A stretch of 64,000 nucleotides of DNA, taken from positions 3,752,481 through 3,816,480 of the forward strand of contig NZ_JAJKFT010000010.1 of assembly GCF_020966755.1 (NCBI RefSeq). The letters run 5' to 3'. Below are positions 1-64,000 of this stretch, piece after piece. The notes beneath the pieces were generated by a model. It ran no database searches. It saw only the letters and a program-made list of their open reading frames with translations, and was not told the origin of the DNA. The translations under genes were made by a program, and so were the position numbers. How positions within the stretch are numbered: the stretch's first letter is position 1; the number at the start of each line of letters is the position of its first letter. This DNA comes from Blastopirellula sediminis. GTDB taxonomy: Bacteria; Planctomycetota; Planctomycetia; Pirellulales; Pirellulaceae.

Positions 1-1
1 C

Positions 2-712
2 TACTACGAGACGCTCGTTTCGTTGCCGGTCACCGACGACGAATGGGATCACTTCCTGCAAGAGGTGACGACCCACGAAACTTATCTGTTTCGAGACGAT
101 AGCAACTGGAACTGGTTTCGCAACGAGTACTTGCCGCAGTTGACGTCGGAAGCTCGGCTCGGCGTGCGGAAGAAGTCGCTCCGCGTCTGGTCGGCCGCTT
201 GCAGCACCGGCGACGAAGCTTGCACCGTCGCTTGTTGCGCCGCCGAAGGGCTGGCCGGACAAGCTGGCTGGGACGTCAAGATTGTCGGCACCGATATCGG
301 CGTTGGCGCCGTCCGTGAAGCGAACGCCGCTCGCTTCGGCGAACGGTCGATGCGACTTGTTCCGGAGCCGCTGAAGAAGAGATTCTTCGATCAAGCGAAG
401 AATACGCCGTTTTGGACGCCGAAATCGCAGCTGCGAAACATGATGTCGTTTCGGCAGCATAACTTGCTCGATCCGCTCCGAGAACGCCCGTTTGACGTCG
501 TCCTTTTGAAGAACGTATTGATCTACTTCAATACCGAGTCGAAGAAGCGCGTCCTCGAAAACGTCAATCGCGTCATGCTGCCGGGTTCCATCCTGGTGCT
601 GGGCGCCGCCGAAGGAGTCAGCGATCTGCTGGACGGATACGAACGAATTCGTCCTTGGTTGTACCGATGCGTCAATGCGGCCAGTCCGCCAAGCGGAAAG
701 GCGGGTGTCTAA
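2..712 (+). CDS. cheR: CheR chemoreceptor methyltransferase (5' end outside window)
   Basis: S-adenosylmethionine-dependent methyltransferase that adds methyl groups to glutamates of chemoreceptors in the cytoplasm. The reading frame is open to the left edge, so the N-terminus (all-alpha CheR_N domain) is missing; an internal TTG at 23 is not a convincing start. Visible family motifs are HETYLFRD near the beginning of the catalytic domain, the SAM-binding stretch VWSAACSTGDEACTVA, the acidic GTDIG, and KNVLIYFN, which corresponds to the conserved (C/R)NVLIYF of CheR. The stop codon lies just before the next gene, cheA, so the two are probably translationally coupled within a five-gene chemotaxis operon. 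Identification is firm; which receptors it serves cannot be told. Confidence 0.93.
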   Translation, partial: YYETLVSLPVTDDEWDHFLQEVTTHETYLFRDDSNWNWFRNEYLPQLTSEARLGVRKKSLRVWSAACSTGDEACTVACCAAEGLAGQAGWDVKIVGTDIGVGAVREANAARFGERSMRLVPEPLKKRFFDQAKNTPFWTPKSQLRNMMSFRQHNLLDPLRERPFDVVLLKNVLIYFNTESKKRVLENVNRVMLPGSILVLGAAEGVSDLLDGYERIRPWLYRCVNAASPPSGKAGV

Positions 713-713
713 G

Positions 714-3692
714 ATGACCGCGCCCGGGCAGGATGAATTCTTCGACAATCTGCTGAGCGACTTCCTCGACGAGTCGTCGCAGCTGATTGATCGTCTCAAC
801 GACAACTTGTTGGAACTGGACGAGTGGGCCAAATTGGCGGCCGAAGATGAGAGCGCCATTTTGGACGCCGATCTGGTGAACGACATGTTTCGTTCCGCAC
901 ATAGCGTCAAAGGGTTGTCGGCGATGCTCGGGCTTCCGAACATCAATTGCCTGACCCATAACGTCGAAAACATTTTCGACGCCGCTCGCCGCGAAGAGCT
1001 GAAGGTGACGTCGCATGTGGTTGAGGTCGTCTTCAAGTCGGTCGACCTGCTCGGCGCGATGCTTACCCAATTGCGGGAAACGTCGTCGGACGACGTCCCC
1101 TGCGACGAGATGATCGATCAAATCAAAGCGGTTCTGGAACAAACCGGCTCGGTGCGTGAGCAAACGAGCCAGGCGGACGCCGAAGCGTTTCTGACGACGA
1201 GCGACGACCAGCCGGTCGCGGACACGAGCCCGGTTGCGGACGAGACCGTGGGCGCCGACGCGATTCGCGCCGAAGTGGCTGTCCTTTTCGCCGGCGTCGC
1301 CGACGAAGCCGAAATTCCCGCCAAGTACTGCTCGATCTTCATTGACGAAACGGAACTTGCGGTCGACGAATTGAGCGACGTGCTACTGGCGATCGACAGC
1401 GGAGTGGGTGAAACGGCGGAAGCGGCGACCAAGACGTTGCTCGTCACTTCGCACCGGATCAAGGGATCGGCCGCTTCGATCGGCTTGAACCGTCCGGCGC
1501 GACTCGCCCACGTGATGGAAGATATTCTGCAGGAAATCCGGGACTCCGGCGGAGTCGTCTGGGGAGACCTGGCCGACGCGCTGCTGCCTTGCGTCGACGG
1601 GATTCGCGTTTACGTCCAACAACTGAAGCAAGGCGCTGATAAGACCGACAGCTTTGAAGAGCTGACCGTTGATCTGCTGTCGGCTTGGCGATGTCGCGAT
1701 GGCTCCGATTCGTCTCCCACGGCGACCGCTCCGGCGGAGTCGGCCCAAGCGGCCGTCGTCACGCCGACAATCGCACCGGGACTCGACGACGAAGGCGGCT
1801 ACCGAATGGAGCTGGTCTTCGATCAGAATCTGCCCCTCTCGACGCTCAAGGCGCAACTGCTGCTGGAAAAGGTGAGCCGAGTCGGCGAAGTTCATCGCAG
1901 CGTTCCTTGCTACGAAGATCTCGATCGGTTGGAGCATGTCGACAGCCTGACGATTGACATCTCGACCGACGAAACGCTCGAGTCGCTCTACTCGTTGGTC
2001 GACGTCTCGGGCGTCGTCTCAGCGAAGATCTTCACTCGCGAAGAGCCGATCAAAGCGGCGCCGACGCGCGAAGTCGCTCCTCCACCGGTTCAAGCGGCCG
2101 CGCCTGTTGCGACTCCGGCGCCGGCGAAAGTCGAACACTCGGCCCCGGTCACGCCTCCCGTCGCTGAAAAGAAAACTTTGACGCCTGCGGCGCCGCCAGC
2201 CAAAGCTGCGCCGGTTGCGACGAAGCCCGCCGAGTCGACCGCCGCTGCGGATCGTACGAAAGCGACCGACGCCCTGGCGAAGCCGGCCGAAACGTTGCGT
2301 GTCGATATCGAACGTCTCGATCAGTTGATGAACCTGGCTGGACAGCTGGTGATCAACCGAGCGCGTTTCGAGCAGTTGACTGACGGGCTGCGGGAATCGC
2401 TTCCCCACAAGTCGTCGCAGCACAAGATGGCCAATGTGTGCGGGCTGAGCGGCAAGTTGCTGCAGATGATCGACGGCGTCGATCCGGCCACGGGCAAAGG
2501 GCAAAGCGAATGGAACGCGATCAAATCGCACATTCGGATGTTGCACGCCGATCTGGAGTCGATCGCCCGCGAGAACTCGCGCTACGCGACTCTCCGTAAT
2601 CGCTCGAACGAATTGCATGAAGCGGTCCACCAGTTGGAACGCGTTTCGGACGGCATCCAGAAGTGCGTGATGGATACGCGAATGGTTCCGATCGGTCCGC
2701 TGTTTGGACGGTTCAAACGGGTCGTACGCGACGTGTCACGCAGCAACGGCAAAGACATTCGTCTCGACATTTCCGGCGAAAAGACGGAACTCGACAAGCG
2801 GATGATCGACGAGTTGGGAGATCCGCTGATCCACATGGTCCGCAACTCGGCCGACCACGGGATCGAATCGCCCGAAGTTCGCAAAGCGGCCGGCAAGCCG
2901 CCGCAAGGGACGATCAAACTCGACGCGTTCCATCGCGGCAACAGCATCATCATTCAAGTGACCGACGACGGCAAAGGCCTCGACCCGGTTTTGATTCTGC
3001 GGAAGGCGATTGACAAAGGGATCGTCGATGCGGCCGAGGCCGAAAAGCTGAACAATCAGCAGATTTTGCAATTGATCTGGGAACCGGGCTTCAGCACCGC
3101 GGAAAAGATCACCGAGATCTCCGGTCGCGGTATGGGAATGGACATCGTCCGCTCCAAGATCGAAAACGTCAACGGCGTCGTCGAAGTCGACAGCACGCCG
3201 GGTAAGGGAGCGACCTTCACGATCAAGTTGCCGCTGACGATGGCGATTTTGCCCAGCTTGATGACCCGCATCAACGGCGAGACGTTCGCACTGCCGATCG
3301 AGTCGATTACCGAGATCGTCCGCATTCCGCGTCATGACTTCCAAACGGTTCAAGGGGTGCAAACGGCCTCGATTCGCGGCCGCGTCATTTCGGTCGTGCG
3401 CCTGCACGAGCTGTTTGACGGCGAACCGGAACCCCAAACCGGCACTATTGGCGCAACTGATGCGACCGTCGTCGTAATTGGCCAGGAAGGTCGCGAATTG
3501 GGATTGGCGGTCGACGACTTACTTGGAGAGGAAGATATCGTTGTGAAGTCGATGGCGGAGAACTACGAGAACGTCGTAGGACTCTCCGGCGCCTGCATTC
3601 GCGGCGACGGTCGAGTCGCTTTGATTTTGGATCCTTCAGCCATGATTGACGCGGCGTCGCAACGCCGCAACTCGCCGATCGGCGTGAAATAA
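714..3692 (+). CDS. cheA: CheA chemotaxis histidine kinase with two HPt domains
   Basis: Receptor-coupled histidine kinase that phosphorylates CheY. I start it at the ATG at 714, one base after the cheR stop and behind a GGAAAGGCGGG stretch; an upstream in-frame ATG at 675 would overlap cheR. About 992 residues. Order of domains: HPt domain with phospho-accepting H63 (SAHSVKG), a second HPt with H247 (TSHRIKG), a P2-like alpha/beta segment near 360-440, an Ala/Pro-rich linker (about 445-515), a dimerisation helix pair from about 525, an ATPase domain with N box NSADHG (about 710), G1 DDGKGLD (about 750) and G2 GRGMGMD (about 803), then a CheW-like regulatory domain to the end. Both HPt histidines are intact. 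A second HPt is not in the basic CheA plan and suggests a phosphate sink or extra output. Confidence 0.96.
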   Translation: MTAPGQDEFFDNLLSDFLDESSQLIDRLNDNLLELDEWAKLAAEDESAILDADLVNDMFRSAHSVKGLSAMLGLPNINCLTHNVENIFDAARREELKVTSHVVEVVFKSVDLLGAMLTQLRETSSDDVPCDEMIDQIKAVLEQTGSVREQTSQADAEAFLTTSDDQPVADTSPVADETVGADAIRAEVAVLFAGVADEAEIPAKYCSIFIDETELAVDELSDVLLAIDSGVGETAEAATKTLLVTSHRIKGSAASIGLNRPARLAHVMEDILQEIRDSGGVVWGDLADALLPCVDGIRVYVQQLKQGADKTDSFEELTVDLLSAWRCRDGSDSSPTATAPAESAQAAVVTPTIAPGLDDEGGYRMELVFDQNLPLSTLKAQLLLEKVSRVGEVHRSVPCYEDLDRLEHVDSLTIDISTDETLESLYSLVDVSGVVSAKIFTREEPIKAAPTREVAPPPVQAAAPVATPAPAKVEHSAPVTPPVAEKKTLTPAAPPAKAAPVATKPAESTAAADRTKATDALAKPAETLRVDIERLDQLMNLAGQLVINRARFEQLTDGLRESLPHKSSQHKMANVCGLSGKLLQMIDGVDPATGKGQSEWNAIKSHIRMLHADLESIARENSRYATLRNRSNELHEAVHQLERVSDGIQKCVMDTRMVPIGPLFGRFKRVVRDVSRSNGKDIRLDISGEKTELDKRMIDELGDPLIHMVRNSADHGIESPEVRKAAGKPPQGTIKLDAFHRGNSIIIQVTDDGKGLDPVLILRKAIDKGIVDAAEAEKLNNQQILQLIWEPGFSTAEKITEISGRGMGMDIVRSKIENVNGVVEVDSTPGKGATFTIKLPLTMAILPSLMTRINGETFALPIESITEIVRIPRHDFQTVQGVQTASIRGRVISVVRLHELFDGEPEPQTGTIGATDATVVVIGQEGRELGLAVDDLLGEEDIVVKSMAENYENVVGLSGACIRGDGRVALILDPSAMIDAASQRRNSPIGVK

Positions 3693-3701
3693 GGGAAGCA
3701 G

Positions 3702-4319
3702 ATGTCAGATAAATCTCACAATAGCGGTATGCATCTGGAGATATTGCACCAGATCTTGAGCGCTGCGACGCATGAAGCCTCGGCTGCGATGTGTCGCTGG
3801 ACCAGCGGCCTGATCACGATGTCGTTGGACGAAGTGCGCGAGATTCCGTTGGAAGCGGTTACGACCGAGTACGACTTTGGGCTCGATATGCTGACGATGG
3901 TCGTGCTGACGCTCAATGGCGAGATCGGCGGCTCGATGATCCTCTGCTTCGACGAAGACAATGGCCGCGATCTGGCGGCTTCGCTACTAAGTCGCAAGGA
4001 GCGCGGAGAAGGCGACTGGACGCCGCTCGAGCGATCGGCCTTGTGCGAGACCGGCAATATCCTGGGTTGCGCCTACCTGAACGCACTTACGCGTCTCTTG
4101 TCGGTTGAACTCGTGCCGTCCCCTCCCTACTTCATTCAAGATTACGGCGCCAGCGTGCTGGAGCAAGCGCTCATGGAGCAAGCGGCGATTGACGACCAAG
4201 TGATGATCTGCCGCACCCGGTTTACCCGTGGCGATCAAGAGTTGAACTGGAACGTCTTCTTCGTTCCTAACAGTCAGATGCGGCAAATGATGGAAGAGTC
4301 GCTGCATATTGACGCGTAG
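3702..4319 (+). CDS. cheC: CheC-type CheY-P phosphatase
   Basis: 205-residue protein of the CheC/CheX/FliY phosphatase family, which dephosphorylates CheY-P and, for CheC, binds CheD. The family signature (D/S)-x3-E-x2-N followed about 22 residues later by Pro is visible as S112, E116, N119 and P141 (segment ERSALCETGN). Only one such helix is clear; classical CheC has two copies, so the protein could be functionally closer to CheX. It lies 9 bp after cheA and about 48 bp before cheD in the same operon, and adjacency to cheD favours a CheC role. The middle of the protein (residues 50-90) matches the beta-rich part of the fold. Assignment by motif and context, not by alignment. Confidence 0.78.
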   Translation: MSDKSHNSGMHLEILHQILSAATHEASAAMCRWTSGLITMSLDEVREIPLEAVTTEYDFGLDMLTMVVLTLNGEIGGSMILCFDEDNGRDLAASLLSRKERGEGDWTPLERSALCETGNILGCAYLNALTRLLSVELVPSPPYFIQDYGASVLEQALMEQAAIDDQVMICRTRFTRGDQELNWNVFFVPNSQMRQMMEESLHIDA

Positions 4320-4367
4320 ACGTAATACATCGGGCGGAAGCGGAATTGGCAGGAATCGGCTAGACGC

Positions 4368-4838
4368 ATGGTTACAGCAGAACAACTAAACGTAGGGCTA
4401 GGGCAAATCGTGCTCGCCCGCAACGACGAAATACTCGCGTCGATTTTGGGGTCATGCATCGGCGTGGCGATCTACGATCCTTCCCAAAAAATTGCGGCGC
4501 TGGCCCATGTCGTCTTGCCCCTTTCCGGAGGACGCCCCGGTTCGCCGGGACGATTCGCCGATACCGCAATTGCCGCCATGTTGCAGGAGTTGCGTAATAA
4601 AGGCGCCAACCCTCAACAACTGCGAGCTAAAATTTCGGGCGGCGCTTGTATGTTCGGCAACAGCCAGATGAGCATCGGCGACCGCAATGCGGAAGAAGTT
4701 CGCCGTCAATTGAAAGACAAGAAGATCCCCTTGATCGCCGAAGACGTCGGCGGAACCAAGGGACGCAAAGTTTTGTTCTCCCCTTACACGGCGCAGATGG
4801 AAATTGTCATCAACGGCGTGAACTCCAAGATCATCTAA
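4368..4838 (+). CDS. cheD: CheD chemoreceptor glutamine deamidase
   Basis: Cytoplasmic enzyme that deamidates particular glutamines of chemoreceptors to glutamate and, in systems with CheC, exchanges between receptor and CheC. 156 residues, typical length. The catalytic cysteine is C30 in LGSCIGV and the histidine H47 in LAHVVLP, with the spacing of 17 known from the Thermotoga enzyme (Cys27/His44). The downstream motifs KISGGACMF, IGDRNAEEV and EDVGGTKGRKV also fit the family. The catalytic threonine a few residues before the cysteine appears to be replaced locally by Ala/Ser (ASILGSC), which should be checked by alignment. Fourth gene of the chemotaxis operon. Confidence 0.94.
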   Translation: MVTAEQLNVGLGQIVLARNDEILASILGSCIGVAIYDPSQKIAALAHVVLPLSGGRPGSPGRFADTAIAAMLQELRNKGANPQQLRAKISGGACMFGNSQMSIGDRNAEEVRRQLKDKKIPLIAEDVGGTKGRKVLFSPYTAQMEIVINGVNSKII

Positions 4839-4869
4839 GAAGCGGATTTCCGAGCGTAGGATCGAAATT

Positions 4870-5382
4870 ATGTCGAAGCGATTACTAGTTACCGACGACG
4901 CGATGATCATTCGAGAAATGATCAAAGAGACTGCGATCGCTGCGGGCTGGGAAATTGTCGGTGAAGCGGACAATGGCCTGGCCGCCGTTGAAGCGTATCG
5001 CGAACTGCGTCCCGACGCGATGACGCTCGATATCGTCATGCCGGAGTACGACGGCATTTACGCGCTCGAGAACATTCGAAACGAGTTTCCGACGGCACGG
5101 ATCCTGATGGTCAGCGCCATCGATCAAACCAATGTGCTGAAAGACGCGCTTCGCAAAGGGGCGACTGACTTCATCATCAAGCCGTCGAGCCGCTGCGCCG
5201 TGCAAAGCGGCATTATGCCGGCGGTGCAAGCGTTCCTGCTTCGCTGCGAAAAAGAACAGGGCCTCCCCTGCCCGATCGACAAGCCGTGCGGCTGCATCGA
5301 ATGTCGCGACGTCCGTCGCGTCGTCGAGCAATGGGACGAAGTCCGCGGATCGAAGGAAAGCGGCTCGCTCGCCGGAGCGTAG
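4870..5382 (+). CDS. cheY: CheY-like response regulator with Cys-rich C-terminal tail
   Basis: Single-domain receiver expected to carry the CheA signal. Conserved residues are all present: acidic pocket D9/D10, phospho-acceptor D54 (TLDIVMPE), S82 in the Thr/Ser switch position (VSAID) and K104 (IIKPS). At 170 residues it is about 45 longer than a minimal CheY. The extension carries Cys at 109, 126, 134, 140, 142 and 145, the last four in the pattern C-x5-C-x-C-x2-C, resembling a small metal site, followed by a charged helix and a low-complexity end. It is the last gene of the operon; a GC-rich hairpin follows the stop. Whether the tail binds metal or docks to a motor or CheC is unknown. Confidence 0.88.
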   Translation: MSKRLLVTDDAMIIREMIKETAIAAGWEIVGEADNGLAAVEAYRELRPDAMTLDIVMPEYDGIYALENIRNEFPTARILMVSAIDQTNVLKDALRKGATDFIIKPSSRCAVQSGIMPAVQAFLLRCEKEQGLPCPIDKPCGCIECRDVRRVVEQWDEVRGSKESGSLAGA

Positions 5383-5399
5383 TTCGCAACTAGTCGAAT

Positions 5400-5423
5400 G
5401 CCGCCGCAGTTCGTTGCGGCGGC
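5400..5423. terminator. GC-rich hairpin between convergent genes
   Basis: Nine-base-pair stem (GCCGCCGCA / TGCGGCGGC) with a six-base loop GTTCGT directly after the cheY stop and before the end of the convergent PHA-type gene. No clear T tract, so termination is only suggested. Confidence 0.4.
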
Positions 5424-5439
5424 GAGTGAACGTCCGCGA

Positions 5440-5748
5440 CTACTTGCTGCGGACGATCTTTTCGAGTTCTTCGCCGATCGACTTCTCAATGCGGCCTTTG
5501 AAGAGCATCGCGGCGAACGGAAGGCTTCCCTTCACGACGACGATCTCTTCGAAGACTTCCATCGTGCCGGCGATATCGACTCCCATCGTCCGGAACGAGA
5601 AGCTCATCACGTGACCTTCCCACGTCTGCTGCATGTCCTTGACCTGGCCTTCAAACCGGCCTCGCATCTTTTCGAGTACCCACTGCACGCGTTCAATCGC
5701 GGCGTCTTGTCCAAGCGTGTGGGGTTTTTCGACGTGAAATCCTGGCAT
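5440..5748 (-). CDS. Polyhydroxyalkanoic acid system (PHA_gran_rgn) family protein
   Basis: 102-residue soluble protein. The layout (HTLGQDAAIERV near the N-terminus, a central W-x-G with F-x-F, G-V-D-I-A-G-T-M, then LPF and a C-terminal helix with IGEELEKIV) matches the small 'polyhydroxyalkanoic acid system family' fold, a SRPBCC-like helix-grip protein named from PHA granule loci. No PHA synthase or phasin is visible nearby, so a role in storage polymer is not supported by context and the true function is open. It is convergent with the chemotaxis operon. Start chosen at the ATG before PGFHVEKPH. Confidence 0.72.
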   Translation of the reverse strand: MPGFHVEKPHTLGQDAAIERVQWVLEKMRGRFEGQVKDMQQTWEGHVMSFSFRTMGVDIAGTMEVFEEIVVVKGSLPFAAMLFKGRIEKSIGEELEKIVRSK

Positions 5749-5825
5749 TCGATGACTCCGCGCCGATGGATCGACGCTAACGAAGGTTTTTGGTACCCGG
5801 ACTATTCTAACGCAAATCCAGAGCG

Positions 5826-6044
5826 TTAGATCGAAAAAGACCGGGCAGCTTCATTATCATCGAAAGTACGGCGATCGCTAGGATGCCACAAGGGGAGCCC
5901 TTTCTCCAAGCGAGCGGCCAGAATGTCGAGTTTCTCTGAGGTGCCAGGCAAAGCGTCCGTCGATTCGAAATCGCCCGACGTTTTGTCGGTCGGTTCATAA
6001 TCCCAGATGCCCATCTTGATCGCTTCAAGTACGGAGCTTGGCAC
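5826..6044 (-). CDS. Small conserved planctomycete-type protein, GTG start
   Basis: About 72 residues. The segment EAIKMGIWDYEP ... TDALPGTSEKL ... RLEKGLPLWHPSDRR is strongly protein-like, with the W-D-x-E-P and LPLWHPSDR motifs that I recall as recurrent in small conserved hypothetical proteins of planctomycetes. An ATG at 6122 would give 26 extra unlikely residues; a good ribosome site (TAGGAGA) lies seven to eight bases before a GTG at 6044, which I take as the start. Function unknown; soluble, acidic, no signal peptide. Monocistronic as far as can be seen. Confidence 0.75.
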   Translation of the reverse strand: MPSSVLEAIKMGIWDYEPTDKTSGDFESTDALPGTSEKLDILAARLEKGLPLWHPSDRRTFDDNEAARSFSI

Positions 6045-6194
6045 GATAGAGTCTCCTACGGTGTGGATAGAACTGGAGTGGGGTGGCGCTGGGCCATCGT
6101 GCGTATTCAAGAAGAATCGCAAGTTCTCAATTCGACGCGCTCCGCCATTGGCGCCAAATCGGAACGGACAGTATCAAGCCGCGAATATAAAAAG

Positions 6195-6935
6195 TCAAGC
6201 AAAACGTGACTTGTCATTGCTCGCGTAGTGAACCTTTCCTTCGCCAACAAATGAATTCAATTTCGCTTTCAAATCGCGAACTCGTTCTCGATTAACGCGA
6301 CTCGTTCGCGACCCTTCGCATGCGGCGCCGCGTACCGCCAGAATGTCGGCGCCGGCACTAATTGCGGCGGCGAAATGCTCGGCCGTCAAAGAACCGCCGC
6401 ACGCAACTTTCATTCCCGCTTCGTGAATCGTGGCAATTGCCGCCGTTAGTTCACTGGGCGTGAAAAAATCAAACAGCGTTTGGCCATCTTTCACCAGCGT
6501 GTCGAACAAAATCGTCGTCGCCGAAATCTGACCACTCCAACGTAATACGTCATGTAGTGGAGGACATTTCGCCCGCGACTGGTCCACATAATAAACCGCC
6601 ACGCGAGCGCAACCGCGCGGCACTTGCTCATACGCGCGAGCGGCGAGCGACATCCAGATGGCGGAATCCGCCATGTTGGCTAACCCGTATTTGGCCATGC
6701 TCGCCCCCCGAAAAGAATCGGCGTCGAACCTTCTCTCTCCGTCGCTGATCTCCCCCAGTGCGACGCTGACTGGGACCTGCGCTCTGACCATTTGAATCAC
6801 GTCGCGCCAAACTTGCGGATCGGCGGCGCCGAGCGATCCTAGCGACGGTTCTTTCACATCGATCAAGTCCGCTCCGCCGGCGAGCGCAGCGCTCGCTTCT
6901 TCCGCCGAGCGTACCGAAACCAACAACTGCGTCAT
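6195..6935 (-). CDS. mfnB: (5-formylfuran-3-yl)methyl phosphate synthase-like protein (MfnB)
   Basis: 246-residue TIM-barrel enzyme that in methanogens condenses two glyceraldehyde-3-phosphates into the furan precursor of methanofuran. Bacteria with tetrahydromethanopterin/methanofuran-linked C1 transfer, including planctomycetes, carry homologues. Motifs seen: LLVSVRS at the N-terminus, GADLIDVKEPSLGSLG with the catalytic-type lysine K28, VSVALGE, KYGLAN, and CGGSLT ... GADILAVRGAAC near the end, all fitting the family. Start is the second of two ATGs (6935): AGGA lies eight bases upstream, whereas the first ATG would be too close. The start follows the stop of the upstream membrane-protein gene by two bases, so both are likely co-transcribed. 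Confidence 0.85.
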   Translation of the reverse strand: MTQLLVSVRSAEEASAALAGGADLIDVKEPSLGSLGAADPQVWRDVIQMVRAQVPVSVALGEISDGERRFDADSFRGASMAKYGLANMADSAIWMSLAARAYEQVPRGCARVAVYYVDQSRAKCPPLHDVLRWSGQISATTILFDTLVKDGQTLFDFFTPSELTAAIATIHEAGMKVACGGSLTAEHFAAAISAGADILAVRGAACEGSRTSRVNRERVRDLKAKLNSFVGEGKVHYASNDKSRFA

Positions 6936-6937
6936 GT

Positions 6938-7477
6938 TCATTTTCCTGTCGCCGTCGTCCGTTTCTTCGCTTCGACCAACCAGCGATTCAACTCCAGCAC
7001 TTTCGCTTCGGCGATCGGTTCGCACCAGGTTCCATCCAGCGTGACGTAGCCTTCTTTCCACTCGCCGTAGTCGGCCGGCAAGTCCCGTTGTTTCCATTCC
7101 CGTGCGCGATCGGCCAAACGAACGACGACTGCGATCGACTCACGCGGATCCGCTCCGCATCGCTGGTATTTGGCTGCGCCGAGAAAGAAGCATTCGACCG
7201 CTTCCAGCGGAATGCGAAAGACGCTTGCATCGGGAAACCGCAGCACGACGTGCGTGCGGTCGTAACAGATTCGCGGCGCGTTCCACATGCGAAATGCGAC
7301 GCCGACTGCAACGATTGCGGCGGCGAGCAGTCCCAGCGAAACTCCCCACGTCACCGGATTGCGCAGCAGCGCAAACAATCCTCCGCAAGCGAAGAAAACC
7401 GCGGAAAATATCGAGGCGACCTGGGCCGACCGCCGGTTGGCCATCAGCCAGACAGTCGGAGGATTTGGGCTATTCAT
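6938..7477 (-). CDS. Hypothetical two-TM membrane protein
   Basis: 179 residues, not recognised. Two hydrophobic segments (about residues 20-38 and 44-64) separated by a short loop are followed by a soluble domain with beta-rich look (RICYDRTHVVLRFPDASVFRIPLEAVECFFLG), reminiscent of small PH-like membrane-anchored domains, but the resemblance is only visual. A C-terminal segment has two Trp-rich motifs (EWKQRD, GEWKEGYVTLDG). It sits immediately upstream of and is apparently co-transcribed with mfnB, so a link to that pathway or simple co-expression is possible. Confidence 0.7.
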   Translation of the reverse strand: MNSPNPPTVWLMANRRSAQVASIFSAVFFACGGLFALLRNPVTWGVSLGLLAAAIVAVGVAFRMWNAPRICYDRTHVVLRFPDASVFRIPLEAVECFFLGAAKYQRCGADPRESIAVVVRLADRAREWKQRDLPADYGEWKEGYVTLDGTWCEPIAEAKVLELNRWLVEAKKRTTATGK

Positions 7478-7765
7478 GATGACAGGAAAGTGGGGATGCG
7501 CACGATTATCCCGACTGTAATCTGGCGCAAGACGTTGATGATAGAAGAGATGCGGCCAGTCGCCAACAAATTAAGGCTTGTTAATGCCGCCTTGGCGGCA
7601 ATTTGCCCTCGTGGTAGCTTGTTTGTCGTTGCTAGTGACCTACCTTTGCCGGAACTAGCGTCAAGGCGATTTTGCTGAAATAGGCGATTTCTCCCGGCGC
7701 TTCCCACCTGCATAGCATGCCAGCCGATCGCTTTGGCGAGCATGTCCGACCTCGGAAGTAGAGTC
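7478..7765. other. Intergenic region between divergent genes
   Basis: About 290 bp between the divergent membrane-protein and antiporter genes. It is somewhat AT-richer in its middle and must hold both promoters, but no recognisable operator, RNA gene or convincing -35/-10 pair was identified. A GCCGCCTTGGCGGC inverted repeat lies near 7587-7600. Confidence 0.4.
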
Positions 7766-9412
7766 ATGTCAGACGCGATCATCAACTCCGACCACAGCGA
7801 ATCAGCTTTCTCTGGAACGTCCATGTCGCACGATCACCACCACGAGGGCGGTTCCGATCGACCCGTTCTCATCGCCATCGGCGTCATCCTGGTCGCCTTC
7901 ATCCTGGCCACGCTGGCCGGATGGACGCAGCCGACGGTGGCGCATGTCGCCGCCGAAGCGCACGGCGAAGCGGTCCATGCCGAAGCGGCTCACGCCGAAC
8001 ATGGTGAGGAAGCGGCGTCCCATGGCGAAGAGCACGCCTCCGGCGATCATGGTCACGCCCATCCGGCGCCTCATCCGCTAGCGGTGATTCCGTTTATCGC
8101 CTTGTTGGGCGCCATCGCGGTCTTCCCGCTCCTGGGCTTTACCGCTCACTGGTGGGAAAGCAACAAAAATCGCTTCCTGGTCGCGGTGATCCTCGCTGGC
8201 GTGACCCTCCTTTACTACCTGATCCTGTATGTCGAAGCGGGATTTGGCGCCGCCCTCTCGCGCGTCGATCACGCCATCCTCAAAGAATACATTCCGTTCA
8301 TCGTCCTCCTCTTTTCGCTCTACGTCATCTCCGGCGGGATCCGAATCGAAGGGGATATGGCGGCCCATCCGTCGACCAATGCAATTTTCCTCGCCGTCGG
8401 CGGCGCCTTGGCCAGCTTCATCGGCACCACCGGCGCCGCGATGCTCTTGGTTCGCCCGTTGATCGAAACGAACAAAGAACGCAAATACGTTCAGCACACG
8501 GTCGTCTTCTTCATCTTCGTCGTCTGCAATTGCGGCGGTTTGTTGTTGCCGATCGGCGATCCGCCGCTCTTCCTCGGTTACCTGGAGGGTGTCGACTTCC
8601 TCTGGACGCTGCGCGAGTTGTGGATGCCGTGGCTGATGGTCAACGGGCTGTTGATCGCGATGTTCTACGCCGTCGACAAGTTCTACTACTATCCGCACGA
8701 AGCGAAGTCCGACATTGCGAAAGACGAAACGCAAACGACCCCGCTGCGCATTCGCGGTTTAATGCCGAACGCGTTGCTGTTGGTCGGCGTGATCCTCTCG
8801 GTCGCGCTGCTCGATCCGCAAAAGCCCTTCCCCGGCACCGACTGGCATCCTTACGTCTATCTGCGTGAAGTGGTGCAGTTGGCGCTGGTCGGTCTCAGCC
8901 TGGCCCTCGGTTCGAAGGCGGTTCGTACCGACAACAAGTTCAACTACCATGCGATCGTCGAAGTCGCCGCTTTGTTCGTCGGCATCTTCATCTGCATGCA
9001 GCCGGCCCTTGAACTGCTCAATCTTCACGGTCCGGACCTCGGAATCGACACGCCTATGAAGTTTTTCTGGATCACCGGCAGTTTGTCGGCGGTGCTCGAT
9101 AACGCTCCGACCTACCTCGTCTTCTTCCGAACGGCTGACGCCCAACATGTGGGAGAACGGCTGGTCGACTTGCTCCATCACAGCGGCAGCCCCGATGGGG
9201 CCGCGGCGACCATGAAACTGATGGCGATCAGCTTGGGCGCCGTCTTCATGGGAGCGATGACCTACATCGGCAACGGCCCGAACTTCATGGTCCGGGCGAT
9301 CGCCGAAGAATCAGGCGTCCGCATGCCGAGCTTCTTCGGATATGTGCTCTTTTACAGCCTGCCGATCCTGCTGCCGGTCATGATTTTGATGGCGCTGGTC
9401 TTCCTGCGATAA
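7766..9412 (+). CDS. Sodium:proton antiporter-like (IT superfamily / NhaD-like) membrane protein
   Basis: Polytopic inner-membrane protein of about 548 residues with roughly 11-13 hydrophobic segments. The motifs GTTGAAMLLVRP, CNCGGLLLPIGDPPLFLGYL and GSLSAVLDNAPTYLVFF match the ion-transporter superfamily (NhaD, CitMHS, ArsB); LDNAPT resembles the conserved LDN(V/A)PT of NhaD-type Na+/H+ antiporters. Unusual is a His-, Glu- and Ala-rich loop after the first TM (about residues 60-105, many AEAAHAE/HGEEHASGDHGHAH elements), plus a His-rich N-terminus, which could bind or buffer metal or protons. Start: ATG at 7766 behind GGAAG; TTG 7733 and ATG 7742 are alternatives. Substrate not proven. Confidence 0.82.
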   Translation: MSDAIINSDHSESAFSGTSMSHDHHHEGGSDRPVLIAIGVILVAFILATLAGWTQPTVAHVAAEAHGEAVHAEAAHAEHGEEAASHGEEHASGDHGHAHPAPHPLAVIPFIALLGAIAVFPLLGFTAHWWESNKNRFLVAVILAGVTLLYYLILYVEAGFGAALSRVDHAILKEYIPFIVLLFSLYVISGGIRIEGDMAAHPSTNAIFLAVGGALASFIGTTGAAMLLVRPLIETNKERKYVQHTVVFFIFVVCNCGGLLLPIGDPPLFLGYLEGVDFLWTLRELWMPWLMVNGLLIAMFYAVDKFYYYPHEAKSDIAKDETQTTPLRIRGLMPNALLLVGVILSVALLDPQKPFPGTDWHPYVYLREVVQLALVGLSLALGSKAVRTDNKFNYHAIVEVAALFVGIFICMQPALELLNLHGPDLGIDTPMKFFWITGSLSAVLDNAPTYLVFFRTADAQHVGERLVDLLHHSGSPDGAAATMKLMAISLGAVFMGAMTYIGNGPNFMVRAIAEESGVRMPSFFGYVLFYSLPILLPVMILMALVFLR

Positions 9413-9528
9413 GCGGCTGCGGCGTCGCGGCGACCGGGGCAAGCTCCGCATCGCCGCTAGTCGTACGGCTCGTGACTTAGTACGATCGAGCAAAGTCCCG
9501 TCTTTCGCTCCAGCGTATAAATGCAGCC

Positions 9529-10701
9529 GTGAACTACGAATACGTCGAAACGCAGTCCCAACTTGCCGACCTGTGCGACCGCCTGCGCTCGCAGTCGCAC
9601 ATCTATTTCGACACCGAATTCGTCTCGGAAGACGTTTATCTCCCTGATTTGTGCCTGGTCCAGATCGCGGCGGGCGACATATTGGCGATTGTTGATCCGA
9701 AGCGGATCGACAGCATGCAGGTCTTTTGGGACCTGATCGCCGATGGGGACCACGTCTCGGTCGTCCATTCCGGCCGCGAAGAGTTCCTCTTCTGCTACCG
9801 GGCGACTGGCAAACCTCCGGCCAACTTGTTTGACACGCAGATCGCCGGCGGGCTGATCGGGATGGAATATCCCGCCTCGTTCGGCAACCTGATTCTGCGG
9901 CTGCTCGACGAGAAGCTGCCGAAGGGAGAAACCCGCACTGACTGGCGCGTTCGCCCATTGAGCACGCGGCAGATCGAATACGCGCTGAACGACGTCGCTT
10001 ATCTCGGCCCTGCGGCTCGCGAGCTCGAAAAAGAGCTGGAGCGGCTCGACCGGGTCGCCTGGATGCAGGAAGAGATGCAGTCGTGGCAAGACGCGTTGGT
10101 CGAATCGACGCAGCGCGCCCGTTGGCGAAACGTCTCCGGCACCGGCAGTCTCAGCCGCCGCTCGTTGGCGGTCGTGCGCGAACTTTGGAAGTGGCGCGAC
10201 AAAAAAGCTTCCGCCGCCAACATTCCGGCTCGGCGGATCTTGCGTGACGACCTGATCGCCGAACTGGCGAAACGAAAGTCGGCGAACGTCAAACAGATCC
10301 GCGCGATTCGCGGCATGCAGCGAAGCGACCTGAATCGCTACTTCGAAGAGATCGGCGAAGCGATTCAAATCGCCCTCGACATGGACGAAGCCGATTGCCC
10401 CTCGTCGCAGCCGAACTGGAACCAGGGGAAACAGTACGTCGTGCTGGGGCAGTTCCTCTCCGCCGCTCTCGGCAGCATCTGCCGCGAAGCGAAAGTGGCG
10501 CCGAGTCTCGCTTGCACCGTGCAGGACGTCCGCGACCTGGTCGCCTATCATCTTGACGGCGCCCCCGAGAAACCATCGCTCGCCCAAGGCTGGCGAGCCG
10601 AAGTGATCGGCAAAACGATCGAAGAGCTCCTCGACGGCTCGCTAGTCGTCCGTGTAGGAGATCCCCACGCCGTCGAACCCCTCTCCTTCGACCGCCGCTA
10701 A
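9529..10701 (+). CDS. rnd: Ribonuclease D-like 3'-5' exonuclease
   Basis: 390-residue DEDDy exonuclease that trims tRNA and other structured RNA 3' ends. Exo motif I is D28-T-E30 (YFDTEF), motif II lies around FDTQIAGGLIG, and motif III is YALNDVAYL with the tyrosine/aspartate pair. An HRDC-like helical domain follows (about 205-285: VVRELWKWRDKKASAANIPARRIL), then a C-terminal second helical unit. Translation most likely starts at a GTG (9529), because the nearby ATG at 9521 is out of frame. It is downstream of the antiporter gene with 116 bp in between, same strand. Confidence 0.92.
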   Translation: MNYEYVETQSQLADLCDRLRSQSHIYFDTEFVSEDVYLPDLCLVQIAAGDILAIVDPKRIDSMQVFWDLIADGDHVSVVHSGREEFLFCYRATGKPPANLFDTQIAGGLIGMEYPASFGNLILRLLDEKLPKGETRTDWRVRPLSTRQIEYALNDVAYLGPAARELEKELERLDRVAWMQEEMQSWQDALVESTQRARWRNVSGTGSLSRRSLAVVRELWKWRDKKASAANIPARRILRDDLIAELAKRKSANVKQIRAIRGMQRSDLNRYFEEIGEAIQIALDMDEADCPSSQPNWNQGKQYVVLGQFLSAALGSICREAKVAPSLACTVQDVRDLVAYHLDGAPEKPSLAQGWRAEVIGKTIEELLDGSLVVRVGDPHAVEPLSFDRR

Positions 10702-10710
10702 TCTGGCGCC

Positions 10711-10746
10711 GCGCCCAATAGTAGCCCGAAGCGCAAGCGAGGGAAA
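10711..10746 (-). repeat. 36-bp interspersed repeat, copy 1
   Basis: Sequence GCGCCCAATAGTAGCCCGAA... identical over 36 bp to copy 2 (10821) and to the reverse complement at 13289-13324. Diverged copies at 13171, 13399 and 22823. Confidence 0.85.
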
Positions 10747-10820
10747 AGCGGCCGGGAAGAAGAATAGAACACGGAAGCCACGGACGAGTCACGGCAAGAG
10801 AAAGCCCCCAAGCAGCAAGC

Positions 10821-10856
10821 GCGCCCAATAGTAGCCCGAAGCGCAAGCGAGGGAAA
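10821..10856 (-). repeat. 36-bp interspersed repeat, copy 2
   Basis: Perfect direct copy of 10711-10746, with 74 bp between the two. The sequence between them (10751-10800) is itself matched in inverted form at 13343-13395, so a unit of about 150 bp is duplicated in inverse orientation on either side of the ATPase gene. Confidence 0.85.
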
Positions 10857-10930
10857 TGCGGTCGCAAGCAGAGCGAACGTTTAGAATCGCCAACAATTCT
10901 GAATTGCCAAACAGCGCACTCTTCCATCCG

Positions 10931-10991
10931 CCCCAACGGGGCGAACTAACCTAGCCCAGGGTAAGTCGCCAACGGCGACGCAGCCCTGGGT
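10931..10991 (+). repeat. 61-bp inverted repeat, left arm
   Basis: Begins CCCCAACGGGGC, contains GTAAGTCGCCAACGGCGACGC and ends CAGCCCTGGGT. It is nearly identical (about four differences) to the reverse complement of 11167-11227. Each arm contains its own palindromes (CCCCAACGGGG; TCGCCAACGGCGA), as in REP-like elements. Confidence 0.88.
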
Positions 10992-11123
10992 CACGGTCAT
11001 TCATTTTTTTGCGAAGCCCCAAAGGGGCGCGCTAAACGAGCGCCGGATTCCGGTCAAAACCAACCGACTGGACCGCCACGCCAATTTTTTTTCGCAGGGA
11101 CGACGCAACTTGATCGTTTCCAT

Positions 11124-12788
11124 TTAGATCGCCCCGTTGGGGCTTACGTCATTCATGCACATACCAACCCAGGGCTGCGTCGCCGTTGGCGACTTACCCT
11201 GGGCTAGATTAGGTTGCCCCGTTGGGGCATTTTGAAGAGCGTCGGTTGAGGTTGGCGGATTGACTGGACCGCTGACGCGACTTTTTTCGACCGTCGGACT
11301 GGACTCGACCGCGTCATTTTTTTCTTGGGCCGGCGTGATCAATCGATACCTCGGATAACACGACTGTTTCTCGTTGACGATCTTTTCAATCTCCCCCGCC
11401 GCGACCATCCGATCCCACGCCCGGGCGAACTTCGTGCCGTTCATGCCGCAGTTTTCGCGGACTCGCAACTTCGTCGCGTGCGCCTCGCCGAGGTCGGTCA
11501 TCGCCAGGCGAATTCGCGACCGCATTCGCTCGTCCATCGCGGCGTCTTTCAGACGCTCGGCTTCGTCTCGCAATGTTTCCGCTTCGTGCACGATCGTTTG
11601 CCAACGTCGCCCTACGCCGGTCAATCTTCCTTCCTCGACATCGACGCCCCATTCGCCCCCTTGGCCGGCGTAGCCGCCGAGCGTTAGCCAGAGTCGATGC
11701 TCTCCACTTCCCGGCGCATAATCTTGGCGGCGATTCACGAGGAGCCACTGCTGCGCGAAGTCGAGACTGCCGGCGAGAATCGACGCTTCCAACTTGCCAG
11801 GCTTCATTTCTTTCCGCGTTTGGACGCAGAGAATTGGCGTGGCGCCGTTGTCGAGACAACACTGCGCAAGCGTCTGCAGCGCTTCGGCTTGCTTTCGTTT
11901 GCCGGTCGAACTTAACCGAATCGCATCGATCACCACCACTTCCAACTCGTGCTTCGTGATCCAGTCGCGGAGTTTGCCCAGGCACTCCGGTTCGGCAGGA
12001 TTGTCGGTGGTGAGCATCCACATCAGATTGTTCCGATTTGGTGCCGCCTGCCGAGCTTCACCCCACCGCTGCGTAAGATCGGTCAGAGTTTGTTGTTGAT
12101 GGCTACTGCCGGCGAAGCCGACTCGCAGCGGTTTTTCCGCGGCGAACTGGCCAAGGAATTTGCCGCCTCTCGCCAGTGCCGCACACAGATCGACCGCGAG
12201 CGAACTCTTTAACGTTTTGCTGGGACCGACGATCACCGCCGGTTCGTTACGGGTAAGAAAGTTCGCAAGCAGCCACTCGCGCGGCTTTTGTTCGGCGAAC
12301 AGTTCTTCGGTGGTCAGCGTTCGAAACGAACTTCCGCCGCCGAGTTCAAGCCGCACAATTTCGCCATCCCGCGGCAATTCGACTGGTTCCGGTTCCTGCG
12401 TCAGTCGTTTTCGTAAGGCCGCCGCGTAGTCGGCAAGGTTGTTCATGTCGCCGCCGGAATGCATCACCGCTTGAATCAGCGCCGAAGCGGTCAGCTTGTC
12501 GTAGCCGTAGGTGAGGAGGTCGGCGAGCAACTGCTGGTCGTCTCGATCTTCGTCGCCAGTGAGGTGCAGCCCGAGGAGGGCTGAGTAGATGTCGCGATGG
12601 CACGGCACGCGAAAAACTTGCAGCGGGAGCGCATCTTCGCTTAAGCGTTCGGGGTACATCATCATGCAGGCGAGCCATTGCGCTTCGACGAACTCTTCGT
12701 TGGCCGAGATGCTATTCGCGTCTTTGCTCTTCTTCTTTTGCTTCGCGCGCAGCAGCGCCCCGAGGCGCCGGATTCGGGCCTTTCGCAT
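11124..12788 (-). CDS. RecA-like (AAA_25/DnaB-type) ATPase with repeat-derived C-terminus
   Basis: About 554 residues, cytoplasmic. After a basic N-terminus a DnaB-N-like helical region is seen (about residues 30-125, with ACMMMYPERLSEDALPL and RDIYSALLGLH). A RecA-fold ATPase follows: Walker A VGPSKTLKSS near residue 186 and Walker B EVVVIDAIRLS near 280, then WGVDVEEGRLTG. The C-terminal part has a winged-helix look (TKLRVRENCGMNGTKFARAWDRM). Such proteins occur with plasmid or phage replication functions (RepA/DnaB relatives), but none are adjacent. Start: ATG 12788 with AGGA eight bases upstream; ATG 12821 is less likely. The last roughly 35 codons come from an inverted repeat, suggesting the original end was replaced by insertion. 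Confidence 0.75.
   Translation of the reverse strand: MRKARIRRLGALLRAKQKKKSKDANSISANEEFVEAQWLACMMMYPERLSEDALPLQVFRVPCHRDIYSALLGLHLTGDEDRDDQQLLADLLTYGYDKLTASALIQAVMHSGGDMNNLADYAAALRKRLTQEPEPVELPRDGEIVRLELGGGSSFRTLTTEELFAEQKPREWLLANFLTRNEPAVIVGPSKTLKSSLAVDLCAALARGGKFLGQFAAEKPLRVGFAGSSHQQQTLTDLTQRWGEARQAAPNRNNLMWMLTTDNPAEPECLGKLRDWITKHELEVVVIDAIRLSSTGKRKQAEALQTLAQCCLDNGATPILCVQTRKEMKPGKLEASILAGSLDFAQQWLLVNRRQDYAPGSGEHRLWLTLGGYAGQGGEWGVDVEEGRLTGVGRRWQTIVHEAETLRDEAERLKDAAMDERMRSRIRLAMTDLGEAHATKLRVRENCGMNGTKFARAWDRMVAAGEIEKIVNEKQSCYPRYRLITPAQEKNDAVESSPTVEKSRVSGPVNPPTSTDALQNAPTGQPNLAQGKSPTATQPWVGMCMNDVSPNGAI
11128..11227 (-). repeat. Inverted repeat, right arm, lying inside the 3' end of the ATPase gene
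   Basis: The arm proper is 11167-11227; the outer GCCCCGTTGGGGC block at 11131-11143 matches the corresponding palindrome beyond the left arm. The open reading frame of the ATPase gene runs through the whole element and ends at 11124, so its C-terminal residues are repeat-encoded. Confidence 0.85.
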
Positions 12789-12980
12789 TGGCGTTTTCCT
12801 CAAGCAAGCGCGCACGGCCATCCCGGCGAGAGTTTCGCGCTTTGGAAAAAAGAGGCCTCGGTCCGATCACGAGGCGTGAAGAAAAAGGGATGCTGGGCGG
12901 TTGATCAGACGCCCGCATCTTGAGGGGTGTAGTATACAAAACGCCAGTGCGTTTTGCAAGAGAGATTTATGGTCCGGGTA

Positions 12981-13151
12981 GGGTGGGTGGCCCGACCAGT
13001 CGGTGACGACTGGTTGGGTCGCTTTAGCGACAAGATGCCGCGCCATGCGGTTGGAAGTTGTTAAACGTGCGATTGCTTTGTGACCGGATGGCGCTGCATC
13101 TTGTTGCTGCGCAACCCAGCCAGTTCTTTGAGGGAACTGGCCGGGCCACCC
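12981..13151. repeat. Hyphenated palindrome with imperfect arms of about 65 bp
   Basis: Left arm 12981-13046 (GGGTGGGTGGCCCGACCAGT ... GCGACAAGATGCCGCGCCAT) and right arm 13088-13151 (ATGGCGCTGCATCTTGTTGC ... GGCCGGGCCACCC) are imperfect reverse complements around a 41-bp spacer. Each arm has an internal small hairpin (ACCAGTC/GACTGGT; CCAGTT/AACTGG). A third repeat type in the same island. Confidence 0.7.
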
Positions 13152-13170
13152 TTGCTTTAGAACTTGCGGG

Positions 13171-13207
13171 CGCATTCACTCGGCTTGCGCCTCGGGTTAG
13201 TGTGGGG
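13171..13207 (+). repeat. 36-bp repeat family, diverged copy
   Basis: GCATTCACTCGGCTTGCGCC followed by TCGGGTTAGTGTGGGG. Same core as the other copies (GCATT-YCCTCG-CTTGCGC-YTCGGGCTA) with several substitutions. Confidence 0.7.
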
Positions 13208-13288
13208 AGTTGTCCGCCTTCGTCATTGGCGACTTCGTGCTTGATTCGTCATTCGAGCTTCGACATTCGTCATTCACTTGCGGACGCA

Positions 13289-13324
13289 TTTCCCTCGCTT
13301 GCGCTTCGGGCTACTATTGGGCGC
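13289..13324 (+). repeat. 36-bp repeat family, exact inverted copy
   Basis: Perfect reverse complement of 10711-10746 and 10821-10856. Together with the matching stretch up to 13431 it forms an inverted copy of the 10711-10860 unit. Confidence 0.85.
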
Positions 13325-13398
13325 GCTGTGGGCTACTATTCTTGCCGTGTTCTTACCGTGACTCGTCCGTGGCTTCCGTGTTCTATTTCTTCTTCCGG

Positions 13399-13431
13399 AC
13401 GCATTCCCTTGCTTGCGCTGCGGGCTAGTTT
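13399..13431 (+). repeat. 36-bp repeat family, diverged copy
   Basis: GACGCATTCCCTTGCTTGCG then CTGCGGGCTAG. A few substitutions from the consensus; last of three plus-oriented copies here. Confidence 0.7.
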
Positions 13432-13454
13432 GTGCCGCGTTGCGGGTGGGGATG

Positions 13455-13485
13455 AAAAAAGCCTGTCGGGTTACGACAGGCTTTT
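13455..13485 (-). terminator. Rho-independent terminator of the DUF11 protein gene
   Basis: Read on the minus strand: AAGCCTGTCG, five-base loop TAACC, CGACAGGCTT followed by TTTT. Ten-base-pair perfect stem, 28 bp after the stop codon at 13513. Confidence 0.9.
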
Positions 13486-13512
13486 GCTTGCTGAGGAGCT
13501 TTCGCGGTTTAA

Positions 13513-15780
13513 TTAGCGAAAGCGGCTGTACGGGGTCGGCGAGAGCGGAGTCGGCTCGGCCGGGCGTTGCGCTTCCATCAGCGGCGTCTTCAGTGGAGTG
13601 GGCTGCGGATTCGACGGTTGCGAGAGGACCCCTTCGCCGTAGAAGCGAGTCGTCTCTTCGCTGGCCAGCTTGGTGACCGGTTCGCGGCAGCGAACTTCGG
13701 CCCGGAAGCTGTGGCTGCCGGCGGTCAGGGCCTTGGCCGAAACCTTCAGGACCAGGTTCTTTTCGGGGCCGAGCGACTGGATCGGGCTGAAGATGACCTG
13801 ACCGGCGTCGATGTTCGCCTGGCCGCCCGAAACCTGCGTCGGTTCGATCCCTTGCGAGAACTGAACGGTGACTTCGATTCCTTCGGCCGCCTTGGTGCCG
13901 CGGTTTTCCAAACGGAATTCATAGGTCACTTCTTCGCCAACCGGCGCCGGACCCTTCGGATCGTTGACGTACAGTTTGAGGTCGGCGACCGATTCAACCA
14001 TGGTCGTGACGTTTTGCGAAGCGAGCAAGCCGTCCGACGATTTGCAGTTGGCGAGGATCGTGTTGTTGCCGCCGACCATCAGCGTGCAGTCGAGCTTCAG
14101 CGGGCGAACCGCTTGGGCTTCGAGGGCGCCGATGTTCCAAACGACTTTGTTGCCGACCGCGTCATACTTGCCGCCGTCGGAGCACGATTCAAACTTGGCG
14201 CCGGTCGGCAGGGTCGCTTCGGCGACCACTCCGGCCGCTTGGGCGTTGCCGTTGTTGCTGACGTTGAGCAGGTAGCTGGCCGAGGTTGCGGCGTATTTGA
14301 CCGGAGGACCGTTGGCGACCAGTTGCAGATTCGCACGACGAACGGTGACCGCTTCGGTCGCTTGAGCGCGAAGGCCCCCTTCCGCGAACGCTTCGGCCGA
14401 GATCTTCAATTCGCCCGCCTGGCGAGCGGCGAATTCGACTTCGATCACCTTCTTGCCGCCCGGCTGGATGCTGCCGATCTGGTCGAAGGTGGTCGGATCT
14501 TGGCCCGCCTTCAGCGGCATCAGGGTGATGCCGACGTTCTCGGCGACGCCGCTGCCCGGGTTGGTGATCACGATGCTATAGATTTGCGTTTCGCCGAACA
14601 GCACTTCGCTGGGGCCTTGAATCGCCATGTTCAGCTTCGGTTCGAGCACGTTGACCGTGGTCGACGCGCTGGCCGCCGAGAAGGCGACGTCGACGCCGAG
14701 GTCAAAGCCGCGGTTGTTACGCGTGGCGAGTTCCAGGTTCAGCGTCCCTTCGGCGCCGGCCGGCAAGACCGGCATCTGCCAAACGATGAAGTTCGAGGCG
14801 CCACCCATCGTGTTCGCTTGGGCGGTACCCATCGCAGCACGTTGGTTGACCAATTCGACTCCGTGCGGAGTTTGAATCTTGATCGCCACGTCGCGAGCGT
14901 CGACTTTGCCGAGGTTCTTCGCGACCACCTGGAAGACCGACGGCTTACCGACGACCATCGACTTCGGGCCAATCGTCTCAACCGCGACGCTCGGCGAAGC
15001 GACCGTTAGCAGCGACCCAGCGGTCGGATTGGGAGTCGCGGCCGGCTGGTCGTCCTGTCCGCCATCGAATCGCATCGGGCCGGGGCTCGACGCGGCGGGA
15101 GCTTCTTGGATCGGCGCCGGTTGGGCCGTTTCGGCGGCGCCGGAGTTCCAACGCGAGATCGGCGCCGGAGCGGCCGGCACATCAGGCGAGAAACGGCTGC
15201 CGCTGGTCGCGGCCGGCGGAGTGACGCTCGGCGTCGCTTCGGGAGCGGCGGCGGCTGGGTTGAAGCGTCGCGACGACGGCTGCGGCATGGCGGCCGGTTC
15301 GGTCGGTTGTTCGAGTTGCTTGGGAGCGGCCGCAGGTGGGGTTTCGCCGTTTTCCATCGCCGACAACGCGGCCTGCAGGGCCGGCGGCAAACCGGCGACG
15401 CTGGAAGCTCCGCCCGGAGCGGCCATGTCGCGACGACGACTCGAGGGCTTTTCATCCTCTTCCGCAGCGGTGAGCTGGGTGGTCGGGGCCGGTTGATCGG
15501 TGACCGACAATTCGACCGGACGGCGGATCGGCAGCGCGTTGCCGGGGGTGAATTTTTGCAGCGGAATCTCTTCTTCGGCCGCAGTCAGGCGAATCGCCCC
15601 GTGCGAATGGCCGTCGTCCAGCGCAAGCGCATGAACGGCGCCTGGCAGATGGTCGGCGATTCGGCCCGGCTCGGCGGCGTTGCTATCGTTCGCAGCGGCT
15701 TGATCGCTGGTAAGATAATAGACGCTGACGGCCACCAGGACGCTGGCGGTGACCGAGATGAGAATGGCTTTTCGGAACAT
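13513..15780 (-). CDS. DUF11/CARDB-like repeat envelope protein
   Basis: 755 residues. An N-terminal hydrophobic segment (FRKAILISVTASVLVAVSVYYL) gives a signal anchor, so the protein is exported or membrane-tethered. Residues about 60-290 are low-complexity, rich in Ala/Pro (repeated AAP/TPP and SRRF elements). The rest consists of beta-sandwich repeats: NPGSGVAENVGITLMPL, NNGNAQAAGVVAEATLPTGA and NRGTKAAEGIEVTVQF are the 'N-x-G ... A-x-x-V ... LP-x-G' blocks of DUF11/conserved-repeat domains. The C-terminus ends in Pro-rich sequence. The start is ATG 15780, since the frame further upstream gives unlikely sequence. Probable structural or adhesive cell-surface protein; exact role unknown. Confidence 0.82.
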   Translation of the reverse strand: MFRKAILISVTASVLVAVSVYYLTSDQAAANDSNAAEPGRIADHLPGAVHALALDDGHSHGAIRLTAAEEEIPLQKFTPGNALPIRRPVELSVTDQPAPTTQLTAAEEDEKPSSRRRDMAAPGGASSVAGLPPALQAALSAMENGETPPAAAPKQLEQPTEPAAMPQPSSRRFNPAAAAPEATPSVTPPAATSGSRFSPDVPAAPAPISRWNSGAAETAQPAPIQEAPAASSPGPMRFDGGQDDQPAATPNPTAGSLLTVASPSVAVETIGPKSMVVGKPSVFQVVAKNLGKVDARDVAIKIQTPHGVELVNQRAAMGTAQANTMGGASNFIVWQMPVLPAGAEGTLNLELATRNNRGFDLGVDVAFSAASASTTVNVLEPKLNMAIQGPSEVLFGETQIYSIVITNPGSGVAENVGITLMPLKAGQDPTTFDQIGSIQPGGKKVIEVEFAARQAGELKISAEAFAEGGLRAQATEAVTVRRANLQLVANGPPVKYAATSASYLLNVSNNGNAQAAGVVAEATLPTGAKFESCSDGGKYDAVGNKVVWNIGALEAQAVRPLKLDCTLMVGGNNTILANCKSSDGLLASQNVTTMVESVADLKLYVNDPKGPAPVGEEVTYEFRLENRGTKAAEGIEVTVQFSQGIEPTQVSGGQANIDAGQVIFSPIQSLGPEKNLVLKVSAKALTAGSHSFRAEVRCREPVTKLASEETTRFYGEGVLSQPSNPQPTPLKTPLMEAQRPAEPTPLSPTPYSRFR

Positions 15781-15925
15781 GCTGAAACCCAACTGGGGGA
15801 TAGAAATCGGTGGTCTCCGTTGTCGTATCGGTCGTAGCGGTACGCACGGTTTAATGCAATTTGACGGTAGCGAAAAATAGAGAGACTTTGACGGCGGTAA
15901 CGCCGCTCGGGAGAAGGTAGCCAGG

Positions 15926-16246
15926 ATGTCGAGACGAGAACAGATCGAAGCGTTGCTAGCGGATGACCCCAACGATGCGTTCCTGCTGTACGGCCTGGCG
16001 ATGGAGTACCGCAAGGAAGGCGCTTACGACGAGGCGCTGACCCGCTTCGATCAATTGATCCAGCAATCGCCCCCGTATGTCGCCGCCTTTTTCATGGCCG
16101 GTCAAATGCTGGCCGAAGCGGGACGCGTGAACGATGCCAGAACCTGGCTTCGCAATGGGATCGAAGAAGCGCAGCGTCAGGGGAACGGCCACGCTGCTAG
16201 CGAAATGTCGGAGCTGCTGATGACGCTCGGGCAGATGGGAGAGTAG
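15926..16246 (+). CDS. Small TPR-repeat protein
   Basis: 106 residues, almost entirely tetratricopeptide repeats: ALLADDPNDAFLLYGLAMEYRKEG, then YDEALTRFDQLIQQSPPYVAAFFMAGQM, then DARTWLRNGIEEAQRQG are written here only to show the A/L/Y/A/P periodicity of about 34 residues. Such modules mediate protein contacts. The next gene (hexapeptide-repeat protein) starts four bases after its stop, so the two form a transcription unit. Soluble, no signal peptide; binding partner unknown. Confidence 0.82.
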   Translation: MSRREQIEALLADDPNDAFLLYGLAMEYRKEGAYDEALTRFDQLIQQSPPYVAAFFMAGQMLAEAGRVNDARTWLRNGIEEAQRQGNGHAASEMSELLMTLGQMGE

Positions 16247-16250
16247 CACG

Positions 16251-16772
16251 ATGACCCGGCCGCTGGAGATCACATTTCACGACCATTTGATTTCGGCGAC
16301 CGCCTGGATCGCGCCGACGGCGACGGTGATCGGCAACGTCACGCTAGGCGCCGAGTCGATCGTGCTCTACTCGGCGGTCGTCCGGGGTGATAGCGAGGAG
16401 ATCAAGATTGGCGCCTCGTGCAACATCCAGGATGGTGCTGTGATTCATGCCGATCCCGGCTTTCCCTGTTTGCTGGCCGATCGGGTCTCGGTCGGCCATC
16501 GCGCGATCGTGCATGGCGCCGTGGTGGAAGAAGAGGTGCTGATCGGCATGGGCGCCATCATCTTGAACGGCGCCAAGATCGGCGCCGGATCATTGATCGC
16601 CGCTGGCGCCCTGGTGACGGAGAACGCGGTTATCCCGCCTCGCAGCGTCGTGATGGGGGTTCCCGGCAAAGTGGTCCGGCAAACGACGGACGAAGATCTG
16701 GCCCGGATTCGGCATGCGGCTGAGCATTACCGCCAGGCGTCGGCCCAGTATTTAGAGGCGTACGAGGGTTAG
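16251..16772 (+). CDS. Gamma-carbonic-anhydrase-like hexapeptide-repeat protein
   Basis: 173-residue left-handed beta-helix protein of the gamma-CA/YrdA/PaaY family. Hexapeptide repeats run through most of the length (for example IGNVTLGAESIVLYSAVVRGD, IGASCNIQDGAVIHAD). The three zinc-ligand-type histidines are H65 (VIHADP) and H82/H87 (VGHRAIVHGA), and the VVRGD and NIQDG motifs match the family. The C-terminal helix (RIRHAAEHYRQASAQYLEAY) is typical of trimeric members. Carbonic anhydrase activity is plausible, but many members are inactive or act as thioesterases. Co-transcribed with the preceding TPR gene. Confidence 0.88.
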   Translation: MTRPLEITFHDHLISATAWIAPTATVIGNVTLGAESIVLYSAVVRGDSEEIKIGASCNIQDGAVIHADPGFPCLLADRVSVGHRAIVHGAVVEEEVLIGMGAIILNGAKIGAGSLIAAGALVTENAVIPPRSVVMGVPGKVVRQTTDEDLARIRHAAEHYRQASAQYLEAYEG

Positions 16773-16780
16773 GCGACGCC

Positions 16781-17344
16781 CTACCCTTTCGTCTTCTTCA
16801 CCCCGCAGCCGCCGACGAGCGAACAGGTCGAGCAACTGCTGCCGCAGCTGGGGCCTTCGTCGGTGCCGCAGCCAGGGCCGCAACCTTCGTCCAGCAGCTT
16901 GGCGAACTCGCGAATCCGGACCTTCGCGTCGTACGTTTCGGCGAGACGCTCGGTCAGATGTTCCACTTCCGGCGAGACTTCGCCGAGGAAGTAGAAGAAG
17001 AGGGATTGGCCGTCGAAGAGTTGTTCGACGTCGATCAGCACCGCGTCGAGATTGCGCTCGGTCAGTTGCGAGACGCAGGCCGCCATCGCTTCTTGCTTGT
17101 TCTTTTCGAGCCGCTCCAGCAGCAGTTCGTCTTGCGGCGTCATTCCCCGCAAGATCGAGCCGTCGGTATCTTGGCCGACGTCGGTTGCGGGACTGAGGAT
17201 CTCTCCCACTTCCAGACCACGCGAGGTGCGACAAACGACGCGCATCCCACGTTGATAGGCGACCGCGTCGACCGAAACGAAGCGGCCAATCTGGCCGACA
17301 GCGCCGACGCGGACAAGATGAGTGCGGTGAATCGTCGAAATCAT
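16781..17344 (-). CDS. PSP1-domain protein with Cys-rich C-terminus
   Basis: 187 residues. Motifs RVGAVGQIGRF, RGMRVVCRTSRGLEVGEIL, LDAVLIDVEQLFDGQSLFFYFLGE and RIREF correspond to the PSP1 C-terminal (YaaT/RicT-like) domain; the usual family core K-L-x-F-Y-F-x-A is recognisable as SLFFYFLGE. The tail (about residues 155-187) carries eight cysteines in CGPGC, CGSSC, CSTC and GGC motifs, compatible with a metal or Fe-S cluster; RicT proteins in Bacillus take part in a complex carrying [4Fe-4S] clusters. Start ATG 17344 has AAGG six bases upstream; 17377 is the alternative. Convergent with the carbonic-anhydrase-like gene. Confidence 0.78.
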   Translation of the reverse strand: MISTIHRTHLVRVGAVGQIGRFVSVDAVAYQRGMRVVCRTSRGLEVGEILSPATDVGQDTDGSILRGMTPQDELLLERLEKNKQEAMAACVSQLTERNLDAVLIDVEQLFDGQSLFFYFLGEVSPEVEHLTERLAETYDAKVRIREFAKLLDEGCGPGCGTDEGPSCGSSCSTCSLVGGCGVKKTKG

Positions 17345-17429
17345 GCGGAGCCTTGCAGTTGGGGTAACTATCCCCAATTTTGACCTGCCAGAGGCGATTC
17401 GCCAAGCGGCGGTTGGAGGATCGCGCCCG

Positions 17430-18269
17430 TTAGTGCGCCCCCTGCACCTTCAACAGCTGCTGAAACGTCGACCAGAATTGCATCCCCTGCTCATACTGCT
17501 CCGGCGACATCTGGTAACGATAGGCCTGCAGATAGTCGAGATTCTGCTGCGTGTAGTCGACGTACGAGTAGTCGCCGCTGGCCATCGGATTGACCCAGTC
17601 GACGTCCCCCGGCTCGCGCTGACGGACGAACGAGCCTTGGTCGTCGATCACCATGTTTGCGAACAGCACCGGCAGCTTCATCTGCAGCTCGCGATGCATC
17701 TTCTCTTGCGGCGAGAGGTCCGCGGTCGCTTCTTCCCACGCGTCGGCGACGTTCTTCGGCGTGCGACTGTCAGGGAAGCGGATGCCGAGTCCCAGGCCGG
17801 TTTGCGTCAAACCGTCGAAGTTCAAATCGACCTGGGCCGGCGGCGGAATCAGCAGATTGAGCGCCCCTTCTTCGTTCAAACCGTCAACGCGAATTGGATC
17901 GGCCAACCGCTGCACATGCTGGATCGTCGCCAGTTCGCTTTGCGAAAGACTCTTCAGAAAGTTCTGCGGATCTTCGTAGCCCCCTTCGCTGAGCGCCCGG
18001 ACCAGCAGATCGCCGTAGTCCTGCTTCAGCTGCGCTGGATCGTAGTCGGCGGCGTAGCTGGCCGCTTTGGCGGGGCTGAACCAGTTCTCCCAGCTGCTGC
18101 GGACATCCTCGGCGAGCGTTAGGTCCGAGGAGTAGTCATCCGCCGATGCGTAGCCAGTGCGTCCCGTTTGCTCCAGGATTTCGCTGAACAGGCTCTGCAG
18201 CTGTTCGTTGGCCGAGGCCGGCTTGGCGGCGGTCGTCGCTCCGGCGGCCGACGTGGCGTCAATTTGCAT
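17430..18269 (-). CDS. Hypothetical acidic protein
   Basis: 279 residues, no family recognised. The N-terminus is low-complexity (Ala/Ser/Thr), without a signal peptide. The rest is acidic and probably helical, with several aromatic repeats (DYSSDLTL, YAADYDP, QDYGDLLV, SYVDYTQQNLDYLQAYRYQMSPEQYEQG). A Gly-rich RBS (GGGGGGAAATCCGCG) precedes the ATG. It lies upstream of the PSP1 gene on the same strand, 85 bp apart, and divergent from bioB. Typical of a lineage-restricted planctomycete protein; function not inferred. Confidence 0.65.
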   Translation of the reverse strand: MQIDATSAAGATTAAKPASANEQLQSLFSEILEQTGRTGYASADDYSSDLTLAEDVRSSWENWFSPAKAASYAADYDPAQLKQDYGDLLVRALSEGGYEDPQNFLKSLSQSELATIQHVQRLADPIRVDGLNEEGALNLLIPPPAQVDLNFDGLTQTGLGLGIRFPDSRTPKNVADAWEEATADLSPQEKMHRELQMKLPVLFANMVIDDQGSFVRQREPGDVDWVNPMASGDYSYVDYTQQNLDYLQAYRYQMSPEQYEQGMQFWSTFQQLLKVQGAH

Positions 18270-18530
18270 CGCGGATTTCCCCCCGCAGAATTCGCTGCAA
18301 TTTTGCCCCCAAGTTGGGGTTTGAAGGGGTATTTCGGCAGCGAAACGGGGGAGACTTCAGCCTCTTACGCTGCGATGGAGGGAGTTCTCTGGTTCTGCGC
18401 ACCTTCGGCGCCAGGATAGGAAGACCAGGAGAAATGGCGAGAGCGGCCTCCGCCGACCTACCCACCTTTGCCGCTTCGATTTACAATACGGGGCGTTTCT
18501 AACACCTACTTTGGGCGAAGAGATTGATTG

Positions 18531-19577
18531 ATGGCGATTGTTGAAGACGCGACCCTGACCGTCGAAAACCGTTGGATGAAGCTGGCTCAAGACGTTTTGG
18601 GCGGAGCCCGGCTGAGCGAAGAAGACGGCCTGGCGATTTTGCGCAGCAGCGACGACGAATTGCTCGACCTGCTGTCGGCCGCCTTCGCGATCCGCAAACG
18701 TCACTTCGGCAAAACGGTTCAGCTCTATCAGCTGATGAACGCCAAGAGCGGTCTCTGCCCCGAGGATTGCGGCTACTGCTCGCAGTCGAAGGTCTCCGAC
18801 GCCGAGATCCCGAAGTACAACTTCCTCAGCCGCGAAAAGCTGATGCAAGGCGCCGAGATCGCCGCCGAGCGCGGCGTGAAAACCTACTGCATCGTCATCT
18901 CGGCCCGCGGTCCTAACGAACGCGAAATGAAAGCGGTCGAAACGATCGTCCCCGAGATCAAAGAGAAGTACGACCTGAAGATCTGCGCCTGCTTGGGCTT
19001 GTTGTCGCAAGATCAGGCCGATCGCTTGAAGGCGTGCGGCGTCGACCGCGTTAATCACAACGTCAACACCAGCAAAGATTACTACGAGAAGATCTGCTCG
19101 ACCCACACCTACGAAGATCGTCTCGAAACGCTCTCGGCCGTTCGTAACGCAGGCATCGAACTTTGCAGCGGCGGGATCGTCGGCATGGGCGAAACCGATC
19201 TCGACATCGTCCGCATGGCGAACGAACTGCGCGACCTGAACGTCGAATCGATCCCGGTCAACTTCCTGAACCCGATCGAAGGGACGCCGCTGCACGAGCA
19301 AGGTCGCGACCTGACGCCGCGCCGCTGCTTGAAGATCTTGGCGATGTACCGCTTCGCCAATCCGCAGAGCGAACTCCGCATCGCCGGCGGCCGCGAGATT
19401 CATCTCCGCAGCCTCCAGCCGCTCGGTCTGTACGCGGCCAACTCGATCTTCCTCGGCGATTACCTGACCACCGCCGGTCAGCAAGCCGAAGAGGACTACC
19501 GCATGCTGGAAGACCTCGGCTTCGAGGTGACCAAGTGCGACGAAGCGATCGTTGGTCGGAAGCGTCTCGAGAACTAG
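18531..19577 (+). CDS. bioB: Biotin synthase BioB
   Basis: Radical-SAM enzyme that inserts sulfur into dethiobiotin, the last step of biotin synthesis, in the cytoplasm. About 348 residues. The 4Fe-4S motif is C76-x3-C80-x2-C83 (CPEDCGYC), preceded by the conserved LMNAKSG. Further diagnostic pieces are YNFLSREKL, CACLGLL, DRVNHNVNTS, ELCSGGIVGMGE, VNFLNPIEGTPL, RIAGGREIHLRSLQP and GDYLTTAGQ; the cysteines and arginine for the 2Fe-2S cluster are present in these. Start: ATG 18531 behind GAAGAG (a TTG three bases earlier is ignored). No other bio genes are in the window. Downstream follows a palindromic element rather than a simple terminator. Confidence 0.97.
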   Translation: MAIVEDATLTVENRWMKLAQDVLGGARLSEEDGLAILRSSDDELLDLLSAAFAIRKRHFGKTVQLYQLMNAKSGLCPEDCGYCSQSKVSDAEIPKYNFLSREKLMQGAEIAAERGVKTYCIVISARGPNEREMKAVETIVPEIKEKYDLKICACLGLLSQDQADRLKACGVDRVNHNVNTSKDYYEKICSTHTYEDRLETLSAVRNAGIELCSGGIVGMGETDLDIVRMANELRDLNVESIPVNFLNPIEGTPLHEQGRDLTPRRCLKILAMYRFANPQSELRIAGGREIHLRSLQPLGLYAANSIFLGDYLTTAGQQAEEDYRMLEDLGFEVTKCDEAIVGRKRLEN

Positions 19578-19591
19578 AATCCGCTGGTGCT

Positions 19592-19697
19592 GGCGCCATG
19601 CTCTTGCGGCGTCTTCGCCGGATGAGCATGTCTTTGCCCTGGTAAGACGTATTGAAGACATGCTCTTCTCGCGAAGACGCGATAAGAGTATGGCGCC
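19592..19697. repeat. 106-bp palindromic interspersed element, copy 1
   Basis: Ends GGCGCCATGCTCTTGCGGCG ... GATAAGAGTATGGCGCC are inverted repeats of about 43 bp (arms share GGCGCCAT, CTCTT, CGTCTTCGC, GAGCATGTCTT) around a short centre. A second copy lies at 35441-35547 with about 85-90% identity. MITE/REP-like; here it separates bioB from the convergent ceramidase-like gene. Confidence 0.88.
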
Positions 19698-19703
19698 TGG
19701 CGT

Positions 19704-21221
19704 CTAGAGCTTTTTGAGCATCTCCGCCGCCGTTGATTCAAAAATCTCCTGCCACTCGGGCGCTAGTAGGCAATCGCTGTCTTCCTGCGCGCCGCCGCGG
19801 TTTTGCATTTGCTCTACCGTCGGGCAGTAATAGATGTAGCCGTTGGTGTAGCCGGCGACGAAGGTCAGGTCGTGCGGCGATTTCCGTTTGATGTTCATGC
19901 CGATCGGGCTCGTCAGTTCGCCGGGGAACGTCACCATCACGAAGTCGCCGATCCGCAGGCCGACCAGTTCGACGTCGATCGTCCGCTTTCCAGAGTCGAT
20001 CATCTTCTGCTGGTGCTTGCGCAGTAGCGCCCGGTTCGTTTGCAGCCGGGTCAATTGCTCCATGACGAAGACGTTCTGCAGGTAGGCCTGCATGTCCCGT
20101 TTGTTTTGGGCGTCGAGCGTTTTCAGATCCGCTTTTTCCTGGGCTTCGTCGTAAAAGTAGCGGTGCGAGTAGTGGGAAGGAAAGTCAGGCGACAGCTTGT
20201 ACTTTACCGTCAGCGCCAGGAAGGTCTTGAAGTTGAGGGTCGTGCCGCGCAGTTTGCTCAGCAACAGCTTTTCTTCGGCGTCCAGTTCCGCAATCCGATC
20301 GGCCAGATCGCTGCGCGGCAGCGTCAATGATTGGTTGAACATCATCAGGCGGTCGTCCGGCTGGCACTCGATTTGGCGAACCGCCTTCAAAACGCTGAGC
20401 CCCAGCAAGTTGCCGAGCGGTTCGGCGCTGCGGGGATGATCGACATCCTTGTAGTAAGCGGGATTGATGTCGCCGGCACACCCTTGCAGGAACATCGCCA
20501 GCGTCCCGTCGCTCAGGTTCTCTTCGATCACCTTCGACGAATAGCCGATGATGTCGGCCGTGTTGGCGCCGCTGGGAACCCCTTGAATCGGATGGCAGGC
20601 GAAATTGTAGATCACCGCCAACGTCTCGCCATTTTCACGATTCAGGCGCACGACGCCGATCTCCGGATCAGTCGGCGCGACGCCGGCGATTTCCTCATCC
20701 GGCGGCAGCGAATAAGCGTGCCGCACGTCGACTTCCTTGCCGTTCTTCAGTTTCAAGCGGCGGTTTTCCATGATCCGGTCTTCGCTGCCGCGACCGGCGC
20801 CAATCGTGACCGGCGTCAGTTGGCTGACCGCTTGCTTTACCGCTTGGACGGTTTGGTCGGTGATGTCGGGCAGGATCACGCCGTGACAATGGCTCGCATT
20901 CGCCAAGACGCCGGTTGGCGGAATGCCGAGCTCCGCTTCCAAACGCTTGCGAACTGTCGGCAGATAATCATCCTTCACGCGTCCCAACTCGCCGATCGCC
21001 ACCGCATCGACCGAGATCAACACCGCCGTCTGCGAGTCGTCTTTGATCACGATCGCTTTGACGAACATCGGATCGTTGGCTGGACCGGCGCTGTAGTCGG
21101 TGATGTCGACCTTGCCGGTCCCGGCGAGCAGCTTGCCCGGTTCGGCCGCAGCGGCGGCGCTCGCGGCGGCTAGCGAGAGGAAGACAAGACAAAACGCACA
21201 GCGAAGGATTTTCGACAGCAT
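19704..21221 (-). CDS. Neutral/alkaline ceramidase-like secreted protein
   Basis: 505 residues with a clear signal peptide (LRCAFCLVFLSLAAASAAAAA). Motifs fit the N-terminal catalytic domain of neutral ceramidases: GTGKVDIT with D, NASHCHG (the ASHTHS-type zinc site), NFACHP and GCAGDINP (NGCAGD-type motif). It lacks the C-terminal immunoglobulin-like domain and is shorter than classical ceramidases (about 650-750). Planctomycetes keep many such 'neutral/alkaline non-lysosomal ceramidase N-terminal domain' proteins; the actual substrate is uncertain and could be another amide lipid or unrelated. Monocistronic on the minus strand. Confidence 0.82.
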   Translation of the reverse strand: MLSKILRCAFCLVFLSLAAASAAAAAEPGKLLAGTGKVDITDYSAGPANDPMFVKAIVIKDDSQTAVLISVDAVAIGELGRVKDDYLPTVRKRLEAELGIPPTGVLANASHCHGVILPDITDQTVQAVKQAVSQLTPVTIGAGRGSEDRIMENRRLKLKNGKEVDVRHAYSLPPDEEIAGVAPTDPEIGVVRLNRENGETLAVIYNFACHPIQGVPSGANTADIIGYSSKVIEENLSDGTLAMFLQGCAGDINPAYYKDVDHPRSAEPLGNLLGLSVLKAVRQIECQPDDRLMMFNQSLTLPRSDLADRIAELDAEEKLLLSKLRGTTLNFKTFLALTVKYKLSPDFPSHYSHRYFYDEAQEKADLKTLDAQNKRDMQAYLQNVFVMEQLTRLQTNRALLRKHQQKMIDSGKRTIDVELVGLRIGDFVMVTFPGELTSPIGMNIKRKSPHDLTFVAGYTNGYIYYCPTVEQMQNRGGAQEDSDCLLAPEWQEIFESTAAEMLKKL

Positions 21222-21373
21222 AGCGACAGGCTCCGATCGCGGATCGATGCGGTAGGTGAGAAATCTGGCGGGGCGGCGGAGATTGCGAAAATGATGCCTC
21301 GTGCAATCACCAGCGTCAGATTATCCCAGCCATCGTCGGCTGTCAAATTTTCGATTAGACGGGAACGGCCTTG

Positions 21374-21811
21374 TTAGACGCCGATATCCTCGTTCCACAG
21401 TTCCGGGCGAGCGGCGATAAACTCGCGCATCAGCTCAATGCACTCTTCGCTGTCGACGATTTCCAGCTCAACGCCGCGGCTGCGGACGTAATCTTCGGGC
21501 CCTTGGAAGGTCCGATTCTCGCCGATTACGATCTTCGGAATCTTGTAGAGCAGCGCCGTCCCGCTGCACATGTCGCAGGGGGAGAGAGTCGAATAGAGAA
21601 CCGACCGCTGATAGTCCTTGGCGGTCAGACGTCCGGCGTTTTCGAGGCAGTCCATCTCAGCGTGCAGGATGGCGCTCCCTTTCTGCACGCGACGATTGTG
21701 CCCGTGCCCGCGGACCTGGCCATCGACCACTAAGACCGATCCGATTGGAATGCCCCCTTCGGAAAGCCCTTTGCGCGCCTCTTCAATGGCGAGTTTCAGA
21801 AATTCGTCCAT
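21374..21811 (-). CDS. Cytosine/guanine-type nucleoside deaminase
   Basis: 145-residue zinc hydrolase of the cytidine deaminase fold. Zinc site: HAEMDCLENAG (H and catalytic E) plus SPCDMCSG (two Cys), with the GIPIGSVLVVDG strand upstream. LYKIPKIVIGENRTFQGPEDYVRSRGVELEI and the C-terminal RPELWNEDIG look like yeast-type cytosine deaminase (FCY1) and its bacterial relatives, so deamination of cytosine or a related base is the best guess. I start at ATG 21811 (MDEFLKLAI); an upstream ATG at 21832 adds seven residues. It sits between the ceramidase-like gene and the 2-TM gene on the same strand. Confidence 0.86.
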   Translation of the reverse strand: MDEFLKLAIEEARKGLSEGGIPIGSVLVVDGQVRGHGHNRRVQKGSAILHAEMDCLENAGRLTAKDYQRSVLYSTLSPCDMCSGTALLYKIPKIVIGENRTFQGPEDYVRSRGVELEIVDSEECIELMREFIAARPELWNEDIGV

Positions 21812-21874
21812 AGTCTCGATTTCACAACGCAACAGGTTGTTCCGGAAATGATGATCAACTCAGCCCTGGTTATT

Positions 21875-22681
21875 TTACGTCCCACTCGGTTTGGCGTTCA
21901 AGCTACGCTGAAATTCCTCGCAGAAAGTTCGGCGTTCAGGTTCGCCACTGGTTGCGTTCAGAAAGTGAGGAGTTGACGGCTTGAAATGCTCTGCAACCTT
22001 TCGGAGAAAATCTTCGATGGCTGCATGGGAACAGAGCGACTCTTGGTTGGCTCCGACTAGCTTCTTGAATTTTTCGTCCACTCGATAGAGCCAATATCGG
22101 CAGAGATAAATCTGAGGCTCTTCCGCCGCATGGTAGAAACCGCTGCCATTTTCAATGTTCCCCATCGCATCAAAGCAGCGGTTAAATCTCGACATGCCAT
22201 AGCCGACCTTAGGTAGCCCATCGCCATCGGAGCGAGTCGCCTGATAGGTGTACTCAACATCGAAACCTCCGACCGTTGGGGTCGCTTTCAATAGGCTGGA
22301 CTCCCAGTCGGAGTGTTTAAAAAATTCTTCCGCATCATAGGAGGCTCCTACCATGGCGAAGTTGGCGAGAGCGCCCTTCGGATCATAAACGAAGCGAAAC
22401 AAGGAATAATGTTCTTTGCCGTCCCGGTTAAGTCGTTCTAGCCACAGGCCTTCGAGGATGCTCTCGTGAAAATTTAGTCTGCGAAACCATCTCGCTTGAG
22501 GAAGCCAAGTAATCGCCAGCATGCGTATTACGATCTCGACAAGTAACGGACTGACGACTGCCGAAATCAAGGCGCTTAATAGAAAGGATACTCCCAAGTA
22601 GAAAAGAATGACTTGGGTGACGTAGAATACGATTCCGCTTAGGGCGCCCAGTCCCCAATTGATCCACTTGTTGTTAAACAT
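21875..22681 (-). CDS. Orphan two-TM, beta-rich protein (possible S-2TM-beta/Cap15-like)
   Basis: 268 residues. Two hydrophobic segments (about 8-30 and 32-56) are followed by a basic loop and a soluble domain that looks beta-stranded with conserved-looking aromatics (LEGLWLERL, YSLFRFVYDP, GASYDAEEF, DWESSL, FDVEYTYQATRS, YGMSRF). The arrangement 2 TM plus one beta-rich domain opening with a G/W motif recalls the effector domains called S-2TM-beta (Cap15) in cyclic-oligonucleotide defence, but no CD-NTase is adjacent and I could not align it. Codon use is visibly more AT-rich than in the neighbours, hinting at transfer. The nearest nucleotide-signalling gene is the DAC-domain gene just upstream (22867). 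Confidence 0.6.
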   Translation of the reverse strand: MFNNKWINWGLGALSGIVFYVTQVILFYLGVSFLLSALISAVVSPLLVEIVIRMLAITWLPQARWFRRLNFHESILEGLWLERLNRDGKEHYSLFRFVYDPKGALANFAMVGASYDAEEFFKHSDWESSLLKATPTVGGFDVEYTYQATRSDGDGLPKVGYGMSRFNRCFDAMGNIENGSGFYHAAEEPQIYLCRYWLYRVDEKFKKLVGANQESLCSHAAIEDFLRKVAEHFKPSTPHFLNATSGEPERRTFCEEFQRSLNAKPSGT

Positions 22682-22822
22682 GGCTGCGATCTTCTATGAC
22701 TGTCGAGACGTAGTTTCGTCTTCTTCGTAACAGTCAGAATTCGCGGCGTCAAACTAAAAGCTGCGTCAATATGAGGGAATTTCCGCATTAGACATTCGTG
22801 ATTGGTCATTAGACATTTCCCG

Positions 22823-22860
22823 ACGCATTCCCTCGGCTCGCGCCTCGGGCTAGTGTTGGA
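22823..22860 (+). repeat. 36-bp repeat family, distant copy
   Basis: GACGCATTCCCTCGGCTCGC then GCCTCGGGCTAGTGTTGGA. Sixth copy of the family, 9 kb from the main cluster, ending just before the stop of the DAC-domain gene. Preceded by ATTAGACATT-type short repeats, similar to those near 13260. Confidence 0.72.
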
Positions 22861-22866
22861 GTTTTC

Positions 22867-24552
22867 TTAGCCGGCTTCTTCCAGCCACTTTCCATCGCTG
22901 ATGTTGTCGATCGTCACCGGGCGCCAGGCGATCGTCTTGCCGCGCCAGCGCATCAGGGCGGTGATCGTTTCGTCTTCCGACATCACGAAGATCAGGCCGC
23001 TTTGCATTTGGCTGGCGAGCCACGCGGCCGATTGGTGACGCGTGCCGAAGCTGGTCAGGTCGAACCGTTCGACGCGACTCGCGGCGACGTCGCGGGCCTT
23101 GTAGATCTCGGTGACGTTGCCGACGTTGCGAATCATCACGCCGAAGCCGAGGACGCTGAGATCGGTCCCCAGCAGCAGCGCTCCGTCGGGACTGGCGAGA
23201 CTGCCGATCGCATATTCGGCGTCACGGACGGCTCGTTCCGACGACTGGAGCATATCTTTCCAGACGTTGAAGCCCTGCATGTTGCCGTTGCGACGATTGC
23301 GGGCCGCCATCTCATCGGCCGCCGCCCAGTGCGAGGCGAGACGGGAGAGGAACCGCCCGTTGGAGAGCTCTTGGATTTTCCCTTTGAAAACTTCGTCCGC
23401 GGAAAAAGTTCGCGGGCCGATGTGCGGGCCGCTCAGGTCGAGCGTTGAACTTGGCGACGATTCGTTCTGCGCCGCTTTGGCGCGCGACCAGCGGCGACTC
23501 TTTTGTTCGCTGTTGCGATAGATGGCGATCGAATCGCTCAGGGCGATGTCGTATTTCGACTGGAAGATGTCGTGGTCGCTTTCGCTTAACCGCGCGTATT
23601 CGGCGATGTCGGCGATCACGATGATGCCGCCATGACCGAAGTCGACCGCGCGGCGGACGAGACGCTGGATGATCGGCAAGATCGAAAGCCGACAGGGCGC
23701 CGTTCCCAGCTTCTTGCTGTCGAGGAATCGCCGGAGGGGGCCGTCATCGCGGAAAATCGGCAAGTAGTCGGTGACGACGGCGCCCGACTTGTATTCGCCA
23801 ACCCGATAGTCGAGCACTTCGGCGACCAGGTGGCCGGGCGCGCGAGATCGGAGCAATACCGGATGGGGACCAACCGCCGACCACTGCGACGTTTCCCCCA
23901 TCATCGAGTTGTGGAGCGATCGGCCGCGGGCGACCATCCCCCAGATCTCGAACTGGCCGTTACTCTCTTGCGCCAGAATCGAGGTCTGGCCAGGATCGAT
24001 CGCGGGGCCCAGCTTGATCAGGTTGGCCGGCGTCAGCGGCAGCGGTCGTTTCAAGCGAAACAGACTGACGTTCCGCTCCATGTCCGATTCCTCGAAGACG
24101 GTGCGGGGAATCAGCTCGATGCGAAGTGCGTAGGAGATCTGCTCTTCTTTTTCGAGGCTGGCGAAATAGAGGGAGCTGACCGAATGGCGGACCAGTTCCA
24201 GCGACGGCGCGGTCGGCAAACGGCGCGACTCTTCGTAGACCAGTTGGGCGAACGCATCGGGATAAACCAGCGGCGGGCTGAGCGAGTCTTCCGCCATCTT
24301 CGGTTCCGGCAAGTCGACGCCGGAGACCCAGGCCGGGTTCGTTTCGAGCGAGTACTTTCGATGTTCTTCCATGTCGTGCCGCTTCATCCGATCCATGTCA
24401 GGCACAATCTTATTGTCAGCGCGAATATAATCGATGCCGGCCAGCGGCTCGAACCCCAACTGCACCTGAAAGCACTCCAGGTGCTCGCGAATATCGGCCT
24501 GGTCGTGAGAGAACATCACGACGCGACCCTCTTTCGTCAATCCGGCGAACAT
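22867..24552 (-). CDS. Diadenylate cyclase (DisA_N/DAC) domain protein with large N-terminal region
   Basis: 561 residues, cytoplasmic. The C-terminal third has both DAC signatures: D456-G-A (SPDGALLLGTD) and GTRHQSAAW around residue 505, followed by IFVMSEDETITALMR, equivalent to the VSEExG strand. DAC enzymes make c-di-AMP from two ATP; with both motifs intact, activity is plausible. The N-terminal about 400 residues are not DisA's; they resemble the sensor-type regions reported upstream of DAC domains (DACN families), but I cannot name which. No TM segments. A strong RBS (AGAGGAGG, five bases before ATG 24552) fixes the start. The upstream beta-propeller gene (24590) may be in the same transcription unit, 37 bp apart. 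Confidence 0.8.
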   Translation of the reverse strand: MFAGLTKEGRVVMFSHDQADIREHLECFQVQLGFEPLAGIDYIRADNKIVPDMDRMKRHDMEEHRKYSLETNPAWVSGVDLPEPKMAEDSLSPPLVYPDAFAQLVYEESRRLPTAPSLELVRHSVSSLYFASLEKEEQISYALRIELIPRTVFEESDMERNVSLFRLKRPLPLTPANLIKLGPAIDPGQTSILAQESNGQFEIWGMVARGRSLHNSMMGETSQWSAVGPHPVLLRSRAPGHLVAEVLDYRVGEYKSGAVVTDYLPIFRDDGPLRRFLDSKKLGTAPCRLSILPIIQRLVRRAVDFGHGGIIVIADIAEYARLSESDHDIFQSKYDIALSDSIAIYRNSEQKSRRWSRAKAAQNESSPSSTLDLSGPHIGPRTFSADEVFKGKIQELSNGRFLSRLASHWAAADEMAARNRRNGNMQGFNVWKDMLQSSERAVRDAEYAIGSLASPDGALLLGTDLSVLGFGVMIRNVGNVTEIYKARDVAASRVERFDLTSFGTRHQSAAWLASQMQSGLIFVMSEDETITALMRWRGKTIAWRPVTIDNISDGKWLEEAG

Positions 24553-24589
24553 GAACCTCCTCTGTCCTTCTCTCCGCTTGGATGTCGCG

Positions 24590-25585
24590 CTACAAACCGG
24601 GCTGAATCTTCAACACGCGGCCCCCCTTCTCTCCCTCGCCGAACTCCGTGATGTAGAGCGTGCCATCTTTGGCGAAGTCGAGGGCGGTCGGTTTCATCAG
24701 GTCGATGATCTTGGTCGCTTTGGCGGCTTGCTTGCCGTCGACGCGGACGGCGTCGATGCGAAACAGGCCTCCTTGCGACGGATCGTGCCAGCTGAAGTCG
24801 ACCGCGTACAGGCGACCGGTCTTCGGGCTATAGGCCAAGCCGACGATGTCGCTCAGTCCGGTCGGCAACGACATCAGCAGCCCTTTTTCTTTGACGTCGT
24901 AAAAAGTCAGCAAGCTATCCCCTGGCGTCGCGATCTCCCCCATCTGGCCGACGACCGCTTCCTGACGCGGGCTGATCGTGATCGCGGCGGGAGCGTCGAC
25001 CTTGGTCAGCTCTTTGGTGGCGATGTAGCGGATCAGCGGCTTGAAGTTCGATTTGTCTTTTTCGGCGGCGGCGAGCCAACCTTTTTCGTCATCGCCGTTG
25101 GAGGTGGTGACGATCCAGTCGACGTTATCTAATTTTACCACCGCGACGCCGTAGAAGTTTCCTTCCCCTTTGACTTCTCCTTCGGCGACCAGCGGTCCCA
25201 GCTTTTGCACCGGCTTGTCGAAGGTCGACTTTTGTCCGAACTCGTAGATCGCAACAAAGTCTTCGCCGTCCGGGTCGCCGCCGCCGCTGACCACGATGTG
25301 GTTTTGATCGAGGAAGGCGAGGCCGAGCGGGCCGATGTCGTAGGTCGGATCCATGCCGTACTTATCGAGCGAGAAGCCGGTCACCACATCGACCGCTTTG
25401 CCATCTTCGATGCGGGCGACTCGTCCGGCGGCGCTCTCGGCGATGTAGACGTCGCCGGACTCTTGCTCAACGGCGACGCCGGTCGGATTGGCCAGGCCTT
25501 CGATCACCACTTCGGTTTCGACGTCGGCTCGCAGGAGTGCGGCGGCGGAGAGCAGACAGGCCAGCGGCAGGAGATATTTGCGCAT
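24590..25585 (-). CDS. Secreted NHL/SMP-30-like beta-propeller protein
   Basis: About 331 residues with a signal peptide (MRKYLLPLACLLSAAALLRA). The rest is built of beta-propeller blades: GLANPTGVAVEQESGDVYIAES, GPLGLAFLDQNHIVVSGG, VGLAYSPKTGRLYAVDFS and PTALDFAKDGTLYITEFG show the G/P-x-G-(V/L)-A-(V/F) ... (V/L)Y(V/I) blade rhythm of NHL and related proteins. No catalytic residues could be assigned. It is probably periplasmic or extracellular and may bind a ligand or polymer. Start at ATG 25585 (a TTG precedes). It precedes the DAC gene, but since one is secreted and one cytoplasmic a shared function is not evident. Confidence 0.78.
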   Translation of the reverse strand: MRKYLLPLACLLSAAALLRADVETEVVIEGLANPTGVAVEQESGDVYIAESAAGRVARIEDGKAVDVVTGFSLDKYGMDPTYDIGPLGLAFLDQNHIVVSGGGDPDGEDFVAIYEFGQKSTFDKPVQKLGPLVAEGEVKGEGNFYGVAVVKLDNVDWIVTTSNGDDEKGWLAAAEKDKSNFKPLIRYIATKELTKVDAPAAITISPRQEAVVGQMGEIATPGDSLLTFYDVKEKGLLMSLPTGLSDIVGLAYSPKTGRLYAVDFSWHDPSQGGLFRIDAVRVDGKQAAKATKIIDLMKPTALDFAKDGTLYITEFGEGEKGGRVLKIQPGL

Positions 25586-25708
25586 CAAGATTCGTCCAGC
25601 GAAGGTTCAAAAGGAGTCGGTGTGCGATTCTCTAATTATGCTCCGCCAGCGCGATCCGCCGCAACAGCAGCGTGAATTGGATTGAACCTTAGGATTCAGC
25701 TTGGCGCA

Positions 25709-25737
25709 CAAAAAAGGGGACGCTGGATGCGTCCCCA
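25709..25737 (-). terminator. Rho-independent terminator of leuCD
   Basis: Minus strand: GGGGACGC, loop ATCCA, GCGTCCCC then TTTTTT. Perfect eight-base-pair stem about 30 bp after the leuD stop. Confidence 0.92.
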
Positions 25738-25767
25738 ATGTGGCTAGATTTTCGCTAGCAAGCGCTT

Positions 25768-26361
25768 TTACAGGCCGTTCGCCTTTTCGAAGGCGACGAT
25801 CTTGTCTTCGTGCTGCAAGGTGAGCGCGATGTCGTCAAGGCCGTTCAGCATTTTCAGCTTGCGGGCTTCGTCGATCTCGAAGTTGAACAAGAGGCCGTCA
25901 TCATCGGTAACCGTTTGCGCTTCGAGGTTGATCGTCAACTGGAAGCCGGGACCGACCTGCTTCGCCTTTTCGAAGATCTCTTCGACCTGCCCTTCGGTCA
26001 GACGAACCGGCAAGAGGCCGTTCTTGAAGCTGTTGCCGTAGAAAATGTCGGCGAAGCTGGGAGCGATCACGGCGCGAAAACCGTAGTCGTCCAGCGCCCA
26101 AACGGCATGTTCGCGGCTCGAACCGCTGCCAAAGTTACGACGCGCGACCAGGATCGACGCCGAAGCGAGACCGGGCTGATTCAACTCGAAGTCGCGGTTG
26201 GGCGAACCGTCGTCGTTAAAACGCCAGTCGAAAAAAAGGAACTGGCCGAAACCGGTTCGTTCGATCCGCTTCAGAAACTGCTTCGGAATGATCTGGTCGG
26301 TGTCGACGTTGGCCCGGTCCATCGTAGCGACGACGCCGGTGTGGGTGGTGAATTCTTTCAT
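25768..26361 (-). CDS. leuD: 3-isopropylmalate dehydratase small subunit LeuD
   Basis: Small subunit of the leucine-pathway isomerase that interconverts 2- and 3-isopropylmalate with LeuC. 197 residues, usual length. Typical motifs: [15 protein letters not shown] (substrate-binding loop), [20 protein letters not shown] (swivelling-domain signature), [22 protein letters not shown], and the C-terminal [15 protein letters not shown]. It follows leuC with 50 bp in between, and a terminator ends the unit. Confidence 0.97.
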
Positions 26362-26411
26362 GGTCGTTATCTAGCTCGCAAATGCGGTGATGGTTGGAGG
26401 GAAGCGATCGA

Positions 26412-27824
26412 CTAGCAGTACTTCCAGTCGCGGATGTCGACGAAGTGACCGGTCACGCCAGCGGCGGCGGCCATCTCCGGAGAGACGAGATGGGTGCGTC
26501 CCCCCTTCCCTTGTCGACCTTCAAAGTTGCGGTTGCTGGTCGAGGCGCAACGTTCGCCCGGCGCGAGCTTGTCGGGGTTCATCGCCAGGCACATGCTGCA
26601 GCCTGCTTCGCGCCATTCAAAACCGGCTGCGCGGAAGATCGCGTCGAGCCCTTCGGCTTCGGCTTGCTCTTTGACCTGACCGCTGCCCGGCACGACCATC
26701 GCGTGGACGCCGGCGGCGATCTTGTGACCTTTGACCACCTTGGCGGCGGCGCGGAGGTCTTCGATGCGAGCGTTGGTGCACGAACCGATGAAGACGCGGT
26801 CGATCTTCACTTCGGTCAGCGGCTGACCAGCGGTCAGACCCATGTAGTCGAGCGCGGCTTGCGTCGACTTCTGTTCGGTCGCGTCGCTGAAATCAGCCGG
26901 CGACGGAACGTTGGCGATGACCGGAGCGACCTGGCCGGGGTTGGTTCCCCAGGTGACCTGCGGAGCGATGTCCTTGGCCTCGAAGATCAGAACTTCGTCG
27001 TACTTGGCGCCTTCGTCGGTCGGCAGCTGCTTCCACTTCTCGACGGCGGCGTCAAAATCTTTCGGGGCGAATTCGCGGCCGCGGACGTATTCAAAGGTCG
27101 TTTCGTCCGGAGCGATCATCCCGGCGCGGGCGCCAGCTTCGATCGTCATGTTACAGACGGTCATCCGCTCTTCCATCGTCAGGTTGCGGATCGCTTCGCC
27201 GGTGTATTCGATCACGTAGCCGGTACCGCCGGCGGTCGTCAGCTTGCCGATCACGTAGAGGATCAAGTCTTTGGCGGTGACGCCGGGAGCGAGCTTGCCG
27301 TTGATGCGAACTTCCATCGTCTTCGGCGTGGTTTGCAGCAGCGTCTGCGTCGCCATGACGTGTTCGACTTCGCTGGTGCCGATGCCAAACGCCAACGCGC
27401 CGAAGGCGCCGTGCGTCGCGGTGTGGCTATCGCCGCAGACGATCGTCATGCCGGGCTGGGTGAGACCCAGTTCCGGACCGATGACGTGGACGATCCCTTG
27501 CTTGCGGTCGTTCAGGTCGTAGAGACGGACGCCGAACTCCTGGCAGTTGCTGCGGAGGGTATCGATCTGCTGCTTCGAGATCGGATCGACGATCGGCAGC
27601 GAGCGGTCGGTCGTCGGAATGTTGTGGTCGGGAGTAGCGACGTGGCGATCAGGGCGGCGCAGTTTGCGGCCAGCCAGACGGAGCCCTTCAAACGCTTGAG
27701 CGCTGGTCACTTCGTGCACCAGTTGCAGATCGATGTAAATAATCGCCTGCTGGCCCTCTTCTTGCAGAACAAGGTGGTTGTCCCAGATCTTCTGGAACAT
27801 GGTACGGGGGGCGGATCCGCTCAT
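26412..27824 (-). CDS. leuC: 3-isopropylmalate dehydratase large subunit LeuC
   Basis: Aconitase-family enzyme carrying a [4Fe-4S] cluster, acting with LeuD. 470 residues. Cluster cysteines are in [11 protein letters not shown] and in GCSMCLAMN; other motifs are [59 protein letters not shown] and [16 protein letters not shown]. Start at ATG 27824, seven bases behind GGAG. The two-gene leuCD unit is alone; leuA or leuB are not in the window. No leader peptide or T-box-like structure was evident upstream (27825-28076). Confidence 0.97.
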
Positions 27825-28076
27825 ACAGTTACTCCGATAGTCGCCAACAGCGCCGATGTCGCAGTTGGCCGCAGTTGCCAGGAAGGTGGGGTTGCAGGAA
27901 CAGTCCCTCCCAGGCGGGAAAATGGACTGTCAGCAAACTATTTAAGATAGCCGAGATTTCGCCGATTGGCGAGTCGCCGCGCGGCTTTCGGTCGAGAGAG
28001 ATTTGGCCGGGGAAAGGTTCGTCGGCCGCGGAAACCCGCCTCCATCGACTGGGGGGAAGCCCCCGCATGGCCCCGA

Positions 28077-29732
28077 TTAGGCGAAGACTTCTTCTTCGTT
28101 CACCGGAATTCGCCGTTCGTCCGCGTTCCACCACTGCTGGGCCAACCGGCGGTTCCACTGCCCTGCCGCTTCGCAGCGATCGAGCGCTTCCGCGAGTTCC
28201 ACCGCCGTCTGGTAGCGGTCTTGCGGCTGTTTCTCAAGGCAGCGAAGGACCACCGCGTCGAGATCGGACGGAATGTCCGGGTTGACCTGCGACGGCGGAA
28301 TCGGGCGTTCGTGAGCGTGGGCGATGATCACCTTGATCGGGCGATCGTAGTTGAACGGGGCCTGCCCGGTCAGCATGAAGTACATCAGGGCGCCGAGCGA
28401 ATAAATGTCGCCACGAGCGTCGGGCTCATGCTCGCCGGAGGCTTGTTCCGGCGACATGAAAAGGGGCGACCCGGTGATCGACCCTTCCTGCGTCAGCTGA
28501 GCGTCTTCTTCGCCGGCTTGGATCGGCTTGGCGAGCCCGAAGTCGAGCAGCTTCGCGACGTCGTAGTGACCGCCGCGCTGCGCGGCGAAGACGTTCGCCG
28601 GCTTGATGTCGCGGTGGACCAGACCTTTGGTATGGGCTTCCGAGAGGGCTTCGCACGTTTGCGACATCAGGTAGATCGCACGCTGCGGCGACATCGGGCC
28701 GTATTGCTTGACCAGGTCCGAAACCGACAGCCCCGGCAAGAACTCCATCACGTAATAGAACGTGCCGTCGGCGGTGCGACCGTAGTCGTAGATGTCGATG
28801 TTGTTCCAGTGGGAGAGCTTCGACGAAAGGCGGACTTCCCGCTCGAAGCGAGCCAGAACGCGACCGTCGGCGCCTTTTTCGGGGCGGATCAACTTAATCG
28901 CGCAGGGACGCTTCATCAGCGTGTGCTCGGCCAGATAGACCTCACCCATGCCGCCAGAGCCGATCATCTTTCGTAGATGGTATTGGCCCAGCTGTTTGGC
29001 GCGGAACGCTTCTGATCGCAGACGGTTGATCGTGTAGACGCCGAAGACGGCGACGCTGCTGCAGACGAGCATCACCAGCACGGTCTTGCCGACCATGTCG
29101 ACGTTGTTGGCGATCGCGAGTCGCGCGTCGGGCCAGGCGAACCAGCCGATCGCCATGACCAACGCCGGGGCGATCGCCATGGCGCCGATCACCACCGCGG
29201 CTCGCGGCCATTTGTTGGGAATGAAGAGCGCGTAGGTGAAAATCAACAGCAGCCAGATCGGCGCTGGACTATGAATCATGTGGTTCGACGCCGTGCATTC
29301 CCCCATCGCGTTGAATTGGATCCAAAAAGTAAATACCGCCGAGGCTCCGAAGATCAGGGCCTCTTGCATGTAGAGCAGCGGTTTGCGGTTGTCGCACTTG
29401 GGGCAGAGGTAGAGCCCCATGAGCAGCAGCATCGCGACCAAGGCGCAGTGGAACAGGAGCAGCTCGAAGCTATCTCCCTCGGTGTACCGAAAGATGTACT
29501 GCCAGAGGTGAAACAGCAGGAACACCCCATAAGAAGCGGCCAAGGCGAAGGCCGCCATCCGCAGACGCAAGCGCAACAGCGATTGGGTGATCGCCGAAAA
29601 GTGGGGGCTCGTACCTTCAACGACGGAGACGTTGGGAGCGAGCGAGCGGGACGCATCGGTCGACTCCGATGGCGCGACGACCGTCTCGTCGATTTCTGGA
29701 TGGGGAGTGGTTGCGTCAGATTGGCTGCGCAT
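28077..29732 (-). CDS. Ser/Thr protein kinase with N-terminal six-TM sensor domain
   Basis: 551 residues. After a soluble N-terminus, about six hydrophobic segments (residues 58-230) form a membrane domain containing CPKCDN, a possible metal pair, and two Trp-rich loops. A juxtamembrane linker leads to a Hanks-type kinase: glycine loop GSGGMGEVY near residue 256, lysine in CAIKLIRP, catalytic HRDIKPANV near 372, DFGLAKP and the activation segment SPLFMSPEQASGE; the IYSLGALMYFMLTG helix and a short C-tail follow. All catalytic residues are present. The membrane part probably senses something outside or in the membrane. The gene stands alone between leuC and a methyltransferase-like gene. Confidence 0.92.
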   Translation of the reverse strand: MRSQSDATTPHPEIDETVVAPSESTDASRSLAPNVSVVEGTSPHFSAITQSLLRLRLRMAAFALAASYGVFLLFHLWQYIFRYTEGDSFELLLFHCALVAMLLLMGLYLCPKCDNRKPLLYMQEALIFGASAVFTFWIQFNAMGECTASNHMIHSPAPIWLLLIFTYALFIPNKWPRAAVVIGAMAIAPALVMAIGWFAWPDARLAIANNVDMVGKTVLVMLVCSSVAVFGVYTINRLRSEAFRAKQLGQYHLRKMIGSGGMGEVYLAEHTLMKRPCAIKLIRPEKGADGRVLARFEREVRLSSKLSHWNNIDIYDYGRTADGTFYYVMEFLPGLSVSDLVKQYGPMSPQRAIYLMSQTCEALSEAHTKGLVHRDIKPANVFAAQRGGHYDVAKLLDFGLAKPIQAGEEDAQLTQEGSITGSPLFMSPEQASGEHEPDARGDIYSLGALMYFMLTGQAPFNYDRPIKVIIAHAHERPIPPSQVNPDIPSDLDAVVLRCLEKQPQDRYQTAVELAEALDRCEAAGQWNRRLAQQWWNADERRIPVNEEEVFA

Positions 29733-29945
29733 ATTCGCCGTCGCTTGTGATCGTCAATCCAAAGTCGTTTCAACCTTAACCTCCATCGTAGCCATTACGA
29801 CGAAGGAAGGCGAATCGCGTCCCATGGCGATTTGCTTATTATTCGCGCCGCTGGGAGAAACGCCAATCCGTCGGGCGGAACTGGCGTTTTCCCTTCTTAT
29901 ACTCGACGAACCGGCGAAAGGATTCGTTTGCGAATTTCTTGCAGC

Positions 29946-30500
29946 TTAAGCGGCGCGACGGGCAGAATTGGAAGTGGCGAAGTGCGAAAGTGAGAGCTTT
30001 TCGATATGGAGACCATTGTCCCCTAAACGCTCCCAGAAGATGACGCTCTTTTCCGTTAACATTCGCGGTAACCAGCTGATCGCCGCGTTGACGTCGCTGG
30101 TCTCTTGGTCAGCCGCGATCAACAGCAGCTGCGTATTGGGCAAGCTGTTGGCCAAGCGAGGGAGCGCCATCGACGCCGTGCCGGGCGTCAGCTTCACTTT
30201 CGCGCCGGTCGCGACAAGACATTTGTGCGCCTGCTTCAGCGCCAATCCATCCTTCTTTTCGCGGGCTTCGAACATATCGATGCCGGTGTACTCGATTTGC
30301 GTTTCGCCGGCGTATTGCTGGGCGAAATCAATCAGTTTCTGCGCGAGAACGCCATCCCCGACGCCGATCTGAACGATACGCGTGATCGGCGCATGTTGGC
30401 GGATCTCGCGATAGATCTCGCGCTGATGGGCCGGCGAGGAAAGGTGAGCCTGGTAGAGATAACGCAGGAAACGAACGGCGGTCAATTTGAGTCCCTTCAA
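29946..30500 (-). CDS. SAM-methyltransferase-like protein
   Basis: 184 residues. VQIGVGDGVLAQKLIDFAQQY is a motif-I glycine-rich loop (V-x-I-G-x-G-D-G), followed by YTGIDMFEAR with the acidic motif II, then VKLTPGTA and LLLIAADQE strands, as in class I methyltransferase folds. It is short, the later motifs are weak, and no substrate can be assigned; a nucleotide-binding Rossmann protein is the alternative. An N-terminal basic helix (MKGLKLTAVRFLRYLYQAHL) may contact membrane or RNA. Confidence 0.6.
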   Translation of the reverse strand: MKGLKLTAVRFLRYLYQAHLSSPAHQREIYREIRQHAPITRIVQIGVGDGVLAQKLIDFAQQYAGETQIEYTGIDMFEAREKKDGLALKQAHKCLVATGAKVKLTPGTASMALPRLANSLPNTQLLLIAADQETSDVNAAISWLPRMLTEKSVIFWERLGDNGLHIEKLSLSHFATSNSARRAA

Positions 30501-30683
30501 AACGACGCCAGATGGAATTGGTGGATGCGGCGGCTATCGCAAAGCGAATACCGCCACGTGGAGATAAACTTCGACCGACCGCGAAGCGGAAAATGAGGAA
30601 ATCTACCAGGTTCGGTTTATCGATACTTTGGCAGACTGCGCAGAATGGCGTGGGTGCGTAAATTTCTGGTCAGCAGGGCTTGG

Positions 30684-31475
30684 TTAAGAGCCGAGCGTCA
30701 TCAGATATCGCCTGCAGTCCGCTTCCGGATCAGCGAATTGACCACGGAGGAAATAGGAAACCGGCGCCGGCGGCTGTTGGCGCTGGGCCGAGAGATACTG
30801 ACTAAGCGCCTGCTGAGCGCCGACCGGGCCATGTCGCAGGAAATGGACCCAGGCCCAGCAGTGGCGATATTGGCGATCTCCCATCTCGTCGACGCTGCGG
30901 AGTCGCTCGAGCGTTACCAGCGGAGAGATCTCCCCCATTTTCGCTTCCTGCACGACCTGCGGCAGGTAGTCGCCCCGATTGCGGCGGTTGCCCTGCGGCG
31001 GTTCAAAATATTCGGCGATTCCCTCGTCGAGCCACAGCGGCAGATCCTTGTGGGCCTGATGGATCAGGGAATGACAGCATTCATGTCGTAAGTCCGTCAG
31101 CAGATGGGGCGAGCGATGGGCGAAGACCATCGGCACATCATTGGCCTGGATAAATAAGGCCCGCCGCTGCGGTACGCCAGGAAAGTAGCGCGTGACGTAC
31201 TCACGATAGGTGGAAGCCGACGCAAACAGATAAACGTGGATCTCGGTTGGCTGTTGGGGCAAAGTAAGAAAGGTAGCGAGATCGCGGCGAAGGCCGGCCA
31301 GCTCCCCTTCGAACTGGGGAACGGTCTCGATCGCAAAGTCGGCGTGGATGGCAAACGGCGGGATCTGCCGTTCATCTGGCCATTCTGGGGTATCTGCCCA
31401 AGCAAACCATGGAGCGCTTCCGGCCGCCAGTGCGGCCGAAACGAAAAGTCGCCGGGAGATGCGGTGCGAACTCAT
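30684..31475 (-). CDS. Tat-type exported zinc metalloprotease-like protein (DUF1570-like)
   Basis: About 263 residues. The N-terminus SHRISRRLFVSAALAAGSAPWFAWA has a twin-arginine motif before a hydrophobic stretch and an AWA-type cleavage site, so Tat export is likely. The zinc motif HECCH (HExxH) followed by LWLDEGIAEYFE, supplying the third Glu ligand, is the gluzincin arrangement seen in DUF1570-family proteins of planctomycetes. Strand EIHVYLFASASTYREYV precedes it. Start chosen at ATG 31475; the longer frame to 31556 adds a region without signal character. Substrate unknown. Confidence 0.8.
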   Translation of the reverse strand: MSSHRISRRLFVSAALAAGSAPWFAWADTPEWPDERQIPPFAIHADFAIETVPQFEGELAGLRRDLATFLTLPQQPTEIHVYLFASASTYREYVTRYFPGVPQRRALFIQANDVPMVFAHRSPHLLTDLRHECCHSLIHQAHKDLPLWLDEGIAEYFEPPQGNRRNRGDYLPQVVQEAKMGEISPLVTLERLRSVDEMGDRQYRHCWAWVHFLRHGPVGAQQALSQYLSAQRQQPPAPVSYFLRGQFADPEADCRRYLMTLGS

Positions 31476-31695
31476 GACCCGGCTATCCGTAACTGATCTG
31501 CGATGAAGTGTCCATGAAGCGAGCGAAGCGTAAAAAAAACGACGCTTGCAAGTCAAGGTCGAACGTCTCCTGCGCCAATCCGGTCTTCCCTACTTTCCCA
31601 GATTCGTTAAGCTCTGTTAGGCAAACAAGTAACGGTAAATGATGTCCACAGCACGGCGACATCTTCCGCTTGGGTAATAAAGCAAAGGACGCTTT

Positions 31696-32721
31696 GTGAA
31701 GTACGCGTCGATCGGACCGATCGCTATCCATTTGCCGGAACGGATCGAAACGAACGAACAGCTGCAGGCAGAGTTCCCTCAGTGGGACATGAACCTGATC
31801 GCCGCCAAGACGGGGATCGATCAACGTCATGTCGCCGCCGAAGGAGAGTGCGCCTCCGATCTGGGCGTGAAAGCTGCGCTCCGTCTGTTTGAAGAACATG
31901 CGGTCGATCCGAAGTCGATCGACTTTCTGCTGTTCTGCACGCAAACCCCGGACTATCCTCTGCCGACGACCGCTTGCTTGATGCAAGATCGACTTGGCCT
32001 GCCGACCAGCTGCGGCGCACTCGATTTCAATCTGGGCTGCTCTGGGTATATTTACGGCCTGGCGATGGCCGACGGCTTGATTCGCTCCGGCGTCGCGCGT
32101 CGCGTGCTGCTGATCACGGCCGAGACCTATTCCAAGTACATCGCCCCCGATGACCGCAGTATTCGCACGATTTTCGGCGATGGCGCGGCGGCGACGCTCG
32201 TCGAAGCTAGCGACAAGCAAGAGCTCTACGGCTTCCAGTTTGGAACCGACGGCACCGGCGCCGACACGCTGCTGGCGACCGAAGGTGGCGCGCGACCGGC
32301 CGAAGATGCGATTCAACCGCGTCATCGCAAACGATGGAGCAGCCGGTTGTACATGGACGGCCCGAGCCTCATCAGCTTCACTGTTGGCGCCGTTCCGCAA
32401 TTGGTCGAGAACATTCTCGCCGCGGCGTCGATGGATCGTCAGCAACTCGATCTCTATCTGTTCCATCAAGCGACCCGCAAGATGCTCGAGCAGTTGCAAG
32501 AGCGGATGGAGCTGGACGAAAAGCGGATGCCGATCGAGCTGAGCAAGTATGGCAACACCGTCTCGGCGACGATTCCGATCCTGATCCACGACTTGCGGAA
32601 ACAGGGACGCCTCGAAGCGCATCGCAAGCATGTGATGGTTGGTTTCGGCGTCGGTTGGTCGTGGGGCGGTTGCATCTGGCGCGATCCGTACGGCTCGAAG
32701 GCGTACGTCGAATCTGACTAA
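31696..32721 (+). CDS. 3-oxoacyl-ACP synthase III-like (FabH family)
   Basis: 341-residue thiolase-fold condensing enzyme. Catalytic triad C115 (NLGCSGY), H257 (FHQATRK) and N287 (YGNTVSATIP), with the N-terminal TGIDQRH segment and the GDGAAATLVE strand. It most probably starts fatty-acid synthesis from acetyl-CoA and malonyl-ACP; related enzymes make polyketide-type or olefinic products. GTG start at 31696 (TTTGTGAAGTACG); the upstream gene is divergent. No other fab genes are near. Confidence 0.9.
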   Translation: MKYASIGPIAIHLPERIETNEQLQAEFPQWDMNLIAAKTGIDQRHVAAEGECASDLGVKAALRLFEEHAVDPKSIDFLLFCTQTPDYPLPTTACLMQDRLGLPTSCGALDFNLGCSGYIYGLAMADGLIRSGVARRVLLITAETYSKYIAPDDRSIRTIFGDGAAATLVEASDKQELYGFQFGTDGTGADTLLATEGGARPAEDAIQPRHRKRWSSRLYMDGPSLISFTVGAVPQLVENILAAASMDRQQLDLYLFHQATRKMLEQLQERMELDEKRMPIELSKYGNTVSATIPILIHDLRKQGRLEAHRKHVMVGFGVGWSWGGCIWRDPYGSKAYVESD

Positions 32722-32836
32722 CTGTCTGGCCCCTGGCCAAAAAGTGCGCACCCTAGTTTTTTGCGGCGGTCGGAACAAAAATAGAGGGAATCAGGCTTTC
32801 GTTCGCTCGTTAGTTCGCCGCACGAGGTTTCGCACC

Positions 32837-33391
32837 ATGCAGTCGCTCCAGGGTCAATTGCTGATTGCGTCGCCTCATTTGCCTGATCCCAACTTTCTGC
32901 GGACCGTCGTCTTGATGGTCCAGCATGACGAGGAAGGCGCCTTGGGGCTGGTTCTGACCCGTCCGACTGAGCTGACGATGTCCGCCATGTGGCAGGAAGT
33001 CGCCGGGGAGGAAATCGAGGACGAGAGCCCGGTTTATCTGGGCGGTCCGGTTCAAGGGCCGCTGATGGCGCTGCATGGGCATCCGCCGGCCGGAGAGATC
33101 GAAATCTTGCCGGGGGTCTATTTCGCGAGCGACAAAGAAAACATCGAAAAACTCGTGCGCGACGAGATCGAACCAAAGCGGATCTTTATCGGTTACTCAG
33201 GCTGGGGTCAGCATCAGCTCGAGGCCGAGATGGACGCCGGGGGTTGGCTATTGCTGCCGGCCGTAGCCGACCACGTCTTTACGACCGACGTGGAACGGCT
33301 CTGGAAGGAAGTGACCGGCAAGATCGGCTCCGACATCATGCGGTCGACGCTCCATCTGAAGGGAATGCCGACCGATCCCAACATGAACTGA
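32837..33391 (+). CDS. YqgE/AlgH family protein (UPF0301)
   Basis: 184 residues. LQGQLLIASPHLPDPNFLRTVVLM, EEGALGLVLTRP, YLGGPVQ, IFIGYSGWGQHQLEAEM and GGWLLLPA are the conserved blocks of the family. Function is not settled; AlgH was linked to alginate regulation in Pseudomonas. ATG 32837 preceded by GAGG is the better start than the longer frame beginning at 32639, which lies within the FabH-like gene. Convergent with the peptidase gene, six bases apart. Confidence 0.93.
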   Translation: MQSLQGQLLIASPHLPDPNFLRTVVLMVQHDEEGALGLVLTRPTELTMSAMWQEVAGEEIEDESPVYLGGPVQGPLMALHGHPPAGEIEILPGVYFASDKENIEKLVRDEIEPKRIFIGYSGWGQHQLEAEMDAGGWLLLPAVADHVFTTDVERLWKEVTGKIGSDIMRSTLHLKGMPTDPNMN

Positions 33392-33397
33392 CCTGCG

Positions 33398-34507
33398 TTA
33401 GGTCAGTCCAATCGGGAAGTCGGAAAGGAGCTCAACGCCGCTGGAGGTGACCAGGTAGTCGTTCTCCAGACGCATGCCGAACCGCAACTTCTCGTCGTAG
33501 AGGCCTGGCTCGACGGTGAAAACGTCCCCTTCGGCGAAGAGGTCGTCCCAGCACGAGTTGAGGTGGGGCGCTTCGTGCGGGAAGAGGCCGATGCCATGTC
33601 CCAGGTGATGATCGAAGACGCCGATCGGCGCGGCGCTTAGAATCGCAACGACTTCGTTGAACAGCTCTTTGCAGCTCTTGCCGGGGCGAACGGTCCGCTT
33701 CACGTGATCGAACGTTTGCATCACGTATTCCCACGCTTGCTGCTGTTCGTCGGTCGGCTTGCCATTGACGGCGATCGTGCGGCAGTTGTCGGCGAAGTAA
33801 CCCCGAAACGCCGGGCCGAGGTCGAGGATGTAAAGTTCTCCATCCTGCGTCAGGCGATCGCGCGGCGGCCCCCCCTTCTCTCCACTGGCGTAGTCGTTGC
33901 CGGTGCCGGTCAGCATTTCGCCATATTCTTTGACCGCGGCCGCTTGCAGCGCGTTGAAGACGTTCAGTTCGCTGACGCCGGGGCGGACCATGTCGCGGGC
34001 CACCTCGTACATGCGGGCGGTGCCGTCGATCGCCTTCTTCAAACGCGCAAGTTCATCGGGATCCTTCTTGCGGCGGAGTTGATAGAGCGTCGGTTCGACG
34101 TCAACCAGCGTTGCGTCCAACTGCTGCGACATGTGGAGCGAGAAGGTCGAATACTCGACGCCGATCTTGCTCAGCTTGCCGCGCGACTTCAGGTAGTTCA
34201 GCAGCACTTCGCTGCTCGCCTGACGCTGATCGTTGCGTAGCGTACAGAGCCATTGCGCTTCGTAGGTCAAGATTTCGTCGGCGGCAGCGGCGGCCGGAGG
34301 TTCGTTCGGAGCGACCAGCGTCGCGGTTCCGTCGGCAAAGAGAACGGCGACCGGTTGATGGACCCAGGCGAAACGCGGACCGACCAAATACTGAATGTGT
34401 TCGATCTGCGTGACGATAATCGCATCGAGCTCAACCGAGGCGAGTGCGTTCCAAAGTCGTTGCTGGCGTGCGCGGCTTGCATCGATGTTCAGGTCCAGTT
34501 CGCTCAT
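33398..34507 (-). CDS. Xaa-Pro dipeptidase/aminopeptidase-like (M24) protein
   Basis: 369-residue pita-bread metalloenzyme. An N-terminal creatinase-like domain (residues 1-150) is followed by the catalytic domain with five metal ligands: D in YILDLGP, D in YFADNCRT, H in HHLGHGIGL, E in FTVEPGLY and E in RLENDYLV. The family removes N-terminal residues before proline or cleaves X-Pro dipeptides; substrate preference is not visible. Cytoplasmic, no signal. Monocistronic. Confidence 0.9.
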   Translation of the reverse strand: MSELDLNIDASRARQQRLWNALASVELDAIIVTQIEHIQYLVGPRFAWVHQPVAVLFADGTATLVAPNEPPAAAAADEILTYEAQWLCTLRNDQRQASSEVLLNYLKSRGKLSKIGVEYSTFSLHMSQQLDATLVDVEPTLYQLRRKKDPDELARLKKAIDGTARMYEVARDMVRPGVSELNVFNALQAAAVKEYGEMLTGTGNDYASGEKGGPPRDRLTQDGELYILDLGPAFRGYFADNCRTIAVNGKPTDEQQQAWEYVMQTFDHVKRTVRPGKSCKELFNEVVAILSAAPIGVFDHHLGHGIGLFPHEAPHLNSCWDDLFAEGDVFTVEPGLYDEKLRFGMRLENDYLVTSSGVELLSDFPIGLT

Positions 34508-34734
34508 TGCCTCTCCTCATGATTGATAAACATGGTCGCTAGTCCGGGGGCGTCCGCCTGACGCCGCTGGGTAAGGCCAAACTAATGGAATCCCGCTTCC
34601 GCGAAAAGTGGGGAGACCACGTCGTTTTTGATTGACTTTTGGGGGCGGAAGGCCAAGGGAAAACGCTCGCCCCATTTCGCCATTCATGACGTAGAATATG
34701 GGCGCCAAGCAATTCACCCTCGATAGTGCAGACG

Positions 34735-35409
34735 ATGACTTCTCGTTCCAGAATTTTCACGATCGGCGACGTTCATGGATGCCGCGACGCGCTCGCCGGG
34801 CTGCTGGCGCTGATCGCGCCCCGCGTGGACGATACGGTCGTCATGCTGGGGGACTATGTCGACCGCGGGCCTGACTCGGCCGGCGTGATCGACCTGCTGC
34901 TCGAGTGGAGCCAGCGCTGCCGGATGATTTTTCTGCGTGGAAATCATGAAATCATGATGTTGAACTCGCGGACCAGCAGCGAACAGCTTCACTTTTGGCG
35001 CGAATGCGGCGGCGCCGAAACGATGCAGAGCTACGGCGGAAGTCTCACGAAGGTCCCTGACGTTCACTGGGATTTCTTGTCGGCGACGATCCCCTACTTC
35101 GAGACCGATCAGTTCTTCTTCGTGCACGCCAACTATCAATACGATCTGCCGCTGGAGGATCAGCCTCCGCTGTTCCTCTATTGGGAGCATCTGCGGCCGC
35201 TGGCGCCGCGCCCGCATGAGAACGGCAAGCAGGCGTTCGTCGGGCATACGCCGCAGAAAGATGGCGTACCGGGGGACTACGGCCATCTGGTGGCGGTCGA
35301 TACCTTTTGCGTCGGCGGCGGCATGCTGACGGCGGTCGAATGCAATTTGCTCGATTGCTATCAGGTCGATCGTGACGGCGGATCGCCGATGACCTTTCCG
35401 TTACGGTAG
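34735..35409 (+). CDS. PPP-family serine/threonine protein phosphatase
   Basis: About 224 residues, calcineurin-like metallophosphatase of the bacterial PrpA/PP-lambda type. All metal and catalytic motifs are present in order: GDVHG (near residue 12), GDYVDRG, RGNHE, and the later histidines in FVHANYQYDLP and VGHTPQKDG. Possible partner of the membrane Ser/Thr kinase at 28077, but without direct evidence. ATG 34735 is used; a GTG nine bases upstream is the alternative. Followed by a palindromic element. Confidence 0.93.
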   Translation: MTSRSRIFTIGDVHGCRDALAGLLALIAPRVDDTVVMLGDYVDRGPDSAGVIDLLLEWSQRCRMIFLRGNHEIMMLNSRTSSEQLHFWRECGGAETMQSYGGSLTKVPDVHWDFLSATIPYFETDQFFFVHANYQYDLPLEDQPPLFLYWEHLRPLAPRPHENGKQAFVGHTPQKDGVPGDYGHLVAVDTFCVGGGMLTAVECNLLDCYQVDRDGGSPMTFPLR

Positions 35410-35440
35410 TGCGACGTCACGCGAAAGTATTCGATCATTT

Positions 35441-35547
35441 GGCGCCATGCTCTTGCGGCGTCTTCGCCGGATGAGCATGTCTTTGTCCTGTTTGATACGC
35501 ATTGAAGACATGCTTATCCCGCGAAGACGCGGCAAAAGCATGGCACC
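35441..35547. repeat. 107-bp palindromic interspersed element, copy 2
   Basis: Left end GGCGCCATGCTCTTGCGGCG, then TCTTCGCCGGATGAGCATGT; right part GAAGACATGCTTATCCCGCG, then AAGACGCGGCAAAAGCATGG. Near-identical to 19592-19697; differences cluster in the centre and in the right arm. Both copies lie between convergent or same-strand gene ends and could act as bidirectional terminators. Confidence 0.88.
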
Positions 35548-35604
35548 AGTAAATTGTCATGTGACAATTCGCTAGTTTGCCGTACGAATGCGGTACTTCG
35601 AAAT

Positions 35605-35635
35605 AAAAAAGGTCGCCTTCGCAGGCGACCTTTTT
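35605..35635. terminator. Bidirectional terminator
   Basis: AAAAAA, GGTCGCCT, loop TCGC, AGGCGACC, TTTTT. Perfect eight-base-pair stem 28 bp beyond the stop of the giant cadherin-like gene; the symmetric A/T runs allow use in either direction. Confidence 0.9.
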
Positions 35636-35662
35636 CGGTTGGCTCTGGGAATCGAACGGCGA

Positions 35663-38600
35663 TTAGGCCATTTCGATTTCGTCCCATTCGGCGAACAGAT
35701 CGTCGACCGATCCCTCTTCGGCGTCGCCCGCTTCGGTCGAATCGATATCCGAGATGGTCGATTCGATCAGCGTCGAGTCGTCGAAGTAGGAGTCGACGTC
35801 GGTCATGACTTCCGAGATCGATTCATGTTCGGCGGCCGCGTAGTTCGACAGCGTCTTGAACGCGATGCCGCTTTGCTGCAGCGTCTGGCGGGTCGATTCG
35901 GGCATCACCACCGCGTAGCCGGTGCGACCGCTGACGTCGGCCAGGTTGGCGACGTCGTCGCCCAGCACGAAGCTGGTCGTCAGCGGAGCCGATTCGATGT
36001 CGTAGGTCGTCGTTTCGGTAACCGGGCTGATGATGACCGAGTTGTTGACGAAGGCCGACTCTTCGGTCAACGCAGCATGGCTGCTATCGACGGTCGTCGA
36101 CGAGTCGGCGGCCGCGTAAGCGGTCAGGATCATCTGCACGTCGAGGGCCGAGATCTCTTTGCGGACGCCCGGAGCCAGGTAGGGGCTCATGATGTCTGAC
36201 GAGTAGAGATCGGGGTCGAGGTGTTCGCCGCGCGAGTCCATTTCGACGGCGTACAAGTCGCCGACGAAGATGGTCTGGCCATCGAACGTTTGCAGTTGAT
36301 CGCCGAACGCCGAGTACTGCGGCATGAAGCCGTACAAGTGACCCAGTTCGTGCAGCATCACGGTGTACAGGTCGTACTGACCGCTGCTCGGACCATTGGT
36401 CAGATCAGTCGACCAGCCGAAGCCGGCGCCGTCGTCGTCGATGGTCAGCACGCCGCGGACCGGCAGGCCTTCTTCGTCCAAACCGACCAGCTTGGCTTCA
36501 CCCAACTGAGCGCCGCCCAGGTTGGTGACTTCCAAGCGAACGTCAAGCGGCTCGTCCAAGCCAAGGGCATCGGCCCAAGCTTCGTTGGCGGCCTTGAAGA
36601 TCGAGTCGATCGTATCCGGGCCGCTGGTCACCAGACCGCTGCCGACCCACAGTTGGGTGAACGTGGTCGGGTAGATCAGGTTGTAGGCGGTCGCCTTGCT
36701 GACGCCGACGTTACGAACCAGCTGCGTCAGGTCTTCCAGCGACGTGTAGCCGTCGTTGTTGAAGTCGGTGGCGGCCGACAAGGCGTTGTCGACGGCGATC
36801 GACGTGGTGCCGACGTTGCGGACGAACTGCATCAGGTCGATCAGCGAAACGTTGCCGTCGTCATCCAGGTCGTAAGGAACCGCCCAGACGTCGACGCTCG
36901 GAGCTTCGCTGGTCGCGGCGCGGGTGAGTCCGACATCGGCCAGTTCCAGCTGACCGCGAGTGATTTCCAGGCCGAGGTCGGCCGGACCATACTGCAGACC
37001 TTCTTCGATCGACAGGCCGTCATTGACCAGCGATTGGAATTTGACGCGGCCAAGCAGGACGAAGCCGCCCTTGCCGACGCCATCAGCCAAGGTGCCGCTG
37101 CCGAGGTTCGTGATCAAGCCGGAACCGTCGCTAATCAGGCCGGTACGGTTTTGATCGAACGACGAAGCGTATTCGATCTTCACGGCGCTGAAGAGGTCGG
37201 TGTTGTACTTCAGGTCGACGGCGCCCGACTGGATACCGGAGGCGTCGGCCGTGTTGGCCCACACTTCCACCCAGAAGGTGTCCCATTCGCTCAGCCAGGT
37301 TTCGCTGACCGGCAGCGCGGCGATTTCGCCCGAAGCGTCAACGGTGGTCGGAGCGTCAACCACCGAGAGGAAGACGCCGCTTCCTTCTTCCAGCGGTTGC
37401 CCGCCGTTGGCGGAGACGGTACCCATCAACGGCGGATTGACGACGCCGCCATTGTAGGTCGCGATAATCTTACCGGCGGCGAACAGGTCCATGGCGAACC
37501 CGACGGTGTCCAACGCATCCGAACTGAACAGCAGACGGTTGAGGTCGAGCGAGATCGTAATGTTGTCGTCGGTCAGGTCATTCGCCACGCCGGCTTCGGT
37601 GGCCTGAATCGTCGAGTTTTCCACCCCGCTGCTGCTGACCGTAAAGCCAGCCATCGACGTCACGCCGCCAATCGTCGTCGTCTGGGTAATCGCGAGCGTG
37701 CTGACGACGTCGCCGCTGTCGAAGACGAAGTCCATCGCCGTCGAATCGATTTTGCCGATGCTGGCGCCGAAGAAGGGGCCGTTGATATCGAGCGTGATCG
37801 GCGAGGAGAGTTGCAGGCCTTCATTGCGGATCGCAATGTTGGTCGACGTCCCTTGTTCCAGACCGTAGTTCGCGGCAGCCGTCAATTCCGCGCCCGCCTT
37901 ATTCGCGGTGGCGGGAGTGTAATTGCCGGTGTCGCCGAAATTCAGGTCGGCGCCAACGATGCGGACTTGGGAAGTTCCGCCAAAGGCGTCGAGGATTTGC
38001 ACGTACAGGTTGCCCGATACGGCGCCGGTGGCCCCGGTGGCGCCTTGGGCCGTCATCGCGGAACCGTCGAGCGTGCTCTTGGACAAGTCCAGGCCGAACG
38101 GAGTGCTCGCGATGTTGAAGACCAGGAAGTCGGTGACGACTTCGGTCGACGTCGAGTTTTCCGAGACCTGATCGTAATTGACGGTGGCGACCTGCGACTC
38201 GGTCGTACCAGGCAAGGAAGTGCCGGTGCCGGTAGGATCGAGCAGGAACTTCAGCGGACCGCCGTTCGGATCTTGGAGCGGCGTCGGGTCCTCATAGTAG
38301 AGCGAGATCAACTGGTCGGTCGTGCCCGGTTCCATCAGGTTCTGGTCGAGCGTGAATTCCAGCGACGCGACGCGGACGTAATCGCCGGCGTCCATATTCG
38401 GGAAGAAGTAGGCGCCGTTGCCCGTTTGTTCATTGGGGTTAATCGACGACATCAAGCCGACGATGTTGAAGATGTAGCCGTCATCGCCGTTGGTCGTGAA
38501 GGTCGGCTGGAGACCGGCGATCGGCGTGTTGGCGAGTTGCTCAAATCCGCTGGAGACGACGTTGAGGTAACGGTTGTCGTATTGCAGGTTCAAGTTGAAC

Positions 38601-41600
38601 AAGCTGAGGCCGTCGAAGTAGACCCGACCCGGAGCGGCCTGGTCGATGCCGTAGTTCATCGAGATCCAGACTTCGTAGTAGAACGTGTTGTCCAACGCGT
38701 TGTCGGCGACCAGAACCAGGTTGCTGGAGCCTGGGAGATCTGCGGAAGTGACGCCGCCGTTGGTGCCGTCGTCGGTCGAGAGGGCCTTGACCGCACGGAT
38801 CTGGACGTCGACGACGTTTTCTACCTCGAACTTGATCGTCAGATCGGCGGTCGCCGAGAAGAGGCCGCCGGCGTCTTCGGCTTGGATCGTGATCGTCTTC
38901 GGCAGTCGGCTTTGCGACGGCAGGTAGTGGAACATCTGGACGACCAGTTCGCCGGTCATCGTGTCGACGCTGATGTCGAAGAACGAATCGTTGGCCGAAT
39001 AGGTCGGCATGCCGACGATCGAGAAACTCAAGGCGCTGATCGCGTCATCGACGTCGCTGAAGATCGGGTTGCCCAGCGAATCGACGATGTCGCTGATCGC
39101 GAAGCGAAGTTCGTAGCCGTCACGGGTGTTGTAGACCCCTTCGCCGGCGTAGTTCGGGTTGCCGCCGACGAACAGCTGCGATTCGTCAATGACGATCGCG
39201 GCCGGAGTTTCGCCGCTCGTTTCCGGAGCTTCGTTGACGTTGTTGATGTTGATCGTGACGGTCGATACCGTGGCGGCCGACAGACCCAAGCCGTCTTGGT
39301 CAGTCACCGAGACGGTCAACGCATACTGGCTGGTCGTTTCGGCATCGAGCATCGCGCCGGCGGCGACGGTGATGACGCCGTTGGAGTCGATGTTGAAGTT
39401 TTCGGCGCCGGTGCCGCTCAAGACGAACTTGAGCTGTGAGAAGCTGGCGTCGCTGGCCGGCGTGACGCCGTCGTCGCCCGAGTCGGGATCGGTCGCCGCA
39501 ACGGCCGGGCCGTTCAGAGCGTCGCCGACCTTGGTGGTGCTGTCCGGCGCCATTTCGTCGATGTTGAACGTGAAGCTCGGGGCGTCGAAGGAGGGAGCTT
39601 CGTTGACGTCGGTGACCGTGATGTTGATCACGACCGGGACGGCGGCGCCGCCGCGGTTGTCCATCACGTTGATGGTGATCGGAATCACGCCGCTGGCGAA
39701 GGTCTGACGGATCGTCTCGTAGTTGAGCTTCGTCGAGTCGGCGACCGCGACGGTGTAGACGTTGGTCCCCATCCCGGTTTCGACCAGCTTGAAGGCGTCG
39801 GAGAACGCCGAGACGGCGATCGTCGGTACGCCCACGGTGTCCATCGGATCGGCGTCCGACAGGCTGAGGGTCACGGTCGGCAGCGCCGTGTCGTTCGCCG
39901 AGTTTTCGGCGATCGTGGTGCTGGTGCCGCCCGGAGTCGCGATCACCGGCGGGATGTTTTTCAGAACCCGCAAGGTGAAGTGGACCAGGCCGACGCCAAC
40001 GTCGGCCGAGGCGGTCGAACCGCCTGGGTTGTTGTCCGCATAGGTGAAGCTGATGTCGTAATCGGTGAAGTCGCCCATCGGTTCGGCAATCACCTGGGCC
40101 AATTTGATCGTCCCGTCCGATTCCAGTGTGAAGAAGCTGGTGTTGCCGGCCTGGGTGTAGAGGATCGTATCCCCTTCCGGATCGGCGCCGATGTTGAGAA
40201 TCGAGAAGAGGTTCTTGCCGCCTGGCAGTTCCATGCCGACCATGTTGTTGAGATCGTCGAACAGGACGTTCAGCGTACCGAGTTCGACGACGCCGGCGGT
40301 TGCCGTGAGCGGCATATTGCTGCCGTCGAGCGGTAGCGGGAGTTCGTTCCGCTGGTTGACGTCGATTTGGATCTCTTGCGAAGTGGTTACGTCGCCATCA
40401 AACGCTTGAACCTTGATGGTGTAAGACGTATCGCTTTCGTAATCGACTAGTTCCGGCTTGGCGACGACCAACTTGTCGTTGACGATCGCAAAGATGCCGT
40501 TGGGGTCGGTCGACGCGTCGATCGTGTACATCAACATGTCCCCGTCTTGGTCGGTAAACGCCACCGACAGATCGAGCGAAGGGGAGACTTCCGTGTCGTC
40601 GGCCGGAGTGCCGGCAGTCGGCGGCGCGGCGGCGACGAATTCGTCCACGCTGAAGGTCAGACCGCCGCCGTAGACCGGGGCGTCGTTTTGATCGGTCAGG
40701 TTGACCGTGATCAGGTAATCCCCGAAGCTGCCGACGTTGTCGGTAACGCGAACCGTGAACGTCAGCGGCGTGATGGATTCGAAGTCGAGCTTGGACGAGT
40801 CGTTGACCAGGACGCCGATGCTGTCGTTCGAGAAGGTTCCGAGCTTGAAGGCGCCGCCGGCGTTGGTCAGCAGAGTGGCGCCCTTGATGCCGTCCATTTC
40901 ACCGTTCTGCTCCGAGAACGTGAGCGTGAACGCGAGGTCGTCGTTGGGGAGATTTTCCGGCACGTCGAACGTCGTTTGATCGACGACCGGGGGGAGGTTG
41001 TCGAGCACGCGGATCGTGATGGTCCCGTTGACGCCCAGCGGCGTCGTGGGGTCATCGTCGACCGCATTGATGTTGAGCGTATAGTCGCCTGGAGTGACGG
41101 GCCCGGTGTAGTTGATCGTGCCGTCGCTGTTCACCGTAAACAGCGAGTCGCCGGTGCCGCCGCCGGTGCTGCTGAAGGTGAGAACGTCGCCGAAATCGGG
41201 GTCAGTGACGTCGATGGTCAGCCCCGTGCTGCCGCCGCTCATCGACTGCAGCAGCAGTTCGGTAATCGGATAAAGCGTCGTGTTCAAAACCGGCGCTTCG
41301 TTGACGTCGTTGATCACAACGTGCACGGTAACCGGAGTGCTGCTCAGAGCCGGCGTTTGGTCGTCGGTGACGACGACCTTCAGGTCGAACGTGTTCGGCA
41401 TCGATTCAAAGTTGAGCGACTTGCCGGAGGCGAGCGAGATCGCGCCGGTGGCGCCGTCGATCACGAACAGGCCGCCGCCGTCGCCGTTCGTGTCGAACGC
41501 GTAGGTCAGGTTTTGCAGGCCCGCGCCGTCGGCGTTGTCAGGATCGGAGCTGGTGAACGAGCCGCCGGTGAGTATGACCGCGGTACCCGGCGCCGAGTTT

Positions 41601-44392
41601 TCGTCGATGTTGCCGCCGGTCGGGGCGGTGTCGATGGTCGGAGCTTCGTTGACGTCGGTGACGCTAACGGTGACGGTGACTTCGCTGCTGGTCTCTACCG
41701 GCGAACCGTTGTCAACAACCACGACCTTCAAGTCGAAGGTGTTCGGCATTTGCTCAAAGTTGAGCGATTGCATCGGAGCCAGCGAGATGGCGCCGGTCGT
41801 GCCGTTGATCGCAAACAAACCGCCGCCGTCGCCGCCAGCGGCGAACTGATAGGTGAGGGTTTGCAGGTTTTCGCCATCGGCGTTGTCCGGGTCGGCGCTC
41901 GCAAAGACGTCGTTCAGCGAAACGAGGGTTCCCGGCGCCGAGTTTTCGGCGATCGTGCCGGCAGTCGGAGCGTTGGTGATCTCGGGCGTTTCGTTGAGGT
42001 CGTTGACGCTGATGCTGACCGTGATCGGCTGGCTGGTAAGCGTACCGTCCGAAACGACGACCGACAGCGTGTAAGACTTGGTGACTTCGTAGTTGAGCGT
42101 GTCGCTGGCAACCAACGAGATGACGCCGGTGGTTGCGTCAATTTGGAAGATGTTCGGAAGCTTGCCGGCGCCGGCGTCAGGGACGATCGAATACGTGAGC
42201 GTTTGCAGGTTCATCCCGTCCGAATTGTCCGGATCGAACGCTACGAGCGGCGCGCTGAGGGTGACGACCGTACCGGCGGTGCTGTTTTCGTCGATGTCGC
42301 CAGCGACCGTCGTCGGCGCCAGCGTCGGCTGTTCGTTTACATCCGTGACGTCGATGGTGAAGGTGACGCCGGCCGAGGTCAGGCCTTCGCCCGGGTTGTT
42401 TTCGAAGCCGTCACCCTTGTTGTCGGTCGCTTTGACGGTGAAGGTCAGGAAGCGAACGCCGTTTTCAAAGTTGAGGGCGCCACCCGGATCGGAGATCGTA
42501 ACGATACCTCCCGTGCCGACCGTGACGACCACGCCGGAGGCGCCGAGCGACGCCTTGTTTTCATCAAGGGCGTCGACGCCCAAGACTTCATACGAGAGCG
42601 ATTCGCCCGCGTCCTTGCTGGCGGCGGTCAGGTCGACCGTGAAGCCGCTCAGCGTCAGCGGATTGTTCACGTTGGTCGGGGTCGTTTCGCCGAGGCTCGA
42701 TCCGTCCAGGCTCGTGCCGTCGATGACCGGAGTCTGGTTGCGGACGATCTCAATAGTCGTCGTGTCGCTGTTGCCGGCCAGATCCGAGTAGTTGACCTGC
42801 AGCGTGTTCACGCCGACCGCCAAAGCTACGTCGTTGATCGTGATCTTGCCGTCCTTGTCGCTGTCGGTCACCTGGACGCCGCCGATTGAAACGGTGGAGC
42901 CGGCTTCAACGGTCACGGCGAAGTCGCCGTTGTCGTCGATGGTGCGAGTGGGCGAAGCGTCCATTTCCACGACATTGTTCGTCAGCGTGATGCCAGGCGC
43001 GGCGATGGCGCGATCGATGTTGACGGTGAGGATGGAGCTATCCATGCTCATGTTGCCGGCGGCGTCGTAAGCGACGGCCTTGATGTCGTAGCTGCCGCTG
43101 GTGACGAATTGCGACGTGAGGCTGAACTGCACGGCGCCGGAGCCTGAGTCGAGCTTGGTCCCGGCCGAAACGCCGTTGACGAACAATTCGACGAGCGAAT
43201 CGGCTTCGGTCGCAACGTCGAATACCAGCGTGTTGGCGTTGGTCAGATTGTCAGTGTTGGAAGTTCCGCTGTCGCTGCCGGCATTCAGGTCGACCGACGG
43301 AGTGGTCGGATCGGTCGAATCGAACTCGAACGTAAACGTGATCGGGGTGGAGTAAGTGTTCCCCAGGTCGTCGGTCGCGTTCAGCATCAGCGTGTACGGA
43401 CCACCGACGGTGACGTCGGTGCCGAACAACGCTTCGAGGTCGTTCCGGCTTAGGCCGAACGTGATGTTGCGCACATCGGCCGTGTTCGATTCGGCGATGG
43501 TGTGGTCGAAGATGCTGACCGAGCTGCTGTCGCCGCTGATCGTGGCGGCGGTGATGTTGCTGAAGTCGGTGATCGTGCCGCGAATCGCAACGTCGGTGGC
43601 GCCGGGAATCACATTGGTGACGCCGTCGGTGGCGCCGCCCGGATAGCCAACGGCGGTCGAATCGTTGACCAGGGCGACCGTGATCGTCGGCGGGTCAATG
43701 TCGCCGATCAGGTCGAGCTTAACGGTGACGTTTTGGTTCTTCTGAACCCAGCTGAGTTCGTTGGAATCGACCTTGCCGTTCTGGTTGAGGTCGAACTCAT
43801 AGTCGTATTGCGACTGGTTCAAGTCGATTCCCCAAACCGACTTGTAGTAGAGCGCAGTATTTTGGTTCCCCGTGCCGGCCGCTTGGATCTGCGCGGCGCT
43901 GGCCTGCATGTATTCCTGTTCGGAGGTCATGCCGCTGCCGTTCGCGTCGCCGAAGAGGAAGATTTCGGCTTGGAACTCGCCGCCGCCGTTGCCGCCGACT
44001 TCGATCGTCAGCGTTGAAGTCCCCATCTGAAAGAAGACCAGGCTATCGGTCGTGCCGTTGACGTTGGCCATGGCGCTAACCGGCGTGATCACCTGCGAAG
44101 GCATGTCCTTCACATGGATCAGCGGAATGCCCGGATCGAAGTTGCCGGCGGTTCCCTTGATCTTCAAGCCGACCAGTACGGACGAAGCGCCGCTGACATG
44201 GTCGAGCGTGATGTCGCGAGTCGTCCCCGCAGCGATGGTAAGGTCTTCCACCAAATCGATGGTGGTCAATGCGAGTAGATCGCGAATTTCCAGCCGTTCG
44301 CTCGCTAATTTCTGATGCGCCTGACGCCGACGAGCGCGTCCGTGCTTGCGAAGCTTGCGATTATTTTCACGAGTCCAATCTGTGTTTTTCAT
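35663..44392 (-). CDS. Giant cadherin-repeat/dockerin surface protein with matrixin-like C-terminal module
   Basis: About 2,909 residues. The N-terminus is basic (RKLRKHGRARRRQ) and carries ERLEIRDLLA near residues 32-41, the LEPR-xLL-type motif of large exported planctomycete proteins. An early region has a dockerin-like calcium stretch (FDLNQNGKVDSNELSW). Cadherin/CHU-type repeats of about 100 residues fill roughly 690-1720; TDVNEAPT and DENSAPGT recur at their borders. Then a beta-rich region, a cohesin-like segment (EWDTFWVEVWAN ... AVDLKYNTDLF), a dockerin pair (DLDDDGNVSLIDLM near 2508, DFNNDGYTSLEDL near 2544) and MLHELGHLYGF near 2681, an HExxHxxG zinc site like matrixins. An acidic tail ends the protein. 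Probably an adhesin or matrix protein. Start: ATG 44392; an ATG nine bases upstream is possible. Confidence 0.9.
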   Translation of the reverse strand: MKNTDWTRENNRKLRKHGRARRRQAHQKLASERLEIRDLLALTTIDLVEDLTIAAGTTRDITLDHVSGASSVLVGLKIKGTAGNFDPGIPLIHVKDMPSQVITPVSAMANVNGTTDSLVFFQMGTSTLTIEVGGNGGGEFQAEIFLFGDANGSGMTSEQEYMQASAAQIQAAGTGNQNTALYYKSVWGIDLNQSQYDYEFDLNQNGKVDSNELSWVQKNQNVTVKLDLIGDIDPPTITVALVNDSTAVGYPGGATDGVTNVIPGATDVAIRGTITDFSNITAATISGDSSSVSIFDHTIAESNTADVRNITFGLSRNDLEALFGTDVTVGGPYTLMLNATDDLGNTYSTPITFTFEFDSTDPTTPSVDLNAGSDSGTSNTDNLTNANTLVFDVATEADSLVELFVNGVSAGTKLDSGSGAVQFSLTSQFVTSGSYDIKAVAYDAAGNMSMDSSILTVNIDRAIAAPGITLTNNVVEMDASPTRTIDDNGDFAVTVEAGSTVSIGGVQVTDSDKDGKITINDVALAVGVNTLQVNYSDLAGNSDTTTIEIVRNQTPVIDGTSLDGSSLGETTPTNVNNPLTLSGFTVDLTAASKDAGESLSYEVLGVDALDENKASLGASGVVVTVGTGGIVTISDPGGALNFENGVRFLTFTVKATDNKGDGFENNPGEGLTSAGVTFTIDVTDVNEQPTLAPTTVAGDIDENSTAGTVVTLSAPLVAFDPDNSDGMNLQTLTYSIVPDAGAGKLPNIFQIDATTGVISLVASDTLNYEVTKSYTLSVVVSDGTLTSQPITVSISVNDLNETPEITNAPTAGTIAENSAPGTLVSLNDVFASADPDNADGENLQTLTYQFAAGGDGGGLFAINGTTGAISLAPMQSLNFEQMPNTFDLKVVVVDNGSPVETSSEVTVTVSVTDVNEAPTIDTAPTGGNIDENSAPGTAVILTGGSFTSSDPDNADGAGLQNLTYAFDTNGDGGGLFVIDGATGAISLASGKSLNFESMPNTFDLKVVVTDDQTPALSSTPVTVHVVINDVNEAPVLNTTLYPITELLLQSMSGGSTGLTIDVTDPDFGDVLTFSSTGGGTGDSLFTVNSDGTINYTGPVTPGDYTLNINAVDDDPTTPLGVNGTITIRVLDNLPPVVDQTTFDVPENLPNDDLAFTLTFSEQNGEMDGIKGATLLTNAGGAFKLGTFSNDSIGVLVNDSSKLDFESITPLTFTVRVTDNVGSFGDYLITVNLTDQNDAPVYGGGLTFSVDEFVAAAPPTAGTPADDTEVSPSLDLSVAFTDQDGDMLMYTIDASTDPNGIFAIVNDKLVVAKPELVDYESDTSYTIKVQAFDGDVTTSQEIQIDVNQRNELPLPLDGSNMPLTATAGVVELGTLNVLFDDLNNMVGMELPGGKNLFSILNIGADPEGDTILYTQAGNTSFFTLESDGTIKLAQVIAEPMGDFTDYDISFTYADNNPGGSTASADVGVGLVHFTLRVLKNIPPVIATPGGTSTTIAENSANDTALPTVTLSLSDADPMDTVGVPTIAVSAFSDAFKLVETGMGTNVYTVAVADSTKLNYETIRQTFASGVIPITINVMDNRGGAAVPVVINITVTDVNEAPSFDAPSFTFNIDEMAPDSTTKVGDALNGPAVAATDPDSGDDGVTPASDASFSQLKFVLSGTGAENFNIDSNGVITVAAGAMLDAETTSQYALTVSVTDQDGLGLSAATVSTVTININNVNEAPETSGETPAAIVIDESQLFVGGNPNYAGEGVYNTRDGYELRFAISDIVDSLGNPIFSDVDDAISALSFSIVGMPTYSANDSFFDISVDTMTGELVVQMFHYLPSQSRLPKTITIQAEDAGGLFSATADLTIKFEVENVVDVQIRAVKALSTDDGTNGGVTSADLPGSSNLVLVADNALDNTFYYEVWISMNYGIDQAAPGRVYFDGLSLFNLNLQYDNRYLNVVSSGFEQLANTPIAGLQPTFTTNGDDGYIFNIVGLMSSINPNEQTGNGAYFFPNMDAGDYVRVASLEFTLDQNLMEPGTTDQLISLYYEDPTPLQDPNGGPLKFLLDPTGTGTSLPGTTESQVATVNYDQVSENSTSTEVVTDFLVFNIASTPFGLDLSKSTLDGSAMTAQGATGATGAVSGNLYVQILDAFGGTSQVRIVGADLNFGDTGNYTPATANKAGAELTAAANYGLEQGTSTNIAIRNEGLQLSSPITLDINGPFFGASIGKIDSTAMDFVFDSGDVVSTLAITQTTTIGGVTSMAGFTVSSSGVENSTIQATEAGVANDLTDDNITISLDLNRLLFSSDALDTVGFAMDLFAAGKIIATYNGGVVNPPLMGTVSANGGQPLEEGSGVFLSVVDAPTTVDASGEIAALPVSETWLSEWDTFWVEVWANTADASGIQSGAVDLKYNTDLFSAVKIEYASSFDQNRTGLISDGSGLITNLGSGTLADGVGKGGFVLLGRVKFQSLVNDGLSIEEGLQYGPADLGLEITRGQLELADVGLTRAATSEAPSVDVWAVPYDLDDDGNVSLIDLMQFVRNVGTTSIAVDNALSAATDFNNDGYTSLEDLTQLVRNVGVSKATAYNLIYPTTFTQLWVGSGLVTSGPDTIDSIFKAANEAWADALGLDEPLDVRLEVTNLGGAQLGEAKLVGLDEEGLPVRGVLTIDDDGAGFGWSTDLTNGPSSGQYDLYTVMLHELGHLYGFMPQYSAFGDQLQTFDGQTIFVGDLYAVEMDSRGEHLDPDLYSSDIMSPYLAPGVRKEISALDVQMILTAYAAADSSTTVDSSHAALTEESAFVNNSVIISPVTETTTYDIESAPLTTSFVLGDDVANLADVSGRTGYAVVMPESTRQTLQQSGIAFKTLSNYAAAEHESISEVMTDVDSYFDDSTLIESTISDIDSTEAGDAEEGSVDDLFAEWDEIEMA

Positions 44393-44931
44393 GCTATGCA
44401 CCGACCACCCAAGATCCGGGGGAGATTTGATAGTTTGGGGGGTTAAGGAGAGAAAGGGGGAACGAGGACCGCAATAGACTTGGAACGAATCTAACCGTCG
44501 GGAAAAAATCCTGGGTTAGAGAGGGGGTAGCGTTCTACGGAGTTCCATTTAAATCAGCCGGTTTCGGGATTTCAACGAGAATGCTGGCACTCTGTTGATG
44601 TTGATCACCTAGTTTACCTAACTCACCTTCTCGTTGTGCTGCTTGTAGGGGATCTGTCAGTAGCGCCTTGTGTGATACTGTGACGCATCAAGGTTTGTGT
44701 ATGTGTTTTATGTGAAGATATTCCGATTAGCGACTCTGTGCGGCCTTGGTGGCAATAATCCCTTTGGTACCAATCATTTCGATCAAACTTTGGGGAGTGA
44801 TTGTTCCGAATGAACTACTGCCTGCCGCGTCCATTTGCGCGGTACCGTCCCGCCGTCGCTATCCAAAACGAGGTGGGACGCCCTGTAGGTCCCACGGGGG
44901 GCGGGGGGATTTTTGGTCAAAGGAGTGCAGG
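44393..44931. other. Intergenic region between divergent envelope genes
   Basis: About 540 bp between the divergent giant surface-protein gene and the first BBP2 porin gene. It is visibly AT-richer than the genes (notably 44580-44720) and presumably contains both promoters. I saw no RNA gene, operator dyad or clear repeat; the stretch 44720-44930 is open in the porin frame but lacks protein-like features. Confidence 0.45.
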
Positions 44932-46293
44932 ATGTCGCACTACCCAAACTGGCGACTTTTTCTACTAGCGGGCGCCCTCACCATTGGGCGTGCGTGTTTT
45001 GCGCAAGACATTGGCGTCGAGCCAGTCGTCTTGGCTCCCTCCGTCGAGGTGGCGCCAGTCTCCTTTGAGGATGTAGAAATCCAGCCGATTGCGTTGACCG
45101 ACGAGATTCAGCCAGTTAGCTGGGGAGAACCCTGCTGCAACAACTATAACGTTGGCTGCTGCAACAACTGCGGTCCTCGCGATTGCGGGTGGTTCCATGA
45201 CGCCTGGATTTCGCAGGGCTATACCGCCAACTTTGATCATCCGGCCAGCAACTTCAATACCCCGCTGACGTTCAACGATCGCGCTGACGAATACCAGATG
45301 AATCAGCTTTACCTGGCGATGGGTAAAGAGGTCGACGCCGAAAGCTGCTGCTGGTCGTTGGGCGGTCGGGTCGACCTGCTCTACGGTTCCGACTACTTCT
45401 TCACGATGGCTAACGGCCTGGAACTGCACACCGACGGTTCGCGGAAGTGGAACGGCGACGGTCCCCGCGATGGCGGCAACGCGGCCCTGTACGGTCTGGC
45501 GATGCCGCAGTTGTACGGCGAAGTCTACGCGCCGATCGGGAACGGCCTGCGAGTGAAGTTCGGCCACTTTTACACGATCATCGGTTACGAATCGGTGATG
45601 GCCCCGCAGAACTTCTTCTACTCGCACGCTTACACGATGCAGTATGGCGAACCGTTCACGCACACCGGGGTTTTGGGGAGCTACACCTTTGGCCAGCACT
45701 TCACGGTGCATGCCGGGATCACCAACGGTTGGGATAACTTCGACAACCTGAACGGCCAGTGCTCGGCTCTGATCGGCGCCCAGTACGCGAACGACGTGTC
45801 GTCTCTCTCTTACTCGTTCATCAACGGCAAAGAGGACATTAACGGTCTCAACAACCGCTTCCTGCAGTCGATCGTTTACACCCGCAAGCTGGGCCAGCGT
45901 TGGACCTACGTCTTCCAGAGCGATCTGGGCATCGAAGACGACGGCAAGCTGGACGAAAGCTTCAATCCGGACACCGCTTTCTGGTACGGCATCAATCAGT
46001 ATCTGTACCTCAAGTACACCGACACGGTCGACTTGGGCGTGCGGCTCGAATGGTTCCGTGACGAAGACAACGCCCGCGTGATTGCGATCCCGATCGAAGC
46101 GTTCTCGAAGGGGGGCAACTACTACGAATTGACGCTCGGCGCCAACTGGCGGCCGTGCGACTTCATCAACGTCCGTCCGGAACTGCGGTACGACTGGTCG
46201 AACGTCGACCTGCTCGGCGCCCAGGGCCCCTACGACGACTTCATGAAAAAGCAGATGTGGACCGCATCGTTTGACGTGATCTTCAAGTTCTAA
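44932..46293 (+). CDS. BBP2-family (OmpL-like) outer-membrane beta-barrel porin
   Basis: 453 residues. Signal peptide (LFLLAGALTIGRACFA) followed by a Cys-rich spacer with CCNN, GCCNNCG and RDCGW (about residues 65-90). The barrel part has the hallmarks of the planctomycete beta-barrel porin-2 family: YTANFDHPASNFNTPL, ADEYQMNQLYLAMGK, LGGRVDLLYGSDYFF, MPQLYGEVYAPIGNGLRVKFGHFYTIIGYE and FFYSHAYTMQYGEPFTHTG. It ends with Phe, as outer-membrane barrels usually do (DVIFKF). Start: ATG 44932 with AGGAG six bases upstream, not the longer frame to 44746. First of two tandem paralogues. Confidence 0.92.
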   Translation: MSHYPNWRLFLLAGALTIGRACFAQDIGVEPVVLAPSVEVAPVSFEDVEIQPIALTDEIQPVSWGEPCCNNYNVGCCNNCGPRDCGWFHDAWISQGYTANFDHPASNFNTPLTFNDRADEYQMNQLYLAMGKEVDAESCCWSLGGRVDLLYGSDYFFTMANGLELHTDGSRKWNGDGPRDGGNAALYGLAMPQLYGEVYAPIGNGLRVKFGHFYTIIGYESVMAPQNFFYSHAYTMQYGEPFTHTGVLGSYTFGQHFTVHAGITNGWDNFDNLNGQCSALIGAQYANDVSSLSYSFINGKEDINGLNNRFLQSIVYTRKLGQRWTYVFQSDLGIEDDGKLDESFNPDTAFWYGINQYLYLKYTDTVDLGVRLEWFRDEDNARVIAIPIEAFSKGGNYYELTLGANWRPCDFINVRPELRYDWSNVDLLGAQGPYDDFMKKQMWTASFDVIFKF

Positions 46294-46473
46294 CAGCCGG
46301 GGGCATGCTGTCGCTGCTGGCGTCGGCCCCCCGGAAAATCGTTACAACCGTTAGAATCGACTGGAGCGACTTCGGCCGAAGGGCCGATAGGTTGACTGTG
46401 AAGGCAAGGTTTACGCGCGAATAGAGCCTTGCCTTTGATTTCAGTCTTCCCCCTGGCCTTCAGGCGATTCAAT

Positions 46474-47880
46474 ATGTCGCGTTACCTAATTTGCGCCGCT
46501 GTCCTGCTCGCGAGTGCTCCGCACATCGCTTGGGGTCAGCAGTCGCTGTTCTCTTCGGATCGAGCCTACCGACCTTCGCGCGGATTGTCGGAAACCTCGG
46601 CTCCCATGGTCGAAACGCCTACCGCCGTTTCGTACGTTGAGCCGGAAATGGCGTCGACCGAAATGGGGGAAGTCTACGATTCGACGGTCTATCAGCCTGC
46701 TTGCGGCTCCGAGTGCAGCGGCTGCGAAACGTGCTGTCCTGGTTTGTTTGATCGCTTCTTCGTGAATGGTTGGCTCGATCAGGGCTTTACCGGCAATCCG
46801 AACGCTAGCGGCTCGAACGGCCCGGTCGGCCAGAATGGTCCGTTGATCTTCAACGACCAGGCCAATGAATACATGATGAATCAGCTCTATCTCTCGATGG
46901 GGCGTGCGATCGATCCGTGCAGCTGCTGCTGGGACATCGGCGGGAAGGTCGATCTGCTGTACGGCACCGACTACTACTTCATCCAGGCGAACGGTCTCGA
47001 GACCCACGCCGACGGCAGCCAGCACTGGAACAGCAACAACGGTCCCCGTAATGCGGGAACGGCCGGTCTGTACGGTCTGGCGATGCCGCAGGCCTATGTC
47101 GAAGTGCTGGCTCCGGTCTTCGGCGGCGTTCGCGTGAAGATGGGGCACTTCTATACCATCCTCGGTTACGAATCGGTCAAAGCGCCGGAGAACTTCTTTT
47201 ACTCGCACACCTACATCATGCAGTACGGCGAGCCGTTCACGCATACCGGTTTGCTCGCCAGTTGGGATAGCTCCTGCTGCATGACCTGGACCGCTGGTTT
47301 CACTCGCGGTTGGAATAATTGGGAACAAGACAACGGCTGCACCGGCTTCATTGGCGGCTTCAGCTGGCGATCGCCGGACGAAGCGACCAAGTTGCGGATG
47401 GGTGTGGTCGCTGGTCCTGAGGATCCGGAAGGAGACAACTATCGATCCGTGGTCGACGTCGTCTTGCAGCAGCGTCTCGCTTGCCGCTGGACCTACGTGC
47501 TCAACTTCAATTACGGAACGGAAGACAACGCTCGGGTGACGACCGACAGCACGCTCGACAGCGCGTCGTGGTATGGGATCGCCAATTACCTCTACTACGA
47601 AGTCGATCGCTGTTTGGACCTGGGGCTCCGATTCGAGTGGTTTGACGATCGAGACAACGCTCGCGTCTTCGCCTTGCCGAACGACAACATCACCCAGGGC
47701 GGTTCTTATTACGACGTGACGCTTGGCGCCAACTACCATCCGAACGATTGGCTGGTCGTGCGTCCCGAAGTTCGCTGGGACTGGTCCGACATGACGGCGC
47801 CGGGCATCAACGGCGCCTTTGAAGACGGGACCTCGAAGAATCAGTTCACGCTCGGCTTCGACGTGATCATGGTCTTCTAA
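46474..47880 (+). CDS. BBP2-family outer-membrane beta-barrel porin, tandem paralogue
   Basis: 468 residues, paralogue of the preceding gene, 180 bp downstream. Signal peptide (LICAAVLLASAPHIAWG), a Cys cluster (CGSECSGCETCC, about 77-88) and a barrel with matching motifs: ANEYMMNQLYLSMGR, IGGKVDLLYGTDYYF, VRVKMGHFYTILGYESV, FFYSHTYIMQYGEPFTHTG. It ends in Phe (DVIMVF). The C-terminal strands differ most from the first copy. A duplicated porin pair; the cargo is not known. Its stop lies 25 bp from that of the convergent Trx-cyclophilin gene. Confidence 0.92.
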   Translation: MSRYLICAAVLLASAPHIAWGQQSLFSSDRAYRPSRGLSETSAPMVETPTAVSYVEPEMASTEMGEVYDSTVYQPACGSECSGCETCCPGLFDRFFVNGWLDQGFTGNPNASGSNGPVGQNGPLIFNDQANEYMMNQLYLSMGRAIDPCSCCWDIGGKVDLLYGTDYYFIQANGLETHADGSQHWNSNNGPRNAGTAGLYGLAMPQAYVEVLAPVFGGVRVKMGHFYTILGYESVKAPENFFYSHTYIMQYGEPFTHTGLLASWDSSCCMTWTAGFTRGWNNWEQDNGCTGFIGGFSWRSPDEATKLRMGVVAGPEDPEGDNYRSVVDVVLQQRLACRWTYVLNFNYGTEDNARVTTDSTLDSASWYGIANYLYYEVDRCLDLGLRFEWFDDRDNARVFALPNDNITQGGSYYDVTLGANYHPNDWLVVRPEVRWDWSDMTAPGINGAFEDGTSKNQFTLGFDVIMVF

Positions 47881-47905
47881 GACCAGATCATGTGAATTCC
47901 GTCGA

Positions 47906-50900
47906 TCAGGCCTCAGCCATCGCCTGATCGACCAGGATCTGGAAGATCGCCATCTCTTCGGGAGCGAACAGGAATCGCTGGCCAGGAGCAAGCGTGTTGG
48001 CGAACAGTGCGTTGGCGGTTTCGTCGCCGTCGCCGAGCAACTCATGCAGAATGACGCTGAGCAGATCGATGCCGCCGTCGGCGTCTCCGTCTGCGATCGC
48101 TTGCCAGGAGTTGGTTCCGCTCGAGTTGAATTCTTCGTTGAGCGTCGGGGTCGAATCGACGAACCAGCCTCGGCCGGCCGCGTCGATATCCAGGTAGATC
48201 GTCCCGTTGTTGCGGTAGCTGAGCTGCGAGCCCGGCAAGTCGACGATCTGGAAGTTGGTCGTGACGACGTAATTGAAGATGCTCAGTTGGCTGTAGGCGT
48301 CTTCGACCATCGCGGTTGCGGCGTCGAATACCGGCTGAACCGATTGGACGTCGATCGAGGTCACGGCGCCTGCTGATGCCGTTCCGCCGGCGGTCAGCGG
48401 CTCTTCGGCGAGCCGAACGGCCAGGTAGTTGAAATCGTAAATGATCTTGCTGCCGCCGCTAACGCTGGTCCACGACTCTCCCAGTTCGCGAAGCAGGAGC
48501 GATACGTCATAGGTCGACAACGCTCCGCTGAGATCAAAGTCGCCGATCGTCGAGCTGGTCGTCGCTCCGCCGGTGTAGAGGCCGGCGAAGGCGAAGATGT
48601 CCGAAATATTGACTTGTCCGTCGTCATCCATGTCGTAGACGACCGGCAAGATCTTGGTGCTGGGAAGCGCCGTCATTTGGGCGTCGACCATCGCGGTGTC
48701 GGGCGCCTGAATCTGAGCGTTGTTGACCGAGAACAAGGCGTCGAACGCAATCCCTTCGCTATCGACCGCCAGGCCGCCGTTGGCGATCGGCTGGAAGCGG
48801 ATCCGAGCCAGCAAAACGCGTTCGCCGACTCCGAGGCCGGTCGATGTTGCGGCGGCGTCCAGGCCCGAGATCTCGCCAGTTTCGGTATTGATCGTCGGCG
48901 TGCTGGTGAACTGGAAGTTGGCGCCCGGTTGGATCGCGCTGACTTCAAACAGCCCCGGTACGAACTGCAGATCGACCGCCGCGGCGCTGACGCCTTGCGT
49001 CGAAATGCGATCTGCATTTACCCAGACTTCAACCCAAAACGCATCCCATTCGTTCAGATACGATTCGCTTAGCGGCAACGCGTCGACCACCGACGCATTG
49101 GTTTTCTCACGCGAGACGGTGATGCCGATGTCTTCCGTTTCCAGTACCGAAACCGTCACGGTGGCGGTTGCCGTGGAAGTGCCGTTGGTAACCGTATAGG
49201 TGAACGCGTCGAGTCCGGTAAAGCCTTCCGCCGGAACATAGCGAATCTTGCCGTTCTCAATCGAGATCGCCGCCCCTGCGGCTGAGCTGGTGAACGACTG
49301 GATCGACAAGCCGGCGCTGGTCGACAAGTATTTGTTCGCACGATCGTTGCCGAGGACGTCGAGAATCGCGACGCTGTCGACGTCGATCTGATACATGTCG
49401 TCGCCGGCGACCGCCAGCGTGTTCGGCACGACGTTAATCGTGATGAGCCCGTTGGTCGCCGATCCGCCGTAGATGTTGCTGACTTGATAGTGCAGCGAGA
49501 ACGTGCCGGAGTAACCGAGCGGCGGCGAATAGACGAGGACGCCGTTTTCAACGTTTAACTGCAGACCCGCAGGGGCGTCCAGGATCTCAAAGGTGTCGTA
49601 GTCCCACGCCGGCGCCGACGCCGTATCGTTCGCCAGCGGAGTCAGCGCGTTCACCGACCCGGCGATCGTGTCAAAGGTGTCGCTGACCAGGATCGGAGCG
49701 GCGGAGGCCGAAATAGTGATGATCTGGAAGTCGATGTCGTTGGCGCTGTAGGCGTTCGTGGGGTCATAGGCGGCGACGATGATTTGTCCAGTTCCCCGAA
49801 AGGTGCTGGGCGCCTGAATCGTGAGTTGCCCCGACACGTTGTCGACCGAATAAATCAGGCCGTTAGAATCGTGCGACTGATAGGAAAGGCCGTAATAGTT
49901 GAGGAGCGACTTATCGAGGTAGCGGACCGCGGTGCCGTTCGGGTCAATCCCGTTGAGCTGATAGGTCTTCGTGCTGCCGGGATTGACGATCATATTCGGC
50001 ACCGGCGCGAGATAGGCGACTTTGTTCGAGCCGCCTGGGATGTAGGATACCGAAACGGTGCGCGAAAACGTGTTGCCGCTGACGTCGGTCGCCGTGATCG
50101 TCAGCGTGTCGGTGCCGGTGATCCCTGGGACGAACGTGTTGAGTTTGACCAGGGCGTTTTCTTTGTCGTAAAAGATCTCCGCCTTTTCGATGATGACGCC
50201 GTACGACGGGGCGTCGCTCGAGTTGGTGGGGATTTGGGCGATCGCCGCACGGACGGCGTCTCCTTCGGTCATATAACCGAAGATCGTGTAGCGGAAGTCG
50301 AGGGAGCCGCCGTCGTTGCCGTCGGACGTGATGAAAAATTGCGAGCTGTTCGTGTCGTCATACGACTTGGCCATCCCCAGCGTACCAGCGCGGTTGAAGA
50401 GGAGGTCGTTGTCGTATTGGTCGTTGAACGTGGGGACCGAACCGTCGCCGTAGCCGGTTCCCGTCGGATCGCCCCCTTGGATCATGAAGTCTTCGATGAT
50501 CCGGTGGAACGTCAGGCCGTCATAGAAGCCCGATTGCACCAGCGAGATGATCTGCTCGGTTGCGAGGTTGTTGTAGTCTTCCAGCAACTGGAATTCCATC
50601 ACCCCGAAGTTTTTGATCGTCAGCCGCAGGCTGCGCGTCTGTTGGCGGACTTCCGTTTCAATCGTTCCGCTGCTGCTGGTGACGGTATAGGTGAGCGGCT
50701 GACCGGTCGGCGCGTATCCGTCGAGCGTCAAAAACAACGGCTCGCCGGCGTTCAGCGTGATGGGATCGATTTCGGCGATGTACGGAGTTGTCGAAGTCGG
50801 TACCGTAACGCCGCTGAACTGAACCAACTGCGTGATCGACATCGTTCCCTCAACGCGGGAACCGTCAGCGAAGACCCACGTCGGCAATTTGGTGATCCCC

Positions 50901-51439
50901 AGCGACGTGCCGAGGGCGTTCAGCGTCTTATCAGGATTGGTAACTTCGACGAACGGCAGGTAGTCCCCCCCTTCCCCGAAGATGTTCTTTTGCTCGGTGC
51001 AGTGAGGGCACCAGACGGCGCCGTAGAACTTCGCGCCCGTCGCGGCGATCGCTTTGGCCAGGGCGACCATGTCGACGTTGGAGTAGATCTGCCCGTCGAT
51101 GAATAGGTTTTCCCCTTCAAGTTCGACCCCAGCGGCGTCGAAGACTTCGCGGACTTCGAGCGCTTCGACTTGCATCGGCTGCTGCTTGCGCCTTTGGCCG
51201 CTCTTGGCTGTCAGTGGAATTACCTTGACCTGGGAAGCGCGAGCCAACGCCGCCATTGCCCCGCAGAGAAGGAGGACGCATGCGAATACGAAGATGACGA
51301 GATCAGGGGGAAGCACGGCAGGAAGCTCTTCAGTATTAGGGGGAGTTCGCTCTACAGGGGGAGGCGACCTAGATTCCAGATTACTTGGTTTCGGAGTGCT
51401 GTCAAAAGGATGACGTGCCGCGCAAATGGATTGCTCCAC
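47906..51439 (-). CDS. Secreted thioredoxin-cyclophilin-dockerin fusion protein
   Basis: 1,177 residues. A TM or signal segment (about 45-66) precedes the LExR motif MQVEALEVREVFDA (89-102). A thioredoxin-like domain follows with W143-C-P-H-C147 and the cis-Pro region TKLPTW (183-188). Then a cyclophilin-type PPIase (about 270-430: F311-H-R, Q-G-G-D near 321, SSQFFI 365-370). Cadherin/Ig-like beta repeats fill about 430-760, then a cohesin-like segment (NEWDAFWVEVWVN), dockerin repeats (DMDDDGQVNISDI near 935, DFDLSGALSTYDV near 970) and a C-terminal module homologous to that of the giant protein, but with HELLGD (about 1130) instead of HExxH. Start GTG 51439 has a weak RBS; in-frame ATG codons lie further in (residues 62 and 89). 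Likely an extracellular folding factor. Confidence 0.88.
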   Translation of the reverse strand: MEQSICAARHPFDSTPKPSNLESRSPPPVERTPPNTEELPAVLPPDLVIFVFACVLLLCGAMAALARASQVKVIPLTAKSGQRRKQQPMQVEALEVREVFDAAGVELEGENLFIDGQIYSNVDMVALAKAIAATGAKFYGAVWCPHCTEQKNIFGEGGDYLPFVEVTNPDKTLNALGTSLGITKLPTWVFADGSRVEGTMSITQLVQFSGVTVPTSTTPYIAEIDPITLNAGEPLFLTLDGYAPTGQPLTYTVTSSSGTIETEVRQQTRSLRLTIKNFGVMEFQLLEDYNNLATEQIISLVQSGFYDGLTFHRIIEDFMIQGGDPTGTGYGDGSVPTFNDQYDNDLLFNRAGTLGMAKSYDDTNSSQFFITSDGNDGGSLDFRYTIFGYMTEGDAVRAAIAQIPTNSSDAPSYGVIIEKAEIFYDKENALVKLNTFVPGITGTDTLTITATDVSGNTFSRTVSVSYIPGGSNKVAYLAPVPNMIVNPGSTKTYQLNGIDPNGTAVRYLDKSLLNYYGLSYQSHDSNGLIYSVDNVSGQLTIQAPSTFRGTGQIIVAAYDPTNAYSANDIDFQIITISASAAPILVSDTFDTIAGSVNALTPLANDTASAPAWDYDTFEILDAPAGLQLNVENGVLVYSPPLGYSGTFSLHYQVSNIYGGSATNGLITINVVPNTLAVAGDDMYQIDVDSVAILDVLGNDRANKYLSTSAGLSIQSFTSSAAGAAISIENGKIRYVPAEGFTGLDAFTYTVTNGTSTATATVTVSVLETEDIGITVSREKTNASVVDALPLSESYLNEWDAFWVEVWVNADRISTQGVSAAAVDLQFVPGLFEVSAIQPGANFQFTSTPTINTETGEISGLDAAATSTGLGVGERVLLARIRFQPIANGGLAVDSEGIAFDALFSVNNAQIQAPDTAMVDAQMTALPSTKILPVVYDMDDDGQVNISDIFAFAGLYTGGATTSSTIGDFDLSGALSTYDVSLLLRELGESWTSVSGGSKIIYDFNYLAVRLAEEPLTAGGTASAGAVTSIDVQSVQPVFDAATAMVEDAYSQLSIFNYVVTTNFQIVDLPGSQLSYRNNGTIYLDIDAAGRGWFVDSTPTLNEEFNSSGTNSWQAIADGDADGGIDLLSVILHELLGDGDETANALFANTLAPGQRFLFAPEEMAIFQILVDQAMAEA

Positions 51440-51520
51440 CTATTTGGACGGTCGGCGATGGCAAGAAGTTCCGTTGCCGTAAACTGCGGTAAGTCGCGGG
51501 TTTACGTCGGGATTTGCGCA

Positions 51521-51553
51521 AAAAAAGCGACAGCCCAGCTTGGGCTGTCGCTC
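51521..51553 (-). terminator. Terminator of the DUF3467 gene
   Basis: Minus strand: GCGACAGCCC, short loop, GGGCTGTCGC followed by TTTTTTT. Near-perfect ten-base-pair stem, about 40 bp after the stop. Confidence 0.9.
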
Positions 51554-51592
51554 CATCGATGACTCTTCAGCGCGGCTCTCTACCGCGGCGGC

Positions 51593-51949
51593 TTAGCCCT
51601 GCGGGCGAACCGACGGCAGCATCCGCTTTTGGAAGTCGATTTCCAGGTTGCCGAACGCCGCTTCATGACGCTGAACCGAGACCTGCAACGCCGCGAGCAT
51701 GCGCTTGGCGGTGTAGTAGTTCAGGATGATGCGTTGGCTGACCTTGATCGCGCCTTGCGGCACGCCGACCGGCTGGGTGTTCAGCGCGAAGTCGATGATC
51801 AGTTCTTCCGGCGTACCGGTCACGCGGCAGAAGTTGGCGTACGAAGCGATCAACGCACTTTCATCCAACTCGACTTGCTGACGCGCGGGAGCGGCGGACT
51901 TGCCGGCTTCGGGGGAGGTCATTTCTTCTTTTTCGGGGGCGTCGGCCAT
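51593..51949 (-). CDS. DUF3467 family protein
   Basis: 118 residues. ASYANFCRVTGTPEELIIDFAL, VPQGAIKVSQRIILNYYTAKRML and QRHEAAFGNLEIDFQKR match the DUF3467 core. Soluble, with an acidic N-terminal tail. Function unknown; family members occur in many bacteria and often sit near transport or envelope genes. Here it lies downstream (182 bp) of the PqqD-M50-HlyD gene on the same strand. Confidence 0.88.
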   Translation of the reverse strand: MADAPEKEEMTSPEAGKSAAPARQQVELDESALIASYANFCRVTGTPEELIIDFALNTQPVGVPQGAIKVSQRIILNYYTAKRMLAALQVSVQRHEAAFGNLEIDFQKRMLPSVRPQG

Positions 51950-52131
51950 TGAGATTCGACTCCTAGGGGGAAAAGCGAATAGAGCGAGTTGATACAGCTC
52001 AGTTAACGATTAGCTTAGTCACGGCGCCAAAGGATCAAGTCGCCAAATCGACGATTCTCCAACGGCAATTGAATTCTTAAACCGCCATTATCGCTCGAAT
52101 CGTTACAAGCGATACCCGGGGTAAAACGGGG

Positions 52132-54384
52132 CTACAGTTTGAAGTGGAACGTGCGGTTCACGTAGCGCCAAAGTCGTAAGCCCAGCGGCTGCCAGTCGAC
52201 GAAGATCTTGGCGCGGCCTCGTAGACCGACGGCGGTCATCGCTTCGACGTCGGTCAAAGGCGCCTGGGCGGGGAACGTCGCGTTTTGCGGTCGAGCGCGA
52301 CCCGACAGCGGATCGGTTTCGGCGGCGAGTTCGCCTCCTTGTTGGACCGTTAAGCTGTTCGGAACGAATTCGACTTGCTTGTCGCCGATCTCGGCCAGCT
52401 TGGTTTCAAAAGTTTTGCCAGGGAAAGCGTCTAGTTTTATGTAGACCTCTTGCCCCATGCGAACCAGTTCGACGTAGTCCTGGTCGACGTAGATCACCGC
52501 TTCCATCTGATCGGATTCGCCGATCTGGCAGAGCGCGTCGCTGGTCGTGACGTAGGCGCCTTGGTTCCGTTTTTCAAACGGCGAGCCGGTCCAGGTCGGC
52601 AATTGCCCCGAACCAGATTGCGGATCGCGGCGATCGGCCGAAGGGAAGATGAATCCGCTGACCGGCGCCGGGACGTTAATCAGTTGTTGTTCGATTCGTT
52701 TCTTTCTCAGCTGTTCCGACGCTGACTCCAGTTGTTTGCGAACTTCCATATAGCGCTGTTCGAACGATCCGCCGGCATTGTCGCCCAGACGGAGATGATG
52801 GAGACTGTCGCGGAGCCGAGTCAGCCGTTTCTCTTCTTCTTCCAATTCGGCGATCTGAGTCAGCAGGTCGTAGTTGATGACGCGGGCGAGCTGCGACCCT
52901 TTCTCGACCTTCTGACCTGGCTGGACCAGCATTTCTTCCAGCACGCCGGGAACGACGACGTAAGCGACTTCGGCGTTTTCCGGGCGAACTTCGACGGGGC
53001 AGTTCACCCATTGGGGCAATGGAATCAGCGCGATTCCGGCGACCACGCCGACGGCCACGGCGACCGTCGCGAGAACGTTTTTGCGTTTCACTTGCGACAT
53101 TCTCCCCGGCACGTACATGAACTTGCCGAACTTCCAGAGTGGCATCACGACCAGGCCCCACAAACCCATCAGGGCGATCGTCTGACCGATAACTTTCAAG
53201 CCCATCGGCTCGAAGACTTGATTGAGAAAGTACAGAATCGAAAACATCACGACCCAACGGTAAATGTTGGACGCGATCGTATAGAGGCCGAAACCAAGGC
53301 GATTGCGTTGCGGCAGGAACGGGTCTTCCGGCTGTTCCAGGCCCAAGCACCACTCCGACAGATATCGCTGCAGGATCGTGCTGGCCTTCTGCCGCATGTT
53401 CGGCACTTCCATGACGTCCGACAGGATGTAGTAACCGTCGTAACGCAACAGCGGGTTGCCGTTGAAGACGATCGTGCTGATCGAGCTGACGAACATCACC
53501 TGCAGGCAAAGATGATTCAACAGGCCCGGCTCGCTGAACCACCATAAGAACGTCGCCGTCGACGCCAGGATGATTTCGATATACATCCCCGCGGCGCCGA
53601 TCGCCGCGCGGTGCCACTTGTTCGGCAGCATCCACGAGTCGGAGACGTTGCAATACAGACATGGGGTAAGGACCAGGAACATAACCCCCATCTCGTGACA
53701 TTCGCCCCCAAAGCGTTTGCACGACAGGCCGTGTCCAAATTCGTGGCAAACTTTGGTCGCCGCCAACACGCAGCCGAGGAGCATCCAGTTGGACCATTCC
53801 GGACCGAAGAACTCCTGGAATTCCGGCAGTCGACTACGGAACGTGTCGTACTGGACCAGCACCAGCAACAGCGCCGTCAAAGCGTAGAGCGAAAAGAAGA
53901 TCAGCGCCGGCATCGTGAACAGCCACCGCGTGTACGGCAGCATCGCGTTGAGCAGCCATTCCGGGTCGATCCCCTTAAAGCGAATCGAGAGAATGTTCGA
54001 GGCCGTTTGCAGACGCTCATTCCACTTGCGGCTGTCGCGGCGCTTACGGAGTTGGCGGCCTTGATCGCGCGATTCGGCGATGATCAGACCGCTGCGGTGA
54101 AGCGTACCGATAAACTGCTGCAATTCGCGAAAGCCGATCTTCTGCGGCGCGAATTCTCTTTCAAACTTTTCTTTGATCGTTTCCAGCGAAGTATGCCCGT
54201 CCAGCATTTGCAGGATGGCGTACTCTTCTTCCTGAAAGCGGAAGTAGTTGAGTCCGAGCGGCTCTTTAACGACCCAGTAGGCGCGCCCCTGATAATAGTG
54301 CCGGCGAGCGGTCAGGTCAGGGCGAATGCGCAGGCCGAGCGGGCGCGAACTGCTGGCGATCAAACTGTCGGTTAGCGTTGCCAA
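52132..54384 (-). CDS. PqqD-like/M50 peptidase/HlyD membrane fusion protein
   Basis: About 750 residues. N-terminal PqqD-like winged domain (residues 45-115: EYAILQMLDGHTSLETIKEKFE). Then about eight TM segments with an M50 site-2-protease core: HEFGHGLSC (HExxH, near 214) and the third metal motif NPLLRYDG (about 312), plus CxYC-type CLYC. A biotin/lipoyl-like HlyD adaptor follows from about 455 (VVVPGVLEEMLVQPGQKVEKGSQLAR, VPAPVSGFIFPS, PGKTFETKLAEIGDKQ), interrupted by a coiled coil (about 500-570). The start appears to be TTG 54384, 13 bp after the stop of the upstream HlyD gene; no internal ATG fits better. Combines peptide or peptidase handling with an export adaptor; probably acts in the inner membrane. 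Confidence 0.9.
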   Translation of the reverse strand: MATLTDSLIASSSRPLGLRIRPDLTARRHYYQGRAYWVVKEPLGLNYFRFQEEEYAILQMLDGHTSLETIKEKFEREFAPQKIGFRELQQFIGTLHRSGLIIAESRDQGRQLRKRRDSRKWNERLQTASNILSIRFKGIDPEWLLNAMLPYTRWLFTMPALIFFSLYALTALLLVLVQYDTFRSRLPEFQEFFGPEWSNWMLLGCVLAATKVCHEFGHGLSCKRFGGECHEMGVMFLVLTPCLYCNVSDSWMLPNKWHRAAIGAAGMYIEIILASTATFLWWFSEPGLLNHLCLQVMFVSSISTIVFNGNPLLRYDGYYILSDVMEVPNMRQKASTILQRYLSEWCLGLEQPEDPFLPQRNRLGFGLYTIASNIYRWVVMFSILYFLNQVFEPMGLKVIGQTIALMGLWGLVVMPLWKFGKFMYVPGRMSQVKRKNVLATVAVAVGVVAGIALIPLPQWVNCPVEVRPENAEVAYVVVPGVLEEMLVQPGQKVEKGSQLARVINYDLLTQIAELEEEEKRLTRLRDSLHHLRLGDNAGGSFEQRYMEVRKQLESASEQLRKKRIEQQLINVPAPVSGFIFPSADRRDPQSGSGQLPTWTGSPFEKRNQGAYVTTSDALCQIGESDQMEAVIYVDQDYVELVRMGQEVYIKLDAFPGKTFETKLAEIGDKQVEFVPNSLTVQQGGELAAETDPLSGRARPQNATFPAQAPLTDVEAMTAVGLRGRAKIFVDWQPLGLRLWRYVNRTFHFKL

Positions 54385-54397
54385 CGGTCTTGCTCGT

Positions 54398-55354
54398 CTA
54401 GTTCTCGGTCAGGGCGGCGGACTTTTCGTTCCGATTGCGGAAGCGTTCCAGTTCCGTTTGGGGAACCGGTTGGCGATCGATGTGGACCGTGATGCCGGCG
54501 ATGTCGCCCGGGGCGAGCGCCCAGTAGCCTTTGTCGGTCTGACGATTCTCGACCACGGCCGAGATGTCGAAGGCGCCGGTCGCGTCGATTTCGGGGCTGA
54601 CGAAGTTCACGAAGCCCGAGAACTGCTGCATGCCCGACGGGGTGCGAACCGTCACCGTGACCGGGCGGTGGATCAACTGCGACGGATCGTGCTGATCGGC
54701 GTCGAGGGTCCCCTCCACTTTCAGCCATTGCAGGCCAATGATGCGGAGCAGCGGATCGCCGGGGCGAACCCATTCGCCTTCCTGACGATAGACTTGCACC
54801 ACGACGCCGTTGATCGGCGATTCGGTACGGCAGCGATCCATGACCATTTCGGCGCCTTCCATTTCGGCGCGACTTTCGGCGGCGGCGAGCCCGGCGATCT
54901 TCTGGTTCATCGCCGCTTGTTCAATTTGCAGAACGGCGCGTTGATAAGCGAGCCACGCTTTGTCGAGCTGGATCTTGCTGATCGTACCGCGGCTTTCCTT
55001 GTTGCTTTGTTCGAAAACTTCGTGTTCTTTCAGGGCGACTTCGGCCGCCTTGGTGGCGTAACGAACGTCGATGTCGTTGGCCGCTTCGGTGGTCGCTTTG
55101 TCATGACGGAACTTCGCGATCTCCGCTTGCTTAGCGGCGGTTCGATCGTCGATTTGAGCCAGCAGATCGCCGTCGACGACGATGCGGCCGCGATAGGCCG
55201 GGATCGTGACGAGCATGCCGGTTTCCTGGGCCGGGACGTTCACCTGATCGAGCAGCGAAACGAGGCAATGATCGACGACGACATCGCCGGCGCTGGAAGG
55301 CGACGCGGGAACTTGTCCGACGGCGGCGGCAAGTAAGAGGATGGCGAGGGTCAT
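54398..55354 (-). CDS. HlyD-family periplasmic adaptor
   Basis: 318 residues with a signal peptide (MTLAILLLAAAVGQVPA). N-terminal lipoyl-type half (VVDGDLLAQIDDRTAAKQAEI), an alpha-helical hairpin (about 75-165, coiled-coil-like AE/K-rich), the second lipoyl half (ESPINGVVVQVYRQEGEWVRPGDPLLRI), then a beta-barrel domain (VTVTVRTPSG). Such proteins bridge inner-membrane transporters to the outer membrane. No ABC or RND transporter is adjacent; its neighbours are two other HlyD-domain proteins, 13 bp downstream and 70 bp upstream. AGGA lies nine bases before the ATG. Confidence 0.9.
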   Translation of the reverse strand: MTLAILLLAAAVGQVPASPSSAGDVVVDHCLVSLLDQVNVPAQETGMLVTIPAYRGRIVVDGDLLAQIDDRTAAKQAEIAKFRHDKATTEAANDIDVRYATKAAEVALKEHEVFEQSNKESRGTISKIQLDKAWLAYQRAVLQIEQAAMNQKIAGLAAAESRAEMEGAEMVMDRCRTESPINGVVVQVYRQEGEWVRPGDPLLRIIGLQWLKVEGTLDADQHDPSQLIHRPVTVTVRTPSGMQQFSGFVNFVSPEIDATGAFDISAVVENRQTDKGYWALAPGDIAGITVHIDRQPVPQTELERFRNRNEKSAALTEN

Positions 55355-55424
55355 TCTATCTGTTCCTGAGGATGGTTCGTTTTGAGGAGGGGGAGCGTTT
55401 GGGAAGTGCGTCGCTCGCGACTGT

Positions 55425-57494
55425 TTAGAACAGCAATCGAGATTGGACGAACTCCCAAACCTCGTGCAGCCAGGTGTACCCCAGCGACGCGGTCCCGCAA
55501 TTGATCTTGGCGGTGGCGGTCGCTCCGGTCCGGAGCTGCGGGATGGCTTCCATCAGCTTCTCTTTGTTGATCGCAACTTTGATCCGCACGATCTGCCCTT
55601 CGTCAGGATCCGCTTGGGCGAGCCGCTGGATCTCAATCACTTTTCCTGCCAGTTGCGTCCCCGGCTGGCTGGCCATGATGTAGGTCACGTCCAGGTCTTC
55701 GCCCATTTCCTGTTGCGCCTTGACGATGTGCTGGAGACGCTTCTCGGGCATCTTGACTTCCAACACCCAGTCCTGATTCGGATCGACGACGGTCATCAAG
55801 ATCTGGCCCGGCGACACCGGACGTTGCATGAGCGAGTCGCGGACGTCCCAGCTGACCACTTCACCGGCGATCGGGCTGCGAACTTCGAGGAACTGTTGCT
55901 TCTGCGCGAGCAGCGCCATTTGATCGTTGAGTTTGGCGACTTCCATCTCGGCCAGCGCCAAGTCGACCGCCAGTTGACGCTTTTCGTCGTCATCTTTGGC
56001 GAAGTTGCGGCGATGGATCAAACCGCGCAGCGACTGCTCCGCTTTCGACTGTTCGCCGACCAGACGCTCGTACTGCATATCCAAGTCGCGATTGCGGAGC
56101 TGCGCGACCAGTTGGCCCGCTTCGACGATCTGACCATGTTTGACCGGGACGTCGATCACTTCCCCTTCTTCGCGAACGAAGATGTCTCGCTTTTCGACCG
56201 GAGTCAGCGTCGCCGAACCGGACAAGCGAAAGGGAACTTGAATCACGCACAAGGCGACCGCCGCAGCGATCACGGCGACGGTCGCGCCGACCGTTTTGGG
56301 CAGGTTGCGAGCTTCGACCAGCACGCGCGACTTGGCGAGCAAACGCCAGAGCGGCGTCAGCGGAATGTTGTTGTAATCGATCGCATTGGCCAAGGCCCGG
56401 CAGCTATGCTCCGAGATCAACTCGACCCCTTTGCGGAACTCGGCCTGGTTCGAGCTGTCTTCGATCTGCTCGACGATCAGCGCGCCGAGGATTTCACCTT
56501 GGTACTCTCGTTCCTCTTCACCTTCGATTTTCTCTTTGGCGTCGGTCGCATGTTCGGGGCGGCGAAGCGGAATGATCGCGATCGTCTTGGTGTGCGATTC
56601 GTCGACGTAATCGTGGACGGCTGTTTCTAGCTGCGGCGAGAGATCTTCGGTATGACCGCTGAACCAGAACGCTTCGCCGGTATCCATGACCGTTTTGGTC
56701 AACTTGCCGAGCAGCGTGATCTGATTGGAGCGAGCGTCGAAGACGTCTTGCCCGCTGACCGCTTCGACCCGCCAACGACGTCCGCGACGGAGCGCGACGC
56801 TAACGCGGTCGCAACCGATCAGGCGGCGTCCTTCGTTGGCGATGGTATAGGCGGTCTGACGCAGGTCGAGGTTTTCGTGAACGGCTCGCGAGAACTGCTC
56901 GATCTTCGCCCAGAGCGATTGGCGGTCCGAGTAGTCCTTCAGCTGTCGGGTCTTGAACCATTCGGTCGTCAGCCCGCACATTTGTTCGAGGAAGCGGAGG
57001 TATCCGCGTTGGCTGGCCGGCTGCGAGTCAGGCCGCTGGAAGATCTCGATGACCCCTTCCACTTCCTGGTCTTCATTCTTGATTGGCGCGATGACCAACA
57101 GCGAGTTGGTCGGATTGCCGGAAGCGCCTTCTTCGATCGAACCCGATTGCGGCGGGAGCAATTGTCCCGGCGCCCCTTTGAACATCTCTTCGATCAACCG
57201 GAGATGGCGAATGCCGTCGTTATCTTCCGGATCGACCAGACTGCGCGTCAGGTTGACCTGGTAGATCAGTCGCGGTCGGCGCTTTTCGTCGTAGATCCAA
57301 GCGGCGCCGCCGATGGCGGCCAACGCAGAGACGACTTTCGGCAACATCTCGCGGAAATAATCTTCCGGCGGGACGTTCTGTTTCGAAAGCGCAGCGATCT
57401 CTTGGATCAGACTTCGAATCTGTCGCTTCGTGCTTTCGAGAGACTCTGGATTAACCGAGGACGATTCGGAAGACATAGCGGATTGTGGATTCAT
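55425..57494 (-). CDS. GAF-GAF-TM-HlyD fusion protein
   Basis: About 689 residues. Coiled-coil N-terminus (15-40), then two GAF-like domains (about 45-185 and 200-375; GGAAWIYDEKRR, GVIEIFQRP, RRLIGCDRVSVALRRGRRWRVEAVSG, ILGALIVEQIE). A single TM helix (about 402-421, VGATVAVIAAAVALCVIQV) is followed by a HlyD adaptor domain (PVKHGQIVEAGQLVAQLRNRD, a coiled coil, VRSPIAGEVVSWDV, PGQILMTVVD). The cytoplasmic GAF part may sense a ligand and the periplasmic part may act in export; such a sensor-adaptor fusion is unusual. First gene of the three HlyD-type genes. ATG 57494 is used. Confidence 0.9.
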   Translation of the reverse strand: MNPQSAMSSESSSVNPESLESTKRQIRSLIQEIAALSKQNVPPEDYFREMLPKVVSALAAIGGAAWIYDEKRRPRLIYQVNLTRSLVDPEDNDGIRHLRLIEEMFKGAPGQLLPPQSGSIEEGASGNPTNSLLVIAPIKNEDQEVEGVIEIFQRPDSQPASQRGYLRFLEQMCGLTTEWFKTRQLKDYSDRQSLWAKIEQFSRAVHENLDLRQTAYTIANEGRRLIGCDRVSVALRRGRRWRVEAVSGQDVFDARSNQITLLGKLTKTVMDTGEAFWFSGHTEDLSPQLETAVHDYVDESHTKTIAIIPLRRPEHATDAKEKIEGEEEREYQGEILGALIVEQIEDSSNQAEFRKGVELISEHSCRALANAIDYNNIPLTPLWRLLAKSRVLVEARNLPKTVGATVAVIAAAVALCVIQVPFRLSGSATLTPVEKRDIFVREEGEVIDVPVKHGQIVEAGQLVAQLRNRDLDMQYERLVGEQSKAEQSLRGLIHRRNFAKDDDEKRQLAVDLALAEMEVAKLNDQMALLAQKQQFLEVRSPIAGEVVSWDVRDSLMQRPVSPGQILMTVVDPNQDWVLEVKMPEKRLQHIVKAQQEMGEDLDVTYIMASQPGTQLAGKVIEIQRLAQADPDEGQIVRIKVAINKEKLMEAIPQLRTGATATAKINCGTASLGYTWLHEVWEFVQSRLLF

Positions 57495-57788
57495 CAAGAG
57501 CTTTGGAGGGGATTGGGAACCCGGCTTAGGGGTTCCAACAACAGAATCTTACTTCCCACCTTACCAACGGCGAGCGAAAACCGAAATTGACGTATTTCAA
57601 AAGGAGTTCAGATCTTTGGTGAAACGCCGGCGATCTATCGCATCAATCCGGCTTTGCGGTTTGCAGTGATCGTAACGACCGACAGAGATTGAACTTGATT
57701 ACGAAAGCGTGAGCGAAATCGCCCAAACAATTCAGACGATACGGCTCGGGATTTCGTTCCGAATAGCGCGAAAATGCGGGCAGTAGCG
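57495..57788. other. Intergenic region between SecA-like and GAF-HlyD genes
   Basis: About 290 bp, AT-richer than surrounding genes. Likely promoter region of the three-gene HlyD unit; no clear terminator for the SecA-like gene or known RNA was found. Confidence 0.4.
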
Positions 57789-59753
57789 TTAGTCTGGGGC
57801 GTCTAGGTAAGGATCTTGCCCCATTTCACGATGCATTTTCTTGCGCATCTTTTCGTGATAGAGGAGAACTTTGCGGTCGCCGAAATGCTTCCGCTCGATT
57901 TTTCGCTGCGCCTTACGGAAGAGGGAGGCGTAGTGGTTGAGTTCGCCCGCCGCGTTTTCGCCAACTTTCGCTAGCTTCTTCGCGCGGATCGGGCCGTAGC
58001 CAATTCGCAGGCAATCGTCGTCCATCGACATATATTGCCGCACGCTGCCGGGATCGCCCTGGCGACCACAACGCCCAACCAACTGGCGGTCGATGCGGGC
58101 CGAGTCGTGCAGTTCGGTGCAGATGACATGCAGACCTCCCAGGTCTTTGATCTCCTGGGAGAGCTTAATGTCGGTACCGCGGCCGGCCATGTTAGTGGCG
58201 ACCGTCACTTTGCCGGGGCCGCCGGCTCGTGCGACGATCTCCGCTTCAATCGCGACGTGACGCGCGTTGAGGACCTCGTGCTCGATCCCTTCGGCTTCGA
58301 GCAGCTTGGCCAGGTGTTCGCTCTTTTCGATCGTGCGCGTACCGATCAGGATCGGACGCCCCTGACCATGGATTTCGCGGATCTCGTCAATGATCGCTTC
58401 CCACTTGGCGTCCTCGGTCCCAAAGACTCGGTCCGACCAGAGTTGCCGCTGAACCTTGCGGTTGGTTGGGCAGCGAATGACGTTCAGCTTGTAGATCTTC
58501 TTGAATTCGGCCGAGGAGGTCGATGCGGTACCGGTCATGCCGCCCAGATGTCGGTAGCGAATGAACATGTCCTGCACCGTGATGCGCGCCGCCTGACCGG
58601 TGGCGACCGTCACTTCGATCTCTTCTTTGGCCTCGATCGCTTGGTGAATGCCGCCGCTCCACTTTCGCCCTTCCGCCAAACGGCCGGTCGATTCGTCGAC
58701 GATAACGATTTCGCCGTCGTTGATGACGTAGTGCTGATTGAAGTGGAAGTCGCGGGAGACCTTGATCGCTCGTTCGATGTAGTCGTACAGATCGACCAGG
58801 CCGACCGGATCAAGTTCTGACGGTTTCGGGATCCGGCGAACCAGCAGGCGCCCTTCAATCGTCAGTTCGACCGACTTCCGGTCATGGTCGTAATCGTAGT
58901 GGTCATCTTCGACGAATTCCTCGCATTTTTCGGCCGCCCAGCGAAAACAGGCGACCGCCCGTTGTTCCGCTTCGCCCGGAATCGAGCTAATGATCAGCGG
59001 GGTACGGGCGTCGTCGATCAACACGCTGTCCGCTTCGTCGACCAGGCAGTAAAAGGCGCTGCGCTGGACCGGTTGTTCGTTCGTCTCTTCGTCCTTCGAC
59101 ATGAGGGCGCCGAGCACGCCGAGCCCTTGTTCCCGGATCTGACGAATCAGCAAGCGATCACGGAGAAAGTCGAAGCCGAATTCCTTCGATGTTCCATAGG
59201 TGATGTCGCAGGAGTAAGCTTTGCGGCGGGCGTCGGAGGTCATCTGCGACTCGACCACGCCGATCGACATCCCCAGCATCTCGTACAGGGGCTGCATGAT
59301 CTCGGCGTCGCGGCGCGCCAGATAGTCGTTGACCGTCGCCAGGTGCGCGCCATTGCCCGGCAGCGCGTAAAGGTACATCGGTAGCGTCGCGGTCAGCGTC
59401 TTCCCTTCCCCGGTTTCCATCTCGGCGATGGATCCGTTGAACATGATCATGCCGCCGATCAGCTGGACGTCATAGTGACGCATCCGAATGGTTCGCCGCC
59501 CTGCTTCGCGGACGAGAGCGAACGCTTCCGGCAGTAATCGTGCTAGCGGTTCGCCGCTCTTGGCGCGGTGACGCAGGCCCAGACTGTATTTGCGGAGTTC
59601 GCGGTCCGCCTTGGTTTTGAACTCTTCTTCGAAACGCTCGATCTTGGGGAGTTCGGCGATAAAACGGGCCAGACCGCGGCCGGTCACCTTGCTGTAAGCA
59701 TGGGAGAACGGATCGGTGCGGAAGGATCGGGATTCGGCGATTTGCGTCGACAT
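57789..59753 (-). CDS. Short accessory SecA-like ATPase
   Basis: 654 residues, versus roughly 800-1,000 in housekeeping SecA. Present: Walker A METGEGKT (near 110), NDYLARRDAE, TYGTSKEFGFDFLRD, DEADSVLIDDARTPLIIS (Walker B plus cross-linking domain entry), a peptide-binding region, GGMTGTAST, IGTRTIEKSE, NMAGRGTDI and VGRCGRQGDPGS. After that motif only about 95 residues remain, so the helical wing/scaffold C-terminal part is strongly reduced and the Cys-rich zinc tail is missing. This points to an accessory SecA (SecA2-like) rather than the essential one. Proximity to the HlyD operon and giant surface proteins suggests a dedicated substrate. ATG 59753. Confidence 0.88.
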   Translation of the reverse strand: MSTQIAESRSFRTDPFSHAYSKVTGRGLARFIAELPKIERFEEEFKTKADRELRKYSLGLRHRAKSGEPLARLLPEAFALVREAGRRTIRMRHYDVQLIGGMIMFNGSIAEMETGEGKTLTATLPMYLYALPGNGAHLATVNDYLARRDAEIMQPLYEMLGMSIGVVESQMTSDARRKAYSCDITYGTSKEFGFDFLRDRLLIRQIREQGLGVLGALMSKDEETNEQPVQRSAFYCLVDEADSVLIDDARTPLIISSIPGEAEQRAVACFRWAAEKCEEFVEDDHYDYDHDRKSVELTIEGRLLVRRIPKPSELDPVGLVDLYDYIERAIKVSRDFHFNQHYVINDGEIVIVDESTGRLAEGRKWSGGIHQAIEAKEEIEVTVATGQAARITVQDMFIRYRHLGGMTGTASTSSAEFKKIYKLNVIRCPTNRKVQRQLWSDRVFGTEDAKWEAIIDEIREIHGQGRPILIGTRTIEKSEHLAKLLEAEGIEHEVLNARHVAIEAEIVARAGGPGKVTVATNMAGRGTDIKLSQEIKDLGGLHVICTELHDSARIDRQLVGRCGRQGDPGSVRQYMSMDDDCLRIGYGPIRAKKLAKVGENAAGELNHYASLFRKAQRKIERKHFGDRKVLLYHEKMRKKMHREMGQDPYLDAPD

Positions 59754-60220
59754 AGGCTCTTTTGGAAGGGGGAACGCCAGCTACTTAGTATGACTTCCTA
59801 CCGCAAAGGTTCCTACCGTTTGGCAAACGGAAACCTTCGGATTGCCGTCGTTAAAATAGGCAAGATTGGCGCGGTGAAGGTCACAACGCAGAGTGGCCGC
59901 AAAGTTTGCGCAGTTCTCCTGATTTGGCGCGCGTCGTCGTTTATCGCATCGATAATTCGGTTTATGACGACTGACGCGTGCTTTTGCTTAATCGCTACAG
60001 GCGGTTTCGCCGACATCACTAATACGTCCAGAACAACCGCACTACGCTCGGTGAGCGGAGGCGGTTCGTCCTGCGGAGGACGTGCGAGATCAACGACGAA
60101 GTTAACCGCTTCGTCGCGCCTGAAACCACCTTGAATTCGCCTCATGCTTGCGGCTTACTCCGCATCGCCCCGGCGCATGGCATGAACACGTTTAGCAGTC
60201 GTAGCGTGCGAGCAAAGATC
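59754..60220. other. Divergent intergenic region
   Basis: About 470 bp between the divergent SecA-like and BBP7 genes. Contains GGAGGCGG ... CCTGCGGAGGA repeats near 60055-60080 and an AT-rich part (59780-60000). Short ORFs in both directions show no protein-like features. Presumed to carry both promoters. Confidence 0.4.
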
Positions 60221-61636
60221 ATGAAGCCCAAAAAGTTGATTCTCTCGACGGCGTTATCCGCCGTCGCGCTATTCTCGACGCAAGTCGGCGCTCAAACGCC
60301 GTACGGACCAGGCTATCCGCCGCAAGCGGCGCCTGCGTATGGTGCGCCGAGCGGCTACTCGATGATGGGCGGGGGTTACGCGATGCCGTATGGTCCGATG
60401 GGACCGGCGCCAGGCTATGCCGCTGCACCGATGGGATATCAGCAAGTCATGCCGGCCGGATATCAAGATCCGACCATGGCGGGCGATCCCCCAATGGAAT
60501 ACGAACAATACGCCCCGGGACAAGAGTACGGCGAAAGCGTCATGGAAGGTTCGCCCTACGGCGAAACGCTGCATGACGCTTCGTGCAGCAGCTGCGACCT
60601 GCCGCCGCGCGTCTACGGCTCGGCTGACCTGTTGGTCATGTGGCGGAAGAGCTCGAATCTGGTGTCGATCTTGACCACCAGCGATGCGGTCGACGAAGGG
60701 GTGATCGGCGCCCCGACGACGTCGACGTTGTTTGGCGGTCCGGAGCAAGGTCACGCGTTGACCGGTATGCGGATCACCACGGGGCTGTGGCTCGACAACT
60801 ACCAAAACTGGTCGGTCGGCGGCAGCTTCCTCGCCCTGGAACGCGAAGTTCAAGGGATCAACGCGACTTCGGCGGAATTCCCGACGCTCGCGTTTCCGTT
60901 CTTCAATACGAACACCAACGCTAACGCGTCGATCGTCGTCGCTTTGCCGGGCGCGGGTAACAATGCGGCCGACAATACCACGGTCGGCATCCGCAAGGAT
61001 AATAACTTCTACACCGGCGACATGTTCTTCACGAAGCACCTGTATACCAGCCACGCAAATCGCGTCGACTTCGTCGGCGGTTACTACTACGCTCGCATCG
61101 ACGATGCGATGAAGATCCGGGCTCAATACACGGCGCAGGACGCGGGCGGCACGGTGCCGGTCGGCACGGTCGTGAACGTGGGGGACAACTTCCTCGCCAA
61201 GAACGAGTTCAACGGCGGTGAAGTCGGTTTGATCTTCGACTTCCAGGATGGTCCGTTCACCTGGCGAGCCCTGGGTAAGATCGCTCTCGGCAGCATGCAC
61301 CAGCGGATGGCGATCAGCGGTTCGCGTCAGGAAACGTTCGGCGGCATCACCGACGAATTCAACGGCGGCATCTACGCTCGGGACTCGAATATCGGGGACT
61401 ACTCGCGAGACGTCTTCTGCTTTATCCCGGAAGGCCAGTTCGACCTGATCTATGCGTTGACCTGTAACTTGGACCTGAAGATCGGTTGCACGTACATTTA
61501 CGTCAGCGACGTCGCCTTGGCTCAGGGCGCCGTTCCGGGGACGATCAACCCGAGCGGTGGAGACCCGGTCTACACGTTCGGCAGCGACGACTACTGGGCG
61601 CTGGGCGCCACGTTCGGCGTCGACTTCCACTACTAA
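60221..61636 (+). CDS. BBP7-family outer-membrane beta-barrel protein
   Basis: 471 residues. Signal peptide (KLILSTALSAVALFSTQVGA), then a Gly/Pro/Tyr-rich low-complexity linker (about residues 25-110: PYGP, MGGG, YAAAPMG). The barrel region starts with VYGSADLLVMWRKSSNL, the typical opening of the beta-barrel porin-7 family, followed by TSTLFGGPE, GMRITTGLWLDNYQNWSVGG and aromatic-ended strands to the C-terminal FHY. Predicted outer-membrane protein. ATG 60221 is preferred over ATG 60182 because it gives the better signal peptide. Confidence 0.85.
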   Translation: MKPKKLILSTALSAVALFSTQVGAQTPYGPGYPPQAAPAYGAPSGYSMMGGGYAMPYGPMGPAPGYAAAPMGYQQVMPAGYQDPTMAGDPPMEYEQYAPGQEYGESVMEGSPYGETLHDASCSSCDLPPRVYGSADLLVMWRKSSNLVSILTTSDAVDEGVIGAPTTSTLFGGPEQGHALTGMRITTGLWLDNYQNWSVGGSFLALEREVQGINATSAEFPTLAFPFFNTNTNANASIVVALPGAGNNAADNTTVGIRKDNNFYTGDMFFTKHLYTSHANRVDFVGGYYYARIDDAMKIRAQYTAQDAGGTVPVGTVVNVGDNFLAKNEFNGGEVGLIFDFQDGPFTWRALGKIALGSMHQRMAISGSRQETFGGITDEFNGGIYARDSNIGDYSRDVFCFIPEGQFDLIYALTCNLDLKIGCTYIYVSDVALAQGAVPGTINPSGGDPVYTFGSDDYWALGATFGVDFHY

Positions 61637-61663
61637 GCGAAGTCGCGTCGCAGCAGAAAAAAA

Positions 61664-61693
61664 AGAGAGCCGACCTTTGCGGGTCGGCTCTCT
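61664..61693. terminator. Bidirectional terminator between BBP7 and dockerin genes
   Basis: A-rich run, GAGAGCCGACC, loop TTTGCG, GGTCGGCTCTC then TTCGTTT. Eleven-base-pair perfect stem serving two convergent genes; the poly-A side provides a T8 tract for the minus-strand gene. Confidence 0.88.
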
Positions 61694-61728
61694 TCGTTTC
61701 TTGACGTTCGTTCTGGTCGGAGTTTCGA

Positions 61729-63999
61729 CTAGATGTCCGTGAAAGCGACGTCGACGGTCGACAAGTGATCGACGATCGTGCGGATGTCGCCGGTCAACAT
61801 GAAGATGACCGCATCGCTGGTGTCGGCGATCAGCAGGAAGTCCGGATGGTTCGGCGAGAAGGTGACCGGAGCGATCACTTCCGGAGTCTGATCGTCCCCA
61901 TCTTCGTCGATGTGCATGATGAACTGGCCGGACTTGGTGGCCGAGTTGAACAGGAAGCCGTCGATTGAGACCAGTTCGCTCCAGCCTTGGTCAGGCGAGT
62001 ACCATTCGAGCTTGCCGGTACCGTTGGCTTGCTTCGACACCGCGAAGGTGATCGAGTTTTCGCCCACTTGGGAGAGCTGATCCATGATGCCGCGATAGGG
62101 GCCGGTACGACCGACGTAACCGAGGTTCAGGCCGTTGATCTCGAGTGCGTTGGCGCTGATCGTCAGGTTGTTGATCATCACCGAGCCGTCGGCCAGGATG
62201 GTCCAGCCGGCCGGCAGCGGATTGTTCATCGCCGTACCGTACTTGTAGACGAACTTCGGCTGCGTCACTTTGACCGAGTAGGTCCCTTCGTCGATGCCGG
62301 CGAACCGGAACGTCCCGTCCGCTTCCGACGAGAAGGCGGTGCCGACGACCACGCCTCCCTGGTACAGGGTTACTTGGACGCCGCCGATGAACTGTTCCGG
62401 GCTGGCGTTGTTATTCGCATTGTCGTCCCACTCTTGGTCGTTGTTGACGTCGAAGAAGAGTTGACCCGTGATCAGGCTGTGGATCGGCACGCGGATCGTG
62501 ACGGTCGCGGTGTCGGTGATCGGCATCCCGCTTGCGTCGAGGACCGGATCGCCGGCGTCATCGACGTAGGTGATCGTGTAGGTGAAGGTTTCGAGGCCTG
62601 GAGTCGCCGAAGCGGTGTAGTCGATCGACTTCATGTCGGCCGCGATGACGACGCGACCGTCGGCTACCGCCGTACCGCTGTCGTCGGCGATTCCGGTGAT
62701 GATGATATTATCAATCGAAACCGCCTGGCCGTCGCCGGCGACGAAGTCATTGGCCAGGACGTCGAGGTTCTGCGACTCGTTAACTTCCACAACGGCGAAT
62801 GGAGTCACCGCGTCGCCATCATCCACCGCAACGGCAGCCGCGGAGATGTTGATCGTGACCTTCGCCATGTTCGAGGTCATGGGATCGGTCGCATCGGTCA
62901 GCGTGTAGAAAAACGACTCCGTTCCCGATAGGTCGGTCGGCAGGCGATAAAGCAGGAACTCATCCTTAAAACCAGCGACCGGGTTGGCCAACTGATTGGT
63001 GATCATGACGCGGCTTACCAAATCCGGATTGGTGGTAAGCGAGGTGTCGGCGGAGATGCCGCCCGGCGTGAGGATCACTTCCGAGCCGTCGGTCAGCAGG
63101 TTTCCGTTGAAGTCGAGGTCGTTCGCTTTGACGTCGATCGCCAGGTACTTTACCCCACCGATGTCGACGATCCGCGGATCGCTCGCTTCCATTTCGTTCA
63201 CCAAGTCGGCCGAAACGTCGACCAGGTCGTTGTTGGCGCCCGGAACTGGAAGGATGGTGATATTGAACTTGGGAAAAGCCAGATTGACGATGTCGAGCGG
63301 CTGGCCCAGCGGAGCGTCGACGCCGTCGCCGACGGCGTCCTGGAAGAGGACGGCGGCCAGGTTGATGCTCGGCGTCACCGGATCATCAAAGACCGCTTTG
63401 GAGCCTTGGAGCATGAAAGTGCCGGCTTGGGTCGGGGTGAAGTCGACGGTGTACAGCATTTGCATCTCTTCCCAGCCGGCGCCGATGAGGTCGGTATTGG
63501 CGACGCTGGAATTACCGCCGGCATGGGCGATCAAGCCGGGGGTGCTAATGCTGGTCGGGACGCCGCCGCTGCCATCGAACGGAAGTTCGACCGTGCCGGC
63601 ATCGACCGGCTGAACGATCGTCGAATCGAAGCTGATGTCGAGATAAGCCGCGGTAACGTCAGGCGTGGTAAACGCGCCGCCGGTGAGAGCCGACGTGTTG
63701 CGCATGTAAACCTTCAGCGTGAAGGTGTCTTGCGTAAGGTTGATGTTCACGGGGGTCATGACCGGCATGTTCGCCATGTCGAACGTCGTGTCGGCGGTGT
63801 CGACCAACATCCCGTTTTGATAGATCTCAAACGTGAATGCGGCGGAATACGACGAATCGGCGTCTTCCCCTTCGATCAGCGAAGAGAGCATCGAGTTGAG
63901 GTCGAGCGGATTGAAGGCGCCGTCGTTGTTGACGTCGAGATAGAGGACCTGCTCCCCTTCGAGTCCCCCAGCCGCTTGCGAATTGACCATGTAGTTTTG
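61729..63999 (-). CDS. Dockerin/SdrB-type surface protein, C-terminal part (5' end outside window)
   Basis: At least 756 residues; the frame is open to the window edge, so the N-terminus is missing. Visible: a dockerin-type calcium loop (LDVNNDGAFNPLDLNSML), a cohesin-like segment (FTLKVYMRNTSALTGGAF ... AAYLDISFDSTIV), cadherin/CHU-type repeats with VLANDFV and FTYTITYVDD. An SdrD-B/Cna-B-like domain follows (GQLFFDVNNDQEWDDNANNN ... GTYSVKVTQP), and the C-terminus lacks an obvious sorting signal. Probably the third large surface or matrix protein in this region. Confidence 0.85.
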   Translation of the reverse strand, partial: QNYMVNSQAAGGLEGEQVLYLDVNNDGAFNPLDLNSMLSSLIEGEDADSSYSAAFTFEIYQNGMLVDTADTTFDMANMPVMTPVNINLTQDTFTLKVYMRNTSALTGGAFTTPDVTAAYLDISFDSTIVQPVDAGTVELPFDGSGGVPTSISTPGLIAHAGGNSSVANTDLIGAGWEEMQMLYTVDFTPTQAGTFMLQGSKAVFDDPVTPSINLAAVLFQDAVGDGVDAPLGQPLDIVNLAFPKFNITILPVPGANNDLVDVSADLVNEMEASDPRIVDIGGVKYLAIDVKANDLDFNGNLLTDGSEVILTPGGISADTSLTTNPDLVSRVMITNQLANPVAGFKDEFLLYRLPTDLSGTESFFYTLTDATDPMTSNMAKVTINISAAAVAVDDGDAVTPFAVVEVNESQNLDVLANDFVAGDGQAVSIDNIIITGIADDSGTAVADGRVVIAADMKSIDYTASATPGLETFTYTITYVDDAGDPVLDASGMPITDTATVTIRVPIHSLITGQLFFDVNNDQEWDDNANNNASPEQFIGGVQVTLYQGGVVVGTAFSSEADGTFRFAGIDEGTYSVKVTQPKFVYKYGTAMNNPLPAGWTILADGSVMINNLTISANALEINGLNLGYVGRTGPYRGIMDQLSQVGENSITFAVSKQANGTGKLEWYSPDQGWSELVSIDGFLFNSATKSGQFIMHIDEDGDDQTPEVIAPVTFSPNHPDFLLIADTSDAVIFMLTGDIRTIVDHLSTVDVAFTDI

Positions 64000-64000
64000 G

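Follow-up and report, generated by a model that had tools for sequence, protein, structure and literature searches.

To our knowledge, the mechanism by which the cysteine-rich envelope proteins of planctomycetes are assembled outside the cytoplasm is not known. A gene of Blastopirellula sediminis raises the question of whether a single exported chain could couple disulfide and proline chemistry, which, if true, would provide a direct handle on envelope-protein assembly. The gene lies in a 64,000-nt stretch of contig NZ_JAJKFT010000010.1 (hereafter, the window), in a frame at 47906–51439 on the minus strand; all features given with window coordinates below are on this strand. A sequence-only reading had interpreted this frame as a thioredoxin–cyclophilin–dockerin fusion acting as a dedicated foldase for disulfide-rich or proline-rich surface proteins, and had suggested domain HMMs, structural prediction and a search for similar fusions as checks.

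Gene Structure and Reading Frame

The fusion frame was one unbroken ORF of 1177 codons. Its start had probably been placed 41 codons too early. In the congeners L069 and L070, a stop codon was located shortly 5' of the equivalent GTG, which is their earliest possible start; in the window, this GTG is codon 42 of the frame, and the likely true coding sequence spans 47906–51316 (1136 aa). In three congeners, the core from thioredoxin to cyclophilin, with identities of 75, 76, and 82%, was likewise uninterrupted, and the open frame was of comparable length. Compared with congener L068, dN/dS was 0.06–0.29 per segment for all segments C-terminal to the N-terminal membrane stretch (thioredoxin, 0.14; cyclophilin, 0.13), and the thioredoxin value was 0.14–0.15 across the window's genus. 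The fusion gene is under purifying selection. A frameshift joining separate genes, which had been named as an outcome that would overturn the fusion, and likewise a chimera, was ruled out because the gene was a single intact ORF, the core was open in three congeners, and dN/dS was low.

The combination of thioredoxin, cyclophilin, and beta-repeats in one protein was confirmed by Pfam, a PDB search, and the single ORF. The domain HMM search returned Pro_isomerase (3e-32) and, for the beta-repeats, Big_9 (1.4e-16) and Cadherin_5 (1.1e-7), together with matches below the cut-off to Thioredoxin_2, Cohesin, and Dockerin_1.

Thioredoxin and Cyclophilin Domains

The thioredoxin domain was located at 50798–51085, with CPHC at 50999–51010, and the domain around the WCPHC site reported earlier was placed more firmly than by Pfam in three ways. 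The single protein query matched 3kp8 at 1.1e-12 in the PDB search. A profile of 25 thioredoxin sequences matched four VKOR-homologue sequences at 4e-17 (3kp8) to 7.8e-15, the next best match being 1.5e-5. The predicted fold agreed with 3kp8, with a TM score of 0.84 (normalised to 3kp8) and pLDDT of 83–95 in blocks of ten residues. Judged by sequence and predicted fold, the domain is of the VKOR-linked kind and closest to 3kp8. Both CPHC and the cis-Pro motif LPTW were present, and the CxxC was the sole cysteine pair of the protein beyond the membrane stretch. Pfam found no VKOR domain in the fusion chain; by eye, 7 of the 12 thioredoxin relatives fetched were also short frames without a VKOR domain.

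The cyclophilin (PPIase) domain at 50168–50635 matched PF00160 with 112.5 bits against a cut-off of 21.7. The F-H-R and Q-G-G-D residues noted earlier aligned together with other PPIase residues, and the loss of key residues that would have counted against the domain was not seen in the window protein. For the catalytic residues, we take the list to be R55, F60, Q63, A101, F113, L122, and H126, with W121 numbered accordingly; six of the seven were present, H126 being replaced by Tyr (the same in 5 of 41 collected loci), and W121 was replaced by Ser.

The cyclophilin was flanked by the probable halves of an Ig-like (Big_9) domain at 50636–50797 and 50045–50167. The joined halves matched PF17963 over positions 5–88 of 89 with 23.9 bits (cut-off, 23.6), and neither half passed alone. 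Joined in the wrong order, the halves scored 20.3 bits, and those of L073 still reached 28.2 bits, with He_PIG in two stretches. As the gap between the two orders was small and the wrong order scored well in L073, the score alone is not decisive; the split was assigned from the end of the Ig profile that each half matches. When the collected frames were searched with an HMM of the joined halves, contiguous Ig domains were matched in just three cases, with marginal E-values of 5e-4 to 8e-4. In the predicted structure, the Ig halves were moderate (pLDDT of about 62–85), while the cyclophilin, covered by two sequences in the alignment, and most of the C-terminal half were predicted poorly (mean pLDDT, 41.8), and our fold claims leave these parts aside. 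The cyclophilin is thus probably nested inside a split Ig domain, a well-supported arrangement that, if true, would be unusual.

Probable Export Signals and C-Terminal Modules

A hydrophobic stretch, LVIFVFACVLLLCGAMAAL, at 51245–51301 is a probable membrane anchor or signal sequence. It had the highest 19-residue Kyte–Doolittle mean of the protein (2.9, compared with at most 1.3 beyond residue 100), and the N-termini of L068–L071 were likewise hydrophobic. It was followed at 51134–51172 by QVEALEVREVFDA, an LExR-type motif of the type found in planctomycete exported proteins, which recurred N-terminal to the thioredoxin in 22 of 24 relatives. The Pfam profile search reported no match of the window protein to Planc_extracel (PF07595); L075 and L083 matched it with 19.6 and 23.7 bits, both below the cut-off of 25.5. 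Given these N-terminal features, the fusion protein is probably exported. It may be attached to the envelope or the cell surface.

The beta-repeats formed an Ig/cadherin-like array at approximately 49100–50044, with Big_9 in two stretches and Cadherin_5. It was followed by a cohesin-like module at 48767–49033, below the cut-off both in the window (PF00963, 18.8 bits against 24.1) and in L071 (21.7 bits). The dockerin claimed earlier was retained as a dockerin-like module at 48545–48724, with two Ca-loop-like segments recognised by eye, but it did not reach the Pfam cut-off (PF00404, 15.7 bits against 22.9), which the relative L071 passed with 23.6 bits. The C-terminal module was also present, at approximately 47909–48337, and can now be specified as matrixin-like and degenerate. 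The zinc site HExxHxxxxxH was absent (HELLGDGDE), and among five C-termini compared, only that of L071 kept it (HELGHILQVQH; PF00413, 24.0 bits, cut-off 24). The module showed weak likeness to the end of a giant neighbouring protein (22% identity, pairwise E of 8e-4), and a search of the own genome at E 0.01 gave no further copy.

Gene Neighbourhood, Recurrence, and Active-Site Decay

A gene for a short SecA-like ATPase of 654 aa was located at 57789–59753 (PF07517, 2.9e-105), and DUF3467, M50/HlyD, HlyD, and GAF/HlyD genes lay between it and the fusion (51593–57497). A conserved block with fusion, short SecA, HlyD, and M50 genes was found in the window's genus and one second genus. The SecA-like gene belonged to the block in three congeners, in four g58 loci, and in G022; in genus g63, it adjoined the fusion in all nine loci.

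The search for similar fusions covered whole genomes of the own phylum. Of 60 relatives, at least 25 carried the fusion, and the collected set comprised 41 loci in 39 genomes, all inside the window's class. R55, F60, Q63, A101, and F113 were each present in 25/25 sequences of the first set, and all five occurred together in 32 of the 41 loci, the window included. The cis-Pro was present in 41/41 loci and the CxxC in 29/41, and the CxxC and the five cyclophilin residues were jointly intact in 28/41. On the tree, the loss of the CxxC in 12 loci needed four changes, of which well-supported branches force one.

In g63, the CxxC was absent in 9/9 loci, and 8/9 had an incomplete set of the five cyclophilin residues: six loci had lost most of them, and two more had lost F60. 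Accordingly, the protein appears largely non-catalytic in this genus, which provides a natural comparison of scaffold and catalysis. With this decay in a related genus, a folding-helper role is likely rather than proven. Alternatively, the fusion could have a structural or adhesive function at the surface, the two enzyme folds having been taken over as binding modules and catalysis being a relic or incidental. Although the gene, its length (1555–1598 codons), and the SecA-like neighbour persisted in 9/9 g63 loci despite the lost residues, and much of the protein consists of the Ig/cadherin array and weak surface-type modules, the 28 loci with both sites intact argue against this reading, which we consider quite improbable.

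The cyclophilin residues outlasted the CxxC in L054, L086, L087, and L120, which lack the CxxC and kept all five. The cyclophilin-in-Ig unit also occurred without a thioredoxin match in nine long frames, eight with both Ig halves, where R55, Q63, A101, and F113 were present in 9/9 and F60 in 8/9. Both observations favour a stalked surface prolyl isomerase, whose thioredoxin fold would mainly bind or orient unfolded chains with an optional redox site. Against this stand the CxxC kept in most loci and the low thioredoxin dN/dS in the window's genus, and we regard this alternative as possible, though rather unlikely.

Redox Partners and Candidate Clients

Thioredoxin domains of VKOR homologues are described as carrying electrons from substrates to VKOR (PMC4555120). 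The own genome encodes a VKOR on another contig (C2:686632), the second part of which is DsbA-like by eye, and also a DsbD. Among the 60 relatives, a DsbD-type protein was present in 60/60, and VKOR in 15/25 fusion genomes versus 10/35 others (p = 0.019, uncorrected for kinship). VKOR was found in 17/28 genomes with an intact CxxC versus 5/11 without (p = 0.48); G036 carries one intact and one CxxC-less locus and was grouped with the intact genomes. VKOR as an obligatory partner was unsupported, since its presence did not track the CxxC state. As VKOR, the expected oxidant partner, escaped detection in 10 fusion genomes out of 25 and a DsbD-type protein was found in all relatives, the thioredoxin head may act as an oxidase or as a reductase/isomerase. 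A DsbD-fed extracytoplasmic reductase or isomerase in place of a VKOR-fed oxidase would agree with this distribution; however, the nearest solved relatives are thioredoxin domains of VKOR homologues, and VKOR is commoner in fusion genomes, and we consider this variant of the two-headed helper unlikely.

Candidate clients would be the cysteine-rich YTV wall proteins and the neighbouring porins. Two YTV-domain frames of the own genome contained 67 Cys in 516 codons (13.0%) and 41 in 584 (7.0%), and a third only seven. YTV proteins were present in 60/60 relatives regardless of the fusion, so their distribution is uninformative on clients. The two adjacent porin frames, for which Cys clusters had been noted earlier, contained 14 Cys each (by eye, three of those in the first lie before its likely start). 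The giant neighbour was rejected as a disulfide client because it has no Cys. The claim of a dedicated foldase was thus upheld in part: the window protein keeps both active sites, the porin frames contain 14 Cys each, and two of three YTV frames are very Cys-rich, but the giant neighbour is Cys-free, porins adjoin the fusion only in the window's genus and g58, the CxxC was lost in 12/41 loci, and both sites decayed in g63.

Proposed Role and Comparison with Known Systems

Computation established the identities of the domains and the intactness of the catalytic residues, as well as recurrence and purifying selection. Taking these together, we give about an even chance to a two-headed folding helper in the window's lineage that is exported and attached to the envelope or surface; in g63, it appears largely non-catalytic. 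Export from the cytoplasm would depend on the membrane stretch at the N-terminus together with the LExR motif. Disulfides in proteins emerging from export would be formed, broken, or shuffled by the VKOR-type thioredoxin head, and the cyclophilin head, in its probable split Ig domain about 55 residues beyond, would isomerise prolyl bonds. Anchoring in the surface layer would fall to the Ig/cadherin array together with the dockerin-like and matrixin-like modules at the C-terminus.

In the endoplasmic reticulum, protein disulfide isomerase and cyclophilin B act side by side on secreted proteins. Those are separate proteins, whereas the fusion is one chain. A broader proposal, which we hold to be doubtful, is that the fusion, with its VKOR-type thioredoxin and a cyclophilin inserted into an Ig domain, is a single-chain surface counterpart of this pair in Planctomycetia, tied to an accessory SecA/HlyD/M50 export line and serving a Cys-rich protein wall, with a dead 'pseudo-foldase' in one genus. 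Phrase and term-combination searches of open-licence PubMed Central text gave no paper on a thioredoxin–cyclophilin fusion.

The closest solved relative of the thioredoxin domain is that of the Synechococcus VKOR homologue (3kp8/3kp9), and WCPHC and PTW also occur in the thioredoxin relatives that were fetched from other phyla. Unlike VKOR homologues, the fusion chain has no VKOR membrane domain, and its thioredoxin lacks the further cysteines of the VKOR-like frames L038–L041 and L045. With cyclophilin PPIases such as PPIL1 (2x7k), the fusion shares PF00160 and active-site residues; it differs in the probable nesting in an Ig-like domain, the preceding thioredoxin, and the residues at H126 and W121. 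In the 'planctosome' model, planctomycete surface proteins are linked by cohesin and dockerin with no role in cellulose degradation (PMC6461901). That model includes peptidases, and the passages considered name no foldase, whereas the fusion would be a putative foldase with cohesin- and dockerin-like modules.

Domain order and reading frame

The sequence-only reading had described a thioredoxin and a cyclophilin joined in one exported protein, and the fusion itself was borne out: the minus-strand frame at 47906-51439 is open throughout its 1177 codons and holds both domains. A GTG at 51316 is the likely start, as judged from aligned frames; the first 41 codons are probably untranslated because the frames of two congener loci, L069 and L070, open six codons before the equivalent GTG, their first possible start. 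Counted from codon 1 of the frame, the minus-strand product carries a hydrophobic stretch (residues 47-65), an LExR-type motif (94-97), the thioredoxin domain (119-214), the front half of a probable split Ig-like domain (215-268), the cyclophilin (269-424), the back half of that Ig domain (425-465) and an Ig/cadherin array to about residue 780, followed by cohesin-like, dockerin-like and C-terminal modules. The dockerin proposed earlier is present as a dockerin-like module, and the status of the product as a dockerin protein is doubtful. The fusion is not an active matrixin.

Compared with congener L068, dN/dS was 0.14 for the thioredoxin domain, 0.13 for the cyclophilin, 0.09 and 0.18 for the Ig halves and 0.16-0.29 for the modules further on. 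The one segment found to be unconstrained or fast was the N-terminal membrane stretch (1.03 against L068, 0.46 against L069). At 51526-51552, in the interval separating the DUF3467 gene from the fusion, the minus strand carries a perfect inverted repeat of 12 bp with a T run behind it. This is a probable terminator, and the fusion may therefore have its own promoter.

Identity of the thioredoxin and cyclophilin domains

The Pfam Thioredoxin_2 match of the window's fusion was weak (0.0037, below the cut-off). When the PDB was searched with the single window protein, 3kp8, the thioredoxin-like domain of a Synechococcus VKOR homologue, was found at 1.1e-12; with a profile of 25 thioredoxin sequences it was found at 4e-17, against 1.5e-5 for the best protein other than a VKOR homologue. 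It also ranked first for the predicted thioredoxin fold (TM 0.84 on the target). Among 12 thioredoxin-only relatives fetched from genome contigs, the upstream part of five (L038-L041 and L045) resembled the VKOR membrane domain by eye, and the other seven were frames of 116-203 codons. The fusion itself is not a VKOR. Since cysteines occur in the frame only at positions 6, 54, 59, 144 and 147, the CxxC is the sole cysteine pair beyond the membrane stretch.

The cyclophilin catalytic residues R55, F60, Q63, A101 and F113 were found in all 25 sequences of the first set. Two short beta-rich stretches flank the cyclophilin, one between thioredoxin and cyclophilin and one directly after. Joined, those of the window aligned to positions 5-88 of the 89 in Big_9 and scored 23.9 bits (cut-off 23.6), and those of two further fusions, L073 and L086, scored 28.9 and 29.6 bits. 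Singly, neither window half passed against Ig profiles (no Ig match and 16.6 bits); in reversed order they gave 20.3 bits, the match covering the second half only. Swapped round, the L073 halves still scored with He_PIG, each as a separate stretch, and the case for a split Ig domain therefore lies in which end of the profile each half fits: the front for the first, the back for the second. When 20 of the 25 joined sequences were made into an HMM, it located an Ig half on either side of the cyclophilin in 22 of 24 fusions, a partly circular count given its source; the exceptions were L053, whose frame ends, and L064. Nine long cyclophilin frames lacking a thioredoxin match had no part in building the HMM, and eight of them also showed both halves (L055-L059, L062, L063 and L067, weakly in L058 and L067; not L060). 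Judged by these profile matches, the nested cyclophilin-in-Ig unit appears wider in distribution than the fusion. In the sequences of L065 and L066, the cyclophilin directly follows thioredoxin. In one frame, L054:1880-6376, a thioredoxin domain that has lost CxxC precedes two cyclophilin matches (543-692 and 1085-1232).

Distribution and active sites

With the core as query, all 60 related genomes matched somewhere among the matches listed, mostly through an ordinary cyclophilin alone; 36 of the matching places were fetched and screened for frames holding both domains. The fusion was present in at least 25 of the 60: a single-sequence search gave 24 loci, in the window's own genome and 22 others, and to these come G010 and G019, whose divergent cyclophilins passed Pfam at 100.7 and 77.8 bits. 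In a 392-genome phylum sample, matches spanning both domains (<=1e-20) occurred in 17 genomes, three of them among the 60 relatives; these belong to family f1 and to genus g63 of family f21, both in the window's class, and none beyond that class was among the matches listed. The total was 41 loci in 39 genomes. A pattern scan of genome contigs, reaching near relatives only, returned 14 loci, with Blastopirellula marina the sole full match.

The CxxC was kept in 29 of the 41 loci and lost in L054, L086, L087 and all nine g63 loci (L120-L128), with Asp in place of the first Cys in ten of these 12. On a tree built with the site masked, the loss takes four changes, of which well-supported branches force only one. 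The five cyclophilin residues, read like the CxxC off one alignment and less sure for the divergent g63 cyclophilins, were complete in 32 loci; the other nine are all g63 except L118 (Tyr at F113), with Ala at F60 in L121 and L122 and most of the five gone in L123-L128. Both sites were intact in 28 loci, the 29 with CxxC minus L118. In g63, the thioredoxin Trp and cis-Pro are kept, D-x-x-T mostly stands in place of the CxxC, and eight of nine loci have an altered cyclophilin site; by these residue states, every g63 locus has lost the redox site and most have also lost the isomerase site. The gene itself, its length and the SecA-like gene beside it are retained all the same, and the g63 protein is a putative pseudo-foldase.

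Gene neighbourhood

A block at 51593-59753, comprising DUF3467, M50/HlyD, HlyD, GAF/HlyD and short SecA-like ATPase genes, is kept in the window's genus, genus g58 and genome G022. Three congeners and four g58 loci keep the order SecA-like, GAF/HlyD, HlyD, M50/HlyD, DUF3467, fusion, two BBP2 porins and giant cadherin-type gene; the stretch fetched from G022 contains the block but neither the porins nor the giant gene. In g63, the SecA-like gene alone of the block adjoins the fusion (9/9 loci). The M50/HlyD, HlyD and GAF/HlyD genes adjoin the divergent fusion of L066, one HlyD-type match lies near each of L085 and the thioredoxin-less L060, and a BBP2 porin lies about 5 kb from L072; the remaining fusion loci had no block-type neighbour in the few kilobases fetched. 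The SecA-like protein (654 aa) has SecA_DEAD, P-loop and preprotein-binding domains, and two frames of the window's genome exceed the cut-off, a short SecA of this kind and a second of 1239 codons. The block resembles machinery for export or processing, and our guess from its position is that it helps export the fusion.

Candidate partners and clients, and proposed function

The adjoining porin frames have 14 cysteines apiece, and the giant neighbour (35663-44401, 2912 codons) has none. The giant protein has an HELGH near its C-terminus, and its end weakly resembles that of the fusion (pairwise E 8e-4). Passages of PMC8567305 and PMC10632474 describe YTV proteins as cysteine-rich cell wall proteins of Planctomycetes. 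Three YTV-domain frames occur in the window's genome, one of 516 codons with 67 cysteines, one of 537 with 7 and one of 584 with 41; all 60 relatives have YTV, so its presence cannot discriminate. DsbD was likewise found in 60/60. VKOR was found in 25 of the 60 relatives and in seven of the 14 additional fusion genomes, and it was commoner with the fusion (15/25 vs 10/35 genomes, p = 0.019, ignoring kinship). It does not track the CxxC (17/28 with the site intact vs 5/11 without, p = 0.48).

The proposed role as a dedicated foldase is a plausible one in the window's own lineage, but it loses strength as a general claim because the CxxC is lost in 12 of 41 loci and both heads have decayed in g63. 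Judging from its parts, the fusion would function as a foldase for both disulfides and prolyl bonds. The VKOR of the window's genome is a 406-codon frame with, by eye, a DsbA-like second part. From its own sequence, the fusion is a cyclophilin with a VKOR-linked thioredoxin-like domain.
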